Assembly: GCF_018320785.1 (NCBI RefSeq)
Contig: NC_054876.1
Span: 8,992,707-9,056,706 of the forward strand
Length of the DNA: 64,000 nucleotides
Direction of reading: 5' to 3'
Source of the DNA: Cheilinus undulatus
Taxonomy: Eukaryota > Chordata > Actinopteri > Labriformes > Labridae
Of the stretch, positions 1-64,000 are shown in pieces. A program made the translations under genes and the position numbers. Within the stretch, counting starts at the first letter, position 1. The number at the start of each line of letters is the position of its first letter. The notes under the pieces are model-generated. The model made no database searches. It saw only the letters and a program-made list of their open reading frames with translations, and was not told the origin of the DNA.

Positions 1-1999
1 TATTTATTACTGCTAGCTTGAATGCTAACCACCATATTGTTTACCCTTTGTAAAGGTTTGTCAGCCAATAGCAGGCTGTTCTATAATCACGTCAAGCTGC
101 CTGAATAGAGCATAGTGGAGAGATAGAGAGAGCCTGTGATGCAGCCCTCTGTATTATTGTTATTTTAATATTTAGCAGTAAAACTCAATAATCAGCAGGA
201 AAGCAAAATGTTGTACATTATGATTCTATCTGCTGAGCCATGTTCTGAGTCATATAGGTCTAAAATAATTTGCTAGTCTGCACAGTCAGTCCAGAAAATT
301 CACACTGGTATTGAATCGGGACTCCGTCTTGGACTCCGTACGAGACTACTGACCTCAAGTAAAATTAAAGTTACTTTGGATAAAATTAACTTTAGTATAA
401 GTCCAAGTATCAATCTATAAATCTGCATTAACCTGCATTAAGTAAATTGAAGATTTTAACATGTAAAAAGGAACTTTATATGGATTGAAAAGGTAATAAG
501 GAGACATTAAAAAGGTAAATATTTTATAACACAAGGTGCAGATGACATTTGAGGTTTTTTGTGAAATATAAAGTTTAATCTTGACAGTCCTAACATTTCC
601 CTGTCTTCGTTTTAGAAGAGACGTTTCTTCATCGTCCTCCACCTGGATTCACATCCTCAGAGCTTCTTAAAGCAATAGCCGGGGTCAGAAATCTAACCAC
701 AGCACTGTAGCTGATCCTCACCACAGCTTAGGAATGGAGGCACACACCAGTCCAGCCCGGGAGGACACACAAGCCATGTGCGTGATCCGGCCACAGAGTA
801 TCAAAGCACAACAGCACAAACACAAACCGGCTTGTTCTGCTCGGAGCGCTGGCTGATGCGAGACACTGGTTTGAGGTGCCAAAAGGAGCCTGCCAACTGA
901 TGTCTCCCTGGAGAGATGAGACAAAGGATGCTGCGCGATTTCAAACTGCATGGAGAGATGGCACGGCAAGCAATAAAGAGCCCTGTGAGTGCAGAGAACA
1001 CCAGCCTACCATCCAATTAGCATTAAATAGGGCTCTTTTGTTGTGGAGCGAGCTGGCTGTCGGGCACAGTGCTGCACAGAGGAATAAAGGGGTCCTTGTT
1101 TAAAGTGAGTCAGCAGTGACTGACAGACTGCATTGAGGGGATCTGAGCCCTCCCCGTTCGTACTGTACAACACTGAGCTATTTAGATAGCACCATGAACC
1201 CAGCACTAATTAGGAGTCCCGTAACTCCTCCACACACTTTCACTCTGCACATGTCGAGCACACACACATGCACTTAAAAACACAGAGCAGTGATTTATTA
1301 CAGCACCCTGTTCTCGTAGAGGCTTGTTTATTTCTTATATGCTGTAACGCAACTGCTCGTATTCAAGAGAAGATTCAGTATTTCTACGGACCTGTCTACT
1401 CCTTCATAAGCTAATTAAGACCCCACTAGGAGCACTGACAGTTTCTCAGACTAATTATTTATTATTTCACAGTAACTGGTATTATTCACGTCTTTTCCGG
1501 GATGTGAGGCAATTAATCTGAAAATTCATGCGCATCCTTTCAAGTAGCCGTGTTACACAATCTAATTATTCCCACCATGGACGGCTGACTTGAAAGTGGT
1601 GATTTTATACACTGTTGACTTGCAGTAGCATGGATTGAAATGCTAATGTTTTCATTTTGTGTGACTGTTAAGAGTTTGATCAGTAATTTATTGGTAACAG
1701 CAGTCTGAAACCCTAAATTTTAACTCATAGAGAGTCTGATGTTGCTGCTGATTGATTTGTTGTGTGGATCACGCCTGCCTCATCTACCTGTCTGTTTTAT
1801 AAGCTACAGTTTTAATCCACCATATTCACAAAGAGGGCTTTTCCCCCGGTGTAAAGCTCAGGGTTGGAGGCTTAGCACTTCATGGGAAAAATGGTTGTCC
1901 TTCTGTGTTTCAGGGATGAAAATGAATGGAAATAGAGTCTCACAAATGGCTTCCATTTTACTGCTAAAGTGTGTCAAGACAGTACAGGAAGAAAGTAAG
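1..1999. other. Intergenic sequence with no supported gene
   Basis: I see no exon series, conserved protein motif or RNA gene here. The short open frames in this stretch have no recognisable composition or splice sites. The DNA is AT-rich and not obviously repetitive. It lies downstream of the 3' end of the beta-galactosidase-like gene, which reads on the minus strand from higher coordinates. Confidence 0.5.
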
Positions 2000-3262
2000 G
2001 AGGGGAATTTCAGTAGCAATTTATGCCCATTCATTCTGTAGAGCTTTTATAAGGTCAGGCACTGATGTTGGACTAGAAGGCCTGGCTCACAATCTCCGAT
2101 CCAGGTCATCCCAAAGGTGCTCGATAAGGCTTAGGTCAGGGCTCTGTGCAGGCCTGTCAAGCTTCTCTTAAACCATGTCTTTATATACCTTGCTTTGTGC
2201 ACTGAGGCACAGCCATGTTTGAATTGAAAAGGGCCTTCCCCAAACTGTTGCCACAAAGTTGGAAGCATAGCATTGTCTAAAATGTCTTGGTATGCTGAAG
2301 CATTAAGATTGGCCTTCACTGGAGATAAAGGGCCTCCCTAGACCCTGAAAAACCGCCCCATACCATCGTCCCTCCTTAAACCAACTTCACAGTTGGCACA
2401 GTTCAGTTAGATGGGTAATGTTCTCCAAACATCTGCCAAATCCAAACTCACCCAACTGACAGCCAATCAGAGGAGCGTGATTCATCACTCCACTGCTCCA
2501 CTGTCCAGTGTCTGTGTCAATCAATCAATCATATTTTGTATAGCGCCAATTCATAACCAAAGTTATCTCAAGACACTTTACAAGGAGGGCAGGTCTAGAC
2601 CATACCCTCTGATGTAGTCTACTATAATAGACCAGCGTAAAACATCAATATTTTAATAAAGACTATACCTTATTACAAGAAGACCAGCATTAATTTACCA
2701 TAGAAGTGAAGTCTTCTTGCTCTTGGATTCAATGAAACTGTTCTAGTAACAATTATTAGATGTAAGTATGAAGTTAAAAGACGACGCAATGATCACTGTT
2801 AGGCTAGCATTAGCTAAAATAATGGTGGGGAAGAGAAACATGTATAACATGTATAATGGTGATAATAGAAATGCAGTTTTAGCTGTTTTTGAATTCACTT
2901 TAAGAAATGAGATAATAATAGTAGTTGTAAGAATAAAAATGATGATAACAATAACAATAACAGTGTGCCACCTGGTCTGATGCTTGACTTTGGCAGCAGA
3001 GCGTTGGCGACTTTTACGCACCATTTACTTTAGCAGTTGTTAACCCCTTTCTGTGATTTTGCATGGTTTCCTGCTTCATGACTGAGTTACTCTATTGTTC
3101 CTGCAAAGATGGCATCACTGAAGTCACTGAGCTCTTCAGAACAACCCATTTGGTATGGAAAACCGCTAGATGGCAAAGGGTCTGATTGAAACATCTGAAC
3201 TCAGTAAAAAAAAAAAAAACAGGTGTGGCCAAATACTTTTGTCCATATAGTTCATTTGATAA
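2000..3262 (-). mobile_element. Decayed Tc1-like DNA transposon with transposase remnant
   Basis: On the minus strand 2131-2319 encodes residues typical of the C-terminal half of a teleost Tc1-type transposase, including ILDN, LPTLWQQFGEGPF and VHKAR. The next stretch reads AQSPDLSLIEHLWDDL in another frame, which is the third catalytic (Glu) box. The second catalytic box, normally a His-Asp-Asn run, reads His-Gly-Cys, so the catalytic Asp is lost. The distal end near 3215-3262 resembles a terminal repeat of this family (GGCCAAATACTTTTGTCCAT). The middle of the element is replaced or interrupted by a LINE tail. It is clearly dead; the boundaries are approximate. Confidence 0.65.
2515..2625 (+). 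mobile_element. Non-LTR retrotransposon 3' tail fragment
   Basis: A run of TCAA repeats is followed by a motif resembling TATAGCGCCAATTCATAAC and a stretch ending in ACACTTTACAAG. This arrangement is familiar as the 3' end of a common teleost LINE family. It has no coding potential. It seems to have landed inside the Tc1-like relic around it. The family assignment is from memory of the consensus and was not tested. Confidence 0.4.
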
Positions 3263-3682
3263 CTCCTGAGCTAATAACGCCAGACAAAAGCTAACATTAG
3301 CATATAACCACAGCCTAAATAACATTTGTTTTTTATAGTGTCACATAATATAAATTGAAACTCACAATTCCAGGCAAAAGGTAGCATGTAACAGTTAAAC
3401 ATAAATGCTAGCTAATGTTTGCATTTGATAGCTAACCATATGTTAGCTAAATCATATTTAGCTTTCAATCGACTAAAGCCTTATGCTATCTGTTTCAATT
3501 TGATCTTCTCTGTAGATAATATGGACCATAAGCAGTACCAGTTAGACTATAGAGGTATATCAGGTCTTTTGAGTCAAAACAGCATTGAGATGATTCAAAC
3601 ACTAATATAGTGAACAAGCTAACATCAGCATTCAACCAAATGCCAGCCAACATTGGTTGGTTTGGATTTGGTTTAGATACAC

Positions 3683-4400
3683 TACTCAACTCAACTCAAA
3701 CTTTATTTATACAGCATGTTTAAAACAAATGGGGTTGACCAAAGTGCTGTACAGATCAAAAGCAGCACAGATACAATACCAAGATACATAAACACAGTTC
3801 AAATATATAGACGAAGAAAAAAAAGTCAAAAATTTTGTTAAGATGCTGTCAGGTGTCCACTTAACCTTGATTAAAAGCCAGGGAGAAGAGGTGTGACTTT
3901 AGAGATGATTTAAAAACCTCAATTGATCCCGCAGAGCGGATATGCCAGGGCAAGTTGTTCCAGAGCCGAGGGGCAGCCGCCACAAAGGCTCGGTCACCTT
4001 TTGTTTTATACCTCGTTTTGGGGGTGACCAACAACAACTGACTAGATGATCTCAGTGTTCTGACAGGGACATGGTAATGGAGAAGCTCGGTCAGGTACTG
4101 GGGGGCTAGGCCATTAAGGCTTTAAAAACAAACAATAAATTTTAAAATCTATTCTAAAAGCAACCAGGAGCCACTGCAGCGAAGCTAGGACAGGGAATAT
4201 GTGGTCACGCTTGCGTTTGCCAGTGAGGAGACGGGCAGCCGTGTTTTGTACCAGCTGCAGGTGGTGCAAGAGTGAGTGGTTCAGGCCAATATATAGTGAG
4301 TTGCAGTAATCCAGTCTTGTGTTAATAAAAGCATGGATTACAGTCTCAACATCACTGTATGGCAGGTATCCCTTTACTTTCGATAAAAATCCTCAGATGG
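3683..4400 (-). mobile_element. LINE 3'-end relic
   Basis: A stretch of about 700 bases has the layout of the 3' part of a teleost L2/Rex-type LINE read from the minus strand. Phrases such as GCAGTAATCCAGTCTTGTGTTAATAAA and AACCAGGAGCCACTGCAG recur in the reverse-transcriptase tail of the element at 8780-10130. No open frame survives. It is a 5'-truncated insertion with approximate ends. Confidence 0.5.
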
Positions 4401-5464
4401 TAAAAGCTTTTTTTTACACGTAGCACACCAAGCATTAGCAAGGCAGCTTATGTTCACAAGAGTGATACAGCTATAGGCATTATTTTAAAGAGGTATAGCT
4501 ACAGTTTAAAAATAATAATCTCAGTTTGAAGTTCTTTGTACACTGAGTCTGTTATTTTCACATTTTTTTTAAATAATAATCTTATTAAAAACATCACACA
4601 CTAAAATCTCGCAAACTAAGTCCGATGTTTTTATTTTTCAATTCATTTCGAGAAGTGCTGAAAAGAATAGAACAGCAGAAAAGGTGATTCTGTGGCTCTT
4701 TTACTCCTTAAAAACAGTGAGTCCATCCATCCAACAACAGCGCTGTACCAAGTTTGACTTTTAATTCAGTCTCTTAGATGTGGCTGTGAGTACAAATTTC
4801 AGCCTTTATGTGTGATGTTCCATGATTTCCATGTAATATAAGGGCAGATCATGGTGTTAACAGTGAAGTGTTAGTGCAAGAAAGAGAGAGAGAAAGGGAG
4901 CTGCAGGTGCTGCTTTAAATGGTCAATCACTCATCTAAAAGACTGGATCGAATCGGTTCCGAAAAAAAAAAATGATGAACTGACTTTATTTAGCTGTTTC
5001 TGTTTGATAGTTCTGGATACCAGCAAATCATAAAATTACCCAGGGTCATATTGGACAGCCGAAAGTACTGTGAGCTAGGCCTGAAGTTCCTCCAGATTTT
5101 TACTAAACATTTTCAAAATATTTTTGTTCTCTTCCTGAGTGTGTTATCAGAGGAAAACTGTCACTGTATGAATATGGTGGATTTTCATTCCTGCACTGTC
5201 CAAAACTTTCACACAGGCAGTACAAATCATACATCAACAGTAACTACAGTATAACTGCCATTCACAAATACAGATTATGACTCTTACAGGACACCCATGG
5301 TAAAGAGAATAAACTGAGTATTTCTGCTCTATGTGTAAAGAATCACTGTAATTTAAGGTACTGTATGTAAATAGTTATAAACTGCTCCCATATAAACATG
5401 CCTCAGTCTGTTTTTAACCCTTCTGTTCATATATTATTTTCATTTTAGAATATTAAATATAACA
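4401..5464. other. Non-coding stretch
   Basis: AT-rich sequence with short homopolymers and no supported exon. It probably includes downstream sequence of the minus-strand beta-galactosidase-like gene, which ends at 5530. Nothing else is recognisable. Confidence 0.4.
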
Positions 5465-5470
5465 TTTATT
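5465..5470 (-). terminator. Possible polyadenylation signal of the beta-galactosidase-like gene
   Basis: The hexamer AATAAA occurs on the minus strand about 60 bases after the stop codon at 5530-5532. It is the nearest canonical signal downstream of the last exon. The short 3' untranslated region this would imply is plausible but unproven. Confidence 0.35.
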
Positions 5471-5529
5471 TACATCATTGATACACCTTAGTTCTTTACA
5501 TTTATAGAAAGTGAATATAACCAGTGATG

Positions 5530-8500
5530 TCACTGGATGTCTGCCGCCATGCCAAGGTCAGGCGTGTCCTCAAAGTGAACCTTGTAATCTCCCTCCTGCT
5601 CCTCAAACACGATGACCTGATCGATGGAAACAGAAAAGAGGGAGATAAGGTGAGTCAGAGCACTGTCAACTCACTGTAACTTGCTTTTACAGATTATAAA
5701 TATTAAACATGTAGTCCATTATGGGAACTGACATTTTTGGAAAGTGTGATGTTTTTTCAAAAGTTAGTCCACGAGTCAGTCCAAGATGACAAGATTCTCA
5801 TGTCATATGCTAACTGAGCAAGAGACAGCAGTAAACGCTATAATAAAACTCAGTAAGCCTGGAAGCGTAGCAGAATTGAACCTGCTCAGCCTTGCTGGCC
5901 TTCCACATAGTTTAAGTTTAAAGTCCCTGTAAAGTGAAATCCAAACTTTGTGTCTTCACACACTAGATATGTTGGAATAAGGCTGCTGTAAACATGGGAA
6001 AACACATGATTGTATGACTGAATTTTTGATTTAGAAAAAATTGTTCACCTCTCTCCTGGCTTGGTTTAATTTGAGCAGGGCAAATATCTACCCATGACAT
6101 CACCGGTCTCAATGGGGAATAGCTCTGCCCCCCTAACAATACAATAATATAAAATCACTGAGTGTTCATCCCAGTACAGTCTTTTCTTAGCTGATTTCAC
6201 TGCGTTCAGTGAAAGTTAACAGTTACAGGTCATTAAAAGCATCATAACAAGGAGATTTGTACCAGAAAACAGTCAATTTAATCCCTAACTTCTTTTTCTG
6301 CTCTGGCACAGAGCCAGGCAGCTGCGCTCTAATCAGAAGCCTTTTTTTTCTAAATCTGAGAGGATCGTATTTCTCCGAGTGGTGATGATGTGCCATTTAC
6401 CGTGGATACGAGGGAATACTCCACAGTGGCAACTCAACATGTTTGAGGGGCAGGGGCAAAAATAATCAAAATAGTCCCTCTTGTACACTGGGGGGGGGGG
6501 GGGCACCAGTAGACAAAAATTGTAAAAGTTGTAAAATGGTTAATAAAAATTGCCCACTATGGACATGTGCCCTCTAAAGCAGTGGTTCCCAAAGTAGGTG
6601 TCAGGACCCTCAGGGGGCTTACGAAGCATGGCGAGATTACAAAAAAAGAAGAAGAAGAAACATTAGGAAGGTCTAGAAGACCTAGTGAGTGTGCATGGAC
6701 ATTCATAACATTATATGCATTAGCATCAGAGAAGTGGTGGTCCCGAGTCTCTGGCATTGTTAATTTGGGAGCCCCAGGCAGAAAAGTTTAGGAACTCCTG
6801 CTCCAAAGGGTACTTTATCATATTCTGCCCCCCTAAATGGGATCCTGGATGGGATGTTCTCAGATTTTACCACTAAAAGGCACCAAAAAGGTAAATTTTA
6901 CCCACTTGGACAGCACCAAAGAGGGCACTTGGTCTTCTCTGGTCTTTAAAGGGAATTTTCCAAGTTCCAAATAAATAAGATATGGCATGTGTTGTGATAG
7001 TTCCTCTTATTTTACCAAAAAAATACCAAACCATAACTTTTAACACCTGAACTGAAATTTGTGTGTACCATTATACCTTTGGTAAAAGTTGATTCCAGTG
7101 TCAAACTACCTCTGACTGATGTTTGCATGTCTGTACCTGATTTATTCCACTATTGAGGAAGGGACCAGGGAGGTAGAGAGCCTGCTGAGGGCCGATGGAC
7201 CAGTATCGCCCCAGATTGAGCCCATTAATAAACACAACACCTTTCTCCCAGCCCTTAGAAGACAAAAAACATACCAGATCTTAACAGTTCATGTCATTTT
7301 TATCATACAAACACATGTTTTCAGCTATAAAATGATGAGTTCTGTTAACTTACTGGAAGTTTCACAAACGTGTCACTTGGATATCCGTACGCAAACAGCC
7401 TCCCCATGAAAAATCCGGGGAAGCTGGGATTTTCAGGGAGCGTCTTCCAAGGTGCCTGATAGAGACTGAAATAAGACACTGACTTACACTCAAAATCACA
7501 GTGAAATGAAAGAGATACGCACGGCTTTAGATTCAATAAAGCATACAGACCTATCAATAAAGCTGGGTTTCATATCCAGGCTGTAGATTGTAAAACCTCG
7601 CAAGGGGATATTGTTTAATAAAACGTCTCCCACAAGGCCTGCAAGAACACAGTTCAAAATTGGCTTCTTCACCATCCTCTGAGTGTTTGAGGGCTTTAAT
7701 AGCAGGCATAACAATGAACTGCATTGTGTCTGTCAATCACCTTTATGTTGTTTGTCAAGGTCTCTCCCCTGATGAACGCGCCCGCAGTTCTCCACCAATA
7801 AACTCAGAGTACGCCGTCCCTGCAGGGAGTCATCGCTTTTATGCCTTTGACAAGTTTTTACAGCCGACACTTCAGCATCCTTCACGTCAGATTGATATGA
7901 ATTAATTAAGATTTATATAACATGACTTCATTGTTCAACAGGATTTCATACCTTACCATCAGGAACCGCCAGCTCCAGGTTTTTACGCTTGAAAAGGCCG
8001 ATGTAGCTTCTGTCAACAAACACCTATGAGGAATAATACTCATGTCAGATCAAGTATGTTACTGTGCTTTACACAGTAAGCTCTTATTCACTGGACTGAA
8101 GTATATCTTAAAGGTGACTTCAGATTTGCAAACTTTCCACACATTTTCATTAAAGAGTGCAGTGTTTTGTAAAGCAGCTCAATAAAGGGACGGCTTACAG
8201 AATTGGATCTGCTGTAACTGTGAAAATTGGGGCTGATTTTTAACGAACATTTTGGCCAATAGCTGATTTTGACGCTTTTTCATTACCTTTGTGATTCTTT
8301 TTGGATGGAATGCATTTCAGTCATTGCTAGTGGTCTTTACTTCATCAAAGGGTGCTATATGGGTCAGTCTATTTTCTGGCAGATCCATTTCCTGCTTGAA
8401 ACCAGACTCAAAAATCAAGAGAAATTCTCATTATTCCGTTTTTTTGTTTTTGACCAAAAAGTGTTTTTTCATTTTTTTTTTTAAATCAAAAATGGAAAAA

Positions 8501-11500
8501 ACTGAGAAATTAGTGTTTTCATTTTCGTCACAAAAACGGAAAAAATAATAATAACATTTAAAAAACAAGGGGTCCAATTTTTGTATTTTTCAGTTTGGTT
8601 ATTTTGTTTTCTTCATTTAAAAAAAATTCTAAAACAAAAAAAAGGAAATCACGTTACCACTGGGACAGGTGAGTGTTTCATCAAAGTAAAAGCCTCCATG
8701 TCAGAACAAGAGCCACCCGATGTGTTTTACAGTATTATAATTGGCCAAAATGGTTTTTATTAACCTTGCAAAGCAGATAATAATAATAATAATAATATCT
8801 TGAATTTATATAGCGCCTTTCAAGAAACCCAAGGACGCTTTACAGGAACACATAGACATGGACAAACTATGTGAGGGGTAGGATGAGTGTAAGGGGTGGT
8901 TTAGTGAAGACTGTAGGCTGTGGTGAACAGGTGGTGCTTGAGACATTTTTTGAAAATGTCCAGAGATGGAGCGCTACGAATGTCTGCAGGAAGAGTGTTC
9001 CAGAGGGTGGGAGCTGCAGCACTGAAGGCTCTGTCTCCATAGGTTCAGAGTTTGGTTTTGGGCATGGAAAGTAGGCCGGTGTCTGAAGATCGAAGGTTGC
9101 GAGATGGTGTGTATGGATGGAGGAGATCAGAAAGGTACTGGGGAGCCAGAGCATGGAGATATTTGTATGTGAGGAGGAGGACTTTGTAGCTGATACGGGA
9201 CTTGATAGGGAGCCAGTGGAGGTGGATGAGGGTCGGAGTGATGTGTTGCCAGGGTCTAGTGTGGGTGAGAACTCTAGCTGCAGAGTTTTGGACGTACTGA
9301 AGCCTGTCCAGGGTTTTGCTGGGAACTCCAGACAGGACTCCATTACAGTAGTCCAGGCAGGAGGTTATGAAAGCATGAATGAGTGTTTCAGCCACAGGAT
9401 CAGGGAGTGATGGTCGGAGTCTGGAGATGTTCTTGAGATGATAGAAGGCAGATTTGGTGACAGACTTTATGTGGGACTGGAAGGAGAGGGTGGAGTCCAG
9501 GATGACGCCCAGGTTTCGGACCTCGGGGGATGGACAGATGGAGGTCCTGTCCACATCGAGCATGAGATCTCCAACCTTCTGCAGCAGCGCTTTGGGGGCC
9601 ACCACCATGAGCTCTGTTTTATTGCTGTTGAGTTTGAGTTGGTTAGAGGTCATCCAGGCTTTGATGTCGTGGAGGCAGTTTACCAGGGAGTGGGGAGGGA
9701 GCTGAGTGGATGGTTTGGTGCTGAGATAGAGTTGGGTGTCATCTGCATAAGAGTGAAAGCTGAGACCGTGTTTGTGAATAATCTGTCCAAGGGGAAGCAT
9801 GTAGATGGTGAAAAGGAGAGGTCCAAGAACAGAGCCTTGAGGCACGCCCTGGTTAACTGGGGCGGGGGATGAGTGAGAGGTGCCGATGGTAACAAACTGT
9901 TTTCTTTGTGAGAGACATGAGTGAAACCAGGAGAGAGCTGTATCAGTGATGCCAAGATGGTGACAAGGTGACAGGCGGTCAAGGAGGACGGTGTGGGATA
10001 TTGTGTCGAAGGCAGCAGTTAGGTCAAGGAGAATGAGGAGGCTGATGTGTCCAGAATCTGCAGCTGTGAGGAGGTCATTGGTTATTTTGATAAGGGCGGT
10101 CTCAGTGCTGTGGTGAGTGCGAAATCGAGGATGGACATGCCCGTTTCCTTGTTTTTCACTGATGAATCCATCTTGTTAAGCACCCATCTGAAACATTTGG
10201 AGCTGGTGCAGTTATGGAGAAAGAGATTAGCGTGGATGCTGCTAAAGCGCCAGTTTTATCAGAACTTGACAACATTTCTTTGTTAAAAGAACAAAGAACA
10301 GCAGTGAGTTGTTTTCTTTTCAAAAATGACAAAAGTCGAGTACTTACATGTCTATAGTCGCCATGTTTCATGTTATTCCTTAGTAGCTGCGCACACGCAG
10401 CTCGATAACTGCTACGTCACGTGTTTTGTTGCTCTTATTGGCCCATAGAGATGTGACAGAGAGAACATTCATCCAATCACACTCCGAGTTTTTTTCAAAG
10501 CCTCTGCCTTTTCTCAAAAGTTTCCTATTGAAGCTTTCCTAGATGGATGTGTGAAACAAATCCATCTGGCGTGTCAGGTTCGGTCTTTATACAATGAATG
10601 ATAAAAATAATGTAAATTGTAAATGTAATGTAAATGTAATTTTATTACCTTTAATTATCTTTTTTTCTCATTTCAGGTCATAGATACATAAATATATGTA
10701 GAATACCATTATCATTCTGTAGTACGCGATGAATGGCTCATTTTGACATGGAGGCTTTTATTTTGAAATGATCACCTTTCCCAGTGGTCATATGATTTCC
10801 TTTTTCTCAAGAATTTCTTTAAATGAAGACAACAAAATACCAGAATTTTATTTTTTAAATAAATTGGACCCCTTTTTAAAAAATGTTAATATCCGTTTAT
10901 CCGTTTTTGTGACCAAAGTGAAGAAATGAAAAAAGCAAACAAAAAAAAAACAGCTAATTTTTCTGTTCTTTCCATTTTTGGTAAAAGATGAAAAAAAATG
11001 GCTCATTTTTCCATTTTTCCCACTTTTGGCCAAAAATGGAAAAATGGAAAAAAGGCTTGTTTTGCCATTTTTTTCTTTTTTTGGTCAAACACAAAAATAT
11101 TGAATAACGAGAATTTCTCCTAATTTTTGAGTCAGGTTTCAACCAGGAAATGGATCTGCCAGGAAATACACTGACCTCTAAGGCTGTCACAATGCAAAAA
11201 CTTTCTTTTACCACTGACCATAAAAATAAATCAGCATTTCTCCAGCAGGTGACTTCTTTGGTCTTATTAAAAACCTCCTCTCTGAATCAGGAATAGGGCT
11301 GCACAATCAGCTGCAATTTAATTCTTACTGCAATATAAGCATCCGTTTTCATGTGATATAAGAAAACTATTCTATGGAAAAAGCGATGTATTTTGCCTGT
11401 GTACATTCTGGTCTCGCAAAATTAAATACATCAGTTATCAGCTTCTAGATAAAAAAAATCCCTAACATGCCAAAAAAAAAAAAAAAAGAGTCTTAGAGCT

Positions 11501-13239
11501 GGTGTATAAAAGTAGACTCACTAAGGCTCGGTCTCTGACGTTGTTTCCAGACTTCAACAGTCCTCCGCTGGTGATGGCGGTCTCATACAGCGTGTATCCA
11601 TGAGACTGCCCATCCCTGTTGTTCACAGGTAGATTCTCCATGCTCACGGGCATGACTGACTTATACGGCTGCAGGAAAGTCAAGGATATAAATTGACTGA
11701 CCCTCCTCAATTTAAAGCAAAGATCTGTTTATTTTATGAACATATGGTGACAGATAATCTTACATAGAACATACTCCCTCAGTGAAGCTCAGAGCATCCC
11801 ATAAAGAAAGGTGCTGGTACATGATGGCTGGTTCGTAAGACTCCCTGTAGTGAAGGGCCGGCATGTCGGGGAAACTTTCTCCCTCTGCATAGACAAGATC
11901 AGGAAAAAGAGTTAAGTTATTACACCATTTTCTACTCGTTTTCATTTTCTTTAATCAGATGAGCCACAAATGACCGCTTCCACACTCTGTGCTTTATTTC
12001 AAATATCAGTAAATTGTAAATAACAAGACTTTCAACCTTTGGTCTTTTACTTGGTATAACACCTGGAAAAAGACCAAACTCATCAGAATATCACAAACAA
12101 AACAAATATATAAACAAAGACCTTCAGGTACTGCTGAATACTTTTTCTCTACAAGAAATAAATTAAAATAATTTTCTGTAACTTTTTCTTGAACTCTTTA
12201 ATGAAGATTTAAGTGGCATTAATTATAAAATGGTTTTACAAAATTTTGTTTTACTACATATACCAAGTTCAAAAAAGTTAGGACACCGTGTAAAATGTGA
12301 TTCAAACCAGAATACAGTGATTTCTAAACCTTTTTAATCAATATTTGATTGAATATAGCACAAAGACAGAATTTTTTTTGTTTCAAGTTATTGTGGTCCA
12401 CCATCAGGATACTGACAACACCATACATCTGCTAATGAATGAAAATTTTTGTTATTAATTTAATAGACGCCTATGGATATGCGTTGTGCTGTTTATGATT
12501 TTGTCTTGGAGCAGCCATCTTTAGTACTCTGGTACTAAATTTGTGAACAAGATTTCCTACAAGTTAAGAAATAATAATTTTGTTTTGTGTTGTACAGTTC
12601 GATAAGCCTGTTGTCCTTGTAGTTATCATATTTAGTTGAAAACTTCCTCATGTTCAAAGACAAGGCTTAGGTGTTTTACTTCTTAGGCCCCACCTACCCC
12701 AAATAACTGGGATAGTCTAAACTGAAGTGCAGGTCTCAGGAGAATGTAGGGTATTTCTGACAGCTTGACCCTCAGATAAAACAATAATGTGGCCCTCTTG
12801 GGGACCAGACTTGCTCATCCCTACTTAAATATCAAACTTACTGCTGTATCGAGAGAGTAAATCCCTCAGGAGGTGGTATTTTGGTGTGTACTCCCCAGCC
12901 TCAGTCAAAGGAGCGTCATAATCTGAGGAACATCAACAGAGATCAGCTATCATGTGCTGCCCCCTGCTGGCTGTATGAGTCAATATTAAACATCCAATAT
13001 TTTCAGTCCTGACATGCCAGTGCTTCCTTATTAGAATAAAATCTTTGTAAATTTGCCTCATATGTGCAGACACGTTGACACCTACCGTAGCTGGGGACCA
13101 GAGCTCTGTATGAAGGCTCAGCAAGCGCCCCACTCATAAAGCCAAAACTGGAGCCTCCATGGAACACGTAGAGGTTCACAGACATGCCTCTCCTCAGGAT
13201 CTCTCTTACTGTGGACACCATATCTGACAAGAACAGAGG

Positions 13240-13288
<49 letters not shown>

Positions 13289-16200
13289 CCTTTATAGGTA
13301 AAGTTTTCTGCCTCTTCAACAGGGGCTGAGAAACTCTTTCAAAAGTAGGTTACACCTGGCGTTCACATTTGCATTTCCATTTACATTGTTGGCGTGCAGC
13401 TGGTGTTCATTATGCAAAAACAAAGCAGAAGGAAAATTAATTTACATATAATCTACACAACGAGGGAGAAAGTGTCTGTTTATAGCAAGCAAAGAGCACA
13501 AGCCACTTAAGTTAAAACGCTGAAAAACTTTTATGAGGTGACCTGACTATATGGGTTTATTGGAGGAGTGATATCAGTGTTTGTACTGTAAATCTGCAGC
13601 TATTTGTTTCACAATTTGCTTTAAACATTGAGCCTCAAAGCCATGAAGAGTAGATATGAAATATGCAGAGTAGATATGAAATATGCTGTTGAAATTTTGG
13701 TAACCCTTTCTTTTACAGTCCCCTAGGACTGTACCTGCTAGGTATTTACCTGGTAAATATATGGTTAATCATATTGTGTTATTGGATAATTACCTCTGGT
13801 GATAAATAGGTACATACAGAAAAACTGCAGCTCTGATTGTAGGTATTTACCTGGTCAATTTTATTGTGTTATTGGGTTATTACATCTGCTGCTCAAAGTA
13901 TAGGTTTTTACCTGGTAAATATAAATGGTTTATAATACCATTATTGGGTAGTTATCACTATAATGAATAAGTAAGATGTAAGAGAACCTCAACTGAAATA
14001 TTAGATATTTACCTTCTCTATCATATTGTATAATTGGATAAGTACAACTGTAATAAATTTATTACACCAATAACACTGTAACTGACCATATATACATATT
14101 TACTAGGAATAATCCTAGTATTTGAGCTGTAGCTTGTCTGTACCTCCTTATTTATTACAGTGGTAATTACCTAATAACAGAATATTATTTACCAGGTAAG
14201 AGTTACCAAAATTTCTATAATACTAAAAAAGGTACAGCACACAGCTTGTCAGAACAAAGGCAAAACATCTCCATTGCTTAGATTTATTCTGAATTTAAAG
14301 GGATATTTCAGGATTTTTGATGTTGGGTCATATGAGGTGCTTGGCTATGGTAGTGGCGTAAGCCTGCAGTGATTTCTGTAAAAATTGCTCTGGTGGTTAT
14401 TACAAGCTCAGAGAGATCCAGCGCACAATGGCTGTAGATGGGAACGTTATATCCATGTAGTTCAACACAAAAATGGGAAAGGAAATTATCTTTATTATCT
14501 TTGTTTTGGCTTGGTGAGGTGTTATTATCCTAGAAGTGTGTAGACCCACACAGCTGATCAGAGGATCAGTGCACGGTGGAAGGAGACAAAATGCCAAAAG
14601 CTGCATCATAAATTAGTGCCTGACACAGAGGTTTTTTGGGAGAAATTAAGTGCTTTGTACTTTTTTGACACAGCATAAAGGCAAGACAACATATTTTCTT
14701 GGCCCATTTTTATGTAAAACTTGTTAAACTACACAGATAAAATGTTCCCATCTACAGCCACTATGCCGCGGATCTCTCTGAGCTCGTAATAACCACTGGA
14801 GCAACTTTCACAGGAATCACTGGAGGCTAATGCCACTACTATAACCAAGTACCTCATATGATCCAACTTCAAAAATCCCGAAATATCCCTTTAAGAATAA
14901 TTGTTTGGCATGGTTAAAACAAAGTTTTACATTAAGATATCTTTCCTAAGGATCTTTGCATGTGCAACATTTCACCTTTTGGTATTTTGCAGTGTCATAT
15001 TACAACTTTAAGCAAAAAATAAAATGTCTCTCCCACTGTTTACGTAATTTAATCTGTGCAGATTCTACATAAAGATGTAGACTCATTGCACTGACATTAA
15101 TTGTGATTACAACTTCTATGAAGTAATGCCAATTAAAAAAATGGAATGTATAATAACTGACTGCATTAATATTCCCCCCATCAAGTCAGTATTTAGTTGT
15201 CACCTTTGGCTGTAATCACAGCTCTAAGTCTGTGTGGATAGGTCTCAATCAGGCTTGCACATCTGGACACTGAAAATTCACTCCATTCTTCTTTGCAAAA
15301 CTTCTCAAGCTCTATTAGGTTGCACAGGGAACAGGGATGAACCGCCCTTTTGAAGTTCAGCCACAAACTCTCTATTAGATTAAGGTCTGGGCTTTGACTC
15401 AGCCACTCCAGAATGTCAACTTTGTTGTTTTTAAACATTTTCTGTGTAGCTGCTGTTGTATACTTTGAGTCATTGTCTTGCTATAAAATAAATTCCCTCT
15501 CAATCTTCTCTTGTAGATCAAATAATATTGACCTCCGGGATTTTCATATAGTTTGCCGCATTCAGTTTAGTCTCTACCTTTACAAGCCTACTAGGGCTGT
15601 CTGCTGAGAAGCATCCCCACAACATGATGCTGCCACCACTGTGCTTCACAGTGACGATGGTGTGTTTGTGGTGATGTGCAGTGTCCAAAAAGCACCATTT
15701 TGGTCTTATCAGACCAAATCTTTCTCCCACTTGCCCATGGAGTCTCCCACATGCCTTTTAGTGAACTCTAGTCCAGATTTAATCAAAGTTTTCTCACACA
15801 GAGGATTTCTCTTTACCTCTCTCCCATAAAGTTTTGACTGGGGAAGAACCGGGCAGATGTATGCAGAGTCTCTCCCATCTCAGCTGCTGAAGCTTGTAAC
15901 TCCTTCAGAGCAGTCATAAGTGTCTTGGTGGCCTCTCTCAATAGTCTCCTTCTTGCACGGTCACTCAGTTTGTGATTATTTAACTGAACTCTGTGCCTTG
16001 GAAATGTTTTTGTATGCATCCACCGCCTTATACTTTTCAATAACCCTTTGAGACTACTAGCACCAATTGTCTGGACCTCTGTTGGATTAGGTCAGTCACT
16101 TTAAAGGGGGTGAATATTTATGCAGTCACTTATTTTACCTGACATTTTTTTATTAAATTGACATTACTTTGTAGAAATGTGTTTTCACATTGCCATTAAA

Positions 16201-19200
16201 GAGGTTTTTCTATTCTATTTATTTATTTATTTTTTGGTCAAAAGAGCCACATTTTATTGACCATGACTGATTTTTAAAATCAGTAAAAGGGTAAAACATC
16301 CAAGGGGGTGGTTACTTTTCATAGACACTGTATACACGGCAAGTTTTGCATAATCTTGTTTTTTTAACCATCAATAATACAAATGAAACTAATGTAGGTA
16401 AGCACAGGTGGGCAGGTTTCTTTTCCATCTATAATAGCACATAAAGAAGAGAGAAGCCTCCTTACCCTCTGGAGGGAGCACATGGTGGAGCTCACCCCAC
16501 ACATCAAACCAACCCGTCCAGTAGTCCATCACCACTGTGGGGCTGTTAGGCTGAAAACAGTTGAGGTATAAAACACCTTATAACATACATTATCAGTCAT
16601 GCCAAGAGAATCATAAAAGTGGTTTGCAGAACTGCCTGTGTTGATATTAGACTATGCATTTCAGTCAACAATTACACTCACAGTGTATTTGGGAGACATT
16701 TAAGTAAGAGGAAGTAACATGTCAGGATTAGCCTACTTTACATAAATGCCAGTGACTGTCCAATGAGCAGAATCACCTCAAGGGAGAGAAACTTGCAAAT
16801 ACAAACTCTAAGGGGTTGCTTCTTTGTACATAGGCAGTGATTTTAAACTAGTCAAAGCCTTAGGGGCCAGTAGCATCCTCATGAAGCATGCACTCATGAT
16901 AGATGGTGAAAAAAAGGCCAAATACTCACCTGGAGAGCAGTCAGATCCTGGATGTCTCTCTGATTCAGTTTCTGCAGCTTCAATGATCTGATAGCTGCAG
17001 TATAAAAAATGACAAGGTAAGCTGTGTGTATGTGAATGTTTGTGTGTATATGTTAATGTGATTTGTGTGTTTTGATTGTATTCTTTACCTCCATCCACAC
17101 CTCCTGACTTTAACGTATTGTGGTTGTCTGATGTGAACAAAAGCTCGCTGATCCCTCTGGACTGTAAAGCCTGTTGAAGTAAAACATACTATATAAACAG
17201 TCATACCAATCTAGTTTTAAGTAGACATTTTCATGCTTTAACTGGCATCTTCACCTCTTTGATAAAAATCATGTAGCCTTCATCCTTTGCATAGGATCCA
17301 TACTCGTTTTCCACCTGCACTGCAATGATAGGGCCTCCTTTTTTAAACTGAAAAAACACAGACAAAAAAAAATTTAGTTTTCAATTGTGATACAAAATGA
17401 ACCATACTGTTAAAATTATTCATTCAGGGTGCGCAGATGGTCTAGTGGTTTAAGGCGCTACCCATTAGGTGGCCTGGGTTTGAATCCGGCCTGTGGCCCT
17501 TCACCCCATGTCTCTCCCCACTCTCTTCCCTGTTCCCGAGTCTGTCCACTGTCCTTCTTCTATCAAATAAAGGCATTAAAAGGCCCCAAAATATTCTTAA
17601 AAAATTAAAATGATCGATTCAAATCAAGCACCTGTATTTGTAATTTCTACTCAAGAACATCTCATGACACTTAAATAAACAGTGTGCATAATTCGGCCAC
17701 CAGGGGGCTCTAAACCACAACAATCACACAATATTATGATTACAAACCAGAGCTACAGGACTATCTCCGCGTTTTACCTCTTTGTTTTGAACTGAGGATT
17801 CTGTTCAATAAAAGCGGCACCTCATAAGGCTTGTTTGGAAAATCTTCATTCATGGATTTCTTGTAATGAGGGAGAAATGCACAAAAAAGGCAAGTCTATG
17901 CTCACTTTTGAAGCAAACACAGAAGTGCCTTTTTGTGCATTTCTCTCTCATTTTGAGAAATTTATGAATGAAAATGAAACAGTGGTTTTTCTCCAAAGTA
18001 AATGCAGGTGATGCTGAGAAGTGCTGGCCTAACTTTGCCAGAAATACCGTGTGGGGTGTTTCCACGTTACAGAGGTGAGTTTGGATAATTGAACTTGCAA
18101 CTTATGGGAGCCTCTGTAGAAAGACACGTCCCACTACAATGATTCAAAAAATGATTATTTCTCTGTCTTTGAAAACTTTCGGAAATATTTAAATACTGTA
18201 AGACCTCAATCATAGGATTATATGTAACATAATGGTCACTTATAAAATCAATATAAATATTTCTGTGCAGAAATTCAGTACACTATATCTTTAATATAGG
18301 TCAAACTGATCTGACAAGTCCAGATAAACAGTCCAAAAAAAAGTGATTTACTTGTGATAACAAAAACTAAAACTACTGCCCAGGGGATAAAAGAACTCCA
18401 CGATTTTACAGTTGCCAGACAGTGTGAAACTGTTTGTTAAGAACAAGGGCTGGGCTGATTTCTGTTGTGCAACTCTTATAAGTAAGGGCTGACCATTGAG
18501 GCCTTTTGACCTTCACCTCTGACCTCTAAAGTCCAATCATTTCATCACTGAGTGGGAGTGAGAGCCTCATGAGCTTGACCTTTGACCTAAAATCCCAAAT
18601 CTAAAAAGTTTATCTTTGAGTTAAGACAAACATTTATGCAAAGTTTGAAGAAAATCCCTCAAAGCATTCTTGAGATATCACTTTCACTAGTATGGGGTAT
18701 GCATGATTTCCATGACCTTTACCTTTGACCTATAACCTCCAAAATCTGATCAGTTCATGCTTGGATCAGGATGAGCATTCATGCAAAGTGTATTAAAAGT
18801 TCTCAAAGTGTTTTTGAGATATCAAATTCACAAGAACTAAATCATAATGCCTCAACTACTGCTGGCACAGAGGCATAAAAATCTGCCAGTGTGGCAAAAG
18901 CATTAGCTTTATTAACTGATTTATAAACTATACTTTATTACAAAGCACCTCAGTCAAATTCTCTTCCCCCATTAGCTGATTTTTGTACTTTCAAGCAATT
19001 CATGGCTTATTTTTGTGCTTTGATGTCTTGAAATAAGATGTGTATCTGAACTTTTCAGCTTAATCCGTCTAATGAAAAGTGTGATGAGATGTTTCTGATG
19101 AGAAAGTAGGCCTGATAAGAATTAAGATTTTGCTTTGCCAATAAAAACCTACTGATGTTTGGCTGTTGTCAGAACTATCTACCTGCAGTGGAACAACTTT

Positions 19201-22200
19201 TGGTATGAGTTTGTCAAAGAAGGTGTTGACAGCATCAGTAAACCCTGGATGAGTCGTCCTCAGTCTCATGCTGCCGTCTCTGAGGAGCCAGCTGCACAGA
19301 GACACAAAACAAGATAAATATAGATTAATAATTTATAAAGAGACAATTCTACAAGGACAGAGGTAAGGTGAGTATGATGGGCAGCCAAACTGAGGACCCA
19401 TGGAGTCAGCAAAATCACGGCCCATTGTGAAGTTAAGCTGTGATATCCATGATTTATTTTACCTGAATAACAGGCACGATTATCAAAACAAGTATCTTTT
19501 TAATTCATTTGTGCTGTAGTATATAAACATCTAATAAATGTAAATCTTTTTTCTTTAAAGCAGAATTAAAATGGCTTAAAAAGGAGAAAAATTGGCAGAG
19601 CGTGGTGAAATTAGATTTTAAAAGTAGCAGAATTGGGTGATAGTGGCAAAAAAATTGATAAAAATGGCAAACAAATAGGTGAAAAGTGGCACAAATGGGT
19701 TAAAGTGGCACAAAACAGGCACAAAAAGGGGTCAAAGGGGATAACAATGCTAATATTGGCTTAAAGGTGTCAGAAATGGCTGGAAAAGGTGGTGAATTGG
19801 ATTAAAAAGTGGTAGAAGTGGTTCAAAGTTGCAAAAATGCCTGGAAATGTGAATAAACAGTGATAGACTGGCAAAAATAGGCATGACAAATACTGATACT
19901 ATGTGGTTGAAATAGACAAAAATGGGCCCAGAAAGTGGTAGAAATGGGTTAATAGTGGTAAAAATAAGTCAACAAAGGCAAAGATAGGTGGAAAGTGGAG
20001 AGGACTGATTTAGCAGTGGCTAAAGCAGACAGAAGTGCAGGTTTAAAGGTGATAAAACAGGGTTTAAAGAGGAAAGGTGTGTGAAAATGGGCAAAAACTT
20101 GAGATAAAACATGATGAAAACATTTAAAATTGGCAAAAGAGGCAAAAATGGGTTCAAATTGTGCAATAAAATGATAAAAAGTGGCACGAATAACTACTTT
20201 CAGCATCAGTAGCAGATCTTGTTTGACACACCTTTTAGCTCCAAAACAAGGTGACTGTTAACCAGGACGCTAGCACCAGTGCTACTGACCCAACAAACAT
20301 ACAGTCATACAACTAATAAATTACAACTGGGGGTGGGAGGTTGTGGAGGGTCCTGGGTCATTCAGGGGCTCAGCCAAATCTGTGGGCAGGCCTCTGCGCA
20401 AACTTCCTTTTTAGGGAAATCTTGAGATACTTCAGATATCACTTTGAACTCAGCAAAAATCTCACCTAATGACTATGCTTTTATTATACAGTTAACTTAT
20501 TTTATGCATAAATTCATATAAAATAGTAAAATATGCAGTTGGAAATCATTTAAAAAGTATTCATAGTTTTTTTTTTTTACTGCATCTGGTGGCCCCCTCC
20601 CAGTGTCTCGTGAACCCAAAGGGGTCCCAACCCCAACGTTGAGAACTACTGCTCTGAGCTTGAGGAATGTGGCCATCCATGGCCTCAGTAAACTTTAGTA
20701 TAACTTTCAGAAACATAATCTTGCTTGGGTGACTGCAAGAATAAGAACAAACATGACTGGATGCATTTGAGACCTTTGGGAAGAGATATTATTTTAATGC
20801 TACAGAACTGAGCAAAATACTCCATAAGTCAGTAGTTATGCATAAAAAGTGTAGTTCATGTGGCATTTATTATTGTGTTTTTTACTGTTGTTTAAAGAGG
20901 TTTCAAAAAATGGTAAAGCAAAACTTATTAAATATTTTTTGTCAGCCTTATCTGGTTAACCAGTGATGATAATTCAGACCAGAGGACAAGACTTTTTCCT
21001 AAAACACCTCCATGTACTTACCTCGGCAGTCCCCCGAGGTCCAGCTCAGAGGAAATGTAAGGCCCTGGACGCAAAATCACCCAAAGCCCCAGCTCAGCTG
21101 CAAGATTGATAAATGCTCTGAAAAACAGAAGGAGAAGACACATGAAATCATTTTAATCTGAATAAACACAAAGTTTTCAGTGGGATTACATATGTGGATG
21201 TTTCATGAATTTGAAATGTGCTCAGCAACCACAGCATCAGTCTGAGGTGTCATTTATCACTGCTGTGCTAATAATTGCTCACTAAGCTGCTGTTGTTTGG
21301 GAGTTGTTGCTGTTGTCAGGTGGGACCTCTGTGCCTAGAGCTTCTCCCCTGAGCCCCGAGGTAAAGATGATGAGAAGAAAGGAGAGCTGTCCTAACTCAT
21401 CTCACAGCAGGTATAAGTGCTAGAGATGTTACTAAGGTGATATAAGGAGTAGTTTTTTTAAAACCCTTAAATTAACCGTTAACTGTTATAAATGAAAAAA
21501 GAAAGAAAATCACACATTCTCACACCTAAGAAGCTTGAACTGAAAAACATTTTTCTGTTTCCAACATGCATCCAAAGCTTTTAACAGAATTACTCTTGCA
21601 CAATGTTACACTCTAAGAAAATGGAGGGACTCTTTCTTATTTGATAAGAACTCTGTAGGTCAGGTATTTGCATCCAAACATGCAAATTGTAATGTGGCAG
21701 GATTGTAACAGCCCCCTTCTCTGTGACCGATGGGGTCTGACAGGACGGTGTTCTGTCACCTCTCCTGTTTAATGTGTACATGAATGATCTGAACAGTTTT
21801 AAGCTTGTCAGACTGGATGTATGGTGGCTGTTAAACTTGTGTAATGGAAAATTTATTTTAATTCATGCTAATTTGTTATACACATGATGCTTTGCAGACA
21901 TGGAACTTCTAGGGTGCGAGATATCAGACAAGAAAAAACAATGTTAAACGCTATCTTGATTTATTTAATAATCACAGAGGAAGTTATATGAAACAGGAGT
22001 GACTTTCTAGCAAAATCTTACTTTTGCAGAAGTATGCAGAATTAGTGTCAACTAAGGTCAACACTCATGTAGATGTCAGTCAACCAATAAAATACTGTGT
22101 TTGTACTCTGCAGATGTTTTATCCAATGATCATTCTTTATTGAATTATACAGCATTTATCGCTGTTCTGTAATCTATTAAAAAAGGGACTGCACTCTGTG

Positions 22201-24341
22201 CCTTGCAGAACTCTCCCTTCAGCTGTCTGTTGACACTGTTGTTGTGAGACTTCTCTTTTTGCAAGAATAACTTTCAAATAAACTCATGATAAAGACATCT
22301 CTGACTTGAGCTCTCTTTGTTTGTATCCTAAATCTGAGAAAACTCCCGATACACTTTTAACTGTCTGCTGTCTGCTGATGATTTGGTCATCTTTTCACCT
22401 CACAGCAAGTTCTCAGAATCTGCTGTGTAGAATGACACTAATAACATATAACTGTGAAAGAATTTCATATGATTGTTAAAAGCCAGAGACGATCAAAAGC
22501 AGCATTTTCTGTCTTTCTTTTTCTTGTTATCACATTACAATGCTACAGTGTAATTTAGCATGATCAGGAAAGACTTGAGTGAACATGATGATGTGACGCA
22601 TCATTGCTGCATAATCAAATATACTGGCATGCAAATAACAAATGTGTACAGAAAAGTTACAACAGCCATAAAGAGCTCACTGTACTTCACTTTTTAGTGC
22701 TCGCTTGTGGCGCTACAGACGCTGTATAGCGATGCATTTAGAATATATCTTAAATTGCAAAGATGTGTGAATGCTTGGCATTTGTTATCAATTATGTCTT
22801 CAAATTTCACGCTGTACTGAGAAATTTTATGTACAAATTTGTGATTCAGAAAATGAAATCAAAGTGTCACATTCTCAGCCCACAATGGCACTGGGAACAT
22901 CAGTACAAAAACCTTGTTTAGTTTTAATGACTCCTTTAGTTGTCTTGTATTTATGTTTACTCATGCTGATATAGACCTATGGGTCTGAATAAAGTATAAA
23001 GTCTTACCTCTTTGCTTTTGCTGCCTCTCTTTTACACTTTGATTACAACTATTTTATTTACTGTTGTCTGTTTACATTATTTTTATCTTTCTTATTTGCA
23101 TTGTTTTTATGATGCATTGGATATTTCTTGTTATTAGGCTCCTGTGATTTCTTGGTTATTTTCTTGTTGTGCAGGCTCGTTTGGGCTCGAATACTTTATT
23201 TGTTTTTTGCTTGTATTGATAAATTATTGCAGCTCCAGTGTGAGTTGTTTTCTTCTTAAATACATTTCAGAGCAGCAAATTTAGCTCACTGAAGGTGCTC
23301 TAAAAATCCAACGACTGTATGTGCTGAATGATTATGCATGAGTCTATCTCAGGTAAAGAAGTCATTCTTACTCTAAATCCAGCTGAGTGTGGAAGTTGAA
23401 GACCCCTCTCTCTGGCTGGTGCAGACTCCACGGCACAAACCTGCAAATTGCAGCACATTTTATGTCATTATTAATATCAGTGCAGCTTCTAGAAACAACA
23501 TCTCTGATAAGTTTTCCTACGTGGTGAGGGTGTTGAGCCCACAGGCTTTCATCTTCATCAGCCGGTCCCTCCAGTAGGCCCTCGGCACACGGAAATAATG
23601 AACGGAGCCCCCGAGGATCCTGAAGGGTTCTCCTTCCAGAGTGAACTGGGACGTGTTTGCACTCAGACCCACCTTCCTGCTCAGTCTGCGTCCCCCTGCT
23701 GGCATGCTGGAACAAGAAATGAAGTTTGTGTCACACTGCCCATTGTGCATGAATGAGCCACATGACGTGCCTGACAGGAATTTGCACAAGTCTTGTGCAG
23801 GCAAACAAGACGACAACGTGCAGAAACATATTTGAATCAACAGGCAATAGAATTCACTTAGCATGCAATATTTCAATTTCAAACTGATAAGCATCTTTTT
23901 GTTTCTTTTTTTTTAACCCTATCATGGCTTTCACTTTTATCCCCTAGACACTTTTCTTTACTACACTGATTTTAAACTACAAGCTATGACTGTTTTAACT
24001 ACACTGTAGCTAAAGTAGAGACAACTACACAATACTCCTGCAGACACTGACATTACAGTGTGTCTGTGTGTCTATGGCAAAGTTTGAATACACACTTTGT
24101 CTCTTTTTCTACAGAGAATTGCAGCATTGTTTTTCAAATTCAGCAGGTCATCACTTCTCTCTGACAAGGCAAGCTTACATATACCCTGAAAGCTAAAAAA
24201 CAACTCAAACTTCACTGATTTATATCTGAAATCGGGAAATTTGACTTACCTGAGGTATCTGTACACAATGAAAGCAACGATGCACAGGCTGATGAGTGCA
24301 TACTTTCGTTTGTGCACACTCCTAATTCTCAGGACAACCAT
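5530..24341 (-). CDS. glb1l2: Beta-galactosidase-1-like protein (GLB1L2/GLB1L3 type), 19 exons, 635 residues
   Basis: This is a glycoside hydrolase family 35 enzyme, expected to remove terminal beta-galactose in the secretory or lysosomal route. Coding exons on the minus strand are 24250-24341, 23521-23706, 23372-23440, 21022-21117, 19183-19291, 17255-17347, 17089-17170, 16930-16994, 16466-16550, 13086-13223, 12842-12922, 11775-11884, 11522-11668, 7952-8023, 7741-7819, 7551-7638, 7354-7465, 7137-7253 and 5530-5616. All junctions are GT-AG and the phases chain to 1908 bases. Residues 15-29 form a hydrophobic signal-anchor after a basic stretch. Motifs include [40 protein letters not shown] with the acid/base Glu199, [10 protein letters not shown] and FHGGSSFGF. 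The nucleophile position is Asp273 instead of Glu. The exon 14 donor was chosen at 7951 because it keeps the frame and length of the family. GLB1L2 and GLB1L3 cannot be separated by eye. Confidence 0.93.
6580..6800. mobile_element. hAT-type MITE, 221 bp, in intron 18
   Basis: The left end CAGTGGTTCCCAAAGT is matched by an inverted copy at the right end (AAGTTTAGGAACTCCTG). The element is flanked by CTCTAAAG at 6572-6579 and CTCCAAAG at 6801-6808, an 8-bp target duplication with one mismatch. Size, ends and duplication are those of a nonautonomous hAT element. It has no coding sequence. Confidence 0.75.
8780..10130 (-). mobile_element. 5'-truncated L2-like LINE reverse transcriptase fragment
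   Basis: The minus strand has a 266-codon open frame at 9045-9845. It starts at the reverse-transcriptase motif [19 protein letters not shown], includes the catalytic YADDTQLYL box and continues through [12 protein letters not shown] and the thumb region HWLPIKSRI. Upstream RT motifs continue in a shifted frame to about 10130, where the element is truncated. The 3' end is an AAT repeat at 8780. The layout is that of the L2/Rex clade. The endonuclease and ORF1 are absent, so the copy is inactive. Confidence 0.8.
10131..10590 (+). mobile_element. hAT fragment homologous to the element at 62355-63318
   Basis: This stretch matches 62420-62880 closely, including GATGCTGCTAAAGCGCCAGT and TACGTCACGTGTTTTGTTG. 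Its continuation on the other side of the LINE is the sequence ending GCAAAGCAGAT at 8778. Both terminal repeats are missing or unrecognisable here, whereas the 62.4-kb copy retains them. It lies between the arms of the foldback structure. Confidence 0.65.
13239..13288. repeat. (TA)n microsatellite in intron 9
   Basis: About 50 bases of nearly pure TA dinucleotide repeat, starting 16 bases upstream (in the transcript sense) of exon 10 of the beta-galactosidase-like gene. It overlaps the zone where that intron's polypyrimidine tract or branch point would lie. Confidence 0.9.
13691..14214. mobile_element. MITE with 14-bp terminal inverted repeats
   Basis: The element starts GAAATTTTGGTAAC and ends with its exact reverse complement. 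The interior repeats motifs such as TATTTACCTGGTAAAT. No coding capacity. The family is not recognised; the target duplication is not clear. Confidence 0.6.
14295..14894. mobile_element. Foldback MITE flanked by TTAA (piggyBac-like)
   Basis: TTAA at 14295-14298 and 14891-14894 flanks inverted arms that begin AGGGATATTTC and stay paired for roughly 150-200 bases, through CATATGAGGT and the ATCTCTCTGAGCTCGTAATAAC region. TTAA target duplication is the hallmark of piggyBac-type transposition. The 592-bp interior has no transposase, so it would depend on an autonomous relative. Confidence 0.65.
15170..16335 (-). mobile_element. Decayed Tc1-like transposon in intron 9
   Basis: Three minus-strand pieces add up to most of a Tc1 transposase: 15813-16040 (DNA-binding part), 15518-15730 (ending in the [12 protein letters not shown] motif) and 15193-15438 ([13 protein letters not shown], the third catalytic box). 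The second box retains the Asp in DNDS. The pieces are in different frames and interrupted by stops, so the gene is dead. The outer end near 16320 resembles a Tc1-type terminus. Boundaries are approximate. Confidence 0.75.
17428..17586 (+). mobile_element. tRNA-derived SINE in intron 5
   Basis: The head has RNA polymerase III A-box (TGGTCTAGTGG) and B-box (GGTTTGAATCC) sequences at tRNA-like spacing. It is followed by an unrelated body (CTCTCCCCACTCTCTTCCCTG) and a tail with an AATAAAGG motif. It cannot fold as a complete tRNA because of the SINE body, so it is not called a tRNA gene. Confidence 0.75.
19383..20651 (+). mobile_element. hAT-like element (family X) with internal TGGCAAAAATGG array, in intron 4
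   Basis: The right end GTTGAGAACTACTG matches the ends of the copies at 32143-33191 and 45187-46236. The left subterminal part (ACCCATGGAGTCAGCAAAA, ATGGCCCATT-type motifs) is the reverse complement of their right part. The centre (about 19570-20200) is a degenerate minisatellite of AAAAGTGGCAAAAATGGG-like units. The exact left end and target duplication are not visible here. Confidence 0.6.
21720..22440 (+). mobile_element. LINE reverse transcriptase debris in intron 3
   Basis: Two separated plus-strand pieces encode RT motifs. One at about 21727-21800 reads [18 protein letters not shown] after a stop. The other at about 22360-22430 reads [13 protein letters not shown], the catalytic box with its first residue changed from Tyr to Ser. 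The 550 bases between them are not RT-like and may be an insertion. The clade cannot be fixed from so little sequence. Confidence 0.55.
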
Positions 24342-25520
24342 GGATGTGAGTGACTGAGTTTCCCTCCAGTGACTCAGGCTGCAGTGAAGTTTAAGCAGCA
24401 TCAGAGCTCAGATGAACGCATTAGTAACGCACCACCTCATGGGAGTGACCTTGCACAGCCATGGAGATCTCGAACACACCATCCAATTAGCAGCGTTTGT
24501 GTGTGAGAGAGTGCATTAGTGTGTGTGTGTGTTACTCCACACGCAACATGAAAACATTGTTGACCCTTCAGTCTAGGTTGACGGAATAACTGGAGCAATT
24601 AAAACGACTTCATTCATTGATACTGACTAAGATGATGGATGGATGAACAATAGTACCTAAGACAAAAGGTTACGCCTATTCTCACAGACAGGATGTTTTT
24701 AAACATTAAATAACTGTTATATAAAAATACAATGCTTATTAGCTTGTATTATAATAAAATGTCTTATGCAAAATAGATTTATGTTCAGACTCTAAGATTT
24801 GATATTAGTCAGATAAAATCAGATAAAAGGGGTCTGGGTTCCTCCTCAGAGAAGTTAGAGCATCCAACACTAAATTCCCTGTTTATGGGGAATATTCATG
24901 CTACAGTTTTTGAATAAAGATGATTAAAATTGTATTAGGCTGGCAAGAAAACCAAGACTGGACAAGGGCATGTCTCGCTTGTTAAAATTTAAGACCTCTA
25001 ACTGCAAAAATCAGACTTCTAAAGACTTTTTTAAGGCAATGGTTGTCAAATGGTGCTCAAAGGCACACTGGTGCTTTTTTTGTGACTTTTCTGAGCGTCC
25101 ATCTTGGCGTTGAATGAGCTTCAGCACTATTTTTTTACTCTTTATACTTATAATCACATCTGCTTTACAGCGGCTGGCGCTTACGCGTACGTACAGTTAC
25201 CAACAAGCACCCTTGTGGTTTAGCTGCTTTTCTCTTAAGCTTCCTCTCTGCTTCTACCGCAATTTAGCCTCAGCTGGGTCTTCTCTGTGTGCCAGATGTT
25301 CAGTTTTTTCCCATCCTCCTTTACTGATAATGGTACGTGTTACATGTAGCTTATTTGTAGCTCTGGAGGACAGGGTAACTGTTTGGGAACGCAGCTCCAC
25401 ACCACTGCATCCAAACCTTTATTCTTAGCTCTAGCCAGCCTCCTGTAGCCTGGGCTAGCATAGCCCCCCCACAGGTCCCGAGGGGTGCAGGGGGCAGAGG
25501 GCTGGGTGGTGAGTTGATGG
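24342..25520. other. Upstream region of the beta-galactosidase-like gene
   Basis: This stretch should hold the 5' untranslated region and promoter of the minus-strand gene starting at 24341. I see no TATA box or CpG-rich block near the start. No other exon or repeat is recognised apart from short GT-rich runs near 24500-24535. Confidence 0.35.
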
Positions 25521-25539
25521 GTGACTTATAGGTAGATGG

Positions 25540-25670
25540 ATGGACGGATGGATTGATGGATGGACGGACGGACAGACAGATGGGTGATGGCTGGATGAAA
25601 AGATGAATTAGTGGATGGATGGATGGATGATGGATGGATGGATAGCTGATGGATGGATGGATGGATATGG
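25540..25670. repeat. GGAT/GGAC tetranucleotide repeat
   Basis: About 130 bases of imperfect GATG/GATGGATGGACGG units, interrupted by short non-repeat runs. A typical fish tetranucleotide microsatellite. Confidence 0.85.
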
Positions 25671-25999
25671 ATATTAAGTTTATGCTAATATTAAAATGCG
25701 GACTATTAATTGACTATTTATTAGTACAAAACTATAGCAGATTACAAACATCTGTATTTTTCAGCTCTCCACCAGAGAATCGAACTTCTGTCAAACTTCT
25801 CCTCTCCTCCCCTATTCTTTTCTAAACTTTATGGGTGAAATGTCTTCATATGTGTCTAAAACTAATTAAATTATCTATTGAAATAATAATGACTTACATT
25901 TGGTGCGTGAGGCTCACATTTGGAGAACATTAAACAACTGCAGTGTCTGTTGTTAAATATTAGAAGCAAAAAGAAAAAACTGTTGAATTCCTTTTTCCT

Positions 26000-26715
26000 C
26001 CTAACTCAACGTGCGGCTCTGTCTTCATTTAAAATACTATTCCCCCAGAAAACCTTACGAAAGAGAAACTTTTTTGCCCTTTTTCACCATGTTTTGCCAC
26101 TTTTTATCCATTTAAGCTACATTTTTACCATTAAATACCACTTTCTTCCTCGGTTTTGCCCATTTTAGCCACTTCTTTTGGGTAATTTTATACCATTTTT
26201 GCCTTTTTTCCCCATTTTTTTGCCCATTTCAGCTACCTTTTGCCATTAAAAAACACTTTTTTTTCTCTTTTTTTGCCTGTTTTTGCCACTTTTATCCCAT
26301 TTTTGCCCTTTTCATCACTTTTCACTCATTTAAGCTACCTTTTGCCACTAAATACCACTTGTTTCCTATTCTTTGCCCATTTTTGCCCGTCTTGACTGCT
26401 TTTTCCCATTTTAGTGACTTTTCAACTTTTTTTGCCACGTTTTTTCCACTTCTGGACCATTTCTTGCCACCTGTAATTTATTTTTTTGTCACTTCTCACA
26501 CAGTTTTGCTACTCTCTGACCATTTTCCCAGGTTTTCCTCCCCATTTTTGCCCCTTTTCACCCATTTTTGTTGCTTTTTGTCCATTTTGCCTCCTTTAAC
26601 TTATTGTTATTGCTACTTCAATTTTTTTTTCTGCTTTTCACTACTTAGATGGGGCTCTTGCAAAGGTATTTTTCAACAATTCGGCTCTTTGGTTGAGTAG
26701 GGTTGAGTAACACTG
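26000..26715 (-). mobile_element. hAT-like element (family Y) with internal minisatellite
   Basis: Read on the minus strand, the element starts CAGTGTTACTCAACC, continues AAGAGCCGAATTGTTGAAAAA and then runs into a degenerate array of TGGCAAAAATGGG-like units. The far end near 26000 carries a variant of the AACGTGTGGCTCTGG subterminal sequence of the better copies. It is related to the copies at 33895, 37606, 48544 and 51984. No transposase. Confidence 0.55.
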
Positions 26716-27876
26716 ATATAAAGTGAGTAGTAATCAAACAATATTCAGACACACTGCACACACACCATGGCTCGCACGAGCGACACACACACACAGCTGG
26801 AGCTCACACACAGACAGCACAGATCATAAGGGCTAACAGGCATGTGTGACCTTTCCTATGTTGCTCTGTTGCTGCTATAATATAATGGACAGGAGGCAGG
26901 ATGAATGGAGCACTTGGTCTGGTTTATTCTGTAAAACATGGGACAGCACACACACACACACAACCACAGTTGTGAGGAATTAACAGCAAGTCGCTCAGAC
27001 GTCTGTTCCCGCTCAGACCACAGCATAAGATCATTTGCTACTGTAGTGATCGTATAGTAGTATAATTTTTCAGTTAAAGGTAAATGTTACACAAATAAAA
27101 TACTTTGCAGATTCTGTAAGAGTGGGATGCATTCAAAAATATATACAGAGTTGGCCAAAGCTCCTTTTAGCATTGCAGAACCAAAATTAAATCAATAGCA
27201 CCATCTAATGGTGAAAACATGCCACAGCAAACATGTATCAGTAATGCATTAAACTCAATCATTTTAAACAGCAAACACAGTACAAATGATATAGACAGCT
27301 TAAACTAAACATACCTGTAAAACATGGGACAGCAAACACACAACCAGAGTTGTGAAGAATTAACAGCAAGTCGCTCAGACGTCTGTTCCCGCTCAGACTA
27401 CAAAGGAAAGTTCCATGTTAAAAGATGTATCAGTCACATTCACTCTTTAGAGCCAGCGGTGGCTAACTAACGTTAAAAGCTCTTACGAATGGAATCAAAA
27501 GTCACTAGCAAAGCAATAAAGCTACTGTTTTTTCCAGCATTCTGTTAGATATTCATGTATACAAGAATACTCATGAGCTTTATGCAATATATCCTCAGAA
27601 TTTACATTTAAAGCAGAATTTATGTCTGAGCGAACTTACCCACAGCATAAGATCGTTTGCTACTGAGAGATGGCTAAAGTGCACCGCATTTAGTGCAAGG
27701 CAAACATCCGCTGTGGACTTTCAAAATAAAATACAAAATGGTAAAACTATGGTTGCAGTCCCAGTTTGACAGGAAATTAAAAATAATTTCATTAACTTTT
27801 TTACACTGTTACACATGCACGGCAAGAGTGAAGCATAAATTGTGACACAATTCAAGTCAAATTGGAGTCACTCATT
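26716..27876. repeat. Non-coding region with a local 100-bp duplication
   Basis: The stretch AACATGGGACAGCA through CAAGTCGCTCAGACGTCTGT occurs near 26934-27015 and again near 27320-27395. The flanking CACAGCATAAGATC-TTTGCTACTG occurs near 27020 and 27651. These are short local duplications upstream of the protease array. No exon is supported. Confidence 0.5.
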
Positions 27877-28216
27877 TGGCTAGTTGGCAGGTGTAAATGT
27901 CAAGCCCTGGTGACAACACAAAACATTTTAATATGAACATCTGAAAGCCTTTTTTCTAGCAATTCAAATATTATATTTGTTGTTGTGATGATCTCCGTTG
28001 ATCATCTTCAGCCTAAATGACAGGACTCAGTAAAGCTTTTACACACCGACACAACGGACGTAGCTCATACGTCAACTCAACTCAAAGGAACGTATCACAT
28101 ATCCCACTTATGATTGGCTGAAATATCACAGGATATACTGGATCAGTGAAATTTGTCACTACTTTGAGTTTTAGGTCAAAACACTTCTTTAAATATACCT
28201 AAAATAAGAAATAAAA

Positions 28217-28740
28217 ATGGGTAACTGTTTTGGCCAAGACAAACACAAACAATAGGAAGAAGACTTTTATATCCAAAGTCCATATTCCAGTTTTACAGAG
28301 GACCAGGACTCTTTCAATAACAATGGAGTCCCTAAAACATCTAAAAAACCCCGCTTTTGGAAAAAGTGGTTCAAAAGGAAGGAGGTTCAACAGACCACTG
28401 TGTGGGAAACAAAAACACAGGGAGCTGCAGCGCCACCCTCTGCCACAAAACCAAATTACAACAGCACCGAGAATGTGGACAGAAAAGCTCAAACTGCTTC
28501 AGAGGAACAAAAGATAATCTCTGAGCAAAACAAAAATCAAGAGGAACAAAAAGAACAAGAAACAATCATTGACCTTCATTCCTCAGATGCTCCAAAGCCC
28601 CCAAAAGTCCCCTCAGCAGGTCACAGCGGATGCCTTCAGATCAACACCGTCTGCTGGACTCTTAATCAGTGAGAACATCATCCTTCATAGGATCCCTTAC
28701 TGAGGAGCTAATCTGCCTCAATGATGAAAAAACCTCTGCA
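28217..28740 (+). pseudogene. 5' fragment of the protease gene (unit 0a)
   Basis: The sequence matches the first part of the intact genes at 35752 and 50130, including the start MGNCFGQDK. An in-frame stop TAG at codon 13 replaces a Glu codon. It keeps the basic patch KKPRFWKKWFKRKE and carries an extra stretch rich in Lys, Gln and Glu (around 28470-28560) that the intact genes lack. Homology ends near 28740, before the protease domain. The upstream 75 bases match the 5' leader of the intact genes. It is a broken partial duplicate. Confidence 0.85.
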
Positions 28741-28871
28741 CCAAGAATAGAAGTGGGATTGTGAAGAGAAAGTCACTGGAGACATCTGATCAACCAAGAG
28801 AGAAATTTGTCACTGATTTTTATATTAGGTACAATTTCTTTTCATAATATCAAAACAAAAAAAAGCTATAA

Positions 28872-30870
28872 ATGGGCAACTTTTTTGGCTGTCAAAAAAG
28901 TCAAGAAAAAGAGAAGGAAGAAGACGTTTATGTCTTCAATTCAAATTACAGTTTCTCAGAGGACCAAAACCATTTGAATAACACTGGAGTCCACAAAACC
29001 TCTGTGGAAAACAAAAAAACTAAAAAGACCAGGCTTTTGGAAAAAGTGGTTCAAGAGGAAGGAGGACAGTAAAGCTCCGACTGCCCCTGATGCCACAGAG
29101 GACACTCAGGGAGGAGATGAACCAAACAAGAGGGCTTCAGAGGAAGAAAAGATAATCTCTGATGCTCCAAATCGCCCACAAGTCCCCTCAGCAGGTCACA
29201 GCGGAAGCCTTCAGATCGACACGGTCAGTCTGCTGGACTCTGAATCAGTGGCAATATCATCCCTCATAGGATCCCTTAGTGAGGAGCTAATCTGCCTCAA
29301 TGATGAGAAAAACAAAGAGTTTGAGGTTAGAGAAGCTCCAGTCACCAACAGGGACACCAATGAAGAAGATGGTGATCAATCAGGATTATCAAACCCTGAT
29401 TTTAAACAGGAGCCTTAGGTTGGAGAGGGTGAAGCTAAGGAGGCTTCACTGAACCCCCAGAACGCCGAGGACCCTGAGGGTGAAAATAGCCAAGTTTATG
29501 ATGGAGCTTTTGGAGACATTCAACAAACCAAAAGAGAAATTAATGGTTGAGTGTGCGAATAATGGCAACAAGAAGACACACTGGGTAAACATTGACCCTC
29601 TCCCCACCAATAATCCAAAGCCCCCATTCATCAGCCCAGCAGGCCATGGTGGAAGCATTCACTCCAGTACCATCAGTCAGCTGGACTATCCACCATCTGT
29701 GAAAAAACCCGTCCCGATCCATGAGCTTACCTGTCTCAGGTTCCCAAACCTGGAACAGACGTGCTACATGAACTCGACTCTGCAGGGTCTGCTGTCTCTG
29801 AAGCCTTTTGTAAAAGAGCTCTACAACCAGGAAATGGTTTCGAGCTCTCATCCAGAGACAGAGATCTTCAGAGCGTCCAATGAAGTAGATGTGTCTAGGT
29901 CTGTTGGCAATGAGGCAGGGAAGAGGAAGATTCTGGCTACATTCAAGTCAGTTGTGGCTGAATGTAATCCACAATTTGAGGGCAATGATCAAAAAGCTGC
30001 CCATGCTCCAAAAAAAAAAAAAAACAACTGTGGTGGACGGCTCCTCTCCCTTCGCCGCAGGACAGAAAGATATAAATGATCTTTTATACCCTCAGCAATA
30101 AGACTATATAATTCTACTATAAACAGATGAGACTCCAGACAAATGAATTTCACTTCGAGGATTAAATAAGTTATTATTATTATTATTATTATTATTAGTT
30201 CCTCAGCTGTGTGCTGGAACTCATGAGGTCGCCATCATTGCACCTACAAGCAGAGGCCATGAGTTGGGGCATAAACTACACCTGCCCAGTGGAAGCAAGC
30301 ATTGTCTTCCAGATGCAGAACACAAGAACCTGCATGAAATGTGGATCTCAATCCACAAGGAATGAGGACTTTGTCAATCTGTCCTTGGACCTATCTCAGG
30401 GATACTGTGTGAGCAGCTGCCTGTTTGCCTAAATGAAAGAGACACACATTGACTTCAAATGTCAATGTGGCGCTGAAGTGTCAACCCAGAGGTGGTCTTT
30501 CTTAACACAACCGAATGTACTGATCCTGCAGCTGCAGCGATTCAGGTATACCAAGTCCTACCGTCTGGAGAAGGTACAACGGCCAATTGTGATATCCCAG
30601 AATCTGCTTCTGAACCAGAAGTCGTGTGTCAACCAAGAGACAGCCAATTCTTACTCTCTGGTGAGCATGGTCAATCATCTGGGCTCAGGAGCAGAATATG
30701 GACATTATATCTGTGATGCTGCCTACAGGCCAAAAGGTTCAGTGAACAAGAGGGACTGCTGTCTGACCTGCAACGACAGGGAAGTCAGCAAAACAACCAG
30801 GCAAATGGTCTGCCGCTCGAGGCGTAAGACGGCCTACCTGCTTTTCTATGAAGGGGACCAAACAAACTAA
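28872..30870 (+). pseudogene. Ubiquitin-specific protease pseudogene (unit 0b)
   Basis: It is a full-length but broken relative of the intact proteases. The start reads MGNFFGCQK, so Gly2 is kept but the Cys is moved. One extra base near 29033 shifts the frame just before the basic patch. There is a stop at about 29417, an insertion of roughly 190 bases at 30010-30195 in the middle of the protease domain, and a stop at 30430 replacing Tyr in the zinc-ribbon region. The Cys box (EQTCYMNSTLQGLL) and the His box (YGHYICDA) are still legible. It is more diverged than the two intact copies are from each other, so it is an older duplicate. Confidence 0.9.
30010..30195 (+). mobile_element. Short retroelement-like insertion inside the pseudogene
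   Basis: The insertion interrupts the protease domain where the intact genes read DAHEFLSC. It begins with a run of A, ends in an ATT/TTA trinucleotide repeat, and just before that carries TTTCACTTCGAGGATTAAATAA, which resembles a LINE/SINE 3' end. No coding content. Its family is uncertain. Confidence 0.5.
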
Positions 30871-30962
30871 CCAAGATGAGCAGAGCAGGCTGGGAAATCT
30901 GGAGGAAGCACAGCACACACAAAAAGATGTTCAGCAAAACCCTCATGAATCATGAATCCATA

Positions 30963-31725
30963 GTCTAGAGTCACCTGCAGGGACAGACACAAGGCATGGG
31001 TGCAAGAGAGACCTCTTGTCACAGATTCTGTTTGTAATTTTTATGGACCTCCACAGTAAGTTTCATAGGATTTTACCGTGAAATATTTTACAGTAAAATA
31101 CTGTGAACTCACTGTGGAACTTGTGCAATTAGGTAGCCAGTAATATATTGTGAATTTCACAGTAAGTAACTGGACTACATGACCTAAACGCATTTGCATT
31201 GCAAATAAAAGAAAAAAAGGAAATAGCAATTTTTAGTCTTTTGTCATATTAACATTAAACTGTTTTTACAACATAACATCACCATAACGATTCATATTTA
31301 ATATCAAATTTTAAAAACACTTTTTAAGAAAATAAATAGTGCAAAAGCATACAAACCATTGATGAATCTTTGTTTAAAGTCTTTGTTGTCAGATGACTTC
31401 TCAGGCAGCATCAGTAAATCATATCATACGTATAATCTTACATAGATTTGTTTTTTCCCATTTTAAATCCCAATCAGTCGTAAAAATTTGACACTGGAAG
31501 CAAATTAAAAAGCAATGTTGTAACAACTAAGTTGAAATAAAGATGAAAATAAGTCCATTCACTCCTACTGTACTATAAAGATGCTTGAGTACAGCGGAAA
31601 AAGTCACTGCCACAGTAATGGCCTGTGAAGTCCATTAAAGAAAGTGTGTGCATCATGTGAAGTGTGTAAGCCTTGTTGAAAACAATGAAAGCGAAGAGGG
31701 CTGCAATTACCCCATCATCAACTCC
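30963..31725. repeat. Unit 1 left part with small palindromic motif
   Basis: The unit starts at the GTCTAGAG sequence. Between about 31050 and 31180 there are repeated inverted motifs such as TTTTACAGTAAAATACTGTGAA and CACAGTAAGT, suggesting a short palindromic MITE. The same block recurs near 44100 and 58505. AATAAATAGTGC near 31335 contains a polyadenylation-type hexamer. No exon on the plus strand. Confidence 0.45.
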
Positions 31726-31729
31726 TCCT

Positions 31730-31841
31730 CCTCCTCAGCACAGATCCACACAGTCCACCATGACTGAAACTGGAATGTTCCTGGTAAAGGGCGTCTTCTG
31801 GCCTTGACCGGCTGTACTGGGCAAGGACTTCAAAGTTCACA
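31730..31841 (-). pseudogene. Broken terminal exon-like segment of an unidentified gene (unit 1)
   Basis: The minus strand reads a splice acceptor TTTTAACAG followed by an open stretch encoding VNFEVLAQYSRSRPEDAL. The corresponding segment in unit 3 (59153-59261) continues in frame to a stop. Here one extra T after the GCCCTT run shifts the frame. I cannot name the family. Confidence 0.45.
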
Positions 31842-32028
31842 CTGTTAAAACAAGTCAAAACAATATAGAAGTAAATAGAAATAACACAGACTCAGATATA
31901 TAATCAAAGCTCCAAATCCTCATCAATTTTTGTTCGAAAAATCTGGGTGTAAATGTAGCATAATCATTTCCTGGTTAGAGACCCATAAAAGCATCTTTCC
32001 TATCATACAGTAAAAAACTAACTCATAC

Positions 32029-32110
32029 CTGCTCCATTGCAATGAAATGGTCCATCATCTCTACAGCAGAGGGGCAGCAGGATTAGTGCATGGTATATCA
32101 TGGTCAATAT
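32029..32110 (-). other. Exon-like segment with a possible signal peptide (unit 1)
   Basis: The minus strand shows an acceptor TTTCTTACAG, an 82-base segment and a donor GTATGAG. An ATG inside gives MIYHALILLPLCCRDDG, which looks like a short secretion signal. Joining it to the segment at 31730-31841 does not keep that segment's frame, so either one is damaged or the pairing is wrong. A near copy is at 45081-45162. Confidence 0.3.
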
Positions 32111-32142
32111 CTGTAAGAAACGATAAAATAGGTCCTTTAAGA

Positions 32143-33191
32143 TAGTTGTTCTCAACATTGGGACTGGGACCCCTTTGGGGGTGGAGAGACTCTGAGAGTG
32201 GGTCTCCAGATGCCTTCAAAAACATAAGGATATTTTTAAATTACACTATTGCCACATCATACCAATTTTGCTCAATTCTAACCCATTTTCATACATTTTT
32301 CCTATGAATTTGGTCAATTTCAACACATTTTTGCCCCTTAAAACCGATTTTAAACCCTTTCCACCACTTTTTTTTCAGCCTGTTTTTGTCACTTCTAAAC
32401 CAATTCTTGCCACTTTCTGCCTATTGTTGCCTCTGTTGACCCAGTATTGCCAGTACCAACCTTTTAAGCCTGTATTTTGCCCATTTTAACCACATTTCAT
32501 TATGTGATATGCTTCTTTGTGCCAGTTAAACCAATTTCTGCCAAATTCTGCCTATTTTTCCACTTCAGTTACCCCTTTTGCCAGTTTATATCAATTTTTT
32601 TTACCTATTTCACCAAATTTCCACCCGATTTTATCACTTTAAAGCCACTGCAGCCAGTTGTTAGTCCCCTTTTACCACTACTTATGTCTATTTTGCCTCT
32701 TTAACCTATTTTTTGGTGATTTAACCACTTTTATCAGGTTTTTGCCACTTCTAACCCATGTTGTCTACTTTTAAATCCAATTTCACCACTTTTTCCACCA
32801 ATTTTGCCATTACTACCCCATTTTAGCAAATTTTAAACCATTTTCATTCTGTTTTCAACAAAAGGGATTTACATTTTGAAGAAGGCTAGTCACTGCACAA
32901 ATGAAGAAAAATATATTTGTTTATTTCATAAGTGGTTATTATTCAAGTGAAATATAAGATATGTATATTACAGCTTAACTTTTCAATGGGCCATGTTTTG
33001 CTGACCTCCATGGTCCCCCAGTTTGGCCGGGTCCCATAAGGCTTTCCCATTTATCCTCCCTTTATGGGCAGCCTTGTTTGCACATTACTATTCTTGACGG
33101 CTGTGTTCAACCACCCACAGGTACAGTGGGGGTCCCTGGTCTCTGGCACCTTTATTTGGGGGTTGCGGGCTGAAAAGGTTGAGAACCCCTG
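32143..33191 (-). mobile_element. hAT-like element (family X) with perfect target duplication
   Basis: The ends TAGTTGTTCTCAAC and GGTTGAGAACCCCTG are imperfect inverted repeats of the CAGKGGTTCTCAACC type. They are flanked by CTTTAAGA at 32135-32142 and 33192-33199, a perfect 8-bp duplication. The interior from about 32260 to 32860 is the degenerate minisatellite of TTTTTGCCACTT-type units. There is no transposase frame, so it is nonautonomous. Confidence 0.8.
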
Positions 33192-33894
33192 CTTTAAGAC
33201 ATTCAGACTATGCTTCACCTATTGTGGATTCCCTATTAGTAACTGGAAACGTGCTGAACCACATGTATCAGTACGTATGAAACACTTAAACATAATTTTA
33301 AGACAACCATTTATACATTCATTTACTAGAAAAATGACAATTATTTACTTATACCCATATTAAATGACAGAATACCTGGTAGAGCCGCTTGAAATCTAGT
33401 ACGTATGGATGTTTGGGATTTTCTTCCTCAGCTTGCTCACGTTCAGCACTTTGTGGTTACAGCCCTCTTACCAGCACAGACACAGGATCACAGCAGATGG
33501 ATGGATCACATCAGCCTCTCCTTACAACTGACAGAACTGATAGAGGTATAGATACATAGATACATAAATCATTGATTGAAAAACAACAATAATTTTTTTT
33601 TTTTTGTCATATTATTCTTAAATAATTTCACTTTCTGAAGAAAATGGTGGAAACTATTTGGTTTTTTAAAACATTATTCATTTTCAAAACAAATCAACAC
33701 CACCAAATAAACCTGGTCCTGTTCTAGTAAACCATCCTTTTTATTTCAATGAGAAGCCATTTAAGTAATACGTCTGTAACTCCTTAAAAAAACAAGGTAT
33801 TTGTCAAAACCTGAAATCTGAGAAAGATCCTATAAAAACAGAAAATCAACGCATAATTTCCCAACAGAAATATTTAATATATGTGATTATAGAT

Positions 33895-34672
33895 CAGTGA
33901 TACTCAACGTGTGGCTCTGGAGCCACATGTTGCTCTCTTGTGATTATTTGTGGCCCTTTTATGTCTTAGTCTAAAACATTATTCCCCCAGAAAACCTTAA
34001 AAAAAGGGAAACTTTTTTGCCCCTTTTTACCCATTTAAGCTTCCTTTTGTCATTAAATACCACTTTTTGCCTACCTTTTGCCCATTTTTGCCACTTATCG
34101 CCAATTTAAGCTACCTTTTGCTATTAAATACCCTTTTATCCCATTTTTTTGCCACGTTGTTCAAATTTTTGCCACTTTGATCCCATTTTGATCCCAATTT
34201 TCGTCCACTTGTCGCCCATTTAAGCTGCCTTCTGCCATTAAATACCACTTGCTTCCCCATTTTCCCCCCACCTTTATCTCATTTTTGCCCTTTTCACCAT
34301 TTTATGTTCATTTAAACACACGTTTGTCATTAAACACCACTTGTTTCCTACTGCTTTTTGCCCATTTTAGTCACTTTTCACTCGTTTCTTGTGTAATTTT
34401 TGCCACTTTTGGACCTTTTCTTGCCACCTGTAAGTCATTTTCTTATGACTTCTCCCCCATTTTTGCTACTTCCTGAAATTTTTCCTCATTTCCACCCCTT
34501 TTTCATCCATTTTTGCTGCTTTTTGAACAATTTTGCCATCTTTAACTTGTTTTTTCACTACTTCCAAAGTCTTTTTTTTGCCACTTTTCACCACTTAGCT
34601 TGATTGTGGCTCTTGCAAAGATATCTTTCAACAATTTGGCTCTCTGGTTGAGCAGGCTTGAGTAACCATACT
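33895..34672 (-). mobile_element. hAT-like element (family Y) in unit 1
   Basis: The left end CAGTGATACTCAACGTGTGGC and the right end region (CAATTTGGCTCTCTGGTTGAG) match the ends of the 37606-43985 composite. The interior is the TTTTTGCCCATTT-type degenerate minisatellite, about 250 bases longer than in the unit 2 copy at 48544. The right end is slightly decayed. Confidence 0.65.
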
Positions 34673-35306
34673 ATAGTTGTTTCACAACAGAAGCTACATG
34701 TTGTATTTCCAGTCAGTCAATAGAACAGATACCCTTCAAGCCAGTCAGACTAAAGCAGCCATATGGTTGCTTTAGTTGTTTAACAGATCATTAAAAGTCA
34801 TTATCTTACCTAGTAGATTAGTTTGTCTCGATTATATGAGCCTTATGTGAAAATATCCTGTGTATACTCATAAGTCAATATACATTTAAAATACCAGCTA
34901 CACCCTGTTCATAAATGGGTCTGATGGAAAACACAATTTAGCCTAATATTTCACATAAAGTTAAATAATAACCTGTCTATTAGTCTTTTCAGATCTCCAT
35001 TAACGTTTGCATTACAGCAGCCTATCTTCCTGGGGTCTGCTCAATTCCAGTGACCAGGGTCCGACATTAACGTTTGCCCGAATGCCCGGGGCAACTTCAA
35101 AAAGCCCACGGGCAAGCAAAACTTGCTCAATGCCAGTGACAATACTAAACATTTTAATATGAACATCTAAAAGCCTCTTATTCTAGCAATTAAAATATTA
35201 AATTTGTTATTGTGATGATCTCCGTTGGTCATCTTCAGCCTAAATGACAGGAGTCAGTAAAGCTTTTACACACTGACATAACGGTCGTAGCTCAAACGTC
35301 AAACGG

Positions 35307-35751
35307 TCGTTTTACTACTAATAGACAGGTGAATACTTATTTACCTGATGCAGCCGGCCTCACAGACGTATCCCTGTGTGTTTTGGTATTGTTTCGTCCG
35401 TTTTTTCAGGTGTGTTTAACATCCCCAGTCCTGCTTCTGAACAGGCTATCACCGCATTGACTCACCTAACAGGCAGAGGTTAGCGTTAGCCACATTAGCC
35501 CGCTATGGTACCTGTGGGCAACTTAAGCCCCGCCCCTTCTTTATTATTGGTCCACTTGGCGGGCTTGTGACGTCATAGATCAAAGGAACGTAACACATAC
35601 CACCACTTGAAAACATCTATACTATATATCTATAATATCAATACTATATATATACTGAAATATCAGGATATATTGGATCAGTGAAATTTGTCACTACTTT
35701 GAGTTTTAGGTCAAAACACTTCTTTAAATATACCTAAAATAAGAAATAAAA
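35307..35751 (+). promoter_or_regulatory. Probable promoter and 5' leader of the unit 1 protease
   Basis: A GC box (GCCCCGCCCC, near 35527), an inverted CCAAT box (ATTGG, 35546-35550) and a consensus CRE (TGACGTCA, 35568-35575) lie within 50 bases. TATA-like runs follow near 35625-35655, about 100 bases before the ATG. The 75-base leader just upstream of the ATG is shared with unit 0. The segment from about 35307 to 35580, with the GC box and CRE, is missing from unit 0. No experimental support. Confidence 0.5.
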
Positions 35752-37506
35752 ATGGGTAACTGTTTTGGCCAAGACAAACTCAAACAAGAGGAAGAAGACT
35801 TTTATATCCAAAGTCCATATTCCAGTTTTACAGAGGACCAAGACTCTTTCAATAACAATGGAGTCCCTAAAACATCTAAAAAACCCCGCTTTTGGAAAAA
35901 GTGGTTCAAAAGGAAGGAGGATCAACAGACAACTGTGTGGGAAATAAAAACACAGGGAGCTGCAGCGCCACCCTCTGCCACGAAACCAAAATATGACAGC
36001 ACCGAGACAATCATTGACCTTCCTTCTTCGAGTGCTCCAACGCCCTCACAAGTCCCATCAGCAGGTCACAGCGGAAGCCTTCAGATCGACACGGTCAGTC
36101 TGCTGGACTCTGAATCAGTGGCAACATCATCCCTCATAGGATCCCTTAGTGAGGAGCTAATCTGCCTCAATGATGAGAAAAACAAAGAGTTTGAGGTTAG
36201 AGAAGCTCCAGTCACCAACAGCGACGCCAATAAGGAAGATGTTGAACAATCAGGATTATCAAACCCTGATTTTAAACAGGAGCCTGAGGGTGGAGAGGGT
36301 GAAGCTAAGGAGGCTTCACTGAACCCCCAGAACACTGAGGATCCTGAGGGTGAAAATAGCCAAGTTTATGATGGAGCTTTTGGAGACAACAAGAACAAGA
36401 AGACACACTGGATAAACACTGACCCTCTCCCCACCAATAATCCAAAGCCCCCATTCATCAGCCCAGCAGGCCATGGTGGAAGCATTCACTCCAGCACCAT
36501 CAGTCAGCTGGACTATCCACCATCTGTGAAAAAACCCGTCCCGATCCATGAGCTTACCTGTCTCGGGTTCCCAAACCTGGCACAGACGTGCTACATGAAC
36601 TCGACTCTGCAGGGTCTGCTGTCTCTGGAGCCTTTTGTAAAAGAGCTCTACAACCAGGAAATGGTTTGGAGCTCTCATCCAGAGACAGAGATCTTCAGAG
36701 TGTTCAGTGAAGTACATGTGTCTAGGTCTGCTGGCAATGAGGCAGGGAAGAGGAAGATTCTGGCTACATTCAAGTCAGTTGTGGCTGAATGTAACCCAGA
36801 ATTTGAGGGCAATGATCAAAAAGATGCTCATGAGTTCCTCAGCTGTGTGCTGGAACTCATGAGGTCGCCATCATTGCACCTACAAGCAGAGGCCATGAGT
36901 TGGGGCTTAAATTACACCTGCCCCGTCGAAGCAAGCATTGTCTTTCAGATGCAGAACACGAGAACCTGCGTGGGATGTGGATCTCAATCCACAAGGAATG
37001 AGGACTTTGTCAATCTGTCCTTGGACCTATCTCAGGGATACTGTGTGAGCAGCTGCCTGTCTGCCTACATGAAAGAGACGCAGATTGACTTCAGATGTCA
37101 ATGTGGCGCTGAAGTGTCAACCCAGAGGTGGTCGTTCTTAACGCAACCAAATGTACTGATCCTGCAGCTGCAGCGATTCAGGTATACCAAGTCCTACCGT
37201 CTGGAGAAGGTACAACGGCCAGTTGTGATATCCCAGAATCTGCTTCTGAACCAGAAGTCCTGCGTCAACCAAGAGACAGCCACTTCTTACTCTCTGGTGA
37301 GCATGGTCAATCATCTGGGCTCAGGAGCAGAATATGGACATTATATCTGCGATGCTGCCTACAGGCCAAAAGGTTCAGTGAACAAGAGGGACTGCTGGCT
37401 GACCTACAACGACAGGGAAGTCAGCGAAACGACCAGGCAAATGGTCTGCCGCTCGAGACGTAAGACGGCCTACCTGCTTTTCTATGAAAGGGACCAAACA
37501 AACTAA
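35752..37506 (+). CDS. Ubiquitin-specific protease (C19), USP37/USP29-like, myristoylation-type N-terminus (copy 1)
   Basis: A 584-codon intronless gene. The start MGNCFGQ has Gly2 and Cys4 placed as in N-myristoylated and palmitoylated proteins. Residues 43-55 (KKPRFWKKWFKRK) are strongly basic and aromatic, as in membrane-binding patches. Residues 60-260 are a low-complexity acidic, Pro/Ser-rich linker. The protease domain begins near 268: Cys box GFPNLAQTCYMNSTLQGLL with catalytic Cys280 and oxyanion Asn275, DAHEFLSC, a zinc ribbon (Cys406, Cys409, Cys449, Cys451), and a His box with His530 (EYGHYICDA) and Asn553/Asp554 (TYND). All catalytic residues are present, so it is likely an active deubiquitinase. 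Substrate unknown. Retrogene origin or loss of introns is possible. No polyadenylation signal lies between the stop and the hAT insertion at 37606. Confidence 0.9.
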   Translation: MGNCFGQDKLKQEEEDFYIQSPYSSFTEDQDSFNNNGVPKTSKKPRFWKKWFKRKEDQQTTVWEIKTQGAAAPPSATKPKYDSTETIIDLPSSSAPTPSQVPSAGHSGSLQIDTVSLLDSESVATSSLIGSLSEELICLNDEKNKEFEVREAPVTNSDANKEDVEQSGLSNPDFKQEPEGGEGEAKEASLNPQNTEDPEGENSQVYDGAFGDNKNKKTHWINTDPLPTNNPKPPFISPAGHGGSIHSSTISQLDYPPSVKKPVPIHELTCLGFPNLAQTCYMNSTLQGLLSLEPFVKELYNQEMVWSSHPETEIFRVFSEVHVSRSAGNEAGKRKILATFKSVVAECNPEFEGNDQKDAHEFLSCVLELMRSPSLHLQAEAMSWGLNYTCPVEASIVFQMQNTRTCVGCGSQSTRNEDFVNLSLDLSQGYCVSSCLSAYMKETQIDFRCQCGAEVSTQRWSFLTQPNVLILQLQRFRYTKSYRLEKVQRPVVISQNLLLNQKSCVNQETATSYSLVSMVNHLGSGAEYGHYICDAAYRPKGSVNKRDCWLTYNDREVSETTRQMVCRSRRKTAYLLFYERDQTN

Positions 37507-38345
37507 CCAAGATGAGCAGAGCAGGCTATGAAATCTGGAGGAACTACAGGACACACAAAAAGATGTTCAACAAAACCCTCATGAATTACAGTCCACAGTC
37601 GAGAGCAGTGTTACTGAACCAAAGAGCCAAATTGTTGAAAAATATATTTGCAAGAGCCACAATCTAAGAGGTGAAAAGCAACATTAAAATAAGTCAAAGA
37701 TGGTGACTAAAATGGGCAAAAATCAGAAAAAGCTGGGCAAAAATGGAAAAAGTGGCATTTAATTGCAAAAGGCAGCTTAAATGGGCGAGAAGTGGCAGAA
37801 AAGGACAGAAAATTGCAAAAAGCAGGATAAAAGTGACAAAAGGAAGTGGAACAAATCAGCTTAAGGCAGCAAACCTGGGAGAAAAGTGGCAGAAAAGGAC
37901 AGAAAGTGGCAGAAATTGATGAAGTGGCAAAAAAAATGAATTACTGGTGGCAAAAATGGTCCAAAAGTGGTGAAAACATGGAGAGAATTGAGTGACAAGT
38001 GCCTGAAATGGGCAAAACTCAGATAAAAGGTTGCAAAAGGCAGCTTAAATGGGCGAGAAGTGGCAAAAAGGGGCAAAAAATTGCAAAAAGCAGGATAAAA
38101 GTGACGGAAAGAAGTGGCACAAATCGGCTTAAAGTGGCAAACACTGGGAGAAAAGTGGCAGAAAAGGACAGAAAGTGGCAGAAATCTGTGAAGTGGCAAA
38201 AAAAATAAATTACAGGTGGCAAAAATGGTCCAAAAGTGGTGAAAACATGGAGAAAATTGAGTGACAAGTGACTGAAATGGGCAAAAAACAGAAAAAAAGG
38301 TGGGAAAAATCAGCAGTCTCTTAGCTTCACTGTTAGTGTGACCGA

Positions 38346-38981
38346 ATGGCTGCTGAGGAGGACGCAGGTGGTTTAACGTGGCCAGTAATCAATACTGATC
38401 AAACAAGACTTCACTTTTTTGGACATGGTCAACTTACTCTGTACACTGCCTGCTCGTTTAAAGGACAAATTAAAAATGGGAAAACAAAAAGTGATTCACA
38501 ATATTCAACACAGCATGGGAACGGGTGCATGCCAAGTTCTATATTGGTACTGCTACTCCTGGCAGGTGGTATACATCTCAGTCCTTGCCCACATATGGAT
38601 CGACCATTCAGCTCTATCACATCAGATGTGCTTCATACAAGACCAACAGAGGACATGATCCCACTTGATGGGCAGGATTTTGCGGGAAGGACAATGGTGG
38701 AGGCCACGCAAGATGTGTTTGGAGATGAGCCGCAACACCTGTTGGTAATGAAGCAAGACCTGCGCCACGTCCACGAGGCTCTGCTTGGTGTGAATCACGG
38801 GGAGATTTATGAATCTTACTGCCCAAATGTAGCCAAGTGCAACCTGGCTGGTGAGTCTGCTCAACTTGACACACACACATTTATGGAGACAGAAATCAAA
38901 CACGCTGCGTGCGGCGCGCACACAAACAAACAATCTGAGCCGAAGGGACGGACATGGATCATGCTACAGTGCATTCACTAG
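38346..38981 (+). other. Unidentified 211-codon open frame inside the composite element
   Basis: An uninterrupted frame starting MAAEEDAGGLTW. It contains a short hydrophobic run SSILVLLLLAGGIHL near residue 65-79 and a segment DGQDFAGRTMVEATQDVFGDE. A good splice donor (CTG|GTGAGT) lies at about 38851, so the last part may be intronic in the source gene. A second frame, 38954-39373, overlaps its end. I do not recognise either. The unit 2 copy is altered near its end. It may be a captured host fragment or part of another transposon; function is not implied. Confidence 0.3.
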
Positions 38982-39257
38982 ACTTTCACAAACTGTCGGA
39001 GCTGCCAATTAAGGCTGAAATGGAACCCAATAACACATTAGGGCAACAAAAAGAAGAACACAAACTCTCGGATCCAAAAGACGGGGCTGTACCAGAGCAC
39101 ACTGCTGCAGCGCATCAGCACGCAGGCTTGGGGAGGTCTGTGTGCCACGCAGCGCAAAAGCAAAAACAGTTGTTGTTTTGTCAGACAGTAAATCATGCCA
39201 GAGTGCTATGGGATTTAAAATCAAAACCTAAATCTGTCCTAATCAAGGACAGATTTA

Positions 39258-40663
39258 CACCGCGTTCCACATTATTATGCAACGACGCTTTTTCTCTGAT
39301 AAATATCAGAGGTTTCAGCAATATGGGAAAGAAAAAGGATCTCTCTGCTGCTGAAAAGTGTCAAATAGTGTAATGCCTTGGACAAGGAATGAAAACATTC
39401 GATATTTCAGGAAAAATTAAGCATGATCATCGTACTGTGAAGAAATTTGTGGCTGATTCAGAGCACAGACGGGTTTGTGCAGATAAAGGCATAATGAGAA
39501 AGGTTTCTGACGGACAAATACATCAGATTAAGAGAGCAGCTGCTAAAATGCCATTACAAAGCAGCAAACAAGTATTTGAAGCTGCTGGTGCCTCTGGAGT
39601 CCCGCCAACCTCAAGGTGTAGGATCCTCCAGAGGCTTGCAGTTGTGTATAAACCTACTATTCAGCCACCCCTAACCAATGCTCACAAGCAGAAATGGTTG
39701 CAGTGGGCCCAGAAATACATGAAGACTCATTTTCAAACAGTCTTGTTGACTGATGAGTGCCGTGCAGCCCTGGATGGTCCAGATGGAGGAGTAGTGGATG
39801 GTTGGTGGATGGCCACTATGTCCCAATGAGGCCAGGACGTCAACAAGGAGGGGGCAGAGTCATGTTTGGGCCGGAATCATGAGGAGAGAGCTGACAAGCC
39901 CCTTTAGGGTCCCTGAAGGTGTGAAAATGACCTCGGCAAAGTATATAGAGTTTCTGACTGACCACTTTCTTCCATGGTACAAAAAGGAATCGTGCCTTCT
40001 GTAGCAAAATTTTCTTCAAGCATGACAATGCTCCATCTCATGCTGCAAAGAATACCTCTGTGTCATTGGCTGCTATGGGCATAAAAGGAGAGAAACTCAT
40101 GGTGTGGCCCCCATCCTCCCCTGACCTCAACCCTACTGAGAACCTTTGGAGCATCCTCAAGCTAAAAATCTATGAGGGTGGGAGGCAGTTCACATCAAAA
40201 CAGCAGCTTTGGGAGGATATTCTGACATCCTGCAAAAAAATTCTAGCAGAAACTCTCCAAAAACTCACAAGTTCAATGGATGCAAGAATAGTGAAGGTGA
40301 TATCAAAGAAGGGCTCCTATGTTAACATGGAACTTGTCCTGTTAAGATGTTTTTGATTGAAATAGCTTTGATTTCAGTAAATATGACCCTCTGATGCTGC
40401 AATTTCTACAAATGACCATTTTCAGTCCTTTAGAACCTATAAAATGTTTTAAAAAGCTGTTGTGCTTAATAATGTGGAACAGTGCATTTTGAGGTTTTTA
40501 TTATTTTTTTTTTAATAATTTTTGTCATTATAAAGTTTGCTCAAAACCATTTGAATTATGCTCTAATGGCTGATGACTTGAAAAATATTCTGACCGTCAT
40601 TTGCATTAATATTTAGGAAAATCAGAGAAAAATATAATTTGCATAATAATGTGGAACGCGGTG
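39258..40663 (+). mobile_element. Mariner/Tc1-type transposon with intact ends and dead transposase (unit 1)
   Basis: The ends CACCGCGTTCCACATTATTA and their reverse complement at the right form inverted repeats of at least 24 bases, flanked by TA on both sides (39256-39257, 40664-40665). The transposase frame starts at 39323 and is broken by a stop near 39370, another after WWMATMSQ near 39829, and later shifts. Recognisable parts are the helix-turn-helix region (KKFVADSEHRR), the first Asp (LLTDECR), the second (FKHDNAPSHAAK) and the Glu box ([12 protein letters not shown]). Length 1406 bases. Confidence 0.85.
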
Positions 40664-40671
40664 TAAATGTC

Positions 40672-43571
40672 CCCTCCCTGAGCTGCCACCTTATCGTGGT
40701 GGAGGGGTTTGCGCGTCTCAATGATCCTAGGACCTATGTTGTCGAGGGCTTCATGCCCCTGGTAGGGTCTCCCAAGGCAAACAGGTCCTGGGTGAGGGAC
40801 CAGACAAAGTGCGGCTCAAAAAAAACAAAACAAAACAAAAAAAATCCTCATATGGCAGAGCAGTAGGACGGTCTCCACTCTCCCTTGCCCGGACGTGGGC
40901 CACCGGGGCCCCTCCTGGAGCCAGGCCTGGGAGTGGGGCTCGATGGTGAGCGCCTGGTGGCTGAGCCTGCACCCATGGGGCCCAGCCGTGCACAGCCCAA
41001 AGAACCAACGTGGGACCCCACTCCCATGGGCTCACCAGCCATAGGAGGGGCCATAGAGGTCAGGTGCAATGTGAGCTGGGTGGCAGTCGAAGGCGGGGAC
41101 CTTGGGGGTCCGATCCTCGGCTGCAGAAGCTGGCTTTAGGGACTTGGAATGTCACCTCTCTGGCGGGGAAGGAGCCTGAACTTGTGCGTGAGGATCAACG
41201 GTACCAACTAGATATAGTTGGTCACACCTCAACGCACAGTTTAGGCTCTGGAATCAATCCTCTTGAAAGGGGTTGGACTCTTTAACACTCTGGAGTTGCC
41301 CTTGGTGAGAGGTGCCGAGCAGGTGTGGGCATACCGACTGCCCCTGGGCTGGCAGCCTGTACATTGGGTTTAACCCAGTGGACGAGAGGGTAGCCTCCCT
41401 CCACCTTCGGGTGGGGGGACGGGTCCTGACTGTTGTTTGTGTGTATGCACCAAATGGCAGCACAGAGTACCCACCCTTTTTGGAGTCGCTGGAGGGGGCG
41501 CTGGAGAGCGCTCCTTCTGTGGACTCCCTCACTCTGCTGGGAGACTTTAATCCCCACGTGGGCAATGACAGTGAGACCTGGAAGGGAGTGATTAGGAGGA
41601 ACACACCCCCCGATCTGAACCCGAGTGGTGTTCTGTTGCTGGACTTTTGTGCTCGTCATGGAATGTCTATAACGAACACCATGTTCAGGCATAAGGGTGT
41701 TCACAAGTGCACTGGGCACCAGGACACCCTAGGTCACAGTTCGATGATTGATTTTGTAGTCGTAACAACGGACTTGCGGCCACATGTCCTGGACACTCGG
41801 GTAAAGAGAAGGGCAGAGCTGTCAACTGATCACTACCTGGTTGTGAGTTTGCTCCGCTGGTGGGGGAGGATGCCAGTCAGACCTGGCAAGCCCAAACGTA
41901 TTGTGAGGGTCTGCTGGGAATGTCTAGCGAAGTCCCCTGTCAGAAGGCGCTACCGTCAAGCTGAAGAAGGAGTCTTATCGGGCCTTCTTGGCCTGTGGGA
42001 CTCCAGAGGCAGCCGACAGGTATTGGCAGGCCAAGCGGTTTGCAGCTTCACAAGTTGCCAAGGCAAAAACTTGGACGTGGGAGGAGTTCGGAGAGGCCAT
42101 GGAGAATGACTTTCGTACAGCTTCAAGAAGATTCTGAACCACCATCCGGCGTCTCAGGAGAGGAAAGCAGTGTGCTGTCAACACCTTGTATGGTGGAGAT
42201 GGGGACGCTGTTCACCTTGACTCAGGATGTTGTGGGTCGGTGGAAGGAATACTTCGAAGACCTCCTCAATCCTATCAACACGCCTTCCAGTGAGGAAGCA
42301 GAGTCTGGGGACTCGGGTGTGGGCTCTTCTATATCTGGGGCCGAGGTTGCCGAGGTGGTCAAAAAACTCCTCGGTGGCAGGGCCCTAGGGGTGGATGAGA
42401 TCTGCCCTGAGTTCCTCAAGGCTCTGGATGTTGCAAAATCACGTGGACATCAGGGACAGTGCCCCTGGATTGGCTGACTGGGGTGGTGGTTCCCCTCTTT
42501 AAGAAGGGGAACCGGAGGGTGTGTTCCAATTATAGGGAGATCACACTTCTCAGCCTCCCTGGAAAGGTCTATTTGGGGGTCCTGGAGAGGAGGGTCCATC
42601 AGATAGCTGATCCTCAGATACAGAAGGAGCAATGTGGTTTTCGTCCTGCCCGTGGAACAGTGGAACTGCTCTACACTCTCGGTAGGGTCCTGGAGGGTGC
42701 ATGGGAGTTTGCCCAACCAGTCTACATGTGTTTTGTGGACCTGGAGAAGGCATACGACCGTGTCCCTCGGGGAATCCTGTGGTGCCAGACCCCCTGATAA
42801 GGGCTGTCCGGTCCCTCTATGACAGGTGCCAGAGCTTAGTCCTCATTGCCGGAAGTAAGTCGGACTCGTTTCCGGTGTGGGTTGGACTCCACCAGGGCTG
42901 CCCTTTATCACTGGTTCTGTTCATAACTTTCATGGACAGAATTTCTACGCGCAGCCAGGGCATTGAGGGGGTCCAGTTTGGTGGCCTTAGGATCAGGTCT
43001 ATACGTTTTGCGGATGATGTGGTTCTGTTGGCTTCATCAGGCCGTGACCTACAGCTCTCTCTGGAATGGGTCGCAACCATGTGAAGCGGCTGGGATGAGA
43101 ATCAGCACCTCCAAATCTGAGGCCATGGTCCTCAGTCGGAAAAGGGTGGAATTCCCTCTCCAGGTTAGGAATGAGATCCTGCCCCAAGTGGAAAACTTCA
43201 AGTATCTCGGGGTCTTGTTCACGAGTGAGGGAAGAATGGAGCGGGAGATTGACAGGCAGATCAGTGCGGCGTCAGCAGTGATGCGGTCTCTGCATTGGTC
43301 TGTTGAGGTGAAGAAAGAGCTGAGTCGAAAGGCGAAGCTCTCGATTTACCGGTCGATCTATGTTCCCACCCTCACCTATGGTCATGAACTGTGGGTTGGG
43401 ACCGAAAGAACAAGATCACGGATACAGGCAGCTGAAATGAGTTTCCTCAGGGTGGCCGGGCTCTCCCTTAGAGATAGGGTGAGAAGCTCGGCCATCCGGG
43501 AGAGACTCGGAGTAGAGCCGCTGCTCCTCCACTGTCTATCAAATAAATAAATTCAAATTCAAATTCAAAAA
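40672..43571 (+). mobile_element. APE-type non-LTR retrotransposon, degenerate (unit 1)
   Basis: It begins with the GAGCTGCCACCTTATCGTGG leader typical of a common teleost LINE. It encodes endonuclease pieces (LGTWNVTSLAGKEPELVRE, then [28 protein letters not shown] at 41312-42000). Reverse transcriptase follows (FKKGNRRVCSNYREITLLS, VDLEKAYDRVP, LHQGCPLSLVLF, and the catalytic FADDVVLLAS near 43010). Several frameshifts and an internal loss between endonuclease and RT make it inactive. The 3' end is an AATTC repeat near 43550. The clade (RTE-like or related) is not certain. Confidence 0.85.
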
Positions 43572-43985
43572 ACATGAAAGAGCGGCAAGAAAGGAAATTA
43601 ATGGAATTTAATTGCAAGAGGCAGCTTAAATGGGTGAAAAGTGGCAAGAAACAGGCAAAAAAAATTGCAAAAAGCTGGATATAAGTGTCAAAAACGTGCT
43701 AAAAGCAGTAAAAGGGGAATTAAAGTAGCAAAAAATTGCAAATGAGGGCAATGGAAATATGCAGACAAAAAAAGAGGTTGACAATTTAGTTTGACAATAT
43801 AAGCCAAATGTATAAATGTGGAAAACAGACCGAATAATGCTACTTGCGATGGATAATTTCTGAGGTAAAATTTTCCTTTTGAAGGTTTTTTGGGGGAATA
43901 ATGATTCAAATTAAGACATAGAAGATTTACAAATCACAACAAAAGAGCCACATGTGGCTCCAGAGCCACATGTTGAGGATCACTG

Positions 43986-44784
43986 GTCTAGAGTCACCTG
44001 CAGGGACAGACACGAGGCTTGAGTGCAACAGAGACATTTTGTTACAGATACTGTTTGTAATTTTTATGGACGGGATCTCAGGACCTCATTGCATTACCTT
44101 CACAGTAAGTTTCATAGGATTTTATTGTGAAACATTTTACAGTAAAATACTGTGAACTCAATGTAAAACTCGTGCAATTAGGTAGCCAGTAATTTATTGT
44201 AAATTTCACAGTAAATAACTCTACTACATGACCTAAACGCATTTGTATTGCAATTAAAAGAAAAAAAGAAAATAGCAATTTTTTGTCTGTTGTCATATTA
44301 CATCAAACTGCTTTTACAACATAACATTACCATAATGATTCATATTTAAAATCAAATTTTTAAAAACACTTTTTAAGAAAATAAATAGTGCAAAGGCATA
44401 CAAACCATTGATGAATCTTTGTTTAAAGTCTTTGTTGTCAGATGACTTCTCAGGCAGCATCAGTAAATCATACATATCATACATATAATCTTACATAGAT
44501 TTGTTTTTTTCCCATTTTAAATCCCAATCAGTTGTAAAAATTTGACATTGGAAGCAAATTAAAAAGCAATGTTGTAACAACTAAGTTGAAATAAAGATGA
44601 AAATAAGTCCATTCACTCCTACTGTACTATAAAGATGCTTGAGTACAGCGGAAAAAGTCACTGCCACAGTAATGGCCAGTGAAGTCCATTAAAGAAAGTG
44701 TGTGCATCATGTGAAGTGTGTAAGCCTTGTTGAAAACAATGAAAGCGAAGAGGGCTGCAGTTACCCCATCATCAACTCCTCCCC
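43986..44784. repeat. Unit 2 left part
   Basis: This repeats 30963-31725 with about 27 extra bases near 44066. It includes the palindromic TTTTACAGTAAAATACTGTGAA motif near 44140 and an AATAAA near 44380. Nothing on the plus strand looks coding. Confidence 0.5.
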
Positions 44785-44895
44785 CTCCTCAGCACAGATC
44801 CACACAGTCCACCATGACTGAAACTGGAATGTTCCTGGTAAAGGGCGTCTTCTGGCCTTGACCGGCTGTACTGGGCAAGGACTTCAAAGTTCACA
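44785..44895 (-). pseudogene. Broken terminal exon-like segment (unit 2)
   Basis: Same as the unit 1 segment at 31730-31841: acceptor TTTTAACAG, then VNFEVLAQYSRSRPEDAL, then the same frameshifting extra T. The shared defect shows it was broken before units 1 and 2 were duplicated. Confidence 0.45.
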
Positions 44896-45080
44896 CTGTT
44901 AAAACAAGTCAAAACAATATAGAAGTAAATAGAAATAACAGACTCAGATATATAATCAAAGCTCCAAATCCTCATCAATTTTTGTTTGAAAAATCTGGGT
45001 GTAAATGTAGTATAATCATTTCCTGGTTAGAGACCCATAAAAGCATCTTTCCTATCATACAGTAAAAAACTAACTCATAC

Positions 45081-45162
45081 CTGCTCCATTGCAACGAAAT
45101 GGTCCACCATCTCTACAGCAGAGGGGCAGCAGGATTAGTGCATGGTATATCATGGTCAATAT
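45081..45162 (-). other. Exon-like segment with a possible signal peptide (unit 2)
   Basis: Copy of 32029-32110 with the same acceptor and donor. The frame reads MIYHALILLPLCCRDGG, with a Gly in place of the second Asp and an Arg for a His further on. Confidence 0.3.
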
Positions 45163-45186
45163 CTGTAAGAAACAGGTCCTTTAAGA

Positions 45187-46236
45187 TAGTTGTTCTCAAC
45201 GTTGGGACCGGGACCCCTTTGGGGGTGGAGAGACTCTGAGAGTGGGTCTCCAGATGCCTTCAAAAACATAGGGATATTTTTAAATTACACTATTGCCACA
45301 TCATACCAATTTTGCTCAATTCTAACCCATTTTCATACATTTTTCCTATGAATTTTGTCAATTTCAACACATTTTTGCCCCTTACAACCCATTTTAAACC
45401 CTTTCCACCACTTTTTTTCAGCCTGTTTTTGTCACTTCTAAACCAATTCTTGCCACTTTCTGCCTATTGTTGCCTCTGTTGACCCAGTATTGCCACTACC
45501 AACCTTTTAAGCCTGTATTTTGCCCATTTTAACCACATTTCATTATGTGATATGCTTCTTTGTGCCAGTTATACCAATTTCTGCCAAATTCTGCCTATTT
45601 TTCCACTTCAGTTACCCCTTTTGCCAGTTTATATCAATTTTTTTTACCTATTTCACCAAATTTCCACCCGGTTTTATCACTTTAAAGCCACTGCAGCCAG
45701 TTGTTAGTCCCCTTTTACCACTACTTATGTCGATTTTGCCTCTTTAACCCATTTTTTGGTTATTCTTTACCACTTTTATCAAATTTTTGCCACTTCTAAG
45801 CCATGTTGTCTACTTTTAAATCCAATTTCACCACTTTTTCCACCAATTTTGCCATTACTACCCCATTTTAGCAAATTTTAAACCATTTTCATTCTGTTTT
45901 CAACAAAAGGGATTTACATTTTGAAGAAGGCCGGTAACTACACAAATGAAGAAAAATATATTTGTTTATTTCATAAGTGGTTATTATTCAAGTGAAATAT
46001 AAGATATGTATATTACAGCTTATCTTTTCAATGGGCCATGTTTTGCTGACCTCCATGGTCCCCCAGTTTGGCCGGGTCCCATAAGGCTTTCCCATTTATC
46101 CTCCCTTTATGGGCAGCCTTGTTTGCACATTACTATTCTTGATGGATGTGTTCAACCACCCACAGGTACAGTGGGGGTCCCTGGTCTCTGGCACCTTTAT
46201 TTGGGGGTCGCGGACTGAAAAGGTTGAGAACCCCTG
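45187..46236 (-). mobile_element. hAT-like element (family X) in unit 2
   Basis: Copy of 32143-33191 with the same ends and an intact right target repeat CTTTAAGA at 46237-46244. The minisatellite interior differs by a few bases. It was carried along by the unit duplication, not inserted separately. Confidence 0.75.
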
Positions 46237-46312
46237 CTTTAAGACATTCAGACTATGCTTCACCTACTGTGGATTCCCGATGAGTAACTGGAAACGTGCT
46301 GAACCACATGTA

Positions 46313-47916
<1,604 letters not shown>

Positions 47917-48543
47917 TATCAGTACGTATGAAACACTTAAACATAATTTTAAGACAACCATTTATACATTCATTTACTAGAACTACGACAATTATTTACT
48001 TATATCCAAATTAAATGACAGAATATCTGGTAGATCTGCTTGAAATCTAGTACGTATGGATGTTTGGGATTTTCTTCCTCAGCTTGCTCACGTTCAGCAC
48101 ATTGTGGTTACAGCCCTCTTACCAGCACAGACACAGGATCACAGCAGATGGATGGATCACATCAGCCTCTCCTTACAACTGAAAGAACTGATAGAGGTAT
48201 AGATACATAGATACATAAATCATTGATTGAAAAACAACAATAAATTAATTTTTTGTCATATTATTCTTAAATAATTTCACTTTCTGAAGAAAATGGTGGA
48301 AACTATTTGGTGTTTTAAAACATTATTAATTTTCAAAACAAATCAACACCACCAAATAAACCTGGTCCTGTTCTAGTCAACCATCCTTTTTATTTCAATG
48401 AGAAGCCATTTAAGTAATACGTCTGTAACTCCTTAAAAAAACAAGGTATTTGTCAAAACCTGAAATCTGAGAAAAATCCTATAAAAACAGAAAATCAACG
48501 CATAATTTCCCAACAGAAATATTTAATATATGTGATTATAGAT

Positions 48544-49070
48544 CAGTGATACTCAACGTGTGGCTCTGGAGCCACATGTTGCTCTCTTGTGATTATTTGT
48601 GGCTCTTTTATGTCTTAGTCTAAAACATTATTCCCTCAGAAAACCTTAAAAAAAGGGAAACTTTTTTGCCCCTTTTTACCCATTTAAGCTTCCTTTTGTC
48701 ATTAAATACCACTTGTTTCCTATTTTCTGCCATGTTTGCCACTCTTGCCTGCTTTTTGCCCATTTTAGTCACTTTTCACTTGTTTCTTGTGTAATTTTTG
48801 CCACTTTTGGACCTTTTCTTGCCACCTGTAAGTCATTTTCTTGTAACTTCTCCCCCATTTTTGCTACTTCCTGAAATTTTTCCTCATTTCCACCCCTTTT
48901 TCATCCATTTTTGCTGCTTTTTGAACAATTTTGCCATCTTTAACTTGTTTTTTCACTACTTCCAAAGTCTTTTTTTTGCCACTTTTCACCACTTAGCTTG
49001 ATTGTGGCTCTTGCAAAGATAACCTTTAACAATTTGGCTCTCTGGTTGAGCAGGCTTGAGTAACCATACT
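48544..49070 (-). mobile_element. hAT-like element (family Y) in unit 2
   Basis: Copy of 33895-34672 with the same left end and a shorter minisatellite core; about 250 bases present in unit 1 are missing near 48705. Loss of repeat units by slippage or unequal exchange is the simplest explanation. Confidence 0.65.
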
Positions 49071-49679
49071 ATAGTTGTTTCACAACAGAAGCTACATGTT
49101 CTATTTCCAGTCAGTCAATAGAACAGATACCCTTCAAGCCAGTCAGACTAAAGCAGCCATATGGTTGCTTTAGTTGTTTAACAGATCATTAAAAGTCATT
49201 ATCTTACCTAGTAGATTAGTTTGTCTCAATTATATGAGCCTTATGTGAAAATATCCTGTGTATGCTCATAAGTCAATATACATTTAAAATACCAGCTACA
49301 CCCTGTTCATAAATGGGTCTGATGGAAACCACAATTTAGCCTAATATTTCACATAGTTAAATAATAACCTGTCTATTAGTCTTTTCAGATCTCCATTAAC
49401 GTTTGCATTACAGCAGCCTATCTTCCTGGGGTCTGCTCAATTCCAGTGACCAGGGTCCGACATTAACGTTTGCCCGAATGCCCGGGGCAACTTCAAAAAG
49501 CCCACGGGCAAGCAAAACTTGCTCAATGCCAGTGACAATACTAAACATTTTAATATGAACATCTAAAAGCCTCTTATTCTAGCAATTAAAATATTAAATT
49601 TGTTATTGTGATGATCTCCGTTGGTCATCTTCAGCCTAAATGACAGGAGTCAGTAAAGCTTTTACACACTGACATAACG

Positions 49680-50129
49680 GTCGTAGCTCAAACGTCAAAC
49701 GGTCGTTTTACTACTAACAGACAGGTGAATACTTATTTACCTGATGCAGCTGGCCTCACAGACGTATCCCTGTGTGTTGTGGTATTGTTTCGTCCGTTTT
49801 TTTCAGGTGTGTTTAACATCCCCAGTCCTGCTTCTGAACAGGCTATCACCGCATTAACTCAGCTAACAGGCAGAGGTTAGCGTTAGCCACATTAGCACGC
49901 TATGGTACCTGTGGGCAACTTAAGCCCCGCCCCTTCTTTATTATTGGTCCACTTGGCGGGTTTGTGACGTCATAGATCAAAGGAACGTAACACATACCAC
50001 CACTTGAAAACATCTATACTATATATATACTGAAATATCACAGGATATATTGGATCAGTGAAATTTGTCACTACTTTGAGTTTTAGGTCAAAACACTTCT
50101 TTAAATATACCTAAAAATAAGAAATAAAA
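49680..50129 (+). promoter_or_regulatory. Probable promoter and 5' leader of the unit 2 protease
   Basis: Same arrangement as in unit 1: GC box near 49924-49933, inverted CCAAT, CRE TGACGTCA at 49965-49972 and a TATA-like run near 50020. One short AT-rich stretch present near 35630 in unit 1 is missing. All three core motifs are conserved exactly. Confidence 0.5.
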
Positions 50130-51884
50130 ATGGGTAACTGTTTTGGCCAAGACAAACTCAAACAAGAGGAAGAAGACTTTTATATCCAAAGTCCATATTC
50201 CAGTTTTACAGAGGACCAGGACTCTTTCAATAACAATGGAGTCCCTAAAACCTCTAAAAAACCCCGCTTTTGGAAAAAGTGGTTCAAAAGGAAGGAGGAT
50301 CAACAGACAACTGAGTGGGAAATAAAAACACAGGGAGCTGCAGCGCCACCCTCTGCCACAAAACCAAAATATGACAGCACCGAGACAATCATTGACCTTC
50401 CTTCTTCGAGTGCTCCAACGCCCTCACAAGTCCCATCAGCAGGTCACAGCGGAAGCCTTCAGATCGACACGGTCAGTCTGCTGGACTCTGAATCAGTGGC
50501 AACATCATCCCTCATAGGATCCCTTAGTGAGGAGCTAATCTGCCTCAATGATGAGAAAAACAAAGAGTTTGAGGTTAGAGAAGCTCCAGTCACCAACAGC
50601 GACGCCAATAAGGAAGATGTTGAACAATCAGAATTATCAAACCCTGATTTTAAACAGGAGCCTGAGGGTGGAGAGGGTGAAGCTAAGGAGGCTTCACTGA
50701 ACCCCCAGAACACTGAGGATCCTGAGGGTGAAAATAGCCAAGTTAATGATGGAGCTTTTGGAGACAACAAGAACAAGAAGACACACTGGGTAAACACTGA
50801 CCCTCTCCCCACCAATAATCCAAAGCCCCCATTCATCAGCCCAGCAGGCCATGGTGGAAGCATTCACTCCAGCACCATCAGTCAGCTGGACTATCCACCA
50901 TCTGTGAAAAAACCCGTCCCGATCCATGAGCTTACCTGTCTCGGGTTCCCAAACCTGGCACAGACGTGCTACATGAACTCGACTCTGCAGGGTCTGCTGT
51001 CTCTGGAGCCTTTTGTAAAAGAGCTCTACAACCAGGAAATGGTTTGGAGCTCTCATCCAGAGACAGAGATCTTCAGAGTGTTCAGTGAAGTACATGTGTC
51101 TAGGTCTGCTGGCAATGAGGCAGGGAAGAGGAAGATTCTGGCTACATTCAAGTCAGTTGTGGCTGAATGTAACCCAGAATTTGAGGGCAATGATCAAAAA
51201 GATGCTCATGAGTTCCTCAGCTGTGTGCTGGAACTCATGAGGTCGCCATCATTGCACCTACAAGCAGAGGCCATGAGTTGGGGCTTAAATTACACCTGCC
51301 CCGTCGAAGCAAGCATCGTCTTTCAGATGCAGAACACGAGAACCTGCGTGGGATGTGGATCTCAATCCACAAGGAATGAGGACTTTGTCAATCTGTCCTT
51401 GGACCTATCTCAGGGATACTGTGTGAGCAGCTGCCTGTCTGCCTACATGAAAGAGACGCAGATTGACTTCAGATGTCAATGTGGCGCTGAAGTGTCAACC
51501 CAGAGGTGGTCGTTCTTAACGCAACCAAATGTACTGATCCTGCAGCTGCAGCGATTCAGGTATACCAAGTCCTACCGTCTGGAGAAGGTACAACGGCCAA
51601 TTGTGATATCCCAGAATCTGCTTCTGAACCAGAAGTCCTGCGTCAACCAAGAGACAGCCACTTCTTACTCTCTGGTGAGCATGGTCAATCATCTGGGCTC
51701 AGGAGCAGAATATGGACATTATATCTGCGATGCTGCCTACAGGCCAAAAGGTTCAGTGAACAAGAGGGACTGCTGGCTGACCTACAACGACAGGGAAGTC
51801 AGCGAAACGACCAGGCAAATGGTCTGCCGCTCGAGACGTAAGACGGCCTACCTGCTTTTCTATGAAAGGGACCAAACAAACTAA
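50130..51884 (+). CDS. Ubiquitin-specific protease (C19), myristoylation-type N-terminus (copy 2)
   Basis: Second intact 584-codon gene, intronless and colinear with the one at 35752. It differs at five residues by my comparison: Val62Glu, Gly168Glu, Tyr206Asn, Ile221Val and Val491Ile. Four lie in the linker and one is conservative in the catalytic domain. The N-terminal MGNCFGQ, the basic patch at 43-55, Cys280, His530, Asn553/Asp554 and the four zinc-ribbon cysteines are all present. Its flanks (CRE/GC-box segment upstream, composite hAT downstream) match unit 1. Both copies are therefore candidates for expression, and near identity means reads and assemblies could easily merge them. Confidence 0.9.
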   Translation: MGNCFGQDKLKQEEEDFYIQSPYSSFTEDQDSFNNNGVPKTSKKPRFWKKWFKRKEDQQTTEWEIKTQGAAAPPSATKPKYDSTETIIDLPSSSAPTPSQVPSAGHSGSLQIDTVSLLDSESVATSSLIGSLSEELICLNDEKNKEFEVREAPVTNSDANKEDVEQSELSNPDFKQEPEGGEGEAKEASLNPQNTEDPEGENSQVNDGAFGDNKNKKTHWVNTDPLPTNNPKPPFISPAGHGGSIHSSTISQLDYPPSVKKPVPIHELTCLGFPNLAQTCYMNSTLQGLLSLEPFVKELYNQEMVWSSHPETEIFRVFSEVHVSRSAGNEAGKRKILATFKSVVAECNPEFEGNDQKDAHEFLSCVLELMRSPSLHLQAEAMSWGLNYTCPVEASIVFQMQNTRTCVGCGSQSTRNEDFVNLSLDLSQGYCVSSCLSAYMKETQIDFRCQCGAEVSTQRWSFLTQPNVLILQLQRFRYTKSYRLEKVQRPIVISQNLLLNQKSCVNQETATSYSLVSMVNHLGSGAEYGHYICDAAYRPKGSVNKRDCWLTYNDREVSETTRQMVCRSRRKTAYLLFYERDQTN

Positions 51885-52723
51885 CCAAGATGAGCAGAGC
51901 AGGCTATGAAATCTGGAGGAACTACAGGACACACAAAAAGATGTTCAACAAAACCCTCATGAATTACAGTCCACAGTCGAGAGCAGTGTTACTGAACCAA
52001 AGAGCCAAATTGTTGAAAAATATATTTGCAAGAGCCACAATCTAAGAGGTGAAAAGCAACATTAAAATAAGTCAAAGATGGTGACTAAAATGGGCAAAAA
52101 TCAGAAAAAGCTGGGCAAAAATGGAAAAAGTGGCATTTAATTGCAAAAGGCAGCTTAAATGGGCGAGAAGTGGCAGAAAAGGACAGAAAATTGCAAAAAG
52201 CAGGATAAAAGTGACAAAAGGAAGTGGAACAAATCAGCTTAAGGCAGCAAACCTGGGAGAAAAGTGGCAGAAAAGGACAGAAAGTGGCAGAAATTGATGA
52301 AGTGGCAAAAAAAATGAATTACTGGTGGCAAAAATGGTCCAAAAGTGGTGAAAACATGGAGAGAATTGAGTGACAAGTGCCTGAAATGGGCAAAACTCAG
52401 ATAAAAGGTTGCAAAAGGCAGCTTAAATGGGCGAGAAGTGGCAAAAAGGGGCAAAAAATTGCAAAAAGCAGGATAAAAGTGACGGAAAGAAGTGGCACAA
52501 ATCGGCTTAAAGTGGCAAACACTGGGAGAAAAGTGGCAGAAAAGGACAGAAAGTGGCAGAAATCTGTGAAGTGGCAAAAAAAATAAATTACAGGTGGCAA
52601 AAATGGTCCAAAAGTGGTGAAAACATGGAGAAAATTGAGTGACAAGTGACTGAAATGGGCAAAAAACAGAAAAAAAGGTGGGAAAAATCAGCAGTCTCTT
52701 AGCTTCACTGTTAGTGTGACCGA

Positions 52724-53314
52724 ATGGCTGCTGAGGAGGACGCAGGTGGTTTAACGTGGCCAGTAATCAATACTGATCAAACAAGACTTCACTTTTTTGG
52801 ACATGGTCAACTTACTCTGTACACTGCCTGCTCGTTTAAAGGACAAATTAAAAATGGGAAAACAAAAAGTGATTCACAATATTCAACACAGCATGGGAAC
52901 GGGTGCATGCCAAGTTCTATATTGGTACTGCTACTCCTGGCAGGTGGTATACATCTCAGTCCTTGCCCACATATGGATCGACCATTCAGCTCTATCACAT
53001 CAGATGTGCTTCATACAAGACCAACAGAGGACATGATCCCACTTGATGGGCAGGATTTTGCGGGAAGGACAATGGTGGAGGCCACGCAAGGTGTGTTTGG
53101 AGATGAGCCGCAACACCTGTTGGTAATGAAGCAAGACCTGCGCCACGTCCACGAGGCTCTGCTTGGTGTGAATCACGGGGAGATTTATGAATCTTACTGC
53201 CCAAATGTAGCCAAGTGCAACCTGGCTGGTGAGTCTGCTCAACTTGACACACACATTTATGGAGACAGAAATCAAACACGTCGGTGCGGGCGCGCACACA
53301 AACAAACAATCTGA
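52724..53314 (+). other. Unidentified open frame inside the composite (unit 2 copy)
   Basis: Matches 38346-38981 for about 175 codons. The shortened ACACAC run near 53245 and small changes after it shift the frame, so the last 20 codons differ (DTHIYGDRNQTRR). One earlier difference replaces an Asp with Gly (EATQGVFGDE). The lack of constraint after the GTGAGT donor fits intronic sequence. Confidence 0.3.
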
Positions 53315-53633
53315 GCCGAAGGGACGGACATGGATCATGCTACAGTGCGTTCACTAGACTTTCACAAACTGTCGGAGCTGCCAATTAAGGCTGAAATGGA
53401 ACCCAATAACACATTAGGGCAACAAAAAGAAGAACACAAACTCTCAGATCCAAAAGACGGGGCTGTACCAGAGCACACTGCTGCAGCGCATCAGCACGCA
53501 GGCTTGGGGAGGTCTGTGTGCCACGCAGCGCAAAAGCAAAAACAGTTGTTGTTTTGTCAGACAGTAAATCATGCCAGAGTGCTATGGGATTTAAAATCAA
53601 AACCTAAATCTGTCCTTATCAAGGACAGATTTA

Positions 53634-55038
53634 CACCGCGTTCCACATTATTATGCAAACGACGTTTTTCTCTGATAAATATCAGAGGTTTCAGCAATAT
53701 GGGAAAGAAAAAGGATCTCTCTGCTGCTGAAAAGTGTCAAATAGTGTAATGCCTTGGACAAGGAATGAAAACATTCGATATTTCAGGAAAAATTAAGCAT
53801 GATCATCGTACTGTGAAGAAATTTGTGGCTGATTCAGAGCACAGACGGGTTTGTGCAGATAAAGGCATAATGAGAAAGGGTTCTGACGGACAAATACATC
53901 AGATTAAGAGAGCAGCTGCTAAAATGCCATTACAAAGCAGCAAACAAGTATTTGAAGCTGCTGGTGCCTCTGGAGTCCCGCCAACCTCAAGGTGTAGGAT
54001 CCTCCAGAGGCTTGCAGTTGTGTATAAACCTACTATTCAGCCACCCCTAACCAGTGCTCATAAGCAGAAATTGTTGCAGTGGGCCCAGAAATACATGAAG
54101 ACTCATTTTCAAACAGTCTTGTTGACTGATGAGTGTCGTGCAGCCCTGGATGGTCCAGATGGAGGAGTAGTGGATGGTTGGTGGATGGCCACCATGTCCC
54201 AATGAGGCCAGGACGTCAACAGGGAGGGGGCAGAGTCATGTTTGGGCCGGAATCATGAGGAGAGAGCTGACAAGCCCCTTTAGGGTCCCTGAAGGTGTGA
54301 AAATGACCTCGGCAAAGTATATAGAGTTTCTGACTGACCACTTTCTTCCATGGTAAAAAAAGGAATCGTGCCTTCTGGAGCAAAATTTTCTTCAAGCATG
54401 ACAATGCTCCATCTCATGCTGCAAAGAATACCTCTGTGTCATTGGCTGCTATGGGCATAAAAGGAGAGAAACTCATGGTGTGGCCCCCATCCTCCCCTGA
54501 CCTCAACCCTACTGAGAACCTTTGGAGCATCCTCAAGCTAAAAATCTATGAGGGTGGGGGGCAGTTCACATCAAAACAGCAGCTCTGGGAGGATATTCTG
54601 ACATCCTGCAAAAAAAATTCTAGCAGAAACTCTCCAAAAACTCACAAGTTCAATGGATGCAAGAATAGTGAAGGTGATATCAAAGAAGGGCTCCTTTGTT
54701 AACATGGAACTTGTCCTGTTAAGATGTTTTTGATTGAAATAGCTTTGATTTCAGTAAATATGACCCCCTGATGCTGCAATTTCTACAAATGACCATTTTC
54801 AGTCCTTTACAACCTATAAAATGTTTTAAAAAGCTGTTGTGCTTAATAATGTGGAACAGTGCATTTTGAGGTTTTTATTTTTTCTTTAAATAATTTTTGT
54901 CATTATGAAGTTTGCTCAAAAACATTTGAATTATGCTCTAGTGGCTGATGACTTGAAAAATATTCTGACTGTCATTTGCATTAATATTTAGGAAAATCAG
55001 AGAAAAATATCATTTGCATAATAATGTGGAACGCGGTG
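53634..55038 (+). mobile_element. Mariner/Tc1-type transposon (unit 2 copy)
   Basis: Copy of 39258-40663 with the same CACCGCGTTCC ends and TA flanks (53632-53633, 55039-55040). It shares the stop after CQIV and the stop after WWMATMSQ, showing the transposase was already dead before the duplication. Confidence 0.85.
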
Positions 55039-55046
55039 TAAATGTC

Positions 55047-57975
55047 CCCTCCCTGAGCTGCCACCTTATCGTGGTGGAGGGGTTTGCGCGTCTCAATGAT
55101 CCTAGGACCTATGTTGTCGAGGGCTTCATGCCCCTGGTAGGGTCTCCCAAGGCAAACAGGTCCTGGGTGAGTGACCAGACAAAGTGCGGCTCAAAAAAAA
55201 ACAAAACAAAACAAAAAAAAATCCTCATATGGCAGAGCAGTAGGACGGTCTCCACTCTCCCTTGCCCGGACGTGGGCCACCGGGGCCCCCTCCTGGAGCC
55301 AGGCCTGGGAGTGGGGCTCGATGGTGAGCGCCTGGTGGCTGAGCCTGCACCCATGGGGCCCAGCCGTGCACAGCCCAAAGAACCAACGTGGGACCCCACT
55401 CCCATGGGCTCACCAGCCATAGGAGGGGCCATAGAGGTCAGGTGCCATGTGAGCTGGGTGGCAGTCGAAGGTGGGGACCTTGGGGGTCCGATCCTCGGCT
55501 GCAGAAGCTGGCTTTAGGGACTTGGAATGTCACCTCTCTGGCGGGGAAGGAGCCTGAACTTGTGCGTGAGGATCAACGGTACCAACTAGATATAGTTGGT
55601 CTCACCTCGATGCAAAGTTTAGGCTCTGGAACCAATCCTCTTGAAAGGGGTTGGACTCTTTAACACTCTGGAGTTGCCCTTGGTGAGAGGTGCCGAGCAG
55701 GTGTGGGCATACCAACTGCCCCCAGGCTGGCAGCCTGTACATTGGGTTTAACCCGGTGGACGAGAGGGTAGCCTCCCTCCACCTTCGGGTGGGGGGACGG
55801 GTCCTGACTGTTGTTTGTGTGTATGCACCAAATGGCAGCACAGAGTACCCACCCTTTTTGGAGTCGCTGGAGGGGGCGCTGGAGAGCGCTCCTTCTGGGG
55901 ACTCCCTCACTCTGCTGGGAGACTTTAATCCTCACGTGGGCAATGACAGTGAGACCTGGAAGGGAGTGATTGGGAGCAATGCACCCCCTGATCTGAACCC
56001 GAGTGGTGTTCTGTTGCTGGACTTTTGTGCTCGTCATGGAATGTCTATAACGAACACCATGTTCAGGCATAAGGGTGTTCACAAGTGCACTGGGCACCAG
56101 GACACCCTAGGTCACAGTTCGATGATTGATTTTGTAGTCGTATCAACGGACTTGCGGCCACATGTCCTGGACACTCGGGTAAAGAGAAGGGCAGAGCTGT
56201 CAACTGATCACTACCTGGTTGTGAGTTTGCTCCGCTGGTGGGGGAGGATGCCAGTCAGACCTGGCAAGCCCAAACGTATTGTGAGGGTCTGCTGGGAATG
56301 TCTAGCGAAGTCCCCTGTCAGAAGGCGCTACCGTCAAGCTGAAGAAGGAGTCTTATCGGGCCTTCTTGGCCTGTGGGACTCCAGAGGCAGCTGACAGGTA
56401 TTGGCAGGCCAAGCGGTTTGCAGCTTCACAAGTTGCCAAGGCAAAAACTTGGACATGGGAGGAGTTCGGAGAGGCCATGGAGAATGACTTTCGTACAGCT
56501 TCAAGAAGATTCTGAACCACCATCCGGCGTCTCAGGAGAGGAAAGCAGTGTGCTGTCAACACCTTGTATGGTGGAGATGGGGACACTGTTCACCTTGACT
56601 CAGGATGTTGTGGGTCGGTGGAAGGAATACTTCGAAGACCTCCTCAATCCTATCAACACGCCTTCCAGTGAGGAAGCAGAGTCTGGGGACTCAGGTGTGG
56701 GCTCTTCTATATCTGGGGCCGAGGTTGCCGAGGTGGTCAAAAAACTCCTCGGTGGCAGGGCCCTAGGGGTGGATGAGATCTGCCCTGAGTTCCTCAAGGC
56801 TCTGGATGTTGTAGGGCTGTCTTGGTTGACAAACCTCTCCAACATCTCGTGGACATCAGGGACAGTGCCCCTGGATTGGCTGACTGGGGTGGTGGTTCCC
56901 CTCTTTAAGAAGGGGAACCGGAGGGTGTGTTCCAATTATAGGGAGATCACACTTCTCAGCCTCCCTGGAAAGGTCTATTTGGGGGTCCTGGAGAGGAGGG
57001 TCCATCAGATAGTTGATCCTCAGATACAGAAGGAGCAATGTGGTTTTCATCCTGCCCGTGGAACAGTGGACTAGCTCTACACTCTCGGTAGGGTCCTGGA
57101 GGGTGCATGGGAGTTTGCCCAACCAGTCTACATGTGTTTTGTGGACCTGGAGAAGGCATTCGACCGTGTCCCTTGGGGAATCCTGTGGTGCCAGACCCCC
57201 TGATAAGGGCTGTCCGGTCCCTCTATGACAGGTGCCAGAGCTTAGTCCTCATTGCTGGAAGTAAGTCGGACTCGTTTCCGGTGTGGGTTGGACTCCACCA
57301 GGGCTGCCCTTTATCACTGGTTCTGTTCATAACTTTCATGGACAGAATTTCTACGCGCAGCCAGGGCATTGACGGGGTCCAGTTTGGTGGCCTCAGGATC
57401 AGGTCTATACATTTTGCGGATGATGTGGTTCTGTTGGCTTCATCAGGCCGTGACCTACAGCTCTCTCTGGAATGGGTCGCAACCATGTGAAGCGGCTGGG
57501 ATGAGAATCAGCACCTCCAAATCTGAGGCCATGGTCCTCAGTCGGAAAAGGGTGGAATTCCCTCTCCAGGTTAGGAATGAGATCCTGCCCCAAGTGGAAA
57601 ACTTCAAGTATCTCGGGGTCTTGTTCACAAGTGAGGGAAGAATGGAGCGGGAGATTGACAGGCGGATCAGTGCGGCGTCAGCAGTGATGCGGTCTCTGCA
57701 TTGGTCTGTCGAGGTGAAGAAAGAGCTGAGTCGAAAGGCGAAGCTCTCGATTTACCGGTCGATCTATGTTCCTGCCCTCACCTATGGTCATGAGCTGTGG
57801 GTTGTGACCGAAAGAACAAGATCACGGATACAGGCAGCTGAAATGAGTTTCCTCAGGGTGGCTGGGCTCTCCCTTAGAGATAGGGTGAGAAGTTGGCCAT
57901 CCGGGAGAGACTCGGAGTAGAGCCGCTGCTCCTCCACTGTCTATCAAATAAATAAATTCAAATTCAAATTCAAAA
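55047..57975 (+). mobile_element. APE-type non-LTR retrotransposon, degenerate (unit 2 copy)
   Basis: Copy of 40672-43571. It retains about 36 bases near 56812-56850 (encoding VGLSWLTNLSNIS) that are missing from unit 1. It has its own in-frame stop at 57072-57074 replacing the residue after GTVD. Endonuclease and reverse transcriptase motifs are otherwise as in unit 1. Inactive. Confidence 0.85.
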
Positions 57976-58390
57976 AGCATGAAAGAGTGGCAAAAAGGGA
58001 AATTAATGGAATTTAATTGCAAGAGGCAGCTTAAATGGATGAAAAGTTGCAAAAAACGGGCAAAAGAAATTGCAGCAAGCTGGATAAAAGTGTCAAAAAT
58101 GGGCTAAAAGCAGTAAAAGGGGAATTAAAGTAGCAAAAAATTGCAAATGAGGGCAATGGAAATATGCAGACAAAAAAAGAGGTTGACAATTTAGTTTGAG
58201 AATATAAGCCAAATGTATAAATATGGAAAACAGACTGATTAATGCTACTTGCAATGGATAATTTCTGAGGTAAAATTTTCCTTTTGAAGGTTTTTTTGGG
58301 GAATAATGATTCAAATTAAGACATAAAAGAGTTACAAATCACAACAAAAGAGCCACATGTGGCTCCAGAGCCACATGTTGAGGATCACTG

Positions 58391-59152
58391 GTCTAGAGTC
58401 ACCTGCAGGGACAGACACGAGGCTTGAGTGCAACAGAGACATCTTGTTACAGATACTGTTTGTAATTTTTATGGACAGGATCTCAGAACCTCATTGCATT
58501 ACCTTCACAGTAAGTTTCATAGGATTTTATTGTGAAACATTTTACAGTAAAATACTGTGAACTCAATGTGAAACTCGTGCAATTAGGTAGACAGTAATTT
58601 ATTGTGAATTTCACAGTAAATAACTTAACTACATGACCTAAATGCATTTGTATTGCAAATTAAAGAAAAAAAAAGAAAATAGCATTTTTTAGTCTATTGT
58701 CATACAATACATCAAACTGCTTTTACAACATAATATAACCATATTTAAAATCAAATTTTAAAAACATTTTAAAAGAAAATAAATAGTGCAAAGGCACACA
58801 AATGCCATGATGACTCTTTGTTTAAAGTCTTTGTTGTCAGATGACTTCCCAGGCAGCATCGATAAATCGTACATTATACATATAATCTCACATATATTTG
58901 TTTTTTCCCATCTTAAATCCCAATCAATTGTAAAAATTTAACTTTGGAAGCAAAGTAAAATGCAACGTTGCAATGACTGAGTTTAAATAGAGATGAAAAT
59001 AAGTCCGTTCACTCCTACTGTACTATAAAGATGCTTGAGTACAACAGAAAAAGTCACTGCCACAGTAATGGTCAGTGAAGTCCTCTAAAGAAAGTGATGA
59101 AAACAGTGAAGGTGAAGAGGGCTGCAGTTACCTTATCATCAACCCCTCCTCC
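58391..59152. repeat. Partial unit 3 of the array
   Basis: Starts at GTCTAGAGTCACCTGCAGGG like units 1 and 2 and stays homologous to about 59270, after which the sequence is unique. It is more diverged than units 1 and 2 are from each other. The protease and promoter segments are absent. Confidence 0.7.
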
Positions 59153-59261
59153 TCAGCCCAGATCCACGCAGTCCACCATGACTGAAACTGTAACGTTCCT
59201 GGTGAGGGCATCTTCTGGCCTTGAATGGCTGTATAGCTGAGCAGGGACTTCAAAGTTCACA
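59153..59261 (-). other. Intact terminal exon-like segment (unit 3)
   Basis: After an acceptor (TTTAAACAG) the minus strand encodes 35 residues starting VNFEVPAQLYSHSRPEDAL and ending MVDCVDLG, then TGA. The homologous pieces in units 1 and 2 lack one codon and carry a frameshift. This copy at the edge of the array may be the last exon of the original gene, whose upstream exons would lie at higher coordinates. I could not find them or name the protein. Confidence 0.4.
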
Positions 59262-59270
59262 CTGTTTAAA

Positions 59271-60399
59271 CATGTCAGAATAATTTTGGTTTGTTTCTCA
59301 AAATCTCTGCTTATCTAGGCTATCTTATTTTGGGCAACAAAAGCAAGTCAACATTTCTTGACCCTAAACAGTAGTTCCTCTTTCTGTCTTTTAAAGATCC
59401 CCTTAACTCAAGGCTCCGTATAAGGGAGGAAAAAAGGGGACGCATTCTGTGGTCCAGCTGTGTGAGGTCAACAAAACATCATCCACAGAATGGATTATGT
59501 TGCATATCTTACATTTCACCATCTTAAGCAAACAAAAAATATGAAAACAGTGATGGTCGACTGAAAAATACCCAGAACTTAACTGCTGTTACACTGTAAA
59601 GTTGTTCACAATTGCTGATAATAAACACAAGTGAACGGAGAGAATCTTGTTTTGTGCTGCTTAAATCCAGATCCTCACACTGTTTGCCTACCTGGGTTCT
59701 CAAGATAAAATAAAAATCAATCTAACACTGCTTTCTTGGTGTAAAATAAAAATGAAAAATGTAGTGTGATGGGAGCAGAGTGAATGTCAACATTTTTAAC
59801 TTGGAACTAAAGATAAGCTGTCTGTTTTGAAAAAAATTAACAAACTAACAAGCAAGATCAACCATTTCCATAAGCCTAATTATTTCTGGATATAAACAGA
59901 TGTTGTATACACTTGGCAAAAAAGTCTTTACAGCAATCTTCTTGCTTTGAGGCAACATTGCTTACCCCTGCGTCGCTGTACAGATCTAATGATAATAATA
60001 ATGATAACAATAACAACAACAATAAAATCAATAATAATAATAATTTTTAAAAAAGATAATAATAATGATAATAGAGAATAAAACATTTTTGTTTGTTTTT
60101 ATACAGAGGAACAACTTCTTCTGTTTGACAAATGAGATTTATTTTGTTTGTTTGTTTTCCCCCTTCCTCTTGTTGCATTTGCCTACAATACAAGAGTGTG
60201 AAACAGATGAGCCATAACAAATGAGGAATGAAGATACGAAAAAAGTGCATACAATGCATAAATGATGAGGACTACATACATTTTAGAAATTTAAAAGAAT
60301 GTTTCGATGCTTTTTAAACGCCCCTTGTCCTGTCTTTATTTGTAAAAGAAGGCGATTTTAAAAGAAGCTGATATTGTCAAATGACGTGCTCCATAATGA
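59271..60399. other. Unique sequence between the array and the next promoter
   Basis: AT-rich single-copy sequence without a supported exon. It contains an imperfect AAT/AAC trinucleotide repeat at about 59986-60078. Confidence 0.45.
59986..60078. repeat. AAT/AAC/GAT trinucleotide microsatellite
   Basis: About 90 bases of interrupted AATAATAAT, AACAACAAC and GATAATAATAATGAT units. Confidence 0.8.
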
Positions 60400-60593
60400 C
60401 TCCTTTATCGCCCTTGCGTTTTTCATCAACGAGAACTACAATACCCATAATTCCTCAGTGTCTGAGCTTGCGCAATATGTTATCCACGGCCCTGGCTGCT
60501 TCTAGTATCAGCTTGGTGTTGTTGTTGTCACATTAAAGGGGGGCAAAATAAAGAATTGACGAAGTTATTATAACCCTGAGCCTGTCGCATGAG
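60400..60593 (+). promoter_or_regulatory. Probable housekeeping promoter and first exon of a plus-strand gene
   Basis: The sequence GAACTACAATACCCATAATTCC at 60433-60454 is a close match to the ZNF143/Staf site (ACTACAA-xx-CCCA core), which is common in TATA-less housekeeping promoters. About 140 bases downstream CATGAG is followed by a consensus donor GTAAGAA at 60594. GCTAACGTTAGC-like motifs follow, as is usual in fish first introns. The ATG just before the donor does not open into a long frame with the candidate exon at 62090. The gene is not identifiable here. Confidence 0.45.
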
Positions 60594-62089
60594 GTAAGAA
60601 GCATATCTCAGTTAATTGTTTTCTGTGTCTTTGAGTTCAAACGCCTTTTTAACTACTGTCTTTATGAAAAACCGAACAGTTAAATTAGTTGTTAAACGTT
60701 AACGTCTGGCTAGCAACACAGACAAGCTAACAGAGCCCTAAACATGACGAAAGTCAAAGATTATAAGATTTAAACTCATATATCGACCACACTGGATATA
60801 TAATCAGGATTTTCATATATCAGGTTTTTGAGATCTTTTGTAGGCCAGGGAGAGCTAGCGAACATCTCTGAGTCTTAGCTATCATCTTTCTGAGCTAACA
60901 CTGAGTCAGCTTGCTAACGTTAACTTACACCAACAATATCACAAGAGACACTGAATTTACTTCCATTTAACATTAGCATTAGAGCTGTATCACTGACAGA
61001 CAGACAGTCAGTTTTAGAGGATTCGCTGTGTCATGCTTTAATTACCATGTAGACACATTCATGGGGTTGTTATGAATAAATCAGCATTATTTACTGAGCT
61101 GACATTAGCGCTAGCTTTGCTCTCATGGTTCCACTTTTGTTTACAACAACATGACCTGTAATACCAGCATCTTTCATAAAGTTAACAAGTTTATGAACTT
61201 GTTAACTTGTTTCTCACAATATTAAACTTTTTAAATTCTCATGGACCAGATCAATAGTTTGTCATATCTAGGTTAAAATGAAGATGATGTGTTATTTAAT
61301 AACAAGGAACCATGATCGAGAGAAGTGACACAGCAGAATTTAGTAGTAACAGTAGGCTAATCTTTGATTTGAGTAATAAGATACCGATTGCTGTGTTTAG
61401 GGATGCACTGATACCAATACCAGTATCTGTGCGGGTATCTCTTCCAACACCAAGTCTAAGTACTTGTACTCATGAAACATTGCAGATACTAGGGCTGGGA
61501 GGTATTCGAAATTTAGATTAAACCATAATATGTCTGCATTTTTGAAATCACAGGAGGTGCAGTATTTCTCAAACCTGAAATGTGTGTCAAAATATTAGTA
61601 TGAAACTCTTTTTGCGGCAGAGATGTTATTCCCTACATTATGCAGATGTTCAAGGGTCATTTTTTTGTATATTTTACAACAAATTCTCGATCCTCATTTT
61701 TGTACAAGGTTTTTCTTAATCAAAATGAGTGGCATAAATATGATTATTTTCTTCAATAGCAATTCATATTAAATTTGCAATGTGAGTGAAAATGATTTTC
61801 AGTCCATGTTGATCCATTGAATATTGTGTTGGTTATAAAATATAATATTTTATTGCTTGTTTGTTGATATATATACAAGATAAGGAACTTGGAAAAATAT
61901 TTGCATATGAAATTGCAATCTCAATGTTGGGGAAAACAATCGCAATTAGAATATTTTTCCAAATCATTCAGCCCCTTGCAAATACAGCACTTAATATAAT
62001 TTCTTAGATAGATGGATAGATAGATAGTCGTTGTCTATTGTCATTGCATTGTAAAAACACAACTAAATTACATTTGGTCTCCTCTGTAG
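60594..62089 (+). other. Probable first intron of the 60.4-kb transcript
   Basis: Non-coding, AT-rich, with a GATA-type tetranucleotide run near 62008-62030. No repeats with clear ends and no splice-bounded coding exon are seen. Confidence 0.3.
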
Positions 62090-62174
62090 CAGCAAACACA
62101 GTGGTTAGAAATCCGCAGCCTCACGTCATCCATCCTGCTGGCGAGGGAGCGGGCACCCACAAGAAAGAAGCTTG
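62090..62174 (+). other. Candidate second exon of the 60.4-kb transcript
   Basis: A pyrimidine-rich acceptor (GGTCTCCTCTGTAG) precedes 85 GC-richer bases ending CTTG before GTACAA. One frame (QQTQWLEIRSLTSSILLARE) is open throughout, but no upstream in-frame ATG is found. It could be untranslated. Weak evidence. Confidence 0.25.
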
Positions 62175-62354
62175 GTACAACAGGTTTGTGTGGGGCTGCT
62201 CTTAGCCTCGCCTGAAGCCCGGCTTGTTTGCCCCACTTCTGCCTTCTCGCGCAATGTCATCTCTGCCTACTTCCAGCTCGACTGTAGATGTTGTGCTGCT
62301 CCGTGTCCTCCTCCTTTCAATTTCCAAGTGCCCTGTTCTCCAGATAATCTCCGT

Positions 62355-63318
62355 TAGGAATGGGCGATATGGACTAAAAAATAATTTGCTGTATTTATAT
62401 AACTTTGCAAAGCAGATGGATATGCCTGTTCCCTTGTTTCTCACTGGTGAATCCATCTTGCAAAGCACCCGTCTGAACCGTTTGGGCCTGGTTAGAAAGT
62501 GACAGGACCAATCAGCAACAAGGGGAAGTACTTTCAGGCACGGCGGAGGCGTGACATAAGCAAGCAGCAGCAAGAAACCATTGCTATTATGGTGGAAGAC
62601 ATTAGTGTGGATGCTGCTAAAGCGCCAGTTTTATCAGAACTTGACGACATTTCTTCATAAACGCAAGAACAAAGAACAGCAGTGAATTGTTTTCTCTTCA
62701 AAAACATCTACAGTCACCATGGTTCACGTTCCACCTCGGTCGCGGCTACGTCACGTGTTTTGTTGATCTAAATGGCCCATAAAGATGTGACAGACAGAAC
62801 GTTCATCCAATCACACACCGAGTCTTTTTCAAAGCCTCTGCCCTTTCCACTTAGTATTGAAGGTTTTCCAGGTTGTCAGGTAAGTATTTAATGTGATAGC
62901 ATTATAAATCACTATAAAAAATAGCACCATTCAACATAACCTTTTTGGCTAGGTAAAATGTTTCAAAAGGGCTGCTTAACTACACCAGCTACATATAAAT
63001 ATAGATCTATAAATATATCTTTATTAATACAAACATATAAATAGATATCGATTCATGTAGGGATATTTTAGTAAAAAAAAAAAAAAAAAAAACCTATGTT
63101 GATTCTACATTTTAGAGATTGGAAGGTTGGAAATGGTACAAAGAATGTTCCAACTTGGCACATTATTAAAAATATCAGGGTTTGCATTAAAAATTGACCC
63201 TAAACTAGTAGTATTTACATCACTATTTTACCTTCATTGGTGAATGCCGTTTTCTTATTGTGGAAAGTTTTATTTGCGGTAACCTATATCGCAGACGATA
63301 AGATATCACCCATTCCTA
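62355..63318. mobile_element. hAT-like nonautonomous element, 964 bp
   Basis: Inverted ends TAGGAATGGGCGATAT and ATATCACCCATTCCTA (one mismatch) are flanked by ATCTCCGT (62347-62354) and ATCTCCAT (63319-63326), an 8-bp duplication with one mismatch. The interior is non-coding, with an A-run near 63074. It shares most of its left-centre with the fragment at 10131-10590. Confidence 0.75.
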
Positions 63319-63326
63319 ATCTCCAT

Positions 63327-63596
63327 CAGGAAGGATCAGTTCTTTAGCAGTTAAAGAAGCAGTCTCTAATACACAGAATGTCAGTTCTGGTAAGAGTGTA
63401 GGGCTTTATTTTGCTGCTAGTGATCAGGCAGTGTTAAAGATATATTTTGGACATTTTGTACCTTTTCGCTAAGGAGGACAGTGGATAGAGTTGGAAAAGG
63501 ATAAGAGAGTGGAGGAGACATGTAGGATTGGGTATCGTTTGGGTTTTTTTTCTGACACTGGTGCTAAATTTATTCTTGTCATACAGTGCCAGGGCC
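63327..63596. other. Non-coding stretch
   Basis: No exon, repeat end or RNA gene is recognised here. Confidence 0.35.
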
Positions 63597-63777
63597 TAAA
63601 CGGTGCCTGAATTGACACTTTTGAGAGAAAAAAATGTGGAAAGTCAGCAGGGGAATAAAAGCTGACCGGATTTCGATACTCGTTCCTAGAGACGTGGCAA
63701 AGAAGCCACAGGCTGGACTTGAACCCGGGCCGCCCAAGTACATGGGGCAGACTTTAAGCATTGGGCCATCTGCCCCC
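63597..63777 (-). mobile_element. tRNA-derived SINE, minus strand
   Basis: On the minus strand the head GGCAGATGGCCCAATGC and the B-box GGTTCAAGTCC (63717-63727) have tRNA-like spacing. They are followed by a body sharing CCTGTGGCTTCTTTGCCACG. It resembles, but is not the same as, the SINE at 17428. Confidence 0.6.
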
Positions 63778-64000
63778 CTTTCCCAGTATCATTTTGCAGC
63801 ATAATTTTAACCTTTCATAATATGAGTATGTGATCAAAGTTGGAGCCATGTCTGCTGTTTGGTGATATTTTAACAAAGTGAGCATGACAGAAGTAGATGA
63901 GAATGAAAATTATTCCCTAAAATTGTCAAGAGGAGGGATGAAGAACATCTTATGGAAATAAAACCAACCTTTAAAATAATTGCCAGAACAATTATGGTAT

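Follow-up and report, generated by a model that had tools for sequence, protein, structure and literature searches.

A tandem pair of fish USP genes with a candidate N-myristoylation-type membrane anchor

A built-in membrane anchor is known for few deubiquitinases. The locus described here, a window of 64,000 nucleotides from Cheilinus undulatus, raises the question of whether a ubiquitin-specific protease (USP) may be tethered to membranes by a lipid on its N-terminus. A sequence-only reading had pointed to two 584-residue USP open reading frames that start with MGNCFGQ and carry a basic aromatic patch at residues 43–55, with a complete USP domain after a long acidic linker. Both frames were found where that reading had placed them, and each of these elements is present in the following features:

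35752..37506, + strand: intact USP gene copy 2, single open frame, 584 aa
50130..51884, + strand: intact USP gene copy 3, single open frame, 584 aa
35752..35769 (copy 2) and 50130–50147 (copy 3), + strand: head, codons 1–6 (MGNCFG)
35881..35919 (copy 2) and 50259–50297 (copy 3), + strand: basic-aromatic patch, codons 44–56 (KPRFWKKWFKRKE)
35920..36543 (copy 2) and 50298–50921 (copy 3), + strand: disordered acidic linker, codons 57–264
36544..37503 (copy 2) and 50922–51881 (copy 3), + strand: USP catalytic domain, codons 265–584
35707..35742, + strand: region 5' of Met1 of copy 2, with an acceptor-like TTTTAG and in-frame stops
28217..28730, + strand: broken copy 1a, headed MGNCFGQ, with a stop at codon 13 and truncation within the linker (3' limit by eye)
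28872..30870, + strand: broken copy 1b, headed MGNFFGC, with stops and a 19-nt insertion at codon 43
33264..46316, no strand: tandem unit with copy 2
47915..59284, no strand: tandem unit with copy 3

Gene copies and the catalytic domain

The proteins of copies 2 and 3 are identical at 579 of 584 residues, and their coding sequences differ by four synonymous and five nonsynonymous substitutions. Because both lie in one tandem duplication (34351–44918 against 48749–59284, 97.0% identity over 10,615 columns), they do not constitute independent evidence. A third, broken copy, absent from the sequence-only reading, occupies 28217–30870 as a head piece (1a) followed by a disrupted gene (1b). A degenerate search of the window for the MGNCFGQ pattern, with one mismatch allowed, gave matches at 28217, 35752 and 50130, all exact, versus 0.01 expected by chance. 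Within broken copy 1b, unrelated sequence occupies about 30006–30193. Rfam and NCBIfam searches returned no match.

Judged by domain score, catalytic residues and modelled fold, the pair are USPs (peptidase C19). The Pfam UCH profile (PF00443) matches residues 272–578 nearly at full length (profile positions 2–254 of 254, E 4e-43), and the two copies score 148.4 and 147.4 bits against a gathering cutoff of 23.9. Alignment to USP12 places the catalytic residues at Cys280, His530 and Asn553-Asp554; the zinc-ribbon cysteines of the domain are Cys406/409/449/451. In USPs the third catalytic residue may be Asp, Asn or Ser, and the residue after it is mostly Asp (PMC10867860). In the AlphaFold2 model, pLDDT is at least 90 in 249 of the 584 residues, nearly all of them beyond residue 270, and below 50 in residues 1–259. 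A Foldseek search with the modelled domain gave a probability of 1.00 for the 50 matches listed, among which the described ones were USPs or SAGA Ubp8.

USP37 proper possesses an N-terminal PH-like domain and UIMs inside its USP domain. This identity was rejected, since the Pfam scan gave UCH models only (two, plus one below-cutoff match in one copy) and residues 1–259 are without confident structure. A PDB search with the N-terminus returned two matches, both at chance level. In the 207 residues after the patch, D+E exceed K+R in both copies (32 vs 15 in copy 2; 34 vs 15 in copy 3).

Head and patch within the genome

A whole-genome search recovered four further intact paralogs on two other contigs (61–81% identity). 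The intact set thus comprises six genes on three contigs, in lineages designated C12 (the window lineage), C5 and C17. All six begin MGN[CYF]F[GC], and in each the methionine of MGN is the first in its open frame; FWKKWF is invariant among them, within the patch form FWKKWF[K/N]R, and their linkers span about 190–225 residues. The sequence-only reading had looked to conservation of Gly2 and the patch across species for support. Within this genome both are kept in all six intact genes, down to 61% identity and with low dN/dS, whereas outside it a Gly2 head occurs in 2 of 78 relatives. With the broken copies included, which contribute six, all 12 heads that could be recognised have Gly2. That count is biased, since likeness was how heads were picked out and MGN was required in the scan, but the bias does not touch the six intact genes. 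Four remnant loci (three on C10, one on C11) have no recognisable head and stand outside the count of 12, and matches on C2, C6 and C14 (33–53%) were taken as other USP genes.

The patch at residues 43–55, KKPRFWKKWFKRK, attained a score that 0 of 300 shuffles reached. Among the six intact genes its net charge is +6 to +8 over 18 residues, and its helical amphipathicity (hydrophobic moment) is unexceptional, with 390–547 of 5000 shuffles equally high. Judged by sequence, these genes carry a conserved basic second signal near the N-terminus of the kind that Src-type anchoring calls for.

At codons 2, 3 and 5, the six genes differ only synonymously. Between the C12, C5 and C17 lineages, dN/dS is 0.18–0.35 for residues 1–56 (head plus patch), 0.17–0.30 for the USP domain and 0.58–0.96 for the linker, a contrast of raw ratios in which the head counts are tiny (about three synonymous sites in residues 1–6). 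The low values in head and patch relative to the linker point to purifying selection on the putative anchor elements. Between the main lineages, pN is 0.00–0.13 for residues 1–6, 0.12–0.19 for residues 44–56 and 0.30–0.38 for the spacer (residues 7–43). With 0.20–0.30 in the linker, the patch value is lower, but not greatly, and the low patch dN/dS owes partly to its few synonymous sites, most of which have changed. For the close pair C17a–C17c, dN/dS of residues 1–56 is 0.52; between copies 1b and 2, 7 of 30 changes in the middle part are synonymous, which is no excess (p 0.77). Head and patch probably matter to the protein, because both have stayed unchanged while much of the surrounding sequence has changed.

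Relatives in other fish

The proposal of a fish-specific family held up: all 75 named members from two protein searches are fish, and all are spiny-rayed. A family-profile search returned 88 proteins, of which 78 were counted as family and 10 (P0076–P0078, P0084–P0090) as other USPs; one of the 78, P0075, shows 21% coverage and lacks a listed UCH match. Scores fall from 191 to 114 bits at the family edge, the profile having been built from the family itself. In the larger tree (midpoint root; 17 rows dropped because their USP part is incomplete), 68 rows including our six genes separate from two outgroup rows with support of 100/100. By profile and tree, our genes group with a usp37-like family of spiny-rayed fish, apart from other USPs. 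Their closest relative is P0010, from a 3,476-base contig and listed as MGADNG (a putative start), which is sister to the window lineage with support of 98/96 in a partial-family tree, where 13 rows were lost to a motif rule, and of 96/93 in the larger tree.

The MGN head, by contrast, did not prove to be a feature of the whole fish family. Of the 78 relatives, 76 do not start with MG (MG 2, MF 32), in a set in which 4 lack Met and many gene models look incomplete, and a search with N-terminal residues 1–102 alone gave 67 candidates, not one of which reached E 10. In Paralichthys P0024, an MGNFLSIF inside the listed protein, at residue 33, may mark the true start. In the 15 usp37-like proteins aligned, head, Trp/Arg patch, variable linker and USP domain follow one another as in our genes; the differences are that MF is the commonest listed start, often with Cys, that MGN is absent among the starts listed, and that linkers are much longer in several. 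MF heads such as MFCGLCRRQK and MFLLCCCCGK often hold cysteines, with Cys near the start in 15 of 22 non-redundant MF heads (16% expected from residues 11–120), which suggests S-acylation of these relatives. When the C. undulatus genome was searched with an MF-type member, Sander lucioperca P0003, at least 41 matches resulted; none of these best-scoring candidates lies outside the loci of the whole-genome search, so no separate MF-type gene was seen among them.

The patch recurs across the wider fish family, hidden by usp37-like labels. An author-made pattern matched 25 of 42 rows, window pair included (200 shuffles: mean 1.6, maximum 5). The alignment behind this count has 51 rows, made up of the window pair and 49 of the 78 relatives, and the 42 are those with at least 80 residues ahead of the USP domain, 9 shorter rows being left out. 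Homology between our N-terminus and the MF-type N-termini appears modest: residues 1–120 reach 16.3 bits, where the best of 3000 shuffles gave 14.0, but the full-length row reaches 7.5 bits, below 33 of the shuffles. The anchor-type N-terminus looks old and the myristoylation-type head lineage-specific. The family spreads through gain and loss of copies, both tandem and dispersed. Only tentatively, an ancestral cysteine-acylated head might have given way to an N-myristoylated one, with the Trp/Lys membrane patch retained, yielding an expanded membrane-tethered family in a spiny-rayed fish lineage.

Candidate anchor, alternatives and known systems

With moderate confidence, we propose that the window genes encode an active-type USP held at the cytosolic membrane face by a two-part, N-myristoylated N-terminal anchor; such a protein would be a variant of a known enzyme type. 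The intact heads match PS00008, the pattern for N-myristoylation (window pair by check, the others by eye). After removal of Met, N-myristoyltransferase would acylate Gly2, and the Trp/Phe/Lys patch would stabilise binding to acidic lipids. A nearby Cys, found in five of the six genes and absent from C17c, could be S-acylated. The linker would then give the catalytic domain the reach to remove ubiquitin from modified substrates in or close to the membrane.

Other readings can be set against this one. The patch could equally well direct the protein to the nucleus or nucleolus, or bind calmodulin, in an enzyme that works in the nucleus, with the head constrained otherwise, by N-terminal processing or protein binding. 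Its richness in lysine and arginine would agree with this, as would the usp37-like annotation of most named relatives, human USP37 being a nuclear enzyme. Such a signal would not, however, need a conserved Trp and Phe, nor a Gly2-Asn3-x-Phe5 with synonymous-only codon changes, and the cysteine excess in MF-headed relatives also speaks against it; we regard it as unlikely, if worth keeping in view. It is rather improbable that S-acylation of head cysteines, together with the patch, anchors the whole fish family, with Gly2 of the MGN lineage unacylated or merely assisting. The MF-type heads favour that arrangement, as does Cys at position 4, 6 or 7 in five of our six genes, yet the Cys shifts position and is missing from one gene while Gly2 is unchanged throughout.

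Two further alternatives concern the genes themselves. Residues added before Met1 had been named in the sequence-only reading as evidence against an N-terminal anchor, and a spliced upstream start would make MGN internal. Acceptor-like TAG or CAG sequences do precede the heads: copy 2 has TTTTAG at −45, and TAG lies at −41 to −46 upstream of copies 1a, 1b, 3 and C5 as well. In-frame stops nevertheless separate these sites from the ATG in the C12 and C5 lineages (−45, −27 and −12 in copy 2; −12 across C12, −24 in C5, −3 in 1b), and past the stops 1b and C5 have no AG, while C12 has a single weak one. With stops directly before it, Met1 is likely the translation start in the window lineage. In the C17 genes an upstream coding exon is possible, because the frame is open for 12–26 codons upstream and CAG directly precedes GACA-ATG, but the open stretch has no Met; overall, an upstream start seems very improbable. 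Least credible is that the window pair are young functionless duplicates, open because they are recent. Many copies are broken, the units are 97% identical, and 4 of the 9 changes between the copies are synonymous, with no significant excess (p 0.22); against this, dN/dS of the USP domain is low over a dS of about 0.34–0.67 between intact lineages.

The favoured reading, a myristoylated and patch-assisted anchor, has counterparts in Src-type and Arf-type proteins, which combine Gly2 acylation with a basic or aromatic second signal. The MGN-x-F-G head resembles Arf heads. The predicted anchor would work alike, although the catalytic domain is unrelated, about 40 residues separate head and patch in our genes, and acylation here is a prediction. 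The catalytic domains of USP12/USP46 and further USPs (5k16, 5l8h) share the USP fold, the Cys and His boxes and the zinc-ribbon cysteines, with 24–26% identity between the USP12/46 structures and the window domain. Head, patch and linker are unmatched in them, structure matches beginning at residue 251 or later.

USP32 is prenylated, and MG-type alternative starts are possible in USP12/46 and plant UBP3/4. The earlier view that USPs seldom carry lipid anchors calls for caution, palmitoylation of USP5 being reported (PMC12523187). No description of a myristoylated USP was found in the open-access literature, covered mostly as titles and with few subscription papers, nor in passages of PMC8357983 and PMC12203935. 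A duplicated family with two constrained anchor elements, and a lipid-type head that varies among fish, would suit asking how membrane targeting selects the proteins that are spared. The closest parallel in idea is the lipid-anchored proteasome, described as a general mechanism, in which N-myristoylation of Rpt2 at Gly2 fixes ubiquitin machinery to membranes (PMC10686573). Rpt2 is a proteasome subunit, and no homology to our USP genes is claimed. If the tentative head replacement is true, the lineage would possess a set of lipid-anchored enzymes editing ubiquitin at the membrane itself, in opposition to the myristoylated proteasome.

The duplicated gene pair and its surroundings

The sequence-only reading described two near-identical, intact USP genes, each starting MGNCFGQ and continuing with a basic-aromatic patch (residues 43-55), an acidic linker and an entire catalytic domain, and all of these features are present as claimed. 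The two proteins differ at 5 of 584 residues; in both, residues 43-55 read KKPRFWKKWFKRK and the UCH domain (residues 272-578) is complete. Because both genes lie within one tandem duplication (34351-44918 versus 48749-59284; 97.0% identity across 10,615 aligned columns) that also contains transposon remnants, they count as a single observation. The main features of the window are as follows:

35752-37506, plus strand: intact USP gene, copy 2 (ORF, 584 aa)
50130-51884, plus strand: intact USP gene, copy 3 (ORF, 584 aa)
28217, plus strand: head piece of a broken third unit (1a), with a stop at codon 13
28872-30870: broken second gene behind 1a (1b), with a different head, MGNFFGC
46362-47866: Tc1/mariner-type transposon between the two tandem units, with 163-nt inverted arms (98% matching)
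46571-47587, minus strand: its open transposase frame, 338 aa (Sleeping Beauty HTH, DDE_3)
9045-9845, minus strand: reverse transcriptase fragment of another retroelement

A tandem repeat of ~270 nt (90% alike) lies directly downstream of each intact gene (37763-38314 and 52141-52692). Behind copy 2, the stretch 38337-43550 holds a broken non-LTR retrotransposon with endonuclease and reverse transcriptase pieces, along with a decayed Tc1-like transposase recognized by a weak, below-cutoff Pfam match and otherwise by eye; this stretch, whose frames were scanned at the copy-2 side, is duplicated behind copy 3 (~52715-57920). Elsewhere, a minus-strand exon (23517-23894) matches the first part of glycosyl hydrolase family 35, its gene possibly continuing to ~11000, and minus-strand fragments near 17300, 16500 and 13100 resemble, by eye, a beta-galactosidase-type gene.

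The N-terminus among paralogs and fish relatives

A search of the C. undulatus genome (1.17 Gb, 46 contigs) returned at least 55 matches. Besides the window pair (lineage C12), four genes are intact: one on contig C5 (573 aa; 81% to the window protein over residues 116-584 and 67% over 1-78) and three on contig C17 (592, 592 and 606 aa; 61-63% over matched parts). Broken copies or remnants were found on C5, C17, C15, C10 and C11. The six intact heads read MGNCFGQDKLK (twice), MGNCFGCRNSR, MGNYFCHHRRQ (twice) and MGNFFGYQRRQ; in all six genes this Met is the first of the open frame and FWKKWF[K/N]R is kept. The broken-copy heads are MGNCFGQ, MGNFFGC, MGNCFGF, MGNCL (frameshifted), VGNWFG and MGSCFGC, so that Gly2 is present in 12/12 recognized heads and Met1 in 11/12, counts to be read with caution since the broken-copy heads were picked by likeness. 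Among the candidates scored, an MF-headed Sander protein used as query reached no further locus in this genome. On C15, an isolated broken head, MGSCFGCL (L023:3721), lies behind rather than before USP gene remains; heads and bodies are therefore separated there, rather like in window copy 1.

Extra residues before Met1 had been named as evidence that would refute the proposed anchor. In-frame stops argue against them at the C12 and C5 starts (nearest at -12 in copies 2 and 3, -3 in 1b and -24 in C5), whereas the C17 reading frame stays open over 12-26 codons ahead of the ATG, with no Met in that stretch, and a CAG stands just before GACA-ATG, making the C17 start less certain. After the last upstream stop, one AG occurs in C12, at -10, and none in 1b or C5. 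The C12 and C5 copies also have an acceptor-like TAG 41-46 bases upstream of the ATG, compatible with an intron in the 5' UTR.

A profile search yielded 88 proteins, 78 of which were counted as one family; scores fall from 191 to 114 bits at the family boundary. Names of fish, all of them spiny-rayed, are borne by 75 of the 78, consistent with the suggested restriction to fish. Gly2 and the patch are both conserved among the six C. undulatus paralogs; in the wider family, two proteins (P0010 and P0048) start MG, 32 start MF, another 40 have different starts, many of these models being apparently truncated, and four lack a Met. MF heads carry Cys at residues 3-10 in 15/22 non-redundant cases (20/32 overall; 16% expected). 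Of 42 proteins examined, 25, including the window pair, have a Trp/Phe-Arg/Lys patch, defined by our own pattern, ahead of the USP domain, compared with a mean of 1.6 and a maximum of 5 in shuffles, a contrast inflated by shared descent. The MF-type N-terminus profile scored 16.3 bits against residues 1-120 of the window protein, a narrow margin over the best of 3000 shuffles (14.0); with the full-length window row, it fell below 33/3000 shuffles. The tree unites the six C. undulatus genes (support 100/99) and places P0010 as their sister (96/93). An N-terminus of the anchor type seems to be ancient in the spiny-rayed fish family, with S-acylation-type heads common there, and the myristoylation-type head appears to have become fixed in the C. 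undulatus lineage.

In the linker of the family member P0001, AGH[SG]GS occurs twice (residues 104-109 and 239-244), and in many of the aligned relatives a GHGG-like motif directly precedes the USP domain, together suggesting an internal linker duplication.

Constraint on the putative anchor elements and the USP domain

Between the C12, C5 and C17 lineages, Nei-Gojobori dN/dS ranged from 0.18 to 0.35 in residues 1-56, from 0.58 to 0.96 in residues 57-264 and from 0.17 to 0.30 in residues 265-584. The respective values were 0.52, 0.79 and 0.21 for the close pair C17a-C17c and 0.18, 0.20 and 0.08 for C17a-C17b. Within residues 1-56, the constraint appears to sit in the two putative anchor elements, residues 1-6 and 44-56, where pN between lineages was 0.00-0.13 and 0.12-0.19, compared with 0.30-0.38 in the spacer (7-43) and 0.20-0.30 in the linker. 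Across the six genes, codons 2, 3 and 5 differ only synonymously, and codons 4, 6 and 7 show residue changes. Synonymous sites are few (~3 in residues 1-6 and ~5 in 44-56); because the counts are small, the evidence for constraint is the overall pattern and no single ratio.

The window proteins are USPs by every feature tested. The closest solved structures by sequence comparison are USP12 and USP46, and the predicted structure, confident in the USP domain (residues 1-259 have pLDDT below 50), matched many USP structures by fold. The putative active site, placed by alignment, is Cys280, His530 and Asn553-Asp554; Asn is also found as the third catalytic residue in other USPs (PMC10867860). Between 1b and copy 2, 14/29 changes in the C-terminal USP part (codons 360-585) are synonymous, above expectation (p 0.015, transition weight 4); no synonymous excess was found in the middle part (7/30, p 0.77) or between copies 2 and 3 (4/9, p 0.22).

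Possible membrane anchoring and known lipid links

We infer a chemistry and location in which N-myristoylation, together with the patch, would hold the USP at membranes. Cys acylation may add to this hold in some genes, and the long disordered linker would give the USP domain reach. Sparing ubiquitinated membrane proteins is a natural guess at the role; an immune role, from copy turnover, is only a guess.

The typical extra domains of USP37 were not found in the window proteins by a Pfam scan; therefore, these are not USP37 proper. MG-type starts may occur in the USP12/46/UBP3 group, and USP32 is prenylated. No description of a myristoylated USP was found in the literature searched, covered mostly at title level. 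Lipid links between the ubiquitin machinery and membranes are already known: examples are the myristate of Rpt2 (PMC10686573, PMC6568242) and the reported palmitoylation of USP5 (PMC12523187).
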